From contig JASSKH010000006.1 of NCBI GenBank assembly GCA_031763025.1, positions 4,957,691 to 5,021,690 on the forward strand: a DNA stretch of 64,000 nt. The letters run 5' to 3'. The DNA is from Macrocystis pyrifera (Eukaryota > Sar > Phaeophyceae > Laminariales > Laminariaceae). Below the pieces are notes generated by a model. That model was given only the letters and a program-made list of their open reading frames with translations, ran no database searches and was not told where the DNA came from. Of the stretch, positions 1 through 64,000 are shown piece by piece. Position 1 is the first letter of the stretch. Each line of letters begins with the position of its first letter. The translations under genes and the position numbers were made by a program.

Positions 1-1952
1 TGCATCGCCTGACGAGGCGCTGGCCACGCCGCAGTTGTGCTGTACTGGAACTGTGCGTAGCTCAATGCCCCGGACGACGAGAAAAAGGTGACCCATGTGG
101 GTTTTCGCGGGCTCCGCGCAGCGTCAACGCCTAGGACCACCGTTGAGCGCTGCAGGCTGCAGCTGTCCCCTGTGTCAACGGTGTCCTGGTTGGCGATCTC
201 GTGGTGAAGGACGCCGTCGTGGTCGTCTTGACGATCGCCGTGGTGGTTGTTGTGGCGATACACGCACAGGACGCGGCATGCATCACCTGTCGAGGTGCTG
301 GCCACGCTGCTGTTGTGCTGTACAAGAACCGTACGTAACTTATTAGCCCCGTACGCTGAGGCAAACGTGGAACATGTGGGTATGCGCGGGCTCTGTGCAG
401 CGTCGACGCGTTGCATCTTCGCCGGGTGCTGCAGGCTGCAGTTGTCCCCCGTGTCGTGGGTGTCCTGGTTGGCATACTCCGGGTGACGGTCGACGTCTTG
501 TTCGTCGTGGCCGTCGTGGTGGTGGTGGTGGTGGCGATACACGCACAGGACGCGGCACGCATCGCCTGCCGAGGCGCTGGCCACGCCGCAGGTTTGCTGT
601 ACCGAGACCGTGCGTAGCCCAATGCCCCCGGACGCCGAGAAGAACGTGGCACATGTGGTTATGCGCGGGCTCCGCTCAGCGTCGACGCCTAGGACCCCCG
701 CTGAGTGCTGCAGACTGCGGTTGTCCCCCGTGTCGTAGGTGTCCTGGTTGGCATGCCCGGGATGACGGTCGCCATCCGTCTCGTCGTGGCCGTCGTCGTG
801 GTGGTCGTGGGGGCAATACACGCACAGGACGCGATATGCATCGCCTGCCGAGGCGCTGGTCACGCTGCAGTTTTGCTGTACCGGAACCGTGCGCAGCCCA
901 ATGCCCCCGGACGCCGAGACAAAGGTGGCCCATGTGGGCTTGCGCGGGCTCCGCGCAGCGTGGACGTCTCGGAGCTCCGCGCAGTGCTGCGAGATGGGGT
1001 TGTCCTTCGTGTCGTGGGCAGCCTGGTTGTCAATCTCGGAGTAACGATCGCCGTCCAGCTCGTCGTGGCCGTCGCCGTGGTGATCGAGGGGGCGATACAC
1101 GCACAGGACGCGGCATGCATCGCCTGCCGAGGCTCTGACCACGCTTCGATTGTGCTGTAATCGAACCGTGCGTAACTCAATGCCCCCGGACGCCGAGACA
1201 AAGGAGGCCCATGTGGGCTTGCGCGGGCTTCGCGCAGCGTGGACGTCTCGGAGCTCCGCGGAGTGCTGCGAGATGGGGTTGTCCCCCGTGACGTGGGCAG
1301 CCTGGTTGTCAATCTCGGAGTAACGATCGCCGTCCAGCTCGTCGTGGCCGTCGCCGTGGTGGTCGTGGGTGCGATACACGCACAGGGCGCGGCATGCATC
1401 GCCTGCCGAGGCGCTGGCCACGCTGTTGCTGTGCTGTAATGCAACCGTTCGTAGCCCAATTCCCCCGTATGCCGAGACAAAGGAGGCCCATGTGGGCTTG
1501 CGCGGGCTCCGCGCAGCGCCGACGCGTTGCACCTCCGCTGCGTGCTGCAGGCTGCGGTCGTCTCCCGTCTCGTGGGTGTCCTTGTTGGCATGCTTTAGGT
1601 GACGGTCGCCGTCGTCGTTGTACCCATCCGCGAGCTTTTGGATTCCGATCTGAACGTACTCCATGAGGCTTTCGCTCTCGAGGATAGTATCCCGTAGGCT
1701 ACGAATAGGGTCGACGTCTTCGTTCTCTGACGGAATAGGTGAGAGAGGGCCTTTCTTCTCGTCACCGTCGCTGTCCTTACTGTGACGGTGGTTGCGGTCT
1801 TTGTGTCGGTTGAGGCCGTTTTCGTGGGGGTGGAGGTCGCTGTCGTGGTGGTGCTTGTCGCTCTCGTCGTTGACGCCCAAGACGTGAGACATAACGTCCA
1901 TGTGCAGGTTGCATGTCGCTGGCCTGACCTCGCTCTCCTCGTATTTCTTCAT
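1..1952 (-). pseudogene. 93-residue tandem-repeat protein gene, copy A (cut by window edge)
   Basis: On the minus strand a frame opens at the Met at 1,952 (MKKYEESE) and I read it open to about position 70. The N-terminal 100 residues are charged and His/Asp-rich. Then come units of 93 residues (279 bp). The marker GCGATACACGCACAG on the plus strand recurs at 255, 534, 813, 1,092 and 1,371, exactly 279 apart. Each unit carries a core like CRVLCVYRHH followed by a His/Asp-rich stretch. Near position 70 copy A is one base shorter than copy B, which shifts the frame. That may be decay or a sequencing slip. The upstream part of the frame is CT-rich low complexity, so the true start is uncertain. 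I do not recognise the family and infer no function. Confidence 0.55.
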
Positions 1953-2019
1953 GAAAGACACAGAGAGCAGAGGGCGCGAGAGCAGGGGCGAGGGGGAGAG
2001 GGCGAGAGGGAGAGGGGGA

Positions 2020-2071
<52 letters not shown>
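2020..2071 (+). repeat. (GA)n microsatellite
   Basis: A run of GA dinucleotides lies just upstream of the repeat gene. Copy B has a much shorter run at about 37,764-37,782, so the tract length has changed since duplication. Confidence 0.95.
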
Positions 2072-2074
<3 letters not shown>

Positions 2075-5000
2075 GGGTAGAGAAAGGAAGACGTGTATTA
2101 AAGACAGAAATAGAGAGTGAGGGAGTGGTTGAGACAGGGGGCGAGAAGGCGAGTGAAACAGAGGGGGAGGGATGGCGAGAGCGAATGAACGATATATGTA
2201 TACATACAGCATGAAAGTAAAGGAGAGCGAGGGAGATGGCCAGCCTGCTTGATCCAGCCATCAGAGAAACAAAAGATAACACGATCAAACATTTGACATG
2301 CCTACACCCAACGGCATGGATGCTGCCGTATCCACGTCGTGCCGAAATGGGTTCCGCGCGACAAGGTAGTAGAGTACCACGGAAGGTGGTACTCGTTGTG
2401 AGCGGAGGTTGGGCATACGCCAGTCAGTTTTACGTAATTGATTGACCCATTACGAACTTCAAAATTTGAATAAAACGTGCCCACCCCAAAAATGGCATGC
2501 AAACCACATTGCAAAGTGCTAGAGTTGGGTTAGCTTTGCAGCTCTACAAGACAGTAGAGCTCACTACGTGTTCCATCACAAAATGGTTGACACACACCGT
2601 GTACGAGACGAAGGGACTAAGGCTCACCAATGCTTGCTTCGAATGTTGACGTGTTAATCAAATCCGGGGTAAGCTGCATTCCTGCACGAAATATACGATA
2701 CAACTGGCACGTCGTGTTTTTTTAAGCAAATTTAAAACACATTGCACGATCTCCTACAGCAGTAGAGTAGCTGGTACAGGTACGCCTGTATAATGTGTCA
2801 AAGTATGACGTTTGGCAATTTGGCATGATGAGAGCTCGAGCAGTACGTCGTACGAGTGCTCGTAGAGGGTACGTTAATCATATCGTGTATCATGTCCCGA
2901 ACCCCGAACTGCAATACAGAAACCGACGGTTGATTGTCACCTTTGGTGGTAAACGTGATTAAATACAATCGTACCGGAAATAGAGGTAATTGTTTATCGG
3001 CAAAACGAAATGGATACACTTTTTATCCAAAGGGGCCGATACGGCACTTGGGTAGAAAAGGAAGATCCTGATTTTTGTAACGATCCCTGAAGCGGGGAAA
3101 CGAAGTGGGCGCGAAAAAAAGAATCGAATATATGCAGCGACCAAAGATACCAAAGTGCCAGTAGAACGGCAACAACAGTAGTGCCGCTGCCAGCCGCTAT
3201 CGCCTGATATTGGCAAGTAGGAGGATCATGCGGACAAGCTAGTAACACAACGGCTAGCTGCAGCAGCAGTAGCAGGATAAGCAGCAGACTGCTGCTATAA
3301 CGTGCAGCAGTAGCAACACGGCAGAAAAGGCGAGGGCCTTCTTCGAGTATGAGTTGCTGCTGATAAACAATGGTGCGCTCAATACCAGCCTGCTGGCGTA
3401 ACCGCGCCCGAGCATTACGCTCTATGCACGCCCGGAGCCCAACTTGGACGCTTGGCGAACAGGCCGCGGAGATCTTGCTCGTACCGCCGTGCTGTTACGC
3501 TGCTGCTGTGCTACTGCTTATGCTTCTGCTGCTGCTGCTACTGCTTCGTTGGGTGTGCGGGAATATCGTGCCTGTAGATGATTATGCTACTGGTGTAGAG
3601 AGAGCTGGGAAGTGAAAAATAGAGTAGTATGGAGTGGGCGTGGGGTGGGGGGGGGGGTGGTGATAGTCGCTTCTCTTCTTCATATCTGGCACAACCCTCT
3701 CTGGCTTATCCTCGTAGCGCGCCAGAAACGCGTTGGATTTCTCTTCTGGGTTCTCGCTCCGTGGTTTGAGCACGCTCGCTCATTTGTTAAGACCAACGGA
3801 GAAGCCGGCAGGTTGGACGAGTTCGCAAGCTGTATCCCCGGTCGATATATATTGCATATACTCATCGTACGTTTCTTTGTACAACCCAGCGATAAAATGT
3901 TACATTTGAGCAAACTATCCAACAAGATGTCTTCATTTAGGGACGTCTAAAAAACACCCTGTCGTACCTGGTGCTTATTCATTTTTCTACTCGGGGATGC
4001 AATAAAACCATGCAGCTACAGCAGCTGCTGTTTTTGTTGACACTGGCGTTGGGTGCGAGAAGAATGTGACAAGAGAACTGCTGTAGACGATGAAAAAAAC
4101 GGTTGTGAAGCGTGTGGGGGGGGTGGGGGGGTTGGTGGTCTCGGTCGGATAGCCTCTTCGTGCCTGGCAGGGGACTGACGGTCCATTTAGACACCGGTAC
4201 AGACTTGCACGCTTTCACAACAAACCACAGAACGATACTCGTACCATATAATTGTACTTCTCTGGTGAGTTGGGTTCTCGCTCCCTGGTTTGGGCACGCT
4301 CAATGGGCAAAACCAACCATAAAGCCGGCACGTTCTACGGTTTTGCAAGCTTTAAACGCCCTTTTCGACAGTTGTTGATTGTTGTATTCGCCCGCGAACA
4401 GTATAGTGGTTTGACCCTAACAAGGTCGACTCATTTCTTTGTTTTCGAGCCGGTTTTTGCATGCTGTTCGTGTTTTTCATGGATTGACCCACGTGAGACC
4501 CTCGCCTAAAAAACGAAATCTTCGAGGAAACTTGTTTCAATTTTTTATTTTTCGATTCGGATATGCAATCTGACCAAAACGTATAATAAATGGACCTGAA
4601 TTTCAACTTAATTAATTCGTACTGAAAATTGAGTTAACTTATATATTTTCCGTCGTCGGGCACACGAAATGGGATCATCACACAACGTACAAGGGGGGCT
4701 TTGCCGCGGCGGGCGGGCCCGCGCTTACATGCTCGTTACGATCGAAGATGTAGGCTAATCGAGGCCGTCAAAGCGACAGCACTGTGAGCACACTAATAAC
4801 AATTCGTGTTTGAGTGAACCAGCAACAACAAAATGTTCCATCCAGCACAATACATAAACTAATCGAAGAAAATGTAGTACATCGAGTTGGCCACGAACTA
4901 CGCGAGAAGCCGAATTAAACGTTTCGAATATTACCACTGAGTATCGCTCTCATCTGGGTAGCTTGCTGCCTCCCCTCGTGGGCCTACTTCAAGGCGCCGC

Positions 5001-5160
5001 TGTTACCGTCTGGCACTTTTTCGTACAACAGAATCAACAACATTTCATACCATTAATAGGAGAACTCATAGTTCGTGTACATATCGACAGCACGTCTGCT
5101 GTGTGATACGAGATGCCAAGCAACAAAGGCAAAACAAATACGTAGCACCCAAGAAACAAA
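2072..5160. other. No recognisable gene
   Basis: Conserved with copy B (37,800-40,950) without an ORF longer than about 112 codons. It contains a CTG-rich stretch (3,490-3,550), a G run at 3,646-3,657 that is the target of a copy B insertion, and another G-rich patch at 4,112-4,130. I see no protein family or RNA gene here. Confidence 0.6.
3490..3550 (+). repeat. Imperfect CTG trinucleotide stretch
   Basis: Clusters of CTGCTG and CTACTG. The same tract is at about 39,200-39,260 in copy B with small changes. Confidence 0.75.
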
Positions 5161-5171
5161 ATACGAGTTCT

Positions 5172-5236
5172 CCTGGATTTTGAACCTGGGCCTTGTCCAG
5201 CAGAACGAAGGTATCCATGCTGCGCGTTGAACCACC
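5172..5236 (-). ncRNA. Possible tRNA-derived relic
   Basis: On the minus strand a B-box-like GGTTCAAAATCC (one base longer than consensus) lies 48 nt downstream of TGGTTCAACGCG, which resembles a tRNA A box. The surrounding stems do not pair convincingly, so this is at best a tRNA-derived fragment. The copy B equivalent is near 40,959-41,023. It could be chance. Confidence 0.25.
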
Positions 5237-5542
5237 TTTCATATGTCGGAGTGAGCCCTTCAGTAAATGCGTTCTTGTATATACGAGTAGACGCTTGACA
5301 TCGGGACAAATACTGTTGAAAACAATCGAAATTCCGCCCCCCCCCCCGGGAGATGATGTCAGGCACGAACGAGAAAAAACGCACCGATTGGCGGACCTCA
5401 TTGCTAGCTACAGTAGATCCAATACGACTCAAATAATAATATGGTGTTAAAAGGACGCTTCGATTGCTTACACACGACCGACCCCAACATATCTGTATAT
5501 TTTGTGCATCACGTGTGATTTATGATAATGTTTTCCTGTTTA

Positions 5543-6246
5543 TTCTACCTACCAGGTAAGCAGTATACAATATCATGTGTCTGAGTTCGTTCGATTCTGA
5601 ATTCTCATTTATATATACCAGGTAAAATGTACCAGGGACACGTATGCATGTGGATGTTATTATTGGAACATGGGCTACACCTTGTCAGATGGCCAGTAGA
5701 ATCATACTGCTGTTGTGATAGTATACTGATAGTATAATTTTTATACTTCGTATTAACAAAAGTAGTTGTGTAAGTTCCTTTTTTTGTTTTCGGTACTTCA
5801 ATTCGTTCTATTTTTGGTTCTTTTTGGGAGCATTGATGAGCTATCCCCAACGCCCCCAATTGTGTCTGCTACAAATGCGGCATGCAATAGCTACTTGAAT
5901 GTCACCTATATGCATGCTTGGTATCATACTGATCCCCAGGAAGAGTGGGAGAGCGTTGTATAGCCGGATTTGTCTAGTGAGGGCCTAGGGCCGATGCTGG
6001 CGGTAAACATCTGTCCCGACCAACCACAGACGTTCAACAAAGGTCATTAATAATGAGGCGTTTCCGTAGTAAGAAACCAGTTGTTTCCACTTTCCTGACG
6101 AAATGATTCCAGCTACAGTGCTATCAATTGTTTCGCGAAAGTTTTTGAAGAAATGGCTGCGTAAGGACATCATCAAGTAGAATATAACTCCAAAATCATT
6201 CCTACCCTGAATCTAAGTACATACAAGGCAAGCACACAAATTCTAC
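5543..6246. repeat. 692-bp segment present only in copy A
   Basis: TTCTAC at 5,543 and again at 6,241 bracket a segment that is absent from copy B, where the flanks meet near 41,330. This fits either an insertion with a 6-bp target duplication or a deletion in copy B between short direct repeats. The segment contains repeated ACCAGGTAA motifs near both 5,551 and 5,620 and a 65-codon ORF (5,766-5,963) that I cannot identify. No terminal inverted repeats are obvious. Confidence 0.6.
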
Positions 6247-6596
6247 ACGTTTTCCGCACAAAGATTCAAGTGTCCACGCTTGTTAAGAGATAGACCTTTT
6301 GCACACGTGTTCTACTAACCCCTGCCATACCGTTGACGAATGTGCTTTTTTTCCGTTTTCCGCTGGAAACTTGATATACCCAGGAAAACAAAAGCCCAAA
6401 CATCTGGCGAAAAAAGCGCACTCGTGAACGGGTTGGCAGGGGCTCATGTAGCACACGTACGCCAACACGCAGGACCTATCTCCAACAAACGGCTTGCACG
6501 TCCGATGCTTGAAATATTTCGGTTCATGAACTCGAAGCAGCCTGTAGCCTAGATCAAACAGAGGTTCGTGTCATATGTACACACAGAGGGATCTGA

Positions 6597-7431
6597 GTGA
6601 GCCTGCAGAAATTCACGCAGGATTCTAAGGGGGAACTATTTGGATTGGTGTGGAAACGCTTTTGCGGCATTGTTGGTGAAAGGGCTACCGTAAGGCCCTT
6701 TCTTCCTGTGCACGAAAGAAATCGGACTCCGCAGACGTTAGGTCTGATTGTTTTGCCGCCAAAGATCTCAGTCCCTTCCGTTTACGATCGGACTGGTTTA
6801 CAGAACCTACATCGCTTCAACCTTACATAAAACCAGGGCCAGACTCGGTGAAGATATATGGTACGGTACAAAACGTTTGTGGAAAACATTATTATAGCTG
6901 TAGTTTGAGAGTAAACTTGTTTGGGCAACTATGCACCTCCGAAAGTGTCGGGACGGCTATTCGGAAAACGGCTGTGAATTGACAGTAAACATGTTAGGTA
7001 TTAGTACACATCTGTACAGCAGTATCAATAGTAGTGGGGATGCGTTGGAAAACGTCGAGCTTTTGACGGTAGGGTGTGCTTTTCGGGAGCGAGACACCTC
7101 GGATGCGGTCGGGGTGGTAAGCAAGAACGTCGATGAAAATTCAAGTGGACGTTGTGGGGTAATAATACACCCCGGAAAATGTCGGTACGGGGCACTTCGC
7201 GCATCCTTTGCGTACATCAATGACGACGGCGACCACCGCCACCATCACGAGGACAGCCACAACGATGCAGTCCATGCCAACGGTCTCCAAGATTCGTCGC
7301 ATTGCGCGACCTCGAACAAACCAAATAAATCCAAGCCGAACCAAACCAACCTAAATAAAAGCTCTCCTTCGCGGCAACACACGCGCATCACTTTATCCGT
7401 AAATATGAGGAACGATTATTCATTCGTATGA
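6597..7431 (+). other. Unassigned ORF cluster, copy A
   Basis: A 77-codon ORF at 6,597 and a 166-codon ORF at 6,931-7,431 occur here. In copy B the first is longer (41,693-42,079, 128 codons), so the frames are not conserved as units. The last third of the 166-codon ORF is His/Asp-rich and resembles the acidic part of the 93-residue repeat (see 42,276-42,539). The minus strand is also open and in copy B encodes a hydrophobic valine-rich stretch (42,054-42,488), so the coding strand is not certain. Confidence 0.35.
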
Positions 7432-7852
7432 ATGCCAAACTCCAAATGTTGGTTATACATGATTGTATTATTGCTTCCAGATCAATACGAGAGTACATAC
7501 GAATACACACAAGTAGAAGTACAGGGACGTTTTAGTGAAAGACACAACGTATACGGAATGGGTTGTTATCACTTCATACACCATGTACCTGGCAACATTC
7601 TTCATGGCTTTCCTTGTTTTTCTTTGGAAAAATTAAGAAAACCCAGGAAACAAGGAACATCCATTTCCTACTAAATGGGTCGGTTATTACTAAAAAACAC
7701 CATGTACCCGTTAACATTTTTCGTGGCTTGCTTCATTTCTCTTGGAAAAAAATAGCAAGAAAACCGTTGCAACCGTTGCGATCACATGATGAAAAATAGA
7801 ATATATGTACTTTTTTCGCCCATTTTTTCATTCTTTTCCCTTGGTTCTAGTG

Positions 7853-7915
7853 ACCCCCCCCCCCCTCCCCCTTCTCTAAATCTGGATGGGTTGGCGTCGA
7901 ATGGCGAGGACGCTG
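7853..7915 (+). mobile_element. C run plus 5'-end signature shared with the poly(C) SINE-like elements
   Basis: A run of 14 C followed by TCCCCC is followed by GGGTTGGCGTCG at about 7,889 and then a TGGC..GAC..CTGT series. The SINE-like elements at 25,761 and 27,189 begin with the same GGGTTGGCGTCG in the same place relative to a C run. This may be the true 5' end of the LINE whose ORFs start near 9,740, or a SINE relic. Copy B has the same at 42,964-43,030. Confidence 0.4.
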
Positions 7916-8044
7916 TGTCTTTTTCCCCAGACACTAGACATGCAATGTGCAGTTCCTTCCGGCGCAAATACCGCATAGACCAGACAAAACACAGACACCA
8001 TGCAAACAACAGCTCCAAAACCAGACTCACCGGTAAAGTAAACA

Positions 8045-8420
8045 CAATACAATATAAGTTTTTTCCCATACCAAAACACTACCCAGATTTAGAGATGAAT
8101 TTACTCAACTAACATTTTTTTTTCCGTACTGAAACGCAAAAACCAGATTTAGACGTGAAACCATTGAATTAACGAGTTTTTTTTTTCCGTTATCATAACA
8201 CAAACCTCATTCAGACATGAAATTACTCTACTATTAATAATCATTTTCTTTCGATATCGAAACCCAAAACAGAAATATATATGGAATTACTCTCCTAGCC
8301 GTTTTTTTTTTCCCATACCAAAACACAAACCAGATCTAGACATGAAATAACTATTACTCATTTATCCAGTTTTTCGCCCCCATATCCGAACCCAGACCAG
8401 AACCTAAGACATGAATAAAG
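8045..8420 (+). repeat. About 65-bp AT-rich degenerate tandem repeats
   Basis: About six degenerate units contain a T run, a CCATACCAAAACAC-like block, an ACCAGAT block and a GACATGAA block. Copy B carries the same array at 43,165-43,520. If the LINE begins at the 7,853 C run, these would be 5' UTR repeats of the LINE. Confidence 0.7.
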
Positions 8421-9076
8421 TGTATAGTCTCTCCCATACCATAATACTGGCGGTAGCGGAACAAACGATAGACCAAAAACTTAGCATGAAGGTGGACCGC
8501 CTGACATGCACACACCTAGATACAGCATGGTCACCCCCAACATGTTTAATTCACATCAAGGTTGGGGGTCTTGTGGTAAGATATCCGTAAGGCTTTACCG
8601 TTGCTGATTTCCATTGGGGCGGTGGAAAGCCTGGGCTGACATTATTCCTAAAATCCCCGACATTAGGTACACATACCAAGCGCTAAGTGAAGGGGAGGGG
8701 TGGATGATGCACGCCACTAAGTCAGCCCCAAAACAGAAATATATATGGAATTACTCTCCTAGCCGTTTTTTTTTTCTAACTCATTTATCCAGTTTTTACC
8801 AGAACCTAAGACATGAATAAAGTGTATAGTCTCTCCCATACCATAATACTGGCGGTAGCGGAACAAACGATAGACCAAAAACTTAGCATGAAGGTGGACC
8901 GCCTGACATGCACACACCTAGATAACATTCACATCTGTGCGTAAGGCTTTACCGTTGCTGATTTCCATTGGGCGGTGGAAGCCTGGGCTGACATTATTCC
9001 TAAAATCCCCGACATTAGGTACACATACCAAGCGCTAAGTGAAGGGGAGGGGTGGATGATGCACGCCACTAAGTCA
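8263..9076. repeat. Local tandem duplication private to copy A
   Basis: The block starting CCAAAACAGAAATATA at 8,263 recurs at 8,727 and both blocks end with the same GCCACTAAGTCA (8,713 and 9,065). The second unit is shorter because of internal deletions. Copy B has only one unit (43,378-43,830), so the duplication arose after the copies separated or was lost in B. Confidence 0.85.
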
Positions 9077-9466
9077 AGATCTATTATACTCATGAAACAA
9101 ACTAAAACTTGCATTTGACCGACCACACGACCATGGAGAAGGAGCACCAAGCGGTACGTGGATATCTTGGTATCTTGAAGGATATAAGTCGGTACGAAAA
9201 GTAGGGGGATTGTTGGCCAAGCTTTCCGCAGTGAAGGTCCACTCGGGAGCATTAGTGGGATAGTTACCCATGGTGAAACGTGAATATGACAGAGGAAGCG
9301 ACGTACGGGGCATCTCGATGTGAGTAAGACTTTGTGTTATGCAAGCCGTCCTTGAACCTTGCATGGTAAAAATGGCCTCCCTGGAGAAAAGTAACCAGTA
9401 CAGCAGCGGGGCAAGAAGATAGAAGATACGATCATGGGATGCCAGGATGGCTACCATACAGATCGC
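9074..9466 (-). CDS. Exon-like ORF with membrane segment, copy A (unknown)
   Basis: A minus-strand frame of about 130 codons begins directly after a good 3' splice site, a pyrimidine-rich stretch ending TTTGTTTCAG next to 9,466. It starts with a hydrophobic stretch (ILASHDRIFYLLAPLLYWLL), followed by a polar region and a stop at 9,074. Copy B (43,826-44,215) keeps the frame with one codon fewer. I recognise no domain. It is close to the LINE, so it might be antisense chance in a LINE 5' region rather than a host exon. Confidence 0.35.
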   Translation of the reverse strand, partial: AICMVAILASHDRIFYLLAPLLYWLLFSREAIFTMQGSRTACITQSLTHIEMPRTSLPLSYSRFTMGNYPTNAPEWTFTAESLANNPPTFRTDLYPSRYQDIHVPLGAPSPWSCGRSNASFSLFHEYNRS

Positions 9467-10199
9467 CTGAAACAAAGGTGAGGTACTTGTGTTAAGGGTG
9501 TTGAACTTGGCTCCAGACTACGAGCCCGTGTTGGAGACACTATTTAGTGTGGTGCGCCGACAAAAGAACTGAAAGACACCAGACCCTCAACGAGTACTAG
9601 GATTGGGAAGTCCCAATAACTTGAACAATTCCCACTACCGATATGAACACGAACAAGCTGGAGATATTCTCGGGCAGTAATTGAAAGAAAGACGGCGAGG
9701 CAGGGTGAGTGGAGAAAGAAAGATTGGCAGGGTAAAGTCCAGATAGTGCTGATATTAGGAGTTCCTAGGGCCATGACGAGGATTGAGTCCATAAGGAATT
9801 GCGACGAAAAAGTAGGACTGTACTGCATTGCAATACGAAACATATAACGAGAGAGAGAGAACGCCTTCGAGTCGGGCTAAAGCCGAAAGTGAGAGCGACT
9901 GGCAGAGGATAGAGACAGAAAAATGGTCGACATGGGTTAGAAAACTAGGATGGAGAGCATGTATAGGTATTAATAGTGGGATAGCGAAACTAGGACGTAG
10001 TCTAAGCGTGAACGAAGGTAAGTCGAAGCAGGAAACAACAAGTGGCTCAAAGGGAATGGGGGGGGAAAAACACATGGACGCAGAACAAGCAGACAAAATC
10101 AGTAACGGAAACGGAAAGAATGCTCAAAGAAGAGATAGAAAATACTCTTAGCGATAACTGAAAAGGAACAACAGGTAAGACTAGAGCGGATGGTGAAAC

Positions 10200-10975
10200 G
10201 AAAAAGAGGCTGAGAATAAGATCATGGAATGTATGTGAGTTCGCCACGGCGGAAGAGCACAAAAGGATGGAAATTGCCGAACAAGTCAGTAAGCGCGACC
10301 TAGACATAGTTGGAATTCAAGAGTTGTGGGGAGAAGGAGGGGGGGAGATAGGATGCACAGTTGGAGAGTACGCATGGACAAGAAAAAAGAGAAAGGGACA
10401 GAATAGCGAGGATAGGGGGGCAGGGGGCGTGGGATTCCTAGCCAAATAATACCTGTGTGAAATAATAGAGTTGATCTAAGACACTAACTTCGACGAAAGC
10501 ATATGGATTAAGATACCAGGGGAGCGGGCAGCGAACAATTACTTTTTAGGAAACATTTATGTGCCCCCAGAGTCGAAGAATACGATAAAATATATACAGA
10601 GGAAGTTCGAAGAAGTCGCGGTAGTTGTACAGAAAAATACGAGGCAAGGAGAAGTCGTAGTAGTGGGAGATTTAATTGAGGAATTGAGAAGGCAAGCAAA
10701 CTGAATGGAACGTTGGAAAATACGCAGAAGTAAACAAGAATAAGAATCGGGAAGAGATGTTGAAGTTCCTCAAGCACAGCGGGATGAAGACGTTGAACGA
10801 CAGAGTAGAAAACGCAGAACCGGAATGGACTAGACGGTGCATACAAAGGGGAAAATGCTCTGTCCCTGACTCTATAGCAGTAGAAAATGGGGGTCGTAAG
10901 GAAACGGAACCACATGTATGCGCAGCGGACGTAGGAACTACGGATCACTGTCCAATATGGGCAGACAGTTAACAG
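10200..10975 (+). pseudogene. LINE endonuclease domain remnant, copy A
   Basis: The AP-type endonuclease is recognisable by SWNVCEF, the catalytic-glutamate block VGIQELW, the glycine-rich AGGVGFLAK, the block EVVVVGDL (where the family usually has GDFN) and TTDHCPIWAD near 10,940, the usual DH motif. The frame is broken into several pieces. Such endonucleases nick target DNA to prime reverse transcription. Confidence 0.85.
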
Positions 10976-11669
10976 AGGAGAGTTATCAACCATAGACGAG
11001 GTAGGAAATTGCACAGATGTAAACTAGATAAAACCAAAAATACACGGCACGAGTTCCAAGAAGAGATGGCCAAAAATGCAGAGCAATTTTCCGAGCTATT
11101 GGACATAATAGGTGCAACGAGGAATGATATAGAGAGGGACGATGCAGGAGCTAGGATAATAGAAGGATGGGAGCAGTTGGTCAAGCCCACAGCAAGTAAA
11201 GTAGTAAGGACGAAATTGATAGTATGCAACAGAGCAGTAAAATGGTGGGATGCGGAGAGCGACTATAACAGCAAGGAGAAAGGCACACGAAATATATATA
11301 TCGAATAAAAAAACATGACAGGATGGGAGGTATATGCTACAGCTAGAAAGAAAGAACCAAAATGGTAGAGAAGAAGAAGGGTGTACGGAAAGACGTAGTA
11401 ATCAAAACGAATCATCACTTTGTGGGCCGGATGAAGCAGATGTGGGTAGGGATAAAAAAGAGTTACTGGGCAAACAAGCAGGAGAGGCAGACACGGGAAT
11501 AGCCCCCCTAAGAGCACAGAACGGTAGAATGGTTGGTAGTTGGGAGGGGAAAAGTGAATTACCAGTAGAGCATTAGCGTAAGCTAGAAACACCCGCAGCC
11601 AACGAAACATTCGACGTAGAATTCGAGATAGACCTCGACGCGTGGGCAGAGGTGAACGTAGATGCATAA

Positions 11670-12892
11670 GAAAGAGAAGACAGTGGTCGGACGGGTTACA
11701 AAGAGCGTTCACAAGGGAAGAAGTGAAGATGCGTGTAGCTAAACGTAAGAAAAGAAAGGCAGCAGGGGCAGCCCAAACAGTGCATGAATTTATGAAGTAC
11801 GGGGGAGCAGGAATGTTGTATAACTGGATATGGGGTAACGAGAAGGCACCTAGGAGGTGGAGAGAAGGAGCAGTAGTAAATTTATTCAAGAAAGGAGATA
11901 AGGCTGACCCGGGGAACTATAGAGAGATAACGGTACTAAGCACAGTAGGCAAAACATTTTGTAAGATTTTGAACGATAGAATGGGAACGATGTTAGAGAA
12001 GGGAGACAAAATATACGATAGGCAAGCAGGGCTTAGGCCAAACCATAGCTGCGTAGACCATGTATGTGTACACCTTAGGTAAGATAATCCAAGGCGGGAA
12101 GGACCCGGGACTAACAACGTACTGTTTCTTTCTAGATGTACAGAGCGCTTACGACACAGTTTGGAGAAATGAATTGTGGAAAAACCTGTGGAGACTAGGA
12201 CTCAGAGGAAGGATGTGGAGAATGATGAAGGAGATGACGGAATGTGCGAGAAGTGCTGAGATGCTGGACGAGGAAGTATCGAAGTATGTTGATATATCAC
12301 AAGGAGTTGTACAGGGATGTACGCTGTCACCTAGCCTATTCAAAATATTCTTTAACGACCTGGTAGTAGCAGCCGAAGCAGCAAGGCAGGGAGTCGCGGT
12401 AAGGAAAATACGGTGTCGGGATTGATGTTTGCGGATGACTTCGTGGGGGTATCAGAAACACCCAAAGAATTGCAGAAACTAATAGAGAAGGCGCTGGAGT
12501 ACAAGTAGGAAATGGAGGGTGACGGTGAACTTCCAGAAATGCGCAGTAGTGGTTTGTAACGAAGATAAGGTGAACCCGGAAAAATTCAGGTGGAAGTGGG
12601 GAGAAGATGAATTGCCGATCGTAGATCAGCATACGTACCCAAACGTAGACATCTCCAAAGACTGCTCTTGGGATGCACATATAGCAAGAGTAATAGGAAA
12701 GGGTAAATCACGCGTAGACAAGATGGATGCGATCCTAACAGACTCGCACCTTGACACCAGGATTATGACATGTATCCTGATGAATGGGGTGGTACCAAAG
12801 CTAGAATATGCAGGTGAAGTATGGGAAGGGAACGCGAAACTCGTACAACAGGTAGACACAGTACAGATGACAGCAGCTAAAAATATGTAAGA
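11670..12892 (+). pseudogene. LINE reverse transcriptase domain remnant, copy A
   Basis: Reverse transcriptase blocks are clear and in order: ADPGNYREITVLSTVGK, QAGLRPNHSCVDH, motif A FLDVQSAYDTVWR, motif B QGVVQGCTLSPS, the active-site block FADDF near 12,430 and a downstream NFQKCAVVV block. The pieces fall in different frames. This is APE-type LINE organisation. I would not assign a clade without a tree. Confidence 0.9.
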
Positions 12893-13394
12893 TGCCCAAG
12901 TACGACTAGAAATACAGTATGAGGAGCAGAATCTGGAATGCACCCACTCAAGACAAAGAGAGCCATGAGAAAGTTGAAATGGTAAAATAAAGTAAGGAAC
13001 ACATGCACTAAAAAGAACTTGCCAGTCATAGTTGATAGAGCTGTATGGGAGACAGAAACAAAAGGGCGAGCTGGAATATGGTGGGATGGCGTAGTTGACA
13101 AAGTATCAAAGGATATAGGGGGAAACCAAGAAGAGTTGATGCCCGCCGGGAAGTCTGGGAGGTACAAGGCAGAAGTAGAAGAAATGATAGAAAGAAGGAA
13201 AAGGCTAGCGTTATGACACAGGGTAGAATCGGAACAACACTCATTTGTAAAGATCTACGGGGCATTGAGGGAAGTAATAGGAATGAAAACGTATGTGCAC
13301 GGCTCAATCGACTTCGCGAAAACGCTGAAACTGCGCTTTCGTGTAGGTGACCTGGACCTGCCAGAAAGAAGAAAGAGGTGTACCAGTAGCTAAG

Positions 13395-13774
13395 AGGAGG
13401 ATTAAGTAGATGCACTGATGCGCCCGTGTGGCAAAGCAATAGAGAGTAGAACTCGCATAGTAGGAGGATGTGAAATATAGAAGAAGGAACGGGATTAAGA
13501 GAGGAGATGAGGGAAATAGACGAATGTGATATGGAGGAGTTTGATACACTAGATCGCAACGAGAAAACGGTCGCTATCCTAGGATATAGATGGTGGCCAC
13601 AGGCGGCCAAGCAAGAAGGGGATAAGATTAGCAAATGTTTCTATTATATATTTGGAAATAACGCATTGAGCGCCCAATTGTTGGACGTGTCTCTTCTAGG
13701 AGTAGGGACGGTGCTCCGTGTCGAAAGGAATGCGTGGTCAATGGTCAAATGACTAAGGCGAGCAACAAATGAGT

Positions 13775-13775
<1 letters not shown>
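13395..13775 (+). pseudogene. LINE C-terminal region and terminal peptide, copy A
   Basis: A C..E..R(T/H)..GGC knuckle-like block near 13,418-13,475 precedes an Asp/Glu-rich helix and KTVAILGYRWWPQAAKQEGD. A final frame reads RSRDGAPCRKECVVNGQM and then TKASNK to the TGA. The last codons contain the hairpin TGGTC-AAAT-GACTA. Only GTA separates the stop codon from the poly(C) tract, so there is no ordinary 3' UTR. Confidence 0.8.

Positions 13776-13825
<50 letters not shown>
13776..13825 (+). repeat. Poly(C) tail of LINE copy A, 50 C
   Basis: An uninterrupted run of 50 C between the LINE terminus (GAGTA) and the flank GCTGTCTAGCGAACG. The paralogous tract at 48,611 has 212 C. Confidence 0.95.
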
Positions 13826-13826
<1 letters not shown>

Positions 13827-14088
13827 CTGTCTAGCGAACGAAAAACAAATGACGATTCACATTTTTTTTCCGGGGTGCGCAAAATATCAGGAAAGAGTGC
13901 AAGAAAATCAGGAAGAAAACAGGAAACTTACCGAAGAACAAGAAGGTTTTCGACTATACGAAGGGTGATAACCACCGGCGGCTGAATATGATTGCCAAAG
14001 AAAAAAAAAGAATGCGCAGAACGAACGACGCGGTATCTGCCGCTGGGTATCTGTCATCAATTTACGGTCTCTTTTAAATCTCACTCAC

Positions 14089-14295
14089 CTTGTCGTTTGT
14101 CTTGGTGTTGCTGCTGATGTTGGCCATGTTGGCCATGTTGTTGTTGTCAATGTTGGTGCTGCTGTTTTCGTTGTTGTTGTTTGCTGGGCGACTCGGACTT
14201 GGTGATGTTGTAGGCCCAGTCGCTTCCAGGGGGAGGTCGTACACGCACATGATATCTTTCTCTTCGATCCTTATATTGCCGTCCTTCGAACTTCA
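14089..14295 (-). pseudogene. Exon-like Asn-rich ORF, copy A (unknown)
   Basis: On the minus strand a coding-looking block (GNIRIEEKDIMCVYDLPL) is followed by an Asn/Ser-rich stretch and ends at CAAACGACAAG next to GTGAGTGAG, a near-perfect 5' splice site just below 14,089. Near 14,230 copy A lacks one base that copy B has, so the two copies read differently in the middle. The 3' splice site is not certain (candidate AGs lie near 14,295-14,310). I do not recognise the protein. Confidence 0.35.
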
Positions 14296-14299
14296 CCGG

Positions 14300-17200
14300 C
14301 CACTCACTGCAGTTCGTAGAGGTTTGCTTGTGTCGTCCTTTGGGATTATGATGATGGCGATCGTGCTCGTACTAAACCTGTGGTATCATATCGTATGAAT
14401 GTACACACAGAAAGAAGTAAACACGTACGTAGCAGGAATGACAACGAGGCGAGGGAGGAGTACTGCTGTATGTAGCAGTGGTGAATGCGTTTGAAAGACT
14501 TTTTGTTGTTCGTCGTAGTGTCGGCGTGATTTCGATGGTCGGTTGGCAAGAGCATTCCTGCAACACACAGAGAAAGAGTAGCAGAGAGCCACCCCATGTA
14601 CTCTATCATATCAATAAGGTCGGTCGTCGCACTTGTATTCTGCCTGTTATTACAAATGTGTCCCAAAATATAACGATCGCTTGTATATTAATATTCAATT
14701 TAAAAGGTCCTTAAAATTAGGTAGAGAGTGATGCCACAGGCAGGTACAGTAGTGTATTGTATACGAGGTAACGTATTACTCCGGAGTAAATGGATGCAGA
14801 GGGTACACAACAGAACTAATGTTGTACTTCGAGTATACTACAGAGGGAAAACACGACGGCAACACAGACCTCATACCCAGCAGCATATGCTACCGTACTA
14901 CAACAGTACTACTATCGATACTACGGAGGGGAAGCACGGCGGACAACACCACAGACCCTCATGACGATTACGGTAGGTCGTATCGCAATACTACTACTTC
15001 CTGCTTGTGATCGATAAATCTGGTGCCCGTACCTGTCCCAGCTGCAAAGCGCTGCAAGGGGCGGCTGTCGTATATTACAGTACGTCATGCGCACGGGCGG
15101 TGCGCGATCCTACTCACTCCTGCAGCGATGCTTCTGTAAGACACAACTGATACGGAGTCGTTGAGGAAGTACACTTTTTTCATATCGCTACGTACCGCAG
15201 GATATAGACGTTACCTAGCTCCCGACGGGGTTATACTGCTGTAGTGCTTGTAGTACGCGCTGTAGTACGAGTAGCAGTAGTACCGAACGTCAGTGCTGCC
15301 GGTGGGTTGTGTGGGCAGGTTGTCCAGTCTTGCGGCAGGGTGAAAAGGAGCGCGGTGTTCGAGGTGGAAAGTTTTGCTGTGAAGCGAGGAAGAAAAGCAA
15401 GGCACACCAGGAAATGGGGTCCGAGGAATAAGTGATCGAGGGGGGGGAGGGGAACAGCGCAATCGCTCGACTCGGCACGGTTCAATCCACCATAATTAAG
15501 CCTTGGCGCTTTGGTCGCATCATATTTAAACCGTGGCGCTTTGGGTTTTACTGGATAAGCCGTTGAACCACGTTTGACGGCTATTACACCGTCTTTTCCC
15601 TGAAAGGGGAATCTGGGTTACGCCGGGGAGAGAAATAAATGTCGACCAATGAGATCGAGCCGGCTTTTATCATCTCCCCACAGGACTGTCACAAAGTGGT
15701 GACAGGACTGTCACACTGTATGTATGTGGTTTTGTATCATAGATCGTGCTGTTTTGGCCGGATGGGGCCTGTCTAGCATGTGAAACTACAATAATAATAA
15801 CAGTGTATACAACCGGTAGCAGTGGTAGTACTCGTATTATTACTACACAGCAGTATTACTGTAGCACGTATTACGCAGCTTGCGAAGTTGAGTATCAACT
15901 ATTTAATCAGTCGAACTCACAGCTGACGTATTTCAAAAATTATAAAATATAAAATTAATACTACTGCTACTACTACTGTAGTGTAGTTGGACGCACCGGG
16001 CATGGTGCTTACCATGGGCCAAGCAACGTCTCACCAACCCACGGACACCGCCCATGGGACGCCCCATGGGCAAACTCACAGAGTACGCCGCGGTTCACCC
16101 CGCAGGGTGGACGAAATGGAACACCCACGGGTCGAGTGATGGTGACGAGGACCCATGATTCACCATGTGCGACGTGCCGTATGGCATGCACGATTGCACA
16201 CCCACCGGTCGAGTAGTCAAGACAATGTCATGGAGGGTACTATTTTGATACTGTTTCTTGTAGGTCATGGCAACCCGCATGGGACGTACAACCGGGCGCA
16301 AGATGACATGCCACATGCAATAGATTGCGACATGGTAAGAGGTACAGACAACAAGTAGATGAACAGTTGCTCTTTGTAGTAGTAGTAGCAGTGTTTGTCC
16401 CGTGCGGTGCGGCATGGCTTACACATACCTTGGTCGCGCAAAAAGACATGCACATACATACACACACAAAGACCTAGTGCACACGTGATGACCACGGCGC
16501 TCGTATGGCACACCTCTTCTTGCGCAACATTCCAATACAACCACGTACGGCTAGCATGGGTATTGGTGCTACAGGAGTAGTGTACCTGTGGTATAATACC
16601 GGAATTCGTAAAATATGTACGTGTACCTAGCGCATACCTGGTAGCAACAACCTGGTATACCGGTAGGATCTACTTTATGTTATGTTCCTGTGGTACTATC
16701 TATCGTACGTGCACACCTGGTCAGCACTTTGTTGTAGACAGGAATAATAATTGATAGTGATCTTTGTGGTGTACACATTCCAAGCGTGCAGGCGGGTAAC
16801 AATGAAACCGCCCTCGATCTATTTGCCAGTAGCAGCAGGTAGTTTGTTTCAAAGCGCGGTAAACACCTGTGGTATTCTGGTACCGGTATACCGGGTACGC
16901 ATTAAATCGGTCGGGTGGTTTGGCTATATGGGTACACGTGGCCGGGTGTTATACCAGATTTCTACGTCCACCACGGTTCAGTTGACCATACAAAAACGTA
17001 CTAGACAACGAGCGCGGTGTAACCGTGAACGAACCCAACAGCCAAGGTTTCAATAATGCGTGTACTAACCATCTATATTGTGGCACCAAAAAAGCGCCCA
17101 AGACTTAAAACATGATACTGGTACACCCGAAGCGCAAAGGCTTAAATTACCGTCCCATACCTTCAGGAACAAACGATAAAAAGCGAGAGTTTCCGCATTG

Positions 17201-17310
17201 AATTGTACCGCCTCCGATTTTTCGGGAACGGTACAATACGGATGTTACGCCTTGTTGATGCATTAGCCTTTCTCTCTGTCAATCGGTGAGACATATACTG
17301 TTTTGTTGCA
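14300..17310. other. No recognisable gene
   Basis: Conserved with copy B (49,300-52,250). It contains a short direct repeat GGACTGTCAC with an inverted GTCAC/GTGAC pair near 15,686-15,715, dense CCATGGG palindromes at 16,010-16,080 and GT/AC-rich palindromic stretches at 16,570-16,900. No ORF has recognisable homology. Confidence 0.6.
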
Positions 17311-17313
17311 CAC

Positions 17314-17607
17314 ATGCACACGGCTTGGTTTGGCCGTGTATACTTCTTAGGACGGACATATAGGAAACAATTCACCATCCATATGAATATTCAAATGTCT
17401 TTACAGTTTCGTGCTATGAATGGTGCTCATCAGCAACATGTTACAGCAGTATTATTCAAAAGCTCGTATCATATTTGTTATGCCGTCCTGCTGGTAGTGT
17501 CTCGTGGGCTATACGAAGTGTCGGAGGCCTGCCGACTACAGCAACAGCAACAACAGCAACAGCAGTTTACCCGTGACTACGACTATGCACCGCAAGAAAG
17601 AGTATAA
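17314..17607 (+). other. 97-codon ORF with polyglutamine, copy A (unknown)
   Basis: The ORF ends in a Gln run encoded by mixed CAA/CAG codons (17,538-17,567). Copy B (52,237-52,584) has a longer ORF over the same stretch with fewer Gln codons and a Lys in the run. It may be a repeat-containing exon or only a CAG microsatellite in open sequence. Confidence 0.3.
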
Positions 17608-18076
17608 TACATCAGTAGTGAGTAGCGGCACCTTTCCCGTTACCCCGTGTGCTGTACCAGGTATGTATGATCGATGCTTGTCATTTTTCGTATATACCAT
17701 GCGTACTGATCGACACACTTCTCTCTCTGCTCACTGCTGCGCTGCTGCACTGCTGACTGCTGCAGCAATGGTGCTGCACTGCCCCTACCGAACCAACGAC
17801 GACATGGCCGGCGTCAACGGGGCCTGTCCGGGGACGTAGGTGACATGAAGAAGTACCTGCCGCCGGATGTTGTCGTGCGTGAGGTGTGTCTGCTACGAGC
17901 TTGGTTGCTGGTTGCTACCAGCTGGTTGTTACCTACTACTGGTACCTCAGTACGTACCGTACTTGTTGCTTGCGCCGCAAGTCTGTCGAGTCCTCGAATC
18001 GCCCAACCTTGCTGTCCACTATTACTTTCTGTACATAGCATATGTGTATTCCGGGTAAGGTTTTGGAAAATCACAG

Positions 18077-18775
18077 CACGGCAACGGCAGCAACCGCAGA
18101 AGCAATCAACATGAAACCCAAATATCGGAAGAAAGAAAAAAACTCTGTCCCCTCTCATGTAAAACTTTTCTGCCTTATTGGAACACCTTGCACCGCTCAG
18201 AAAAAAAAAAAGCTCGAACAGCAGAGCTTCTCTCTCAGCCTTGTCCGCCGCCCGCCCCTCTCGCGACCACCTCACCACCGATTCGGTCCGGGTAAAACTT
18301 TCCTCCCTCTCTGCCACAGTGAGCCTCGTCGCCCGCCTCGAGTTAAGTCCGGTGCTCACCGTGGCCCTCGTTCGCCAGCTCGACGATATTGGTGCTCACA
18401 CCACGTACCCCCCTCTCTGAACTTCAGCTTGGTCGCCAAAATATGCACCGGTTGAATCTTAGTTTGCTATCCCGAACGACCCTTATTTTACTCGTAGATA
18501 CTGTATCCAATTCCACGAATGGAGGCCAGACAGAGCCCATTCATGCTGCCCTCGTGTCTCGAGGCACACGCGACGCCTAGACACGAAAACATCGATCGCA
18601 CTCATTGCGATCTCCCCTCTACCCGCCAGCACCCGCTGACACCCGCGATGTCGCTGGGCTCGCCCGCGGTGCCGTGCTCGGAGTACACAGACGCACACGC
18701 AACAAAACAATAAAAATAAAAATAAAAATAAAAGTGCAAAACAAATGGGGAACACAAGGAACCGCTGGAAAGGTC
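18077..18775. repeat. Segment present three times in the window, copy A
   Basis: Homologous to 53,040-53,735 and 63,304-64,000. A CT/CCGCC-rich part and a (TAAAAA)-type run at 18,712-18,733 are shared. Open frames on both strands persist in all three (for example plus 18,178-18,420 ending LVRQLDDIGAHTTYPPL), but I cannot tell which, if any, is coding. Confidence 0.85.
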
Positions 18776-19255
18776 TGCCAAGCATTCGAAAGAGGTGTTG
18801 TCCGAGTGTGAGCTCTGAGAGGCCAGGGATATATCAACCGAGCACGCTCAGAGAGTGAGATATCTATAAGTAGTTCTATATATTAGCATGGTCTTTTTTG
18901 CACATCGGCATTTTCCTTTTCCGGTCGGGAGTCGTCTCTCGTGCTCTCGGCCGTGAGGCACGCAGGAGGCCCGCGTGTACACACGGCCCAAGTTTGGGGC
19001 CCCGGCCGTGGCGCGTTGGGGGGGGTCAAAGTCATGAAAGCTAGCAAGCAACTACAGGATGTGTTTTCCCCGAGTCACAACCCGCCAGGACTATGCGAAC
19101 CCCTCAAATTAAAAAAAAATAAAATAAAATACTCTGCCGCTGCATCTCCACTGTCCTTCTTGCTCTCATTTGTATATTGCGGCAGCCACGGTACAACAGC
19201 AGTCCCACACGAAGTGGGGACGGACCGCGCTTCTGCGTGTGTGCATGTGTATGCC

Positions 19256-19474
19256 ATGAATCCTGTCTTGCCTGGAAATCGAAACGGACGCATACCAGTG
19301 GTCTCAAAGAATGGTGTATTGGCGGGGGCAGACCTTATTAAACAACACTTTCTCGGAATTTCACAGCAACTCACAGCCACGGGATACACTACTCCTACAA
19401 CGGCAGCAGCGATACAGTCAGCAGTACAACAGCAGTACAGCAGCAGCAGTCTAACAGCTGTCGAACAGCAGTGA
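19256..19474 (+). other. 72-codon Gln/Ser-rich ORF, copy A (unknown)
   Basis: It starts MNPVLPGNRNGRIPVV and ends in an Ala/Gln/Ser-rich stretch from CAG/AGC repeats. Copy B at 54,216-54,434 keeps the same length and frame with only three replacements. No domain is recognised, no splice context is evident and the CAG repeats make the frame easy to keep open. Confidence 0.3.
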
Positions 19475-20042
19475 TCCAACAGCACCAGCGAGCCACGCTC
19501 TGGACTTTCTGGCAGCGACGGTGCTTTCGTGTTTGTGTGTATGCATTGTTCACCACCAGGAGGAGATGTAAACTACAGAAGCAGCAGTAAGTTTCCACGC
19601 CCAATTTTGTACGTCAACCACACATCGTCGAGCCTATCCCGCCACACACATGCACAATAACGCCTGGTAGCGTTCCCCTCTTTCAACTTGCGACACACCC
19701 GGGAGGTCGAGTCAACCCCATTCCGAACGGAGACCTTGTAACCTTGGAAAATATCAACTCCAACGTAACGTCCGATCCCCGCCAGGTATATTCGTCTTGT
19801 GTGTTTCTCGCTTTTTTTCTCCCCGCGAGGTGAAAAGGTCGGAATCTTGTTTCATAATACGCTCTGGTCACGCGGCCACATAGTAACAGTCCCGGGACGT
19901 CTTTTCACGCGTGCGAAAACCGTAGCGCGCCGGGGGGCGTGGAATAGAGTAGTTTTTTTTTGGCACTGTGGTCTAAAATACGTACTGGACGTTCCTCGTT
20001 CCTGCGCATGACTGAACGCCCGCTCACGCGGTGGTCCTGGCG

Positions 20043-20166
20043 CAGGTGTTGCGCGTCTGCGCGAGACCGTCTCGTCCGCCGTCATCGGTAAGGACCAACG
20101 GAAGGCCCAGCGGAGGCAGAAATTCTCCGCCTCCTCGGATTTTCCACCCTGGCTGCAGGTCATCTA
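20043..20166 (+). other. Exon-like ORF, copy A (unknown)
   Basis: After a CTGGCGCAG acceptor-like sequence the frame reads GVARLRETVSSAVIGKDQRK, continues basic, then FSASSDFPPWLQVI and a stop. Copy B (55,342-55,465) keeps the frame with one replacement (F to Y), although a SINE has landed just upstream. An internal GTAAGG could be a 5' splice site. It may be an upstream exon of the methyltransferase-like gene or unrelated. Confidence 0.35.
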
Positions 20167-20667
20167 AGCTAGGCGCGGTCTCTCAGAGAGACCACGGCTT
20201 CGCGTTTGTCAATACGGACTTCAGCGAGGTGCGCTGTGAATGGTTTATGAATGCTACTCGTATTAATACTCGTACACTGGTAGTCTATAGCAGATGGGAA
20301 ACCGGTCTCTCTGGGCGCAACAGGGTCTCCGTTGGCTGAAATATTAAATATGCTGTTAACAGTGCACAAGATGCTACGCCCGTACAAGGCCCATCTCTTC
20401 GGGGGCCATCAAAAACTTTGCGAGTCCTTCATTCATGCGTGGTATACAGTACTAGCGTTTGCGTAGTGTAGGGGGGGTGGTCAGTCAAAGGGCCAAACCG
20501 CGGTCTCCTACAGACGAGGGGTATTTGCTGTGAATCGCTGTACTGCCGTAGTGGGGGTATAAGTGGCAGCCGCGGTGCTGTTGGAGTGTACAGTTTGTGT
20601 TGCTGAGGGTGTACCCCGTTCTAAAGATAGTGCTAGACACACACCTAGTGGCATAGACTAGCAGCAG

Positions 20668-20780
20668 TATGATATGTAGCAGTAGTAATAGTAGAAGTAG
20701 TAGTAGTAGCAGCAGTAGTAGTAGCAATAGAAGTAGTAGTAGTAGCAGCAGCAGCAGCAGTAGTAGTAGTACTGTAGTAA
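20668..20780 (+). repeat. TAG/CAG trinucleotide microsatellite
   Basis: Interspersed TAG, CAG and AAG triplets. The copy B tract is at 55,975-56,075 with different triplet order and length. Confidence 0.95.
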
Positions 20781-21007
20781 TGGTAGTGGTAGTGGTAGTA
20801 TTCAAGAAGCGAGACAGTTTGTACGTGTATTGCACCCGTGGGGGTGTGAACGTCTGACACCAACCTCTTCAGCCGGCGCCCTTGCACCCGCCCTCCACCC
20901 ACCCCACCCAATCGCTTTCCCCCCCTCGTGCCCCCATCAACCGTCACCCTTGCACCCGTCCTCCTCTCGCCACGCCCAACCTCCCCCCCATCCCCCCTTC
21001 CCAACAT

Positions 21008-21083
21008 TATAGGGATGCGGTCTATGGTAATATAAAGTCATACGACTATGGCCATGCATGATAATGAGTACGCCCCCCCCCCC
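21008..21083 (+). mobile_element. 3' fragment of a poly(C) SINE-like element, copy A
   Basis: The sequence ...GTCATACGACTATGGCC..ATGCATGATAATGAGTACG leads into a C-rich run. It matches the last 70 bp of the full elements at 25,761 and 27,189. The copy B equivalent is at 56,296-56,385. Confidence 0.75.
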
Positions 21084-21244
21084 TCCCCCTCTCCCCCTCT
21101 CCCGCACGATCGTGCCCCCCCCCCCCCCCCCCCCCTCCCCGCTCAACTCTCTTACACTTCCCCTCGCTCTGGTTTGCGTTCGAGGGCTCTTTAGACCTCT
21201 GCCAAGGTTAGACACGATGGATACAATATGCTGGACATTGGTTT

Positions 21245-21266
21245 CTAACCCTAACCCTAACCCTAC
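21245..21266 (+). repeat. Interstitial telomere-like repeat, copy A
   Basis: CTAACCCTAACCCTAACCC, which is TTAGGG on the other strand, with degenerate CCCTAA units near 21,338-21,352. Copy B has it at 56,538-56,559. It is internal and short, so not a chromosome end. Confidence 0.85.
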
Positions 21267-21499
21267 CGCCTAGACATTTCCTCGAAAACATGTACATAAT
21301 GACGAGTTATTGTCATGGGAATTGTAAAGGCTAAACAACCCTAACTCTAACCCCGGCCTCCTGGAAAAGTCACCAGAAAGTATATTATAACGAGCAGTTA
21401 CTATACGTAGTCTGAGGTGTCAACTATTTTGTCGAACCTACGCAAAATAGTAACGAAAGTACCCGCGCTGGCGTGTACGTTTCCACAATGATTGTTCAG

Positions 21500-21611
21500 G
21501 TCGCAATTTCCGGAATGCGAGTTCGTTCGCTCGGACGCACGAGACGCGGGGTTTCCAAACGGAAGCTTTGAACTCTCGGTGGACAAGGGGGTCTTTGACA
21601 GCGTCACGCAG
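21500..21611 (+). CDS. Methyltransferase-like gene, internal exon (copy A)
   Basis: An exon bordered by TTGTTCAG at the left and CAG/GTGCCTCAG at the right. It encodes SQFPECEFVRSDARDAGF and then NGSFELSVDKGVFDSVTQ. The acidic D..D..F..GSF(D/E).(S)VDKG(x)FDS pattern is the post-motif II and III region of class I S-adenosylmethionine methyltransferases of the EEF1AKMT4/METTL13 type, where DKG is characteristic. The SAM-binding glycine motif would lie in an upstream exon that I did not find. Copy B keeps the more canonical PDGSFDLSVDKG, so copy A has changed two conserved-looking residues. Confidence 0.65.
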
Positions 21612-21808
21612 GTGCCTCAGGGGCGGACGGAGGCGGCCAGGTACGAGGGTCCACGTGTGTCTGTGCTGCGGGATACACCATTTCTGTGACGGGGGTTGTG
21701 GTGGTGCTTGTGTTGGCGTGGTGGTTTTGGCGGGGGTGTCGGGGAAAAATAATGCAAACTTGGTCATGGACTGACGGCGGCAAGGGAGCACAAGCAAAAC
21801 TACTAATA

Positions 21809-21886
21809 GGGGGGGGGGGCGTACTCATGTTGTGCTTGCCTTAGTCATTTGACCATTGACCACGTATCGCTTTCGAGACGGAGCAA
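21809..21886 (-). mobile_element. 5'-truncated LINE tail with poly(C), copy A
   Basis: On the minus strand it reads APSRKRYVVNGQMTKASTT, stop, GTACG and then C, so only the last 70 bp of the LINE is present. It lies in the methyltransferase intron, antisense to the gene. The copy B homologue is at 57,131-57,207. Confidence 0.8.
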
Positions 21887-21893
21887 AAAAGGC

Positions 21894-22408
21894 GGGGGGA
21901 TACTCATTGTCATGCATGGCCGTAGTCGTATGGCTATATACCCTCGCATTCCTACACTGCCGGGACGGAGCACGTCAGGTTTTCACCAACCAGTCAGGCA
22001 TTACTTGCACCAACCACGAAGCGCCGTGAGGTGTTGGGCGAGTCGCACGAAGGTTGAGCTACATTCTACCAAGAACGGCTTTTGAGGCGGGGTTGCTTGC
22101 ATATGGATGACAGCGTCAATGCTTTGATTTATTTTCTGGTGTGGCCACTTCCAGAGACAGCAATGGGCTCACTGTGTAACTGGAGCGTGGGTGCTTTACC
22201 ATATATACACTACGTGACACGATCATCCCTCGAGTGCGGAGTTGGGGTTTTTCCCGTACAAAAAGGATCTAACTCGGCCTCCAGCCGTGGTGACCGCAAA
22301 AAAAACGGTACCCTGGCTGTCGAGCTCACACAGTCAGAGGCATGCTATACAGCGTCGTCGCCCACGGACACCAACCCAACGTTTGTATATATACGAGGTA
22401 TATGATAT
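21894..22408 (-). mobile_element. Poly(C) SINE-like element in the methyltransferase intron, copy A
   Basis: Minus-strand element of about 0.5 kb. Its 5' end near 22,390 has GTTGGGTTGG and its 3' end has ATGCATGACAATGAGTAT followed by C. Homologous to the elements at 25,761, 26,330 and 27,189. Both ends abut G/C runs. The copy B version at about 57,214-57,665 has lost roughly 80 bp internally. Confidence 0.75.
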
Positions 22409-22520
22409 GGGGGGGGGGGGGGCGTACTCATTTTTCGCTTTCTTTACTAGTTGTCATTTGACCATTGACCACGCACCCCTTTCGAGACGAAGCATATAGG
22501 GGGGGGGGGGGGGGGGGGGG
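22409..22520 (-). mobile_element. Second 5'-truncated LINE tail with poly(C), copy A
   Basis: On the minus strand it reads SSRKGCVVNGQMTTSKESEK, stop, GTACG, C run. A long G run (22,499-22,520) marks the other side. The tail sequence differs from the one at 21,809, so it is an independent insertion. The copy B homologue is at 57,666-57,757. Confidence 0.8.
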
Positions 22521-22818
22521 AACTTGACCCCCCCGCCCCCCCGCTCGGGTGTCCAACAACCATTATCGCGTTGCCCCCCCTATGATCGACCATCACCCCC
22601 CCTCAATCTTCTCCCGGATGACCGACACCAACCACCCCATCGCGCCACCCCATCGCCCTCCCCGCGGATGACGAACCCCCTCCCAGCCGGATGACCGACC
22701 CTCGTTACCCTCTCCCACCACCGCCAGATGACCGACCACCACAAACCCCGTTCCTCCCAGCATGACCGATCACCATTCACCCGCCCCCGCTCAACTGTCG
22801 TTGCCATTATCTAGGGAG

Positions 22819-22950
22819 TTCCTAGGGGAAGCTGCACGCGTGCTTGCCCCGGGCCGTAAATACATCATGTTCAGCGCCTTCAGCGACGATGGCATGGGGC
22901 GCAAGGACATGAAAGAAATCCTCTCGCACCCGGGGTTCATGGGCGCGGAG
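22819..22950 (+). CDS. Methyltransferase-like gene, downstream exon (copy A)
   Basis: An exon of 132 nt after a pyrimidine/TCTAGGGAG acceptor and before GAG/GTGAACAG. It encodes FLGEAARVLAPGRKYIMFSA, then FSDDGMGRKDMKEILSHPGF and MGAE. RVLxPGG-like plus a following beta strand is the classic motif IV/V region of class I methyltransferases. The phase agrees with the 21,611 border (both phase 0). Family members usually have about 20 more residues between the two exons, so a small exon may be missing from my model. Intact here, but copy B lacks one base. Confidence 0.65.
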
Positions 22951-23673
22951 GTGAACAGTCATTCCGCGTGCGTGCGTGTGTACGTCGCGGTATCATCTGC
23001 GTACGTCTTATTTTTCTTTGTAGTGCTGTCTTGTGCCTCCGTTTGGGAGTATACCAACGATCCGCACCCGCGCTCAGGTTTCCACGTGTTTTGGTGTTGT
23101 CCCTTAGCTTGGTTGAAAAATGCTGGTACATTGAGGGCCACGACTGAAAGAGGGGTGCGTCATCCCGATTGCTGGCGAACAGAGTGATCAGAACCTACCA
23201 TGGTGTGTATACATAGGGGGGCACTGCGGTGTTTTGGGTCCATCGTGGGTTCTGATTACTATGGCCCTCTGTGATAGTTACCAGGTATTTCGCTAATGCA
23301 GTATCTTCTCTTAAACCGCAATGAATAATATACTACTGTAGCACAGGTTTTGTAAATAGCATGTCTGTCCCAAACAATTTGGCGTCTCTTGAATGAGCGT
23401 TTCTGTGACATCGAGCTCTCTGGAATCGTGCCCTCCCCCCTGTATGCTATTGATGGGAAACCTGCGGGTTTGTGCCCCTTGACTGACGGCCCCCCTACTG
23501 TACACTAACCCTAAGAAAAAATAGCAATCCGAACCAAACATCGTGCGCGTAAAATATAAAGGGATACACGGTGTTTGGACCCTTGACGGGCTCTGATTAC
23601 TAAGTAATACTACGTATTACTAAGTATGTATTAGTATGTATTGCTATGCCCCCGCCGTACTAACACTAATAGG

Positions 23674-24020
23674 CCGCGGTATGACCTCTTGACGGACCGC
23701 ACGTCTGCACTAAACCCACTACCTAAAGATGCTACAGGTCAGAACACCGCGGTTTGACGGCTTGACGGACCGCCCCCCGCACTGAAACTAGTACACAAAG
23801 ATGCTACAGGTAGGAAGACCGCGGCTTGACGGCTTGATTAACCGCACCTCTACACTTTAACTAGTATATGTTGTGTACGAAGATGGTACAGGTCGGAAGA
23901 CCGCGGTTTGACAGCTTGACCGAACGCACCCCTACACTTAAACTAGTATACCTGGTAACTAGTATAGAAAGATGGTACAGGTCAGAAGACCGCTTGGCTG
24001 ACTTCCCCCCACACTAAAAC
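23674..24020 (+). repeat. 73-88-bp satellite array, copy A
   Basis: About five degenerate units share ACCGCGGTTTGACGGCTTGA, a C-rich part, ACTAGTA and GATGCTACAGGTC. The ACCGCGG markers at 23,674, 23,747, 23,819, 23,901 and 23,990 give spacings of about 73, 72, 82 and 88. Related single units occur near 20,490, 23,466 and 28,285-28,400. The copy B array is at 58,996-59,350. Confidence 0.85.
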
Positions 24021-24065
24021 TAGAATATTGAGGAAAAAATAGGCCGTGACGTGCCCAAAGATACC

Positions 24066-25165
24066 AGGGCAGCTCGTGGGTCGGGTCAAACCTCAAGGGT
24101 CGGGTCGAGTCTGCTGACCCAACCCGACGACCGACGAGATTTTGGAAACCCCGTGACCCGACCCGATCCGACCCGTGAGATTCGAAAACCTACAGACCCG
24201 ACCCGACCCGCCTGATTCCGATAGCCCCGTGCTGTACGGGTCAAGTCGCAGGTCGAGTTCATATCAACCTCGTGGGACAAGTTGTGCCGACCCACGGGTT
24301 CCACCCGCGGATCCAGCCCGTTGGTTGACGCTCCACAAACAAATGCATCTCCGTAGTATGCAGCCTGGCTGCAGTGGGTATCGATGGACGCCAACATGCG
24401 TGTATAGATTTGGTGGTGTTTTAGTTGGCACCGAAGGATTACTATCAATAGTATAGACGTGAAAGAGGCTGTGTGCTCTCAATTAGAAACAAACCACACA
24501 AACTCAACGAAATCCGGCCGCACTCGGAACACGCCACTACAATCACAGCAGTTCAGCGACTGTGACCACCTCGGGATAGCGTGCCACGAAACAACTCCCA
24601 CGCGCTAACCCCAGCTCGCGCGTTCCTACAGATGCCGGGTTTGTGGAAATCGGATGCGCACGAACAGCTCTCGCAATCATCGAAAATCGCGAATGCTAGC
24701 CACTAACAGTACACAGCAGACAGACAAATTACAGTGACAGAAAATTGGAAGCCTGTACGTACCCCAGTAGGAAGTGTCTTATATTTGCCTATAGGCCTCA
24801 TCATTACTCGGTGTTGACACGAGAGAAGAAGCCTTTGAGCAGAAAACGGGAAAAAATAACAAGTGTCGGATCCGCGGGCCGGAGGCACGGGTCAGACCCG
24901 CGGATTAGCAGAAAAAAACTCCCTAGGCATGTTGGCCCGACTCGAGAGTGACCCGTTTCTCGCGGGTCGTGACCTGACCCGACCCCGTCAGTTTTTCATC
25001 ACACATCTTGACCCGACCCGACCCAGTAAAGTTATGAAAGCTCTTGCGCCGACCTGACCCGACCCGCGAGATTTGGAAGCCAGTTACCCGACCCGGCCCA
25101 TCCCGACCCGATCCCTGAGATTCTTAAGGTTTCCTGATCCGAGCCGCGGGTCGTGTCGTGACCTG
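24066..25165. repeat. GACCCG-rich bipartite block, copy A
   Basis: Two clusters of GACCCGACCCG-type repeats (24,075-24,300 and 24,880-25,165) flank a non-repetitive middle. Each carries GAGATT(C/T)(G)GAAA spacer motifs. Such subterminal repeats are common in non-autonomous hAT-type DNA transposons, and CAGGGC occurs at the left edge (24,066), but I find no convincing right terminal repeat or target duplication. Copy B: 59,398-60,545. Confidence 0.55.
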
Positions 25166-25760
25166 CGAGCAATCCTGAATAATACGGGTCTCCCATGTGC
25201 CGCTCTGACCGGGAATATGAACCATGTTTGGAGTCTGATACCAAACTCAAACGGTGATTATGTTCCGGACCAGATTGGTCTAGCTTGTGGCATGTTCGTT
25301 CGTTAGCCCTGGGCAGGGGCGTTGTCGGTCCCCGAGAGGGCCGACCACAAAAACGAATACTTAAGTACGTGCAGTGTCTCAGGTACAAAAAAAAAAAAAC
25401 AAATAAAAGGTATATATCTGCCTTCAGCAGTAGGTAGAAAGTAGCGCTGGTGCATTAATCGTGGTCAACTGAGGTTTATAGCTCAGACGACGCAGCTGTC
25501 CTATATGTGTTTTTGCGGGCAATATTACAGCAGCATGGTTTATGTCCATACGTACGAAATACGCCACTCTGGCGGGGACAATATTTCCCTGTTCGGACTC
25601 TGATATGAACGCTCGAACGGTGATGACATTTCCTAATATAGTGATACGTGTTCGTGTTTCGCTTTTCGTATTGTAGGGCGTGTAACCGCGGCAGTCTTGC
25701 TTGTGCCTGTGCCGCTCTGACCTATATGCCTTGATGCAAATATGCCCCCCCCCCCTCCCT

Positions 25761-26308
25761 ATTATATATATATATTGTACATGGGTTGGGTTGGCGTCGG
25801 CTGGCAACGACACTGTAAAACATGCCGCTCACTACGTGAGCTAGACATCCAGGGTACCGTTTTTTTTTGTTTTTTTGTTTTGGCGGTCGCCCACAGCTGG
25901 TCGTCTAGTTAGATCATTTGTGCGAAGTAAAGAACCATTACTCTGCACAAGGGAATTGATCGTATCACGTAGTGTTCAAGGTAAGGCACCCAAGAGGCAG
26001 TTACATAGTACTCCCATTGCTGTCTCTGGAAGTGGCCACACCTGAAATTAAACTAACTCATTGAAGCTGTCATCCATATGCAAGTCCGCCCCACAAGCGG
26101 TTCTTAGTTGGATGCAGCTCACCCTTCATGCGACTCGCCGGACACCTCACGGCGCTCCGTGCTTGGTGCAAGCAATGTCTGCCTGGTCGGTGAAAACCCG
26201 ACGAGCTCCGTCCCGGCATCGTAGGGATGTGAGGGTCTATGGTCATACGACTACGGCCATGCATGAGATCGAGTAGATCTCTCCTGTCGAGTACCCCCCC
26301 CCCCCCCC
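25761..26308 (+). mobile_element. Poly(C) SINE-like element, private to copy A (1)
   Basis: About 0.53 kb from an AT run plus GGGTTGGGTTGGCGTCGG at the left to GTCGAGTAC and a C run at the right. The 3' part holds the hairpin TGGTC-ATAC-GACTA. It is preceded by a C-rich tract as well. Copy B has a C-rich empty site near 61,105-61,135. Very similar to the element at 27,189, so both are probably young. No obvious pol III B box. Confidence 0.8.
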
Positions 26309-26329
26309 TCCCCACGTCTACCTTTAATT

Positions 26330-27117
26330 AATACCTGGTATAAATATGTATAGGTGGGTTGGCGAGGCGTTTTAGGAGTTTCATTCACACTTTGGGAAAA
26401 CAAAATCTGAGCCATCACGGCGTCCTCACCGGGCGCCGGTTGAAGGATGAGTACGTTACTTGTGCTTTACATTGTTGGCCGTAATGCGTACGTACACGTA
26501 CGAGATGCGTGCAGCATGAGTCGTATTCATACGTTTGCCCCCGTTGAGTTCCGCAGTATACCATGGGGGGACATAGGAGCCTCAGAAAATTGATGGTGAA
26601 TCTCTATCGTACAAAACCTCTGGCGTTGGTTGGCGGCGACGCCCTATAACACGCCTCCAACTGCGTGAGCTAGGCAACCAGGGTACAGTTTTTTTTTCGC
26701 TTTCTGGCGGTCACTACAGCCGGCGGTCGAGGTGGGTCATTTTTATGCGGGGAAACCTTTGACTCCGCACAAGGGAGATGATCCTATCTCGTAGTGTGCA
26801 CACTGTAAGGCACCCACGAGGCGGTTACATTGTAAACCTACTGCCTTCTCTGGATGTAGCCGCACCAGAAAAAAATCAATTAATTGACGCTGCCATCCAT
26901 CACCAAAACATCCGCCTCAATAGCGGTTCTGAGTAAGATGCAGCTCACCCTTCATGCGACCCGCAAAATACCTCACGGCGCTTCGTGCTTTGCGCAAGCA
27001 ATATCTGCCTGGTCGGTGAAGACCCGACGTGCTCCGTCCCGGCATTGTAGGGATGCGAGGGCATATGGTCGTGAAACTGCGGCCGTGCATAATAATGAGT
27101 ACACCCCCCCGCCTCCG
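26330..27117 (+). mobile_element. Poly(C) SINE-like element, longer form, copy A (2)
   Basis: The 3' two thirds (26,604-27,117) match the other elements and end AATAATGAGTACA plus C. About 270 bp of extra sequence lies upstream, itself starting GTGGGTTGGCGAGGCG, so this may be a longer variant or a nested pair. Shared with copy B (61,137-61,922), so older than the other two. Its hairpin stem has decayed. Confidence 0.7.
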
Positions 27118-27188
27118 CCCGCGCGCGAAAATAGTCGACACCTCTCCCTCTCTGTCGTCGACGTTTTGTAACTCCCTCCCCGCGCCCA

Positions 27189-27726
27189 TACATACATTAT
27201 GTATTGGTTGGGTTGGCGTCGGTTGGCAACGACACTGTTAAACATGCCGCTCACTACGTGAGCTAGACATCCAGGGTACCGTTTCTTTTTTGTTTCTTTT
27301 AGGCGGTCGCCCACAGCTGGTCGTCTAGTTAGATCACTTGTGCGAAGTAAAGAACCATTACTCTGCACAAGGGAATTGATCGTATCACGTAGTGTTCAAG
27401 GTAAGGCACCCAAGAGGCAGTTACATAGTACTCCCATTGCTGTCTGTGGAAGTGGCCACACCGGAAATTAAACTAACTCATTGACGCTGTCATCCATATG
27501 CAAGTCCGCCTCATAAGAAGTTCTTCGTAGGATGCAGCGCACCCTTCATGCGACTCGCCGGACACCTCATCACGGCGCCTCGCGCTTGGTACAAAAAATG
27601 TCTGCCTGGTCGGTGAAAACCCGACGAGCTCCGTGCCGGCAGTGTAGGGATGTGAGGGTCTATGGTCATACGACTACGGCCATGCATGAGATCGAGTAGA
27701 TCTCTCCTGTCGAGTACACCCCCCTC
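27189..27726 (+). mobile_element. Poly(C) SINE-like element, private to copy A (3)
   Basis: Close relative of the element at 25,761, starting GGTTGGGTTGGCGTCGG and ending GTCGAGTACACC in a C/CT-rich tract. Copy B has a C-rich empty site near 61,995. Insertion again lies within pyrimidine-rich, C-biased sequence. Confidence 0.8.
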
Positions 27727-28740
27727 TTCCCGCCCCCCTCTCTTCCCCTCTCCCCCCTTCCCCTCTCCTCCCCTTCCCTCCTCTCTCCTCCCCTCCCCTC
27801 CTCTCGCTCCCGTCCCCTCCCCTCCCACTTCCCTCCCGCTCGTCTCCCCACCGCCTCGTCCCTCCCCCTTCCCCTCGGCTTCTCATTGGCCTTGATTGAC
27901 CTCCGCTGACGGTCGTTGATCTTCGTTGATTTTCTTCAATTTCTCCGCGTTGGTCATCGCGGATCTCCATTTTGATCTTCACCGATCGTGACATGATCTT
28001 CATTGATATTGTCTGAACATTCATGGGTTTTCATTGGTCTCCACTGATCGTTTGACCGACTCTCTACGGATCGCCCTCACGGTGCGGATCTTCATGACCG
28101 ATCTTCGTCACTGACCATGATTTTATCTTGTCATATCTCTATGATAGATGGAAGTTCTGGACCCCCGCTGCTAGAGTACCCCGACCAGACATGTAGCTAT
28201 GTCTATATCCTCACCAAAGCGGACACCGCTTCGCTCCTGGCCCCGTTGAAGCCAAAGAGAAAGAATACTATTAATAGGAAACCGAAATTTGACGGCTTGA
28301 CTGACACCCCCCACACTATATCCCGTGTATCGGGGAGCCAAACATGCTAAGAGACCGCGGTATGATAGCTTGACTGACCGCTCCCCTGGTACATGGTACA
28401 CTACAACCAGTATAACGAAAAGAGACCTTGACGAGTACAAGAAAACGATCGCCTATCATATTGTCCGCGGGTAGGGGCGTATGGGGTGTGGGCGGGAGGG
28501 GGCTGGGAGGAAGAGGAGGGTCGGAATTTGTACGGAAACAAGTAACGGCTGCGTGCCAGCATTGTTCACCACTCTGGCCGGGAATTCAATGGATACCACT
28601 CCGGCCAGAAATACAATCTCGGTGTAGACTGCAATATCACATTCAAACGTCCCAGTGAGGGTGATGTACGATATTAGCTGCTTGCTTCGCTTGCAGATGA
28701 TGTAACACCCGTCTTAGCGTGGCACGGGTGGGCGGAGCGC
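27727..28740. other. CT-rich tract and spacer without recognisable gene
   Basis: A CCCTCT-rich block (27,727-27,880) is followed by GATC(T)TTCA(T)TGATC-type short repeats (27,890-28,110) and a single satellite-like unit (28,285-28,400). Matched by 61,990-63,010 in copy B. Confidence 0.6.
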
Positions 28741-28941
28741 CTATTCGTTATCCGAGGTTGATATATATTGTCCCTCATTATTGCTGAAAGAGCCGAGAGA
28801 CGAGAGACGGCGGCTATCCCTAATCGTACCCGTAGATAAGCGCTCGCTGGGCGGGGGGAGTTGATCGTCGAAGCTCGGAGTTCGTTCCGACATAGGACTA
28901 AGCGTCAACATAATGCCTACAACCGCTGTGTGCCTCTTCAA
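28741..28941 (-). other. Ser-rich exon-like ORF, copy A (unknown)
   Basis: The minus-strand frame includes PSERLSTGTIRDSRRLSSLG and SFSNNEGQYIS. Copy B (about 63,010-63,200) preserves PSERLSTVTIRDRRRLSSLG and SFSNDEGQ, although the flanks differ. Frame preservation across two diverged copies is suggestive only. Confidence 0.3.
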
Positions 28942-29010
28942 TATGGAACGAATACTCCGGTCGGTCGGTCAGTCTGTCGGTCAGTCTGTTGTTGCCTCTG
29001 TCTTGCGATC

Positions 29011-29659
29011 CACACCACAAACACTTTTATTTCGTTATTTGTCTTGTGCTCTTGTTGGGGCTTTGTACCTTCTACAGAGAGTATTCGTTGGTTGGACTTT
29101 GAAACAAAATTCGTGCGTATTATCGAGAACTGTTTTCTCTCGCTCCGGTGGGAATTCAGTGCCCACGGAGAGGTGTGGGGGGGGCGGTGTGATGGCGGGG
29201 GGAAGGGGGGGGTCAACGAAACATATTTCGTTCCTGTCATGCTGGTTGAGCGTTTGACGAGGGCTTGAAGCCGATCGCCAGAGCGCTCATACCTGTGGCA
29301 GTGGTAGTGGCAGTAGCAGAGCAGTAGCAGGAGAGTATAGGGTATGTACAGCAGTATTGCACCGTACGAGTAGCGCTTTTTGGCTGGTGACTTATTGAAC
29401 TTCCGGAATGTTGAACTGGTGGTGGGATGTGACGATGAAGTGCAAATGGTTCGCGCGTCGGAAAGAGAAGATTCACTACTCTATGGTCTGCGTATGTCGG
29501 GGCAAACTATACATCCCTGACCTACTGCATATGATCTGGGCGCGATCTGCTGTACCTGATGGTCTATCGATCCGATTTTGTGAAGGAAGTGTTTTTTTAG
29601 GTTGAACTACTGTTGAGGTGGTGAAGTGTGGGCGGTGCTATAGTGCGGCTGGCGCCATG
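29011..29659. other. Single-copy spacer
   Basis: No counterpart in copy B, which switches to other sequence here. It contains a G-rich tract at 29,175-29,215 and GGTCGGTCAGTC-type repeats just before it (28,960-28,990). No identifiable gene. Confidence 0.55.
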
Positions 29660-30060
29660 TCGGCAAGCTGAAAAACTGTCACCATGTTGAAGCGCTCAAG
29701 TACTGTTACCATGTTGAAGTGTCGAAGCACTGTCATCAAGCCACGTCGACGTGTTGTACTGCTGTCACCAAGCCATGTCGATGTGTTGTACTGCTGTCAC
29801 CACGATGAAATACTGTCAAATGTCGGGGTGTTGACATACTTCCGCCGTGTGTTGGTGTATTGAAATGCTGTCGCCATGTTGAATTGTTGAGTTTCTGTCG
29901 CTATGTCGACGTGTCGAAAGAAGTATTGCTACCATCTTGAAGTGTTGATGTACTGTAGTCCAACAGACGTGATGACTTGCTGTCGCCAATTTGAATCGTT
30001 GAAAGACTGTCACCCTATTGAAGTGGTGGATTACTGCCGTAGCCTCTGTTCTTCTCGGCA
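29660..30060 (+). repeat. 27-33-bp degenerate minisatellite
   Basis: Repeats of the type ACTGTCACCATGTTGAAGTG, clearest at 29,677, 29,702, 29,729, 29,759 and 29,791, continue with decay to about 30,020. Present once in the window. Confidence 0.8.
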
Positions 30061-32300
30061 CCTTAGCGATAGCCCTCCCGCGAAGCATTGCATTCTTCAC
30101 TCAAGCTTGGGTTTTAAAATCCGTTAGAAGAGTCAGTTAACGTTCTGCAAGTACTGCTGTAAGACTAAGTGTTCTCACGGTCGTAGACGAGGTGGGTGAG
30201 AGATGGGATGCTTTCGGGGGGGGGGGGGGAGAAGAGAGGGTCAAAAGACAAGAGATCGCTAAATGAGTGGCGGGATGGATTTGATGAGAGACGGAATGGT
30301 CAAAAGAAGCAGACAGACGGTCGAGAGATTGACCGGACGGTGGAGACATTGGGTGGCCAAGAGAGGCATCCCGTCGGTTCGCATCAGTGGCCATCACTAC
30401 CGCCGGCTGGTTTGAGATATGTACGAGTACTCAACCGAAGCGAGAAACACTAGTGGCGCATATTTGCCATAGTATTGCTAGTAAATGATCTCCGGGCCGT
30501 TGTGACTGTGCACGCGTGAAATAGTACCCCGGGGCGTTTACTACGTGGCCGGGTCGTTTTCCGGAAATATATCTCGGGCATTTTGGTCCCCTAGAGCGAT
30601 ACAAGCAGAAGCAAACGAAAACATGCACGCCGCTCACACATTGGGGGGCCAAGTGTAGATTTGGCGCATGAAATACCGTAGTGGCGGGCGTTGCGGTCGC
30701 AGGTGATTCGCGCCCAAATTACGATGTGGGCGTTTGACTCAGGAGCAGTGGCGGGGGGGGATCTGATATTGGAGCTGATACTTGAGAGTAATGACTGAAC
30801 GTTTGCCTCATCGATACTGCGTAACCTGGGCTGTGTCTTATCTGGTCATCCGTAAGCGAGCCCATTCTGATCGCGTAAGCATCAACACGAGCTGATGTAT
30901 ATATGTGCACGAAATCCCAACATATGAAAGAACGAACTCGTTCGATGATACCAGCAAATCAATGTGAAATGTTGTACGTTATAAACATGTTTGGTCTGTG
31001 TTGCTGTTTGCGCAGCACATGTACCCACCTATATGCCAAAATTGCTATGCCAACCACGTCCTTGCCTACTTCGGAAACAGCTACATTCCCCCCACTGAAA
31101 ACGGCTTGCTAGCTCCGACCGGGGCGTCTCCCCACACCAGTGAACGAGGAAACGGGCACTCCTTGCCCGGGGCATTTTTTAGTTTGTGTTTGACGAGGGG
31201 GGCTTTACTCGGGATGAGGCCCATTTTCGCTACAAACGGCATCCGTAAGGCTTTTACTAGCATTATTGTGGCTTTTGGCCACTCTCTGGCCCATAATATA
31301 GTACCCGTTCGATATGATGTTGACATCACACTCCGAACGTGGATTATAATATTGTCCAGGGCGGAACGGTAGAAATTATTATGTGGCGTGGGAATCAAGA
31401 AAGGAAACGTAATGATTGTGTACGTACTGGGTATGTAAAGTAGTATGGGCCCACGAAGAAGACATGACACATCCTGCACATCCTGGTCAGAACGCCACTC
31501 TTCCGTTTGGGTGGACGCCAATTTATTTTTGATAAATGCCGATATTGTGCAACAGCGAGTTATATGCTACACTAAACGTTTAACGAATAGACTTCGCTTG
31601 AGGTTGCTCAAAAGGGTACATGGTGCCACAAGAAGGTTTAGGGGCTTGCCCAGGTTACACTCGGATTACGAAGGCATGTCGTGTTGGCGGGCACGTACTA
31701 TTGTGCTATCAATAGTACACTAGGCGCTTGCTGTAGTCACCATCACGCTCCTTTGCAATGACGGCTGCTGGTATGCGTTTAGTGGAAGTCACTGTATATC
31801 ACGCGATTTGCATCATACTACAGCCGATAGAGGACCCCTGTCCTATAACCTACCCGTATGTGACTAATAACAAAAGGAGCACTGGGAACGGCAGGCTGAT
31901 ATTTACGTAACGTAAGAATTTCGGGGCATCGTCACACTGAAGTCACAGAACGTAACGAGCATAAAACACGCTTGACCTCGGACGGAAGAGCCCAAGCCTG
32001 AAAACAAACTTTCCTCTTTCTTCTTACGCGTTGATGTCTCCCGCTGCATGTTTTTATGCCCTTAAAAAAAGCGAGCTTAAGAACCATCTCAAAACTCCAC
32101 TCGGGCTGGTTAGTAGGTTACGAACGATGCATATTTACACATGTGGGTACGTGGTAATGCGCAACAACCCCCGAGGGTGTATGAAAGTGTGGCTATGTAT
32201 GTGCACATGTGTTTATGTGGACGTCAGCGGTTTCGAAACCCGCCGTCGTTTGGCTCGGCGTTCAGCCGAACAATAAAATAAGTAGAGAGGGTAAGATAGG
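30061..32300. other. Single-copy region, unassigned ORFs
   Basis: Two overlapping ORFs occur on opposite strands: plus 30,998-31,372 (124 codons) and minus 31,081-31,521 (146 codons). Neither shows a motif I know, and without a second copy there is no conservation to choose between them. A G-rich run lies at 30,217-30,230. Confidence 0.35.
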
Positions 32301-32309
32301 TAAATACAG

Positions 32310-33060
32310 TGCTCTCTGCGCGACTCGTGTATCGGTTTTCAGGTGAACAGGCAAAGCAACGTAATGGCGGCTACGAAGAACGGGAAAGAAGTTTTACGCG
32401 TGGCTCGTGTGTCGGTCTTTCGCGGAAAAGAAGGGGTATTGGTGGGTTGATAAAGTGGCCACTAAGACCCGTTATTATCGAAGTACATGTACCCAAATAG
32501 TTCCCGCTATTTTAAAATAAAACAGGCGAACAAGTGGAAAAATAGGATTGTTTTCCCCTAAATCGAGAAATTGAAAAGAGGGCAAAGCATCCAGGATACT
32601 TACCAGCCATTCCTGTCTATTTAGAAAAGAAGCAGGAAATTACAGGAGGGCAAAACGTTCGTCGATAATAGCCTCCCTAAGCTTCTTGCTGGGCGACTCG
32701 TGTGTCGTTGTTTCGAGAACAAGCAAGGCGTTGGTGACTACGCAGATATTGAGTACCAGAGCTGCTTTCCGCACGACTCGTCAGACCGTCTCATGCATAC
32801 AAGCAGGTGCTAACGGCTGTATAGATTGGGTGGCTATCAATAGAATGTTTGCTGCGCGACTTGTGCACCGCGTTTCGCGGACATGCAAGAGGTTAACGGC
32901 TAAGGTAGACATAATTTGATATCCGCCTCCTGCGTGACTCGTGTGACTGTCGTTTACGATCAGGCAAGCTGCTTGCAGCTAGATAAAAATTTGAAACTAC
33001 TGTACCTCCTGCGAGGCTTGTGTGTCGGTGTTTCGCTGAGGCAGACGGAATACAAAAATA
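32310..33060 (+). repeat. About 80-bp degenerate tandem repeats
   Basis: Units carry a core like GCGCGACTCGTGTGTCGGT and GTTTCGCGGA..AGCAAG. They are clearest at 32,317, 32,395, 32,690, 32,771, 32,852, 32,930 and 33,008, with a gap between the second and third. The encoded cores (such as SARLVYRFSGEQAK and AARLVHRVSRTCKR) look alike, so this could be a decayed repeat-protein exon or a minisatellite. Confidence 0.75.
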
Positions 33061-34496
33061 CTTAGAGCACAGTACATTCAGCAGGCATTGCTCATCGTCG
33101 TTCAAGGCTCCGCCATGATAACGGGGACATTCGACACAAGAACATATTCACGCATTGATCAACGGCAGCATTTTTCACACTGGTGTTTTTTCGATGGGCA
33201 ATAGCATCATTCGAATATTCTCACGCACAAACACTTCTCTTGATGGTCCCTAACTTCATGGTCTCCATTTCGCGTCCGACAAAATACGTACGAAGCAAAC
33301 AGCACGATACGAGACGATCGATCTACTCCCACCCCCATTCTCCCCAGACCACACACGTGCACACCACACCCACACCCCTCCCTTCACCCCGAATTCCCTA
33401 ACACCCCGACAACATCACTGTTTCAGCCCTGACATACCCAATTTGAACCCATCTCCAGGCGATCTTTGCTTTAGTGAGTTTTACGTGCTAAATACTCAGC
33501 GACTTGAGGATAACAGTTAATACACAAACGTGCGCAACGAAGACCACGAAACACTAATAACCATCACCCACCATAGCACACTAAGAAGCACAGCGCAGAC
33601 AGCAACTCAAACGAGCGAGAACAAACAAGTTGAGGGGAGAAAATGTTTCCCACGGTGCTCGTCCCTCCGAACCCTTCTCGTGCATGCTACAAAACACAGC
33701 GTAACGCACAACAAGCAATCACGGGACATGCCTCTAACTAAATAAACCGTGTTCCAAGCAACCCTCGCAAAACATCCGACCCGTTTTCCTGTTTAAAACG
33801 CTTAGGACCTACTAGACTCAGAACTATACGCCGTTCGTATATATCTGTGCTTTATGCCAAATCGGATAGGTACGTACTGGCAATTGGGTTTACTCCGGTT
33901 GACACAAGGTCATACAGCAGATCTCCTTGTTCCCGTGACCCCTCTCTCCTCCCCTGGTTTCGGTCTGACCTATGTTTATGAGCCGGATATTGATGAGCTC
34001 GACAGGCATCGACTGTTTTTGTGTCGAGTTACGTGTATCCAATCTACAGAAATCACGCAACTGCGTACTGCGTACCACAGTGTGTACCAGACAGTACGAT
34101 ACGAAATATCAGCAGAATGAACAGATCGTTTTCAAGCTATTCCCCAATACACAGCAAAGCCCCAACGTGATAGTGGCCTAGGAGGAGGGTACCTCCCACA
34201 GCGGTATTGACAATAAAACGAGTGCACGTTATAGTACTATTCAACAAACGGAATGCACAACGAGATCTGATATGACGTACCAGTAAGCTGAAAACATTCC
34301 AGAGTGTCATAAGAGGACGCCAGCTGCCCTATCCTCAATAAAACAGCATAGCGTGATAAGGACTTATCAGAAGGGTACACCCCACATTTATCGACTAATC
34401 GCAGTGTACTTAACCGACGCTGGCCATACACATTTTGCTCGAAACGCACACATATAATGTGCCAGGTAGTCCATTCGCGTAGCAGGAGGGAGAACC
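33061..34496. other. No recognisable gene
   Basis: Single-copy sequence up to the stop of the 93-residue repeat gene. CAC/ACC-rich at 33,330-33,400. Only short ORFs. Confidence 0.55.
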
Positions 34497-37400
34497 CTAA
34501 AGGAAAAACATCCAGTACAGAACGACGCTCACCACGTGTACTACCCTCCACAAAAACAATTCCATTGCGTACACGGAGCACCAAGTACTGTCGTGCGTCG
34601 AGTAGCCTTCACAGTCTAGGTCCTTGCTCTTGGAGCAGACTCTGTCATTACCGAGGTCGTTGTTCCACTGCGAGAACATAGCCCACCCGGCATCCCCGTA
34701 CGCCGAGACAAAGGTGGGCACTGTGGGCATACGTGGGCGCCGCGGAGAGTCGACGCCTTCGACCTCCGCCGAGTGCTGCAGGCTGCAGTTGTCCCCCGTG
34801 TCCGGGGCGACCTGGTTGGCAATCTGATTGGTGACGGTCGACGTCCTGGTTGTCGTGGCGGTCGCCGTGGTGGTTGTGGTGGCGATACACGCACAGTACG
34901 CGGCATGCATCGCCTGACGAGATGGTCGTCACGCTGGGGTTGTGCCGTGCCAGACCGGTGCTCAACCCAATGCCCCCGTAGGTCGAGAGAAAGGTGGGCA
35001 CTGCGAGCATACGTGGGCTACGCCGAGAGTCGGTGCCTACGACCTCCGCCGAGCGCTCCAGGCTGCAGTTGTCCCCCGTGTCGTGGGTGTCCTGGTTGGC
35101 AATCGTGTGGTGAAGGACGCCGTCGTGGTCGTCTTGACGATCGTCGTAGTGGTTGTGGTGGCGATACACGCACAGGACGCGGCATGCATCGCATGCCGAG
35201 GCGGTGGCCACGCTGCTGTTGTGCTGTACCAGAACCGTACGTAGCCCAATAGCCCCATACGCCGAGGCATAGGTAGCACATGTGGGTACGCGCGGAGCCC
35301 GCGCAGCGTCGACGCCTAGGACATCCGCCGAGTGCTGCGGGTTGGGGTTGTCGCCCGTGTCGTGGGTGTCCTGGTTGGCATGCTCCGGGTGACGGTCGCC
35401 GTCATGCTCGTCGTGGCCGTCGTCGTGGTCATCGCGGGGGCGATACACGCATAGGACGCGGCATGCATCGCCTGCCGAGGCGCTGGCCACGCTGCTGTTG
35501 TGCTGTACCGGAGCCGTGCATAGCCCTATGTCCTCGTACGTCAAGACAAAAGTGGCCCATGTAGGTATGCGCGGGCTCCGCGCAGCGTTGACGCGTTGCA
35601 CCTCCGCTGCGTGCTGCAGACTGCGGTTGTCCCCCGTGTCGTGGGTGTCCTTGCTGGAATGCTTGAGGTGACGATCGCCGTCCTGCTCGTCGTGGCCGTC
35701 GTGGTGGTGGTTGTGGTGGCGATATACGCACAGGGCGCGGCATGCATCGCCTGCCGAGGCGCTGGCCACGCCGCAGTTGTGCTGTACCGGAGCGGTGCGT
35801 AGCTCAATACCCCAGGACGACGAGACAAAGGTGACCCATGTGAGTATGCGCTGGCTCCGCGCAGCGTCGACGCCTAGGACCTTCGTTAAGTGCTGCAGGC
35901 TGCAGCTGTCCCCTGTGTCAACGGTGTCCTGGTTGGCAATCTCGTGGTGAAGAACGCCGTCGTGGTCGTCTTGACGATCGCCGTGGTGGTTGTGGTGGCG
36001 ATACACGCACAGGACGCGGCATGCATCGCCTGTCGAGGTGCTGGCCACGCTGCTGTTGTGCTGTACAAGAACCGTACGTAGCTTAATAGCCCCGTACGCC
36101 GAGGCGAACGTGGAACATGTGGGTATGCGCGGGCTCTGCACAGAGTCGACGCGTTGCATCTTCGCCGGGTGCTGCAGGCTGCAGTTGTCCCCCGTGTCGT
36201 GGGTGTCCTGGTTGGCATGCTCCGGGTGACGGTCGCCGTCCTGCTCGTCGTGGCCGTCGTGGTGGTGGTGGTGGTGGCGATACACGCACAGGACGCGGCA
36301 TGCATCGCCTGCCGAGGCGCTGGCCACGCCGCAGTTTTGCTGGACCGCGACCGTGCGGAGCCCAATGCCCCCGGACGCCGAGAAAAACGTGGCACATGTG
36401 GTTATGCGCGGACTCCGCGCAGCGTCGACGCCTAGGACTCCCGCTGAGTGCTGCAGACTGCGGTTATCGCCCGTGTCGTGGGGGTCCTGGTTGGCATGCC
36501 CGGAATGACGGTCGTCCGTCTCGTCGTGGCCGTCGCCGTGGTGGTCGTGGGGGCGATACACGCACAGGACGAGGCATGCATCGCCTGCTGAGGGGCTGGT
36601 CACGCTGCAGTTTTGCTGGACCGGAACCGTGCGCAGCCCAATGCCCCCGGACGCCGAGATAAAGGTGGCCCATGAGGGCTTGCGCGGGCTCCGCGCAGCG
36701 TGGACGTCTCGGAGCTCCGCGGAGTGCTGCGAGATGGGGTTGTCCTTCGTGTCGTGGGCAGCCTGGTTGTCAATCTCGGAGTAACGATCGCCGTCCAGCT
36801 CGTCGTGGCCGTCGCCGTGGTGATCGTGGGGGCGATACACGCACAGGACCCGGCATGCATCGCCTGCCGAGGCTCTGATTACGCTGCGGTTGTGCTGTAA
36901 TCGAACCGTGCGTAACGCAATGCCCCCGGACGCCGAGACAAAGGTGGCCCATGAGGGCTTGCGCGGGCTCCGCGCAGCGTGGACGTCTCGGAGCTCCGCG
37001 GAGTGCTGCGAGATGGGGTTGTCCTTCGTGTCGTGGGCAACCTTGTTGTCAATCTCGGAGTAACGATCGCCGTCCAGCTCGTCGTGGCCGTCGCCGTGGT
37101 GGTCGTGGGGGCGATACACGCACAGGGCGCGGCATGCATCGCCTGCCGAGGCGCTGGCCACGCTGCCGCTGTGCTGTACCGGAACCGTTCGTAGCCCAAT
37201 TCCCCCGTATGCCGAGACAAAGGTGGCCCATGTGGGCTTGCGCGGGCTCCGCGCAGCGTCGACGCGTTGCACCTTCGCTGAGTGCTGCAGGCTGCTGTCG
37301 TCTCCCGTCTCGTGGGTGTCCTTGTTGGCATGCTTTAGGTGACGGTCGCCGTCGTCGTTGTACCCATCCGCGAGCTTTTGGATTCCGATCTGAACGTACT

Positions 37401-37809
37401 CCATGAGGCTTTCGCTCTCGAGGATAGTATCCCGTAGGCTACGAATGGGGTCGACGTCCTCGTTCTCTGACGGAATGTGTGAGAGAGGGCCTTCCTTCTC
37501 GTCACCGTCGCTGTCCTTACTGTGACGGTGGTTGCGGTCGTTGTGTCGGTTGAGGCCGTTTTCGTGGGGGTGGAGGTCGCTGTCGTGGTGGTGCTTGTCT
37601 CTCTCGTCGTTGACGCCCAAGACGTGAGACATAACGTCCATGTGCACGTTGCATGTCGCTGGCCTGACCTCGCTCTCCTCGTATTTCTTCATGAAAGACG
37701 CAGAGAGCAGAGGGCGCGAGAGCAGGGGCGAGGGGGGAGGGAGGGGGAGAGGGAGAGGGGGAAGGAGAGAGAGAGAGAAAGACACGGGTAGAGAAAGGAA
37801 GACGTACAT
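34497..37809 (-). CDS. 93-residue tandem-repeat protein gene, copy B
   Basis: A minus-strand frame of 1,053 codons (34,648-37,809). The more likely start is the internal Met at 37,692 (MKKYEESEV), because the codons before it come from CT-rich low complexity. About 100 charged His/Asp-rich residues precede nine or more 93-residue units. The marker GCGATACACGCACAG recurs at 34,882, 35,161, 35,440, 35,719, 35,998, 36,277, 36,553, 36,832 and 37,111, every 279 bp except one 276. Each unit has CRVLCVY, an HH/DGHDE acidic-basic stretch, ANQDTHDTGDN, an SLQHSAEV block and ATFVSAYGGIGLRTV. Near 34,832 the last unit gains one base. The frame continued past it ends in a hydrophobic tail (MELFLWRVVHVVSVVLYW) with a stop at 34,497. 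Function unknown. Other frames are open too because units lack stops and are multiples of three. Confidence 0.5.
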
Positions 37810-40800
37810 TTAAGACAGAAATAGAGAGTGAGGAGTGGTTGAGACAGAGGGTGAGAGGGCGAGTGGAGCAGAGGGGTAGGGATGGCGAGAGCGAACGAAC
37901 GATATATGTATACATACAGTATGAAAGTGAAGGAGAGCGAGGGAGATGGTCGGCCTGCTTGATACAGCCATCAGAGAAACAAAAGAGAACACGATCAAAC
38001 ATTTGACATGCCTACACCCAACGGTATGGATGCTGCCGTATCCACGTCGAGCCGAAATGGGTTCCGCGCAACAAAGTAGTAGAGTACCACGGAAGGTGGT
38101 ACTCGTTGTGAGCGGAGGTTGGGCATACGCCAATCCGTTTTACGAAATTGATTGACCCATTACGAACTGCGAAATGTGAGTGAAACGTGTCCACCAGAAA
38201 AATGGCATGCAAACCACATTGCAAAGTGCTAGAGTTGGATTAGCTTTGCAGCTCTACAAGACAGTAGAGCTCACTACGTGTTCCATCAAAAAATTATTGA
38301 CACACACTGTGTACGAGACTAAGGGACTAAGGCTAACCAACGCTTGCTTCGAATGTTGACGTGTTAATCAAATCCGGGGTAAGCTGCATTCCTGTACGAA
38401 ATATACGATACAACTGGCACGTCGTGTTTTTTACCCAATTTAAAAACACATTGCAAAATCTCCTACAGCAGTAGAGTAGCTGGTACAGGTACGACTGTAT
38501 AATGTGTCAAAGTATGGCATTTGGCAATTTGACATGATGAGAGCTCGAGCAGTACGTCGTACGAGTGCTCGTAGAGGGTACGTTAATAATATCGTGTAAA
38601 AATGTCCCGAACCCCGAACTGCAATACAGAAACCGACGGTCGATTGTCACCTTTGGTGGCAAATGTGATTAAATACAATCGTACTGGAAATAGAGGTAAT
38701 TATTTATCGACAAGACCAAATGGATACACTTTTTATCCAAAGGGGCCGATACGGCACTTGGGTAGAAAAGGAAGATCCTGATTTTTGTAACGATCCCTAA
38801 AGCGGGGAAACGAAGTAGGTGCGAAAAAAAGAATCGAATATATGCAGCGACCAAAGATACAAAAGTGCCAGCAGAACGGCAACAACAGTAGTGCCGCTGC
38901 CAGCCGCTATCGCCTGATATTGGCAAGCAGGAGGATCATGCGGACAAGCTAGTAACACAACAGCTAGCTGCAGCAGCAGTACCAGCATAAGCAGCAGACT
39001 GCTGCAATAACGTGCAGCAGTAGCAACACGGCAGAAAAGGCGAGGGCCTTCTTCGAGTATGAGTTGCTGCTGATAAACAATGGTGCGCTCAATACCAGCC
39101 TACTGGCGTAACCGCGCCCGAGCATTACGCTCAATGCACGCCCGGAGCCGAACTTGGACGCTTGGCGAACAGGCCGCGGAGATCTTGCTCGTACCGCCGT
39201 GCTGCTACGCTGCTGCTGTGCTACTGCTTATGCGCCTGCTGCTGCTGCTACTGCTGCGTTGGGTGTGCGGGAAGATCTTGCCTGTATATGATTATGCTAC
39301 TGGTGTGGAGAGAGCCAGGAAGTGAATAATAGAGTAGTGATGGAGTGGGGCGCGGGCGGGGGGGGGGGGGGCGTACTCATTTGTTGCTTGCCTTAGTCAA
39401 GGCTTAGTCTTTAACCATTGACCACGCATCCCTTTCGACACGGAGGGGGGTTGGTGATAGTCACTTCTCCTCTTCATATATGGCATAACCCTCCCTGGTT
39501 TGTCCCCGTAGCGCGCCAGAAAAGCGTCGGATTTCTCTTCTGGGTTCTCGCTCCGTGATTTGAGCACGCTCGCTCATTGGTTAAGACCAACGGAGAAGCC
39601 GGCAGGTTGGACGAGTTCGCAAGCTGTATCCCCGGTCGATATAGATTGCGTATTCTCATATTACGTTTCTTTGTACAACCCAGCGATAAAATGTTACATT
39701 TGTGCAAACTATCCAACAAGATACCTTCATTTAGGGACGTCCAAAACACCCTGTCGTACCTGGTGCTTGTTCGTTTTTTCCATTCGGGGATGCAATAAAA
39801 TCATGCAGCTACAGCAGCTGTTGTTTTTGTTGACACTGGCGTTGGGTGCGGGAAGATTGTGACAAGAGAACTGCTGTAGACGATGAAAAAACGGTTGTGA
39901 AGCGTGTGGGGGGGTGGGGGTGTTGGTGGCCTCGGTCGGATAGCCTCTTCGTGCCTGCCACGGGACTGACGGTCTATTTAGACACCGGTACGGACTTGCA
40001 CGCTTTCACAACAAACCACAGAACGATACTCGTACCATATACTTGTACTTGTCTGGTGAGTTGGGTTCTCGGTCCCTGATTTAGGCACGCTCAATGGGCA
40101 AAACCAACCATAAAGCCGGCACGTTCTACGGTTTTGCAAGCTTTAAACGCCCTTTTCAACAGTTACTGATAGTTGTATTCGCCCGCGAACAGTATGGTGA
40201 TTGGACCCCGATAAGATGGACGCCTTTCTTGTTTTCGAGCCGGGTTTAGCATGCTGTTCGTGTTTTTGACGGAATGACCGGCGTGAGACCCTCGCCTAAA
40301 AGACAATCTTCGAGGAAACTTGCTTTAATTTGTTTTTTCGATTCGGAGGTGCAATCTGACCAAAACAATATAATAAATGGACCTGAATTTCAACTAAATT
40401 AATTCGTACTGAAAAGAGAGTTTACTTATATATTTTCCGTCGTCGGGCACACGAAATGGGATCATCACACAACGTACAAGGGGGGCTTTGCCGCGGCGGG
40501 CGGGCCCCCGCTTACATGCTCGTTACGATCGAGGATGTAGGCTAGTCGAGGCCGTCAAAGCGACAGCACTGTGAGCACATTAATAACAATTCGTGTTTGA
40601 GTGAACCAGCAACAACTAATGTTGCCATATAGCACAATACATAAACTAATCGAAGAAAATGTAGTACATCGAGTTGGCCACGAACTACGAGAGAAGCCGA
40701 AAGAAACGTTTCGAATATTACCACTGAGTATCGCTCTCATCTGGGTAGCTTGCTGCCTCCCCTCGTGGGCCTACTTCAAGGCGCCGCTGTTACCGTCTGG

Positions 40801-41330
40801 CACTTTTTCGTACAACAGAATCAACAACATTCCATACCATTAATAGGAGAACTCATAGTTCGTATACATACCGACAGCATGTCTGCTGTGTGATACGAGG
40901 TGCCAAGCAACAAAGGCAAAACAAATACGTAGCACCCAAGAAACAAAATACGAGTTCTCCTGGATTTTGAACCTGGGCCTTGTCCAGCAGAACGAAGGTA
41001 TCCATGCTGCGCGTTGAACCACCTTTCATAAGTCGGAGTGAGCCCTTCAGTAAATGCGTTCTTATATATACGAGTAGACGCTTGACATCGGGACAGCTAC
41101 TGTTGAAAACAATCGAAATTCCGCCCGCCCCCCCCGGGAGATGATGTGAGGCATGAACGAGAGAAAACGCGCCGATTGGTGGACCTCATTGCTAGCTACA
41201 GTAGAGCAAATACGACTCAAATAATAATATGGTGTTAAAAGGACGCTTCGATTGCTTACACACGACCGACCCCAACATATCTGTATATTTTGTGTATCAC
41301 GTGTGATTTATGATGATGTTTTCCTGTTTT
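37810..41330. other. Copy B spacer without recognisable gene
   Basis: Counterpart of 2,072-5,540. Apart from the LINE-tail insertion at 39,358 and the possible tRNA relic near 40,959-41,023, nothing is recognised. Confidence 0.6.
39358..39450 (-). mobile_element. 5'-truncated LINE tail with poly(C), private to copy B
   Basis: On the minus strand a scrap from TCCGTGTCGAAAGGGATG to CAACAAATGAGTACG plus C matches the last 75-80 bp of the LINE, with a small internal duplication. It sits inside a G run that is uninterrupted in copy A (3,646-3,657), giving a clean filled/empty pair and showing insertion into oligo(C)/oligo(G). Confidence 0.85.
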
Positions 41331-42275
41331 ATGACAATTTCGACACGTTTCCCGCACAAAGATTCAAGTGTCCACGTTTGTTGAGAGATAGACCTTTTGC
41401 ACACGTGTTCTACGAACTCCTGCCATACCGTTGACGAATGTGCTTTTTTCTGTTTCCGCTGGAAACTTGATATCCCCAGGAAAACAAAAGCCCAAACATC
41501 TGGCGGATAAAACGCACTCGTGAACGGGTTGGCAGGGGCTCATGTAGCACACGTACGCCAACACGCAGGACCCATCTCCAACAAACGGCTTGCACGTCCG
41601 ATGCTTGAAATATTTCGGTTGATGAAATCGAAGCAGCCTGTAGCCTAGATCACACAGAGTTTCGTGTCATATGTACACACAGAGGGATCTGAGTGAGCCT
41701 GCAGAAGTTCACACAGGCTTCTGGGGGGGAACTATTTGGATTGGTGTGGAAACGCTTTTGCGGTATTGTTGGTGAAAGGGCCACCGTAAGGCCCCTTTCT
41801 TCCTGTGCACGAAAGAAATCGGACTCGGCAGACTTTAGGTCTGATTGTTTTGCCGCCAAAGATCTCAGTCCCTTCCGTTTACTATCGGACTGGTTTACAG
41901 AACCTACATCGCTTCAACCTTACGTAAAACCAGGGCCAGACTCGGTGAAGATATATGGTACGGTCCAAAACGTTTGTGGAAAACATTATTATAGCTGTAG
42001 TTTGAGAGTAAACTTGTTTGGGCAACTATGCACCTCCGAAAGTGTCGGGATGGCTATTCGGAAAACGGCTGTGAATTGACAGTAAACATGTTTGGTATTA
42101 GTACACATCTGTACAGCAGTATCAATAGTAGTGGGGATGCGTTGGAAAACGTCGAGCTTTTGACAGTAGGGAGTGCTGTTCGGGAGCGAGACACCTCGGA
42201 TGCGGTCGGGGTGGTAACCAAAAACGTCGATGAAAATTCAAGTGGACGTTGTGGGGTAATAATACACCCCGGAAA

Positions 42276-42539
42276 ATGTCGGTACAGGACACGTCGCGCA
42301 TCCTTTGCGTACATCACGATGACGACAATGACGACGGCGACCACCGCCACCATCACGAGGACAGCCACAACGATGCAGTCCATGCCAACGGTCTCCAAGA
42401 TTCGTCGCAGTGCGAGACCTCGAACAAACCAAATAAATCCAAGCCGAACCGAACCAACCAAAATAAAAACTCTCCTTCGCGGCAACACACGCGCATCACT
42501 GTATCCGTAAATATGAGGAACGATTATTCATTCGTCTGA
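42276..42539 (+). CDS. Exon-like ORF related to the 93-residue repeat, copy B
   Basis: The frame reads MSVQDTSRILCVHHDDDNDD, then a His/Asp/Asn-rich stretch (GDHRHHHEDSHNDAVHANG) and LQDSSQC. The series SRILCVHH plus an acidic/His block plus HA(N) parallels CRVLCVYRHH..H..DGD..HAN of the repeat gene, but on the opposite strand and about 5 kb away. A TCGGTACAG acceptor-like sequence precedes DTSRIL. In copy A (7,170-7,431) a gap of about 9-12 bases and substitutions remove the CV core. Function unknown. Confidence 0.4.
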   Translation: MSVQDTSRILCVHHDDDNDDGDHRHHHEDSHNDAVHANGLQDSSQCETSNKPNKSKPNRTNQNKNSPSRQHTRITVSVNMRNDYSFV

Positions 42540-42963
42540 ATGCCAAACTGCAAAATGTTGGTTATACATGATTGTATTATTGCTTCCAGATCAATACGAG
42601 AGTACACCCAAGTACATACAAGTAGAAGTACAGGGACGTTTTAGTAAACGACACAACGTATACGGAATGGGTTGTTGTCACTTCATACACCATGTACCTG
42701 GCAACATTCTTCATGGCTTTCCCTGTTTTTCTTGGGAAAAAAAATAAGAAAGCCCAGGAAACAAGGAGCATCCATTTCCTACTAAATGGGTTGACTATTA
42801 CTAAAAAACACCATGTACCCGTTAACATTTTTCCTGGCTTGCTTCATTTCTCTTGGAAAAAAATAGCAAGAAAACCGTTGCAACCGTTGCGATCACATGA
42901 TGAAAGCAGAATAAAGGTACTTTTTTCGCCCACGTTTTCATTTTTTTCCCTTGGTTCTAGTGA

Positions 42964-43030
42964 CCCCCCCCCCCCCCTCCCCCTTCTCTAAATCTGGATG
43001 GGTTGGCGTCGAATGGTGGGGACGCTGTGT
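42964..43030 (+). mobile_element. C run plus 5'-end signature, copy B
   Basis: Counterpart of 7,853-7,915: 14 C, TCCCCC, then GGATGGGTTGGCGTCGAATG. Possible 5' end of the LINE, or a SINE relic. Confidence 0.4.
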
Positions 43031-43164
43031 TTTTTTTCCCCAGACACTAGACATGCAATGTGCAGTTCCTTCCGGCGCAAATACCGCATAGGCCAGACAA
43101 AACACAGACACCATGCAAACAACAGCTCCATAACCAGACCCACCGGTGAAGTAAACACAATACA

Positions 43165-43520
43165 ATATAATTATTTTCCCATACCAAAACACTACCCAGA
43201 TTTAGAGATGAATTTACTCAACTAACATTTTTGTTTTCATACTGAAACGCGAAAACCAGATTTAGACGTGAAACAATTGAATTAACGAGTTATTTTTTCC
43301 ATTATCATAACACAAACCGCATTCAGACATGAAATTACTCTACTATTAATAATCGTTTTCTTTCGATATCGAAACCCAAAACAGAAATATATATGGAATT
43401 ACTCTCCTAACCGTTTGTTTTTTTCCCATACCAAAACACAAACCAGATCTAGACATGAAACAACTCATTTATCCAGTTTTTCGCCCCCATATCCGAACCC
43501 AGACCAGACCCAAGACGTGA
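43165..43520 (+). repeat. About 65-bp AT-rich degenerate tandem repeats, copy B
   Basis: Same array as 8,045-8,420, without the following local duplication. Confidence 0.7.
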
Positions 43521-43825
43521 ATAAAGTGTATAGTCTCTCCCATACCATAATACCGGCGGTAACGGAACAAACGATAGACCAAAAAAAATAGCAGGAAGGT
43601 GGACCGCCGGACATGCACACACCTAGATACAGCATGGTCACTCCAACATGTTTAATTCACATCAAGGTTGGGGGTCTAGTGGTAAGATATCCGTAAACCT
43701 TTACCGTTACTGATTTCCATTGGGCGGTGGAAGCCTGGGCTGACATTATTCCTAAAATCCCCGACATTAGGTACACATACCAAGCGCTAAGTGAAGGGGA
43801 GGGGTGGATGATGCATGCCACTAAG

Positions 43826-44215
43826 TCAAGATCTATTATACTCATGAAACAAACACCTTGCATTTGACCGACCACACGACCAAAGAGAAGGAGCACCAAT
43901 CTGTACGTGGATATCTCGATATCTTGAAGGATAGAAGTCGGTACGAAATGTAGGGGGATTGTTGGCCAAGCTTTCGGCAGTGAAGGTCCACTCGGGAGCA
44001 TTAGTGGGATAGTTACCCATGGTGAAACGTGAATATGACAGAGGAAGCGACGTACGGGGCATCTCGATGTGAGTAAGACTTTGTGTTATGCAAGCCGTCC
44101 TTGAACCTTGCATGGTAAAAATGGCCTCCCTGGAGGAAAGTAACCAATACAGCAGCGGGGCAAGAAGACAGAAGATACTATCGTGGGATGCCAGGATGGC
44201 TACCGTACATATCGC
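43826..44215 (-). CDS. Exon-like ORF with membrane segment, copy B (unknown)
   Basis: Homologue of 9,074-9,466. The same acceptor (TTTGTTTCAG) and stop are retained and the central part ITQSLTHIEMPRTSLPLSYS is unchanged. Most differences lie near the C terminus. Confidence 0.35.
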   Translation of the reverse strand, partial: AICTVAILASHDSIFCLLAPLLYWLLSSREAIFTMQGSRTACITQSLTHIEMPRTSLPLSYSRFTMGNYPTNAPEWTFTAESLANNPPTFRTDFYPSRYRDIHVQIGAPSLWSCGRSNARCLFHEYNRS

Positions 44216-46090
44216 CTGAAACAAAGGTGAGGTACTTGTGTTAAGGGTGTTGAACTTGGCTCCAGACTACGAGCCCGTGTTGGAGGCACTATTTAGTGTG
44301 GTGCGCCGGCAAAAGAACTGCAAGACACCAGACCCTCAACGAGTACTAGGATTGGGAAGTCCCAGTAACTTGAACAGTTCCCACTACCGATATGAACACA
44401 AACAAGCTGGAGATATTCTCGGGCAGTAATCGAAAGAAAGACAGCGAGGCAGGGTGAGTGGAGAAAGAAAGATTGGCAGGGTAAAGTCCAGATAGTGCTG
44501 ATATTAGGAGTTCCTAGGGCCATGACGAGGATTGAGTCCATAAGGAAGTGCGACGACAAAGTAGGACCGTACCGCATTGCAATACGAAACATAGAACGAG
44601 AGAGAGAGAGAACACATTCGAGTCGTGTAAAGCCGAAAGTGAGAGTGAGTGGCAGAAGATAGAGACAGAAAAATGGTCGACATGGGTCAGAAAACTAGGA
44701 TGGAGAGCATGTATAGCTAGTGGTATAGCGAAACTAGGACGTAGTCTAAGCGTGAACGAAAGTAAGTCGAAGCAGGAAACAACAAGTGGCTCAAAGGGAA
44801 TGGGGGGAAAACACATTGGCGCCGAACAAGCAGACAAAAACAGAAACGGAAACGGAAAGAATGCTCAAAGAAGAGATAGAAAATACTCTTAGCGACAACT
44901 GAAAAGGAACAACAGGTAAGACTAGAGCGGATGGCGAAACGAAAAAGAGGCTGAGAATATGATCATGAAATGTATGTGAGTTCGCCACGGTGGAAGAGCG
45001 CAAAAGGATCGAAGTTGCCGAACAAGTCAGTAAGCGCGACCTAGACATAGTTGGAATTCAAGAGTTGTGAGAGAAGGAGAGCGGGGAGATAGGATGCACA
45101 GTTGGAGAGTACGCATGGACAAGAAAAAAGAGGAAGGGACAGAATAGCGAGGATAGGGGGGCAGGGGTCGTGGGATTCCTAGTCAAATAATACCTGTGTG
45201 AAATAATAGAGTTGATCTAAGACACTAACTTCGACGAAAGCATATGGATTAAGATACTAGGGGAGCGGGGAGTGAACAATTACTTTTTAGGAAACATTTA
45301 TATGCCCCCAGAGTCGAAGAATGCGATACAATATATACAGAGGAAGTTCGAAGAAGTCGCAGTAGATGTACAGAAAAATACGAGGCAAGGAGAAGTCGTA
45401 GTAGTGGGAGATTTAATTGAAGAATTGGGAAGGCAAGCAAACTGAATGGAACGTTGGAAAGTACGGAGAAGTAAACAAGAATAAGAATCGGGAAGAGATG
45501 TTGAAGTTCCTGAAGCACAACGAGATGAAGACGTTGAACGACAGAGTAGAAAACGCAGAACCGGAATGGATTAGGCAGTGCATACAAAGGGGAAAAAGCT
45601 CTGTCCTTGACTCTATAGCAGTAGAAAATGGGGGTCGTAAGGAAACGGAACCACATGTATGCGCAGCGGACGTAGAGAACTACGGATCACTGTCGAATAT
45701 GGGCAGACAGTTAACCGAGGAGAGTTATCAACCATAGACGAGGTAGGAAATTGCACTGATGTAAACTAGATAAAACCAAAGATAAACGGCACGAGTTCCA
45801 AGAAGAGATGGCCAAAAATGCAGAGCAATTTTCCGAGCTATTGGAAATAATAGGTGCAACGAGGAATGATATAGAGAGGGACGATTCAGGAGCTAGGATA
45901 ATAGAAGGATGGGAGCAGTTGGTCAAGACCACATCAAGTAAAGTAGTAAGGACGAAATTGATAGTATGCAACAGAGCAGTAAAATGGTGGGATGAGGATG
46001 TGAGAGCGACTATAACAGCAAGGAGAAAGGCACACGAAAGATATATATCGAATAAATACATGACAGGATGGGAGGTATATGCTACAGCTA

Positions 46091-46195
46091 TTCCAGTGGT
46101 CCATAGCTAATAGGACCTATGGTATACATAAAAATATATATATTTACCTATTTTTACTAACAAAATTTGGTCCCGTTAACTATGGACCCCCGTAA
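46091..46195. mobile_element. 105-bp MITE with TA target duplication
   Basis: Inserted in the copy B LINE. Copy A has the empty site GCTACAGCTAGAAAG near 11,337. The element is flanked by TA on both sides (46,089-46,090 and 46,196-46,197). Terminal inverted repeats of about 27 bp match at 21 positions (outer sequences TTCCAGTGGTCCATAGCTAA and TTACGGGGGTCCATAGTTAA). Each arm contains a GGTCC...GGACC inverted pair. The middle is AT-rich. A TA duplication and short size suggest a Tc1/mariner-type non-autonomous element. Confidence 0.85.
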
Positions 46196-48609
46196 TAGAA
46201 AGAAAGTACCAAAATGGTAGAGGGGTACGGAAAGACGTAGTAAACAAAACGAATCAACACTTTGAGGGCGGGATGAAGCAGATGTGGGTAGGGATAAAAA
46301 CGAGTTACTGGGCAAACAAGCAGGAGAGGCAGACACGGGAATAGCCACCCTAAGAGCACAGAACGGTAGAATGGTTGGTAGTTGGAAGGGGAAAAGTGAA
46401 GTACCAGTAGAGCATTAGCGTAAGCTAGAAACACCCGCAGCCAACGAAACGTTCGACGTAGAATTCGAGATAGAACTCTACGCGTGGGCAGAGGTGAGCG
46501 TAGATGCATAAGAAAGAGAAGACAGTGGTCGGAAGGGTTACGAAGAGCGTTCACAAGGGAAGAAGTAAAGATGTGTGTAGCTAAACGTAAGAAAAGAAAG
46601 GCAGCAGGGGCAGCCCAAACAGTGCATGAATTTATGAAGTACGGGGGAGCAGGAATGTTGTATAACTGGATATCGGATAACGAGAACGCACCTAGGAGGT
46701 GGAGAGAGAAAGAGCAGTAGTAAGAAAGGAGATAAGGCTGACCCGGGAAACTATAGAGAGATAACGCTACTAAGCACAGTAGGCAAAACATTTTGTAAGA
46801 TTTTGAACGATAGAATGGGAACGATGTTAGAGAAGGGAGACAAAATAAGCGAAGGGCAAGCAGGGCTTAGGCCAAACCGTAGCTGTGTAGACCATGTATG
46901 TGTACACCTTAGGTAAGATAATCCAAGGCGGGAAGGACCCGGGACTAACAACGTACTGTTTCTTTCTAGATGTACAGAACGCCTACGACACAGTATGGAG
47001 AAATGGATTGTGGAAAAACCTGTGGAGACTAGGACTCAGAGGAAGGATGTGGAGAATGATGAAAGAGATGACGGAATGTGCAAGAAGTGCTGAGATGCTG
47101 GACGAGGAAGTATCGAAGTATGTTGATATATCACAAGGAGTTGTACAGGGATGTACGCTGTCACCTAGCCTACTCAAAATATGCTTTAACGACCTGGTAG
47201 TAGCAGCCGAAGCAGCAAGGCAGGGAGTCGCGGTAGGGGAAAATACGGTGTCGGGATTGATGTTTGCGGATGACTTCGTGGGGATATCAGAAACACCCGA
47301 AGAATTGCAGAAACTAACAGAGAAGGCGCTGGAGTACAAGTAGGAAATGGAGAGTGACGATGAACTTCCAGAAATGCGCAGTAGTGGTTTGTAACGAAGA
47401 CAAGGTGAACCCGGAAAATTTCAGGTGGAAGTGGGGAGAAGATGAATTGCCGATCGTAGATCAGCATACGTACCCTGACGTAGGCATCTCCAAAGACTGC
47501 TCTTGGGATGCACATATAGCAAGAGTAACAGGAAAGGGTAAAGCACGCGTAGGCAAGATGGATGCGATCCTAACAGACTCGCACCTTGACACCAGGATTA
47601 TGACATGTATCCCGATGAATGGGGTGGTACCAAAGCTAGAATATGCAGGTGGAGTATGGGAAGGGAACGCGAAACTCGTACAACAGTTAGAAACAGTACA
47701 GATGACAGCAGCTAAAAATATGTAAGATGCCCAAGTACGACTAGTAATACAGTATTAGGAGCAGAATCTGGAATGCACCCGCTCAAGACAAAGAGAGCCA
47801 TGAGAAAGTTGAAATGGCAAAATAAAGTAAGGAACACATGCACTAAAAAGAACTTGCCAGTCATAGTTGATATAGCTGTATGGGAGGCAGAAACAAAAGG
47901 GCGAGCTGGAATATGGTGGGATGGCGTAGTTGACAAAGCATTAAAGGACATCGGGGGGAAACCAAGAAGAGTTGATGCCCGCCGGGACGTCTGGGAGGTA
48001 CAGGCAGAAGTAGAAGAAATGATAGAAAGGAGGGAAAGGCTAGCGTTAAGACACAGGGTGGAATCGGAGAAACACTCATTTGTAAAGATCTACGGGGAAT
48101 TGAGGGAAGGAATAGGAATGAAAACGAATGTGCACGGCTCAATCGACTTCGCTAAAACGCTGAAACTGAGCTTTCGTGTAGGTGACCTGGACCTGTCAGA
48201 AAGCAGAAAGAGGTGTACCAGTAGCTAAGAGGAGGAGTAAGTAGATGCACTGATGCGCCCGGGTGGCAAAGCAATAGAGAGTAGAACTCGCATAGTAGGA
48301 GGATGTGAAATATAGAAGAAGGAACGGGATTAAGAGAGGAGATGAGGGAAATAGACGAATGTGACATAGAGGAGTTTGATACACTAGATCGCAACGAGAA
48401 AACGGTCGCTATCCTAGGATATAGATGGTGGCCACAGGCGGCCAAGCAGGAAGGGGATAAGATTAGGAAATGTTCCTATTATATATTTGGAAATAACGTA
48501 TTGAGCGCCCAATTGTTGGACGTGTCTCTTCTAGGAGTAGGGACGGTGCTCCGTATCGAAAGGGATGCGTGGTCAATGGTCAAATGACTATGGCGAGCAA
48601 CAAATAAGT

Positions 48610-48823
<214 letters not shown>

Positions 48824-49086
48824 CTGTCTAGCGAACGAAAAACAAATGACTATTCACATTTTTTTTCCGGGGTGCGCAAAATATCAGGAAAGAGCGCAAG
48901 AAAATCAGGAAGAAAACAGGAAACTTACCGAAGAACAAGAAGGTTTTCGACTATACGAAGGGTGATAACCACCGGCGGCTGAATATGATTGCCAAAGAAA
49001 AAAAAATGAATGCGCAGAACGAACGACGCGGTATCTGCCGCTGGGTATCTGTCAACAATTTACGGTCTCTTTTAAATCTCTCTCAC

Positions 49087-49292
49087 CTTGTCGTTTGCCT
49101 TGGTGTTGCTGCTGATGTTGGCCATGTTGTTGTTGTCATGTTGGTGCTGCTGCTTTTGTTGTTGTTGTTGTTGTCGCTGGGCGACTCGGACTTGGTGATG
49201 TTGTAGGCCCAGTCGCTTCCGAGGGGGAGGTCGTACACGCACATGATATCTTTCTCTTCGATCTTTATATTGCCGTCCTTCGAACTTCACCG
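49087..49292 (-). CDS. Exon-like Asn-rich ORF, copy B (unknown)
   Basis: The minus frame reads GNIKIEEKDIMCVYDLPLGS and DWAYNITKSESP before Asn/Ser-rich codons. Here the central part looks more protein-like than in copy A. The donor-side sequence ACGACAAG/GTGAGAG is retained. The frame at the donor is not the same as that of the central block, so one of the two parts is shifted relative to the other. Confidence 0.35.
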
Positions 49293-49299
49293 GCCACTC

Positions 49300-52236
49300 A
49301 CTGCAGTTCGTAGAGGTTTGCTTGTGTCGTCCTTTGGGATTATGATGATGGCGATCGTGCTCGTAATAAACCTGTGGTATCATATCGTATGAATGTACAC
49401 ACAGAAAGAAGTAAACACGTACGTAGCAGGAATGACAACGAGGCGAGGGGAGTAGCAGTGGTGAATACGTTTGAAAGACTTTTTGTTGTTCGTCGTAGTG
49501 TCGGTGTGATTTCGATGGTCGGTTGGCAAGAGCATTCCTGCAACACACAGAGAAAGAGGAGCAGAGAGCCACCCCATGTACTCTATCATATTAATAAGGT
49601 CGGTCGTCGCACTTGTATTCTGCCTGTTATTACAAATGTGTCCCAAAATATAATGATCGCTTTTATATTAATATTCAATTGAAAAGGTCCTTAAAATTAG
49701 GTAGAGAGTGATGCCATAGGCAGGTAGTGTATTGTATACGAGGTAACGTATTACTCCGGAGTAAATTGATGCAGAGGGTACACAACAGAACTAATGTTGT
49801 ACTTCGAGTATACTACAGAGGGAAAACACGACGGCAACACAGACCTCATACCCAGCAGCATATGCTACCATACTACAACAAGTACTACTATCAATACTAC
49901 GGAGGGGAAGCACGGCGGACAACACCCTCATGACGATTACGGTAGGTCGTATCGCAATACTACTACTTCCTGCTTGTGATCGATAAATCTGGTGCCAGCT
50001 GCAAAGCGCTGCAAGGGGCGGCTGTCGTATATTACAGTACGTCGTGCGCACGGGCGGTGCGCGATCCTACTCACTCCTGCAGCGATGCTTCTGTAAGACA
50101 CAACTGATACGGAGTCGTTGAGGAAGCACACTTTTTTTCATATCGCTACGTACCGCAGGATATAGACGTTACCTGGCTCCCGACGGGGTTATACTGCTGT
50201 AGTGCCTGTAGTACGTGCTGTAGTACGAGTAGCAGTAGTAGCGAACGTCGGTGCTGCCGGTGGGTAGTGTGAGCAGGTTGTCCAGTCTTGCGGCAGGGTG
50301 AAAAGGAGCGCGGTGTTCGAGGTGGAAAGTTTTGCTGTGAAGCGAGGAAGAAAAGCAAGGCACACCAGGAAATGGGGTCCGAGGAATAAGTGATCGAGGG
50401 GGGGAGTGGAACAGCGCAATCGCTCGACTCGGCACGGTTCAATCCACTATAATTAAGCCTTGGCGCTTTGGTCGCATCATATTTAAACCGTGGCGCTTTG
50501 GGTTTTACTGGATAAGCCGTTGAACCACGTTTGACGGCTATTACACCGTCTTTTCCCTGAAAGGGGAATCTGGGTTACGCCGGGGAGAGAAATGTCGACC
50601 AATGAGATCGAGCCGGCTTTTATCATATCTGCCCACAGGACTGTCACAAAGTGGTGACAGGACTGTCACACTGTATGTATGTGGTTTTGTATCATAGATC
50701 GTGCTGTTTTGGCCGGATGGGGCCTGTCTAGTATGTGAAACTACAATAATAATAACAGTGTATACAACCGGTAGCAGTGGTAGTACTCGTATTATTACTA
50801 CACAGCAGTACTACTGTAGCACGTATTACGCAGCTTGCGAAGTTGAGTATCAACTATTTAATCAGTCGAACTCACAGCTGACGTATTTCAAAATTTATAA
50901 AATAAAAAAAATAATACTACTGCTACTACTACTGTAGTGTAGTTGGACGCACCGGGCATGGTGCCTACCATGGGCCAAGCAACGTCTCACCAACCCACGG
51001 ACACCGCCCATGGGACGCCCCATGGGCAAACTCACAGAGTACGCCGCGGTTCACCCCACAGGGTAGACGAAATGGAACACCCACGGGTCGAGTGATCGTG
51101 ACGAGGACCCATGATTCACCATGTGCGACGTGCCGTATGGCATGCACGATTGCACACCCACCGGTCGAGTAGTGAAGACGTGGAGGGTACTATATTGATA
51201 CTGTTTCTTGTAGGTCATGGCAACCCGCATGGGACGTACAACCGGGCGCAAGATGGCATGCCACATGCAATAGATTGCGACATGGTAAGAGGTACAGACA
51301 ACAAGTAGATGAACAGTTGCTGTATGCAGTAGCAGTAGCAGTGTTTGTCCCGTGCGGTGCGGCATGGCTTATACATACCTTGGTCGCGCAAAAAGACATG
51401 CACATACATACACACACAAAGACCTAGTGCACACGTGATGACCACGGCGCTCGTATGGCACACCTCTTCTTGCGCAACATTCCGATACAACTACGTACGG
51501 CTAGCATGGGTATTGGTGCTACAGGAGTAGTGTACCTGTGGTATAATGCCGGTATTCGTAAAATATGTACGTGGACCTAGCGCATACCTGGTAGCAACAA
51601 CCTGGTATACCGATAGGATCTACTTTATGTTATGTTCCTGTGGTACTAGCTATCGTACGTACACACCTGGTCAGCACTTCGTTGTAGACAGGAATAATAA
51701 TTGATCGTGATCTTTGTGGTGCACACATTCCAAGAACGCAGGCGGGTAACAATGAAACCGCCCTCCATCTATTTGCCAGTAGCAGCAGGTAGTTTGTTTC
51801 AAACCGCGGTAAACACCTGTGGTATTCTGGTACCGGTATACCGGGTACGCATTAAATCGGTCCGGTGGTTTGGCTATATGGGTACACGTGGCCGGGTGTT
51901 GTATATCAGATTTCTACGTCCATCACGGTTCAGTTGACCATACAAAAACGTACTAGACAACGAGCGCGGTGTAACCTTGAACGAACCCCACAGCCAAGGT
52001 TTCAATAATGCGTGTACTAACCATCTACATTGTGGCACCAAAAAAGCGCCAAGACTTAAAACATGATACTGGTACACCCGAAGCGCAAAGGCTTAAATTA
52101 CCGTCCCATACCTTCAGGAACAAACGATGAAAAGCGCGAGTTTCCGCATTGAATTGTACCGCCTCCGATTTTTCGGGAACGGTAAAATACGGATGTTACG
52201 CCTTGTTGATGCATTAGCCTTTCTCTCTGTCAATCG
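49300..52236. other. Copy B spacer without recognisable gene
   Basis: Counterpart of 14,300-17,310, with short deletions (for example near 49,925 and 49,995). No recognised gene or element. Confidence 0.6.
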
Positions 52237-52584
52237 GTGAGACATTTACTATTTTGTTGCGTGGGTGCACACATGCACACGGCTTGGTTTGGCCGTGTAT
52301 ACTTCTTAGGACGGACATATAGGAAACAATTCACCATCCATATGAATATTCAAATGTCTTTACAGTTTCGTGCTATGAATGGTACGCATCAGCAACATGT
52401 TACAGCAGTATTATTCAAAAGCTCGTATCATACATATCATGCCGTCCTGCTGGTAGTGTCTCGTGGGCTATACGAAGTGTCGGAGGCCTGCCGACAACAG
52501 CAACAGCAACAAAAGCAACAGCAGTTTACCCGTGACTACGACTATACACCGCAAGAAAGAGTACCATACATCAGTAGTGAGTAG
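52237..52584 (+). other. 115-codon ORF with Gln run, copy B (unknown)
   Basis: Homologue of 17,314-17,607 with an upstream extension and a Gln run broken by Lys (52,497-52,524). Confidence 0.3.
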
Positions 52585-53039
52585 CGACACCTTTCCCGTT
52601 ACCCCGTGTGCTGTACCAGTTATGTATGATCGATGCTTGTCATTTTTCGTATATACCATGCGTACTGATCGCCACACTTCTCTCTCTGCTCACTGCTGCG
52701 CTGCTGCACTGCTGACTGCTGCAGCAATGGCGCTGCACTGCCCCTACCGAACCAACGACGACATGGCCGGCGTCAACGGTGCCTGTCCGGGGACGTAGGT
52801 GACATGAAGAGGTACCTGCCGCCGGATGTTGTCGTGCGTGAGGTGTGTCTACTACGAGCTTGGTTGCTGGTTGCTACCAGCTGGTTGTTACCTACTACTG
52901 GTACCTCAGTACGTACCGTACTTGTTGCTTGCGCCGCAAGTCTGTCGAGCCCTCGAATCGCCCAACCTTGCTGTCCACCATTACTTTCTGTACATAGCAT
53001 ATATATGTGTATTCCGGGTAAGGTTTTGGAAAATCACAG

Positions 53040-53735
53040 CACGGCACGGCAGCAACCGCAAAAGCAATCAACATGAAACCCAAATATCGGAAGAAAGAAA
53101 AAAAACTCTGTCCCCTCTCAGGTAAAACTTTTCTGCCTTATTGGAACACCTTGCACCGCTCAGAAAAAAAAAGCTCGAACAGCAGAGCTTCTCTCTCAGC
53201 CTTGTCCGCCGCCCGCCCCTCTCGCGACCACCTCACCACCGATTCGGTCCGGGTAAAACTTTCCTCCCTCTCTGCCACAGTGAGCCTCGTCGCCCGCCTC
53301 GAGTTAAGTCCGGTGCTCACCGTGGCCCTCGTTCGCCAGCTCGACGATATTGGTGCTCAGACCACGTACCCCCCTCTCTGAACTTCAGCTTGGTCGCCAA
53401 AATATGCACCGGTTGAATCTTAGTTTGCTATCCCGAACGACCCGTATTTTACTCGTAGATACTGTATCCAATTCCACAAATGGAGGCCAGACAGAGCCCA
53501 TTCATGCTGCCCTCGTGTCTCGAGGCACACGCGACGCCTAGACACGAAAATATCGATCGCACTCCTTGCGATCTCCCCTCTGCCCGCCAGCACCCGCTGA
53601 CACCCGCGACGTCGTTGGGCTCGCCCGCGGTGCCGTGCTCGGAGTACACATACGCACACGCAACAAAACAAGAAAAATAAAAATAAAAATAAAGGTGCAA
53701 AACAAATGGGGAACACAAGGAACCGCTGGAAAGGT
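53040..53735. repeat. Segment present three times in the window, copy B
   Basis: Homologous to 18,077-18,775 and 63,304-64,000. It is the closest relative of the third copy by shared variants. Confidence 0.85.
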
Positions 53736-54215
53736 CTGCCAAGCATTCGAAAGAGGCGTTGTCCGAGTGTGAGCTCTGAGAGGCCAGGGATATATCAACC
53801 GAGCACGCTCAGAGGGTGAGATATCTATAAGTAGTTCTATATATTATCAGGGTTCTTTTTGCACATCGGTATTTTTCTTTTCCGGTCGGGAGTCGTCTCT
53901 CGTGCTCTCCGCCGCGAGGCACGTAGGAGGCCCGCGTGTACACACGGCCCAAGTTTGGGGCCCCGGCCGTGGCGCGTTGGGGGGGGTCAAAGTCATGAAA
54001 ACTAGCAAGCAACTACAGGATGTGTTTTCCCCGAGCCAGAACCCGCCAGGACTATGCGAACCCCTCAAATTAAAAAAATTAATAATAATACTCTGCCGCT
54101 GCATCTCCACTGTCCTTCTGGCTCTCATTTGTATATTGCGGCAGCCACAAGTACAACAGCAGTCCCACACGAAGTGGGGACGGACCGCGCTTCTGCGTGT
54201 GTGCGTGTGTATGCC

Positions 54216-54434
54216 ATGAATCCTGTTTTGCCTGGAAATCGAAACGGACGCATACCAGTGGTCTCAAAGAATGGTGTATTTGCGGGGGCAGACCTTATTA
54301 AACCACACTTTCTCGGAATTACACAGCAACTCACAGCCACGGGATACACTACTCCTACAACGGCAGCAGCGATACAGTCAGCAGTACAACAGCAGTACAG
54401 CAGCAGCAGTCTAACAGCTGTCGAACAGCAGTGA
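54216..54434 (+). other. 72-codon Gln/Ser-rich ORF, copy B (unknown)
   Basis: Same length and frame as 19,256-19,474. The replacements include K to P in IKPHFLG. Confidence 0.3.
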
Positions 54435-54973
54435 TCCAACAGCACCAGCGAGCCACGTTCTGGACTTTGTGGCAGCGACGGTGCTTTCGTGTTTGTGTGT
54501 GTTCATTGTTCACCACCAGGAGGAGATGTAAACTACAGAAGCAGCAGTAAGTTTCCACGCCCAATTTTGTACGTCAACCACACATCGTCGAGCCTATCCC
54601 GCCATACACGTGCACAATAACGCCTGGTAGCGTTCCCCTCTTTCAAGTTGCGACACACCCGGGAGGTCGAGTCAACCCCATTCCGAACGGGGACCTTGTA
54701 ACCTTGGAAAATATCAGCTCCAACGTAATGTCCGATCCCCGCCAGGTATATTCGTCTTGTGTGTTTCTCGTTTTTTTCTCCCCGCGAGGTGAAAAGGTCG
54801 GAATCTTGTTTCATAATACGCTCTGGTCACACGGCCACATAGTAACAGTCCCGGGACGTCTTTTCACGCGTGCGAAAACCGTAGCGCGCCGGGGGGCGTG
54901 TAATAGAGTAGTTTGTTTTTGGCACTGTAGCCTAAAAACGCCATGGACGTTCCTCGTTCCTGCGCATGACTAA

Positions 54974-55315
54974 ATATCAAAGCCGGCGTCCCCGGTGGCT
55001 TGGTAGGTGGTCCGCGTGCCTGTCAAGATCAATTTCGTGGGTTCAAGTCCCACCGAGTGCATGCTCATAGGGACTTTTTCTTGCATAAAAAATTGATAAG
55101 CGGAAAGCGCGAAAGCGTGAGTTGGCTACATTCAATGAAAATCGACGAGCAGTGGGAATGCTGAACCCTATGCGCGACAAAAAATAAAGGCACGTACCGG
55201 GGGGGAGAGGGGACGACACCTGTGACCACGGCTTGTCCAGAAGATCGTCGAGGGTAAAAAACCTCGTACGAGTGGGCTGGAAAGTAAAAGTGATGGATAA
55301 AAAAAAAAAAAAAAA
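54974..55315 (+). mobile_element. tRNA-derived SINE with poly(A) tail, private to copy B
   Basis: About 340 bp present in copy B only. The copy A flanks are joined at about 20,005. The head has A box TGGCTTGGTAGG (54,996-55,007) and B box GGTTCAAGTCC (55,040-55,050), spaced 44 nt start to start as in tRNAs. The T arm GTGGG-TTCAAGT-CCCAC pairs perfectly and the anticodon loop reads CTGTCAA (GTC, Asp), but acceptor and anticodon stems do not pair. The 3' end is a run of 17 A (55,299-55,315). A target duplication is unclear, limited to a few A-rich bases. Confidence 0.85.
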
Positions 55316-55341
55316 CGCCCGCACACGCGGTGGTCCTGGCG

Positions 55342-55465
55342 CAGGTGTTGCGCGTCTGCGCGAAACCGTCTCGTCCGCCGTCATCGGTAAGGACCAACGG
55401 AAGGCCCAGCGGAGGCAGAAATTCTCCGCCTCCTCGGATTATCCACCCTGGCTGCAGGTCATCTA
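55342..55465 (+). other. Exon-like ORF, copy B (unknown)
   Basis: Homologue of 20,043-20,166, with the same frame and stop. It follows the SINE at a distance of about 26 bp. Confidence 0.35.
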
Positions 55466-55974
55466 AGCTAGGCGCGGTCTCTCAGAGAGACCACGGCTTC
55501 GCATTTGTCAATACGGACTTCATCGAGGTGCGCTGTGCATAGTTTATGAATGCTACTCGTATTAATACCCGTACACTGGTAGTCTATAGCAGATGGGAAA
55601 CCGGTCTCTCTGGGCGCAACAGGGGCTCCGTTGGCCGAAATATTAAATATGCTGTTAACAGTGCACAAGATGCTACGCCCGTACAAGGCCTATCTCTTCG
55701 GGGGCCATCAAAAACTTTGCGAGTCCTTCATTCATGCGTGGTATACAGTACTAGCGTTTGTGTAGTGTAGGGGGGGTGGTCAGTCAAAGGGCCAAACCGC
55801 GGTCTCCTACAGACGAGGGGTATTTGCTGTGAATCGCTGTACTGCCGTAGTGGGGGTATAAGTGGCAGCCGCGGTGCTGTTGGAGTGTACAGTTTGTGTT
55901 ACTGAGGGTGTACCCCGTTCTAAAGATAGTGCCAGACACACACCTAGTGGTATAGACTAGCAGCAGTATGATAT

Positions 55975-56075
55975 GTAGCAGTAGTAATAGTAGAAGTAGT
56001 AGCAGTAGCAGCAGTAGTAGTAGTAGCAGAAGTAGTAGTAGCAGCAGCAGCAGTAGTAGTAGTACTGTATTTATG
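55975..56075 (+). repeat. TAG/CAG trinucleotide microsatellite, copy B
   Basis: Counterpart of 20,668-20,780. Confidence 0.95.
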
Positions 56076-56295
56076 GTAGTGGTAGTGGTAGTATTCAAGA
56101 AGCGAGACAGTTTGTACGTGTATTGCCCCCTGGGGGTGTGAACGTCTGACACCAACCTCTTCAGCGGCGCCCTTGCACCCGCCCTCCACCCACCCCGCCC
56201 AATCGCTTTCCCCCCCCTCGTGCCCCCATCAACCGTCACCCTTGCACCCGTCCTCCTCTCGCCACGCCCAAACCTCCCCCCCATCCCCCCTTCCC

Positions 56296-56385
56296 CAACA
56301 TTATAGGGATGCGGTCTATGGTAATATAAGGTCATACGACTATGGCCATGCATGATAATGAGTATACTCCCCCCCCCCCCCCCCC
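56296..56385 (+). mobile_element. 3' fragment of a poly(C) SINE-like element, copy B
   Basis: Counterpart of 21,008-21,083. It ends AATGAGTATACT plus C, with the stem sequence GGTC-ATAC-GACTA better kept than in copy A. Confidence 0.75.
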
Positions 56386-56537
56386 TCTCCCCCTTTCCCC
56401 CCACGATCGTGCCCCCCCCCCCCCCCCCCCGCTCAACTCTCTTCCCCTTCCCCCCCCCGCTCTGGTTTGCCTTCGAGGGCTGTTTAGACCTCTGTCAAGG
56501 TTAGACACGATGGATACAATATGGTAGACATTGGTTT

Positions 56538-56559
56538 CTAACCCTAACCCTAACCCTAC
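56538..56559 (+). repeat. Interstitial telomere-like repeat, copy B
   Basis: TAACCCTAACCCTAACCC, the counterpart of 21,245-21,266. Confidence 0.85.
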
Positions 56560-56792
56560 CTCCTAGACATTTCCTCGAAAACATGTACATAATGACGAGT
56601 TATTGTCATGTGCATTGTAAAGGCTAAACAACCCTAACTCTAACCCCGGCCTCCTGGAAAAGTCACCAGAAAGTACATTATAACGAGCAGTTACTATACG
56701 TAGTCTGAGGTGTCAACTATTTTGTCGAACCTACGCAAAATAGTAACGAAAGTACCCGCGCTGGCGTGTACGTTTCCACAATGATTGTTCAG

Positions 56793-56904
56793 GTCGCGAT
56801 TTCCGGAATGCGAGTTCGTTCGCTCGGACGCACGAGACGCGGGGTTTCCAGACGGAAGCTTTGACCTCTCGGTGGACAAGGGGATCTTTGACAGCGTCAC
56901 GCAG
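56793..56904 (+). CDS. Methyltransferase-like gene, internal exon (copy B)
   Basis: Homologue of 21,500-21,611 with the same splice borders. It encodes RFPECEFVRSDARDAGF, then PDGSFDLSVDKGIFDSVTQ, which is closer to the family pattern (PDGSFD...DKG) than copy A. This suggests that copy A has drifted, or that copy B was under selection longer. Confidence 0.65.
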
Positions 56905-57130
56905 GTGGCTCAGGGGCGGACGGAGGCGGCCAGGTACGAGGGTCCACGTGTGTCTGTGCTGCGGGATACATCATTTCTGTGACGGGGGTTGTGGTGGTGC
57001 TTGTGGTGGCGGTGGCAGTGGTGGTGGTTTTGGCGGTGGTGATTTTGGCGGGGGTGTCGGGGGGAAAAATAATGCAAACTTGGTCATGGACTGACGGCGG
57101 CAAGGGAGCACGCAAGCAAAACTACTAATA

Positions 57131-57207
57131 GGGGGGGGGGGCGTACTCATGTTGTGCTTGCCTTAGTCATTTGACCATTGACCACGTATCCCTTTCGAGG
57201 CGGAGCA
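57131..57207 (-). mobile_element. 5'-truncated LINE tail with poly(C), copy B
   Basis: Homologue of 21,809-21,886. It reads APPRKGYVVNGQMTKASTT, stop, GTACG, C run. Confidence 0.8.
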
Positions 57208-57213
57208 AAAACG

Positions 57214-57665
57214 GCGGGGGGATACTCATTGTCATGCATGGCCGTAGTCGTATGGCTCTATACACAAAGCGCCGTGAGGTGTAGGGCGAGTCGCACGAAG
57301 GTTGAGCTGCATTCTACCAAGAACGGCTTTTCAGACGGGTTTTCTTGCATATGGATGGCAGCGTTAATGCCTTGATTTATTTTCTGGTGTGGCCACTTCC
57401 AGAGACAGCAATGAGCTCACTGTGTAACTGCGTCGTGGGTGCTTTACCATATACAACACTACGTGACACGATCATACCCGTTGTGCGGATTTGAGGTTCT
57501 TCCCGCGCAAAAAGGATCCAACTCGACCGCCAGCCGTAGTTAGTGACCGAATCAAAACAAACCGGTACCCTGGCTGTCGAGCTCACACAGTCAGAGGCGT
57601 GCTATACAGCGTCGCCGCCAACGGACACCAACCCAACCTTTGTGTAGATACGAGGTATATGATAT
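57214..57665 (-). mobile_element. Poly(C) SINE-like element in the methyltransferase intron, copy B
   Basis: Homologue of 21,894-22,408 with an internal deletion of about 80 bp near 57,262. Confidence 0.7.
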
Positions 57666-57762
57666 GGGGCGGGGGTCGGGCGTACTCATTTTCCGCTTGC
57701 TTTACTAGTTGACATTTGACCATTGACCACGCACCCCTTTCGAGAAGAAGCAAATAGGGGGG
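57666..57762 (-). mobile_element. Second 5'-truncated LINE tail with poly(C), copy B
   Basis: Homologue of 22,409-22,520. It reads SSRKGCVVNGQMSTSKASGK, stop, GTACGCC. Confidence 0.8.
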
Positions 57763-58047
57763 GGGGGAAGTTGACCCCCCCCTCCCCCCCGCTGGGGTGT
57801 CCAACAACAATTATCCCGTTGTCCCGCCCGATGACCGACCACCACAGCCCTCTCGCTCTTCCCCCGGATGACCGACACCAACCACACCATCGCGCTCCGA
57901 CGAACCCCCTCTCAGCCGGATGACCGACCCTCGTTACCCTCTCCCACCCCCGCCAGATGACTGACCACCACTAACCCCGTTCCTCCCAGCATGACCGATC
58001 ACCATTCACCCCCCCCCCCTCAACTGTTGTTGCCAATATCTAGGGAG

Positions 58048-58178
58048 TTCCTAGGGGAAGCTGCACGCGTGCTTGCCCGGGCGGTAAATACGTCATGTTC
58101 AGCGCCTTCAGGGACGATGGCATGGGGCGCAAGGACATGAAAGAAATCCTCTCGCACCCGGGGTTCATGGGCGTGGAG
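58048..58178 (+). pseudogene. Methyltransferase-like gene, downstream exon (copy B), frameshifted
   Basis: Homologue of 22,819-22,950 but 131 nt instead of 132. One C is missing near 58,079, so the frame leaves VLAPG just at the motif and the rest is out of frame. Splice borders are retained. Unless this is a base-calling slip in GCCCGGG, copy B cannot make the domain. Confidence 0.65.
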
Positions 58179-58394
58179 GTGAACAATCATTCCGCGTGCG
58201 TGCGTGTGTACGTTGCGGTGCCATCTGCTTACGTTTTATTTTTCTTTGTAGTCCTGTCTTGTGCTTTCGCTTGGGAATATACCATATATCCGCACCCGCG
58301 CTCAGATTTACACGTGTTTTGTTGTTGTCCCTTAGCTTGGTTGGAAAATTCTGGTACAGTGAGGGCCGCGACTGAGAGTTGGGTGCGTCATCCC

Positions 58395-58540
58395 GATTGC
58401 TGAATTACAGAGTGATCATAACCTACCATGGTGTATAAACAGAGTAATCAGCACCTAGTATGGTGTGTAAAGAGAATAATCAGGACCTACTATGGTGTGT
58501 GAACAGAGTAATCAGAACCTACTATGGTGTGTAAACATAG
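58395..58540 (+). repeat. 38-bp repeat expanded to four units in copy B
   Basis: Units of the type AGAGTAATCAGAACCTACTA plus TGGTGTGTAAAC occur four times here and once in copy A (23,184-23,224). Confidence 0.85.
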
Positions 58541-58995
58541 AGGGACACTGCGGTGTTTTGGGTCCATCGTGGGTTCTGATTACTGTGGCCCTCTGTGATA
58601 GTTACCAGGTATTTCGTTAATTTGGAATTTATCTTAAACCGCAATGAATACAATACTACTATAGCACAGGTTTTGTAAATAGCATGTCCGTCCCAAACAA
58701 TTTGGCGTCGCTTGAATGGGCGTTTCTGTGACATCGAGCTCTCCGGAATCGTGTCCTCCCCCCTGTATGCAATTGATGGGAAACCTGCGGGTTTGTGCCC
58801 CTTGACTGACGGCCCCCCTACTGTACACTAACCCTAAGAAAAATTAGCAACCGGAACCAAACATCGTGCGTAAACATAAAGGGACACATGGTGTTTGGGC
58901 CCTTTGCGGGCTCTGATTACTAGGTAATACTACTAAGTATGTATTAGTATGTATTAGTATGTGTTGCTATGCCCCCGCCGTACTAACACTAATAG

Positions 58996-59350
58996 GCCGC
59001 GGTATGACCGCTTGACGGACCGCACGTCTGCACTAAACCCACTATCTAAAGATGCTACAGGTCAGAACACCGCGGTTTGACGGCTTGACGGACCATCCCC
59101 CACACTGAAACTAGTACACAAAGATGCGACAGGTCGGAAGATCGCGGCTTGACCGCTTGATTAACCGCACCTCTACACTTTTACTAGTATATATAGTGTA
59201 CGAAGATGGTACAGGTCGGAAGACCTCGGTTTGACAGCTTGACCGAACGCACCTTTGCACTTTAACTAGTATACTTGGCAACTAGTATACAAAGATGCTA
59301 CAGGTCAGAAGACCGCGGTTTGACCGCTTGGCTGGCTTCCCCCCACACTA
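58996..59350 (+). repeat. 73-88-bp satellite array, copy B
   Basis: Counterpart of 23,674-24,020, keeping about five units. Confidence 0.85.
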
Positions 59351-59397
59351 AAACTATAATATTAAGGAACAAATAGGCCGTGACGTGCCCAAAGATA

Positions 59398-60545
59398 CCA
59401 GGGCAGCTCATGGGTCGGGTCAAACCTCAAGGGTCGGGTCGGATCGAGTCTGCTGATCCAACCCGACGACCGACAAGATTTTGGAAACCTCGTGACCCGA
59501 CCCGATCCGACCCGTGAGATTCGAAAACCTACAGACCCGACCCGACCCAACCCGCAGGATTCCGATAGCCCCGTGATATACGGGTCATGTCGCTGGTCGA
59601 GTTCACCTCAACCCGCGGGACGAGTTGTCTCGACCGACGGGTTCCACCGGCGGATCCAGCTCGTGGGTTGACGCTCCAAAAACAAATGCATCTTCATGTT
59701 TACACCTCTCCGTAGTATGCAGCCTGGCTGCAGTGGGTATCGATGGACGCCAACATGCGTGTATAGATTTGGTGGTGTATTAGTTGGCACCAAATGATTA
59801 CAATTAACAGTATAGAGGTGAAAGAGGCCGTGTACTCTCGATGAGAAACAAACCACACAAACTCAACGAAATCAGACCGCACAGGAACACGCCACTACAA
59901 TCACAGCAGCCCAGCGACTGCGAGCAATTCGGGATAGCGTGCCACGAAACAACTCCCACGCGCTAACCCCAGCTCGCCCGCTTCCACAGATGCCTGTTTT
60001 GTGGAAATCGGATGGGTACGAACAGCTCTCGCAATCAGCGAAAACCGCGAATGTTAGAGACAAACAGTACACAGCAGACAGGCAGATTGCAGTGATGGAA
60101 AAGTGGAAGCCTGTACGTACCCCAGTAGGAAGTGTTATATATTTGCCTACAAATATAGGCCTCATCATTGTTTGGTGTTGACACGAGAAAAGAAGGCTTT
60201 GAGCAGAAAGAGCGATTTTTTTTCAATTGTCGGATCCGCGGGCCGGAGGCACGGATCCGCCCCGCGGATCAGCAGGAAACAGCTCTCTAGCCATGCCGGC
60301 CCGACTCGCGAGTGACACGTTTTTCTGGGGTCATGACCTGACCCGACCCAGTCAGGTTTTCTTCACCTCTTGACCCGACCCGACCGACCCGACCGAGTAA
60401 AGTCATGAAAGCTCTTGCCCCGAACTGACCCGACCCGCGAGATTTGAAAACCAATTACCCCACCCGACCCATCCAGACCCGACCCGTGAGATTGTTAACG
60501 TTTCCTCACCCGAGCCGCGGGTCGTGTCATGACCCGCGAACAATC
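59398..60545. repeat. GACCCG-rich bipartite block, copy B
   Basis: Counterpart of 24,066-25,165. The repeat number in each cluster differs slightly, as expected for short arrays. Confidence 0.55.
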
Positions 60546-61136
60546 TTTAAAAATATGGGTCTCCCATGTGCCACTCTGATCGGGAATATAAACCATGTTG
60601 CGAGTCTGATGCGATACTCAAACGGTGACTATGTTCCGGGCCAGATTGGTATAGCTTGTGGCATGTTCGTTCGTTAGCCCTGGGCAGGGGAGTTGTCGGT
60701 CCCCGAGTGGGCCGACCACAGAAACGAAAACTTGCGTTCGTGCAGTGTCTCAGGTATGAAAACACAAAAACACAAATAAAAGGTATATATCTCCCTACAG
60801 CAATAGGTAGAAAGTAGCGCTGGTGCATTAATTGTGGCCACCTGAGGTTTATAGCTCAGACGACGCGGCTGTCCTACATGTGTTTTTGCGGACTATATCA
60901 CAGCAGCATGTTTTATGTCCATAGGTACGAAATACGCCGCTCTGGCCGGGACAATATTTCCCTATTCCGACTCTGATATGAACGTTTGAACGGTGATAAC
61001 ATTCCCGACTATATTTAATGGCTTTCGTTTTTTTGGGCCTGTAACCGCGGCAGTCTTGCGTGTGCCTGTGCCGCTCTGACCTATATACTTTGATGCAAAT
61101 ATCCCTCCCTCCTCCCCGGCCCCCCCGCCCATCTTT

Positions 61137-61922
61137 AGTACCTGGTATAAATATATATATATACATGTGGGTTGGCGAGGCGTTTTACGAGTTTCACACT
61201 TGGGCAAAAACCATTCTGAGCCACCACGGCGTCCTCACCGGGCGCCGGTTGAAGGATGAGTACGTTACTTGTGCTTTACATTGTTGGCCGTAATGCGTAC
61301 GTACACGTACGAGATGCGTGTAGCATGAGTCGTATTCATACGTTTGCCCCCGTTGAATTTCGCAGTATACCATGAGGAGACATAGGAGCCTCAGAATTTT
61401 GAGGGTGAATCTCTATCGTAAAACGCCTCTGGTGTCGGTTCGCGACGACGCTTTATAACACGCCTCCAACTGCGTGAGCTAGACAACCAGAGTACCGTTT
61501 TTGTTTTTTGCTTTTTGGCGGTCACTACAGCCGGCGGTCGAGGTGGATCATTTTTGTGCGGGGAAACCCTTGACTCCGCACAAGGGAGATGATCCTATCA
61601 CGTAGTGTGTACACGATAAGTCACCCACGAGGCAGTTAAATCGTCAACCTATTGCCTTCTCTGGAAGTAGCCACACCAGGAAAAAATAATTACTTGACGC
61701 TGTCATCCATCTCCAAAAGCTCCGCCTCAATAGCGGTTATTAGTAGGATGCAGCTCACCCTTCATGCGGCCCGCAAAACACCTCACTTCACTTCGTGCTT
61801 TGCGCGAGCATTATCTGCCTGGTCGGTGAAAACCCGACGTGCTCCACTCTGGCATTACAGGGATGTGAGGGCATATGGCCAAACAACTACGGCCATGCAT
61901 GAGAATGAATACACCCCCCCCC
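61137..61922 (+). mobile_element. Poly(C) SINE-like element, longer form, copy B
   Basis: Homologue of 26,330-27,117, ending GAGAATGAATACA plus C. It is the only element of this cluster in copy B. The two neighbours of copy A are absent. Confidence 0.7.
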
Positions 61923-61989
61923 GTCCCCACCCGCGCGAGCAAATAGTCGACACCCCTCTCTCTTTGTTGTCGACTTTTTGTAACTTCCC

Positions 61990-63009
61990 ACCGCCCCCCC
62001 TCTCTTTCCCTCTCCCTCCTTCCTCTCCCCTTACCTTCCCTCTGTTCTCCTCCCCTCCCCTCCCCTCGCTCCCGTCCCGTCCTGTCCCCTCCCCCTTCCC
62101 CTTCCCCCCCGCTCGTCTCCCCGCCGCCTCGTCCCTCCCCCTCCCCCTCGTCTCTTCATTGACCTTGATTGATCTCCGCTGACGGTCGTTGATCTTCGTT
62201 GATTTTCTTTCGTTTCTCCGCCTTGGTCATCGCGGATCTCCACTTTGATATTCACCGATCGTGACATGATCTTCACTGATGTTCTCTGAACTTTTCATCG
62301 GTTGTGATTGGTCTCCACTGATCGTTGGACCGACTTTCCACGGTTCGCCCTCACGGTGCGGATCTTCATGACCGACCTTGGTCACTGATCTTGATTTTAT
62401 CTTGTTGTATCTATATGATAGATGGAAGTTATGGACACCCCACCGCTAGAGTACCCCGACCAGACATGTAGCTATATCTATATCCTCACCAAAGCGGACA
62501 CCGCTTCCCTCCCGGACCCGTTATAGCCAGACAAGGAATACTACTAATAGGAAACCGAAATATGACGGCTTGACTGACACCCCCTACACTATATCCCGTA
62601 TATCGGGGAGCAAAATATGCTAAGAGACCGCGGTTAGATAGCTTGCCTGACCGCTCCCCTGGCACACTACAACCATTGTAATGAAAAGAGTCCTTGACGA
62701 GCACAAGCCAACGATCTCCTATCATATTTCCGCGGGTAGGGGCGTGTGGGGGGTGTGGGCGGGAGGGGGCGGGGGGGAGGAGGAGGAGGGTCGGAATTTG
62801 TACGGAAACAAGTAACGGCTGTGTACCAGCAATGTTCACCACTCTGGCCGGGAATTCAATGGATACCACTCCGGCCAGAAATACAATCCCGGTGTAGACT
62901 GCAATATCACATCCAAACGGTCATTATACTCCCAGCGAGGGTGATGTACGATATAAGCTGCTTGCCTCGCCTGCAGATGATGAAGTACCCGTCTTAGCGT
63001 GGCACGGGT
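61990..63009. other. CT-rich tract and spacer, copy B
   Basis: Counterpart of 27,727-28,740. It holds a G-rich tract at 62,745-62,790 and no recognisable gene. Confidence 0.6.
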
Positions 63010-63303
63010 GGGCGTAGCGCCTATTCGCAATCCGAGGTTAATATATATATAGATATGTTGTCCCTCATCATTGCTGAAAGAGCCGAGAGACGAGAGACGG
63101 CGCCTATCCCTGATCGTAACCGTAGATAAGCGTTCGCTGGGCAGCGGGGGGGGGGGGGGGGGGTTGATCGTCGAAGCTCGGCGTTCGTTCCGACATAAGA
63201 CTAAGTGCCAACAGAATGCCGACAACCGCTCTGTGCCCCTTCTATATGAAACGAATACTCCGGTCGGCCGGTCAGTCTGTTGTTGCTTCTGTCTTGCGAT
63301 CTA

Positions 63304-64000
63304 CACGGCACGGCAGCAACCGCAAAAGCAATCAACATGAAACCCAAATATCGGAAGAAAGAAAAAAAACTCTGTCCCCTCTCATGTAAAACTTTTCTGC
63401 ATTATTGGAACACCTTGCACCGCTCAGAAAAAAAAACTCGAACAGCAGAGCTTCTCTCTCAGCCTTGTACGCCGCCCGCCCCTCTCGCGACCACCTCACC
63501 ACCGATTCGGTCCAGGTAAAACTTTCCTGCCTCTCTGCCACAGTGAGCCTCGTCGCCCGCCTCGAGTCAAGTCCGGTGCTCACCGTGGCCCTCGTTCGCC
63601 AGCTCGACGATATTGGTGCTCAGACCACGTACCCCCCTCTCTGAATTTCAGCTTGGTCGCCAAAATATGCACTGGTTGAAGCTTAGTTGCTATCCCAAAC
63701 GATCCTTATTTTACTCGTAGATACTGTATCCAATTCCACGAATGGAGGCCAGACAGAGCCCATTCATGCTGCCCTCGTGTCTCGAGGCACACGCGACGCC
63801 TAGACACGAAAACATCGATCGCACTCCTTGCGATCTCCCCTCTGCCCGCCAGTACCCGCTGACACCCGCGACGTCGCTGGGCTCGCCCGCCGTGCCGTGC
63901 TCGGAGTACACATACGCACACGCAACAAAACAAGAAAAAATAAAAATAAAAATAAAAGTGCAAAACAAATGGGGAACACAAGGAACCGCTGGAAAGGTCT
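63304..64000. repeat. Third copy of the 18.1-kb / 53.0-kb segment
   Basis: From CACGGCACGGCAGC at 63,304 to the window end the sequence matches 53,040-53,735 and 18,077-18,775. It shares several copy B variants, such as the doubled CACGGCACGG and the TACGCACACG near the end, but has private differences too, so it is not an exact copy of either. The flanking sequence to the left is the homologue of about 29,000, so this is a rearranged junction rather than a plain third tandem unit. Confidence 0.9.

Follow-up and report, generated by a model that had tools for sequence, protein, structure and literature searches.

A 64,000-nucleotide stretch of the genome of the kelp Macrocystis pyrifera (the window) holds three SINE-like elements of ~0.5 kb side by side (25761-27726), whose ends recall that of a LINE elsewhere in the window. 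The original prediction was that these short elements are mobilised by a poly(C) LINE through a shared 3' hairpin. This raises the questions of how far the likeness between the two kinds of element extends, whether the hairpin is maintained among their genomic copies, and what the C-runs at their junctions represent.

Organization of the window and inventory of elements

The genome searched comprised 537 Mb in 223 contigs, and the window is part of contig C220. It consists largely of two halves (1-34700 and 34700-64000), duplicated segments lying ~35 kb apart, and the blocks matched between them by BLAST are for the most part 86-96% alike. The elements identified in it are collected in Table 1. 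Element 1 is missing from the duplicate half: the BLAST blocks shared with that half stop at 25759 and restart at 26296, and the empty site lies near 61107-61116. Downstream of element 1 another GGGTTGGCG start was seen (26345-26460, and near 61169), possibly a decayed element or a chance occurrence.

Reading frames are broken in both LINE copies. Relatives of the RT piece in the PDB include R2 and LINE-1 proteins. The 5' region of copy A contains repeated units (8059-9076), and the 5' flank of the LINE in the window recurs on contig C220 at 5.30, 5.33, 5.43 and 5.54 Mb. A 1,053-aa open frame on the reverse strand (34651-37809) covers a 279-bp tandem repeat and has a single Pfam match, which is not significant (E 0.096); ten other ORFs of the window gave one sub-threshold Pfam match only. 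In viral contigs, 14 stretches fitting the pattern of the LINE RT piece included no relative, and three matches to the SINE 18-mer (see below), which had no surrounding element, were dropped.

Table 1. Elements and sub-features located in the window, with strand and the evidence or context for each
Feature	Position	Strand	Evidence or context
SINE-like element 1, full length	25766..26293	+	BLAST 92% to 27188-27736
Left target-site duplication of element 1	25745..25759	+	C11TCCC
3' domain of element 1 (LINE/SINE shared tail)	26203..26276	+	Alignment and folds
Originally predicted hairpin TGGTC-ATAC-GACTA, element 1	26240..26253	+	Present in predicted minimum-energy fold
SINE-like element 2	about 26613..27103	+	Duplicate at 61430-61913
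SINE-like element 3, full length	27188..27716	+	Missing from duplicate half; empty site near 61998 (by eye)
SINE-like element 4	21891..22408	-	Within C-run of the 22423..22496 LINE tail; duplicate near 57213-57665
SINE-like element 5, tail-only	21005..21072	+	In C-rich tract; duplicate near 56305-56366
LINE copy A, full length, frames broken	7866..13775	+	Pfam PF03372 and PF00078, both below cut-off
5' end block of LINE copy A in common with SINE-like elements	about 7884-7916	+	
EN-like piece, LINE copy A	10162-10446	+	PF03372, E 1.4e-4, below cut-off
RT piece, LINE copy A	11582-12079	+	PF00078, below cut-off
C50 at 3' end of LINE copy A	13776..13825	+	
LINE copy B	42984..48610	+	Same insertion as copy A, in duplicated segment
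RT piece, LINE copy B	46891-47340	+	PF00078, E 2.4e-14
C212 after LINE copy B, uninterrupted	48611-48822	+	C50 in the duplicate (copy A)
Tail-only LINE insertion, B half only	39372..39444	-	A-half empty site about 3647-3657, a C11 run
Tail-only LINE insertion beside C22	22423..22496	-	First in LINE-SINE-LINE nest; duplicate near 57682-57750
Tail-only LINE insertion	21820..21885	-	In C-rich end of element 4; duplicate 57142-57207

The LINE and the short elements share a 3' tail

Elements 1 and 3 end GGTCATACGACTACGGCC...GAGTAC, followed by C-rich sequence, as had been described, but in element 2 the sequence is GGTCGTGAAACTGCGGCC, so that the innermost pair of the predicted stem is lost (by eye). 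Copy A of the LINE has the ending GGTCAAATGACTAAGGC...GAGTA and passes into C50 at 13776, while the tail of copy B differs from it at two bases and passes into C212 at 48611. The consensus tails of the LINE and of the SINE-like elements are identical at 43 of 54 columns; upstream of these lies a block, GTGCTCCGTCYCG, identical at 12 of 13 positions, with a score that was reached by 22 of 20,000 mononucleotide shuffles. A common tail, as proposed, is therefore confirmed, although the 18 nt first assigned to it were too few: the common 3' region measures about 66 nt in the LINE and 74 nt in the SINE-like elements.

When the tail of LINE A was compared with six SINE copies, all six observed scores exceeded those of every one of 1,000 dinucleotide shuffles, so the similarity is better than that of random tails. 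For a rearranged LINE copy (39371) the score was reached by 0-9 of 1,000 shuffles. With random segments of the window, 5-17 of 1,000 draws scored as high as the observed values for LINE A and 5-23 of 1,000 as high as those for copy 39371; these successes are presumably true element copies inside the window. Throughout the 537-Mb genome, with up to two mismatches allowed, the SINE 18-mer was found at 33,248 places (6 for the reversed control) and the LINE 17-mer at 12,983 (49 for the reversed control).

Elements 1 and 3 have an additional hairpin, GAGATC-GAGTA-GATCTC, and end in GAGTAC a second time (26260-26293 and 27683-27716), and long tails of this kind occur several times in the genome sample. 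On contig C125, ten SINE tails lie between 1.487 and 1.611 Mb; seven of the nine intervals between them measure about 11 kb and the other two 19 and 27 kb. We read these as a tandem cluster; seven of the ten tails carry the same two-base change.

The short elements also begin like the LINE

The SINE-like copies start with 31-41 nt in common with the LINE 5' end. Five SINE 5' ends were compared, two of them duplicates of one insertion. Against LINE A, no dinucleotide shuffle in 1,000 reached the score for four of the five, and 13 of 1,000 did so for element 2A; against L052, a second, independent full-length LINE on contig C201, no mononucleotide shuffle in 1,000 did so for any of the five. L052 begins with the same 5' block and is 66-84% alike to LINE A, in pieces spanning nearly the whole LINE. 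The exact LINE 5' end before a C5 run is rare, being found in the window, at the four same-flank sites on contig C220 and in L052. This rarity prompted the idea that the 5' end at 7884 might derive from a different element; the start of L052 from the same 5' end speaks against it.

Between the two shared ends the elements differ, in that two SINE middles gave no match to LINE copy A. No tRNA genes were found in the window, and the two Rfam matches there were sub-threshold and lay outside the elements. Rfam and ribozyme searches gave three matches for one SINE 5' end, all far below cut-off, and none for one LINE 5' end; no HDV-like ribozyme was matched at the SINE and LINE ends scanned. Element 1 has a T9 run ~75-100 nt from its start.

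Because the LINE 5' end is also carried, the short elements resemble the trypanosome RIME and NARTc elements more than a classical SINE. They share with RIME and NARTc the LINE 5' end but not LINE similarity along most of the element, the two middles being unrelated to LINE copy A. The short element is best called a RIME-like non-autonomous LINE, or partial LINE, and not a proven SINE.

Predicted fold of the tail and search for covariation

Folded alone, both consensus tails were predicted to form the same three helices. A closing helix pairs GUGCUC with GAGUAC, GUCYC and GGGAU form a hairpin whose loop measures 4 nt in one tail and 9 nt in the other, and a third arm completes the fold. The tip of this arm is the 5-bp stem of the original prediction, whose claim that both tails can form the same stem thus agrees with the predicted consensus folds. 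The predicted minimum-energy fold of element 1 contains the stem; element 2 has its innermost pair broken, and elements 2A and 2B favour another stem. The outer helix of element 1 contains a mismatch (GAGCTC in place of GTGCTC). The predicted fold energies of six tails are mostly ordinary, at z -2.0 for the LINE consensus, -0.7 for the SINE consensus, -0.55 for LINE A, -2.5 for each of elements 2A and 2B and +1.7 for element 4A.

Covariation was sought in 100 LINE tails (84 ungapped) and 100 SINE tails (82 ungapped), each set being the first 100 among the matches listed and selected for intact flanks, and in a 25-row SINE alignment. The LINE stem had no two-sided change among the 84 ungapped tails listed, and 12 of 29 one-sided changes kept the pair, close to the 37% expected (among the matches listed). 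For the SINE stem, the pair was kept in 9 of 39 one-sided changes (38% expected; distinct rows, among the matches listed) and in two of three two-sided changes in distinct rows, or three of four in all 82 ungapped rows listed; the 25-row alignment had no stem pair altered on both sides. Pair counts for the larger structure fell below the shuffled means. The covariation that had been suggested as a check on the stem was thus found in neither LINE nor SINE tails, which are mostly dead copies. The test is low in power: the majority of changes probably postdate insertion, and the listed LINE tails represent one consensus. We regard the predicted hairpin as plausible, if unproven.

Elements 1, 2A, 2B and 3 all retain, as judged by eye, an alternative SINE stem, ATGGTC/GGCCAT, but this was set aside for its little genome support. 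One-sided changes kept its pairs in 17 of 48 cases (distinct rows; 37% expected). All eight two-sided changes did so (five in distinct rows, among the matches listed), but seven of these are a single G-C to A-T change in one contig C125 cluster; a further count showed no two-sided change.

C-runs as the probable main insertion target

Two SINE insertions and one LINE-tail insertion could be paired with an empty site, and all three empty sites are C-rich. The LINE-tail site aligned cleanly; at each of the two SINE sites one flank was misaligned automatically, and the junctions were read by eye and from the ends of BLAST blocks. The right target-site copy of element 1 lies within C15TCCC after 26293 (by eye). 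Other target-site duplications, recognized by eye or by script, were C7GTGATAA, CCCCCCTGCAG, C10A and C8TCCGTCC. Because duplications such as CCCCCCTGCAG and C7GTGATAA start within the C-run and extend past it, the first nick was probably made in the C-tract.

Within the window, seven of nine insertions are preceded within 60 nt by a run of at least C6 (background 3.9%), the two without being elements 2A and 3; the thresholds of this count were set with the data in view, and nested insertions do not count as independent. We also sampled 20 stretches of 10 kb along contig C220 (200 kb), chosen regardless of elements. Thirty insertions were found, some of which may represent one copy, and one without a left flank was dropped from the left count. 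A run of C6 or more lay within 40 nt on the left in 13 of 29 insertions and on the right in 19 of 29, against a background of 2.6%. As 16 of the 29 have no left C-run of six, the concentration of insertions at C-runs is a preference and not a strict rule. Another 20 SINE loci were picked for an exact tail match, and 19 of them gave rows. A run of at least C6 stood on the left in 16 of the 19, and one of at least C5 on the right in 18; several of these are duplicated loci and the counts have no separate background. The ending had been written GAGTA(C)n. A C-run does adjoin the tail, but the C-rich empty sites and the duplications that extend past the C-run indicate that poly(C) is mainly the insertion target rather than a tail of the element.

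Nested insertions and tail-only copies

At 22508-21820, a LINE tail, a SINE and a second LINE tail sit in one another's C-runs, and the L052 nest has the order SINE-C52-LINE-SINE. In the 537-Mb genome, 902 of 2,854 exact LINE tails on the reverse strand have a C6 within 30 nt upstream, and we estimate that about a third of these tails are tail-only copies. The reverse strand was used since it gives one row per site; the forward count, inflated by sliding starts, was left out. Tail-only LINE copies start within GGTGCTCCG, the outer edge of the common domain, at 14 of 18 sites (by eye, among the matches listed), two of which look like one duplicated locus, and the pattern admits only starts within 30 nt. 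A rule that truncated copies are always tail-only was retained for the LINE and rejected for the SINE-like elements, whose 5' ends scatter.

A LINE and its probable non-autonomous partner at C-tracts

On the sequence evidence, the pairing of the short elements with the adjacent LINE is well supported. Mobilisation by this LINE is the best reading because the tail, a foldable stem and the target sites are common to both and the two nest mutually; covariation adds nothing to the case, and 'poly(C)' describes mainly where the LINE inserts. We consider it likely that the LINE has non-autonomous partners in the ~0.5-kb elements, which its protein copies at C-tracts. Each would carry ~33 nt of the LINE 5' end and ~70 nt of its 3' domain, separated by a middle unrelated to the LINE. 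The LINE protein would bind this 3' domain in its own RNA as well as in the short-element RNA, nick the G strand inside a C-tract, a site suggested by the target-site duplications, and prime reverse transcription at the nick, so that insertions would tend to have C-runs at their junctions. Each junction C-run could then take the next element, giving LINE-SINE-LINE and SINE-LINE-SINE nests. Judging from the genomic copies, reverse transcription of the LINE may often halt at the outer edge of the 3' domain and leave tail-only copies of ~65-75 nt.

A fuller version of this model is offered tentatively, as we are more inclined to doubt it than to accept it. An APE-type LINE would target C:G homopolymer tracts and also mobilise a mini-element built from its two ends; a three-helix domain, closed by an outer helix joining the ends of the tail, would set both what is copied and where copying stops; tail-only copies would litter the genome, and insertions would leave new C-run targets. 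The structural part of this version competes with the view that the three-helix tail is a folding coincidence and that recognition, if any, is by sequence alone, which we judge to be only slightly short of an even chance. The lack of covariation and the mostly weak energies agree with coincidence, while against it the consensus sequences are ~80% alike and keep the same topology with one loop of 4 versus 9 nt, and the closing helix coincides with the conserved outer ends of the common region.

Other accounts of the elements themselves seem less probable than partnership with the LINE. The length, copy number and common 3' tail would also suit a classical stringent LINE/SINE pair, in which a Pol III SINE with a small-RNA head has a LINE-derived tail with encoded poly(C). 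Such a pair is made improbable by the 5' end in common with the LINE, by the T9 run in element 1, which should stop Pol III, and by the finding of no tRNA gene or near-cut-off Rfam match in the window and one SINE 5' end. The poly(C) might alternatively be carried as an RNA tail, through read-through of the source copy or slippage, with upstream C-runs arising only from insertion into existing tails. This would account for C50 and C212, which exceed the duplications seen, for the variable junction between GAGTA and the C-run (C, CG, CAC, T) and for the several insertions nested in older elements, but it is unlikely in view of the three C-rich empty sites and of duplications that hold non-C bases past the C-run on both sides. 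It is partly compatible with the LINE-partner reading, since a C-tract target leaves room for a short C-bearing end on the RNA. Mutual nesting of LINE and SINE could suggest that the ends became common only via recombination or mutual insertion, different enzymes moving each; since copies at separate loci have the common ends at their boundaries and the tested middles are unlike, we find this very hard to credit.

Comparison with known systems

The eel UnaL2 and UnaSINE are an example of a stringent LINE/SINE pair. The LINE-derived 3' tail of such pairs is also met with in the kelp short elements (43 of 54 columns, and the shuffles). In Chlamydomonas, the parts available of one survey describe SINEX elements that have a stem-loop and a 3' tail in common with a LINE, of ~80 nt in SINEX-3_CR/L1-1_CR, and note that several stringent pairs have a 3' repeat other than poly(A) and SINE heads that are tRNA-derived or unknown (PMC3747384). 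The parts examined of its plant and algal 3'-repeat tables hold no (C)n, whereas the kelp tails adjoin C-runs. The trypanosome pairs ingi/RIME and L1Tc/NARTc are described, in the portions available, as having a short partner that bears a LINE 5' signature and is thought to be LINE-moved (PMC4035085, PMC2996970); RIME and NARTc are similar to the LINE over their whole length, whereas the middle of the kelp short element is unrelated. In Entamoeba, EhSINE1 is a 500-600 bp partner of EhLINE1 with about 70 bp in common at the 3' end (PMC2996970, in part); only that end is said there to match the LINE, whereas both ends do so in the kelp.

By description, the nearest published relative is RTEX-N1_Ec32 of Ectocarpus, a ~600-bp non-autonomous element that is the most abundant single family there (>6,000 copies). 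Its 3' end is like those of autonomous RTE-X LINEs (RTEX-1/RTEX-2_Ec32), and its 5' origin was left undetermined by the authors (PMC12477816, in the portion available). Shortness, abundance and a LINE-type 3' end are the points of likeness; the kelp element differs in a 5' end that matches the LINE and in its insertion at C-tracts, of which the available portion of the Ectocarpus account makes no mention. Recent RTEX-1 is described for Saccharina in the part available of a further source (PMC4421812). Some HERO families and Togen are, in the portion available, microsatellite-specific LINEs of clades with a restriction-like endonuclease (PMC4640811); insertion into simple repeats is common to these and the kelp LINE, which differs in its APE-like piece and C homopolymer target. 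No poly(C)-targeting LINE was seen in the literature listings searched, which took in only a minority of subscription papers.

With >33,000 tail matches of SINE type and nearly 13,000 of LINE type, this genome offers a natural experiment on how a LINE chooses its RNA and its DNA. Should the C-tract be the target and each junction restore it, the system would feed itself and may help to make C-runs of up to 212 bases. That a partner retains both ends of the LINE suggests a role for the 5' end, a point left open for the Ectocarpus relative.
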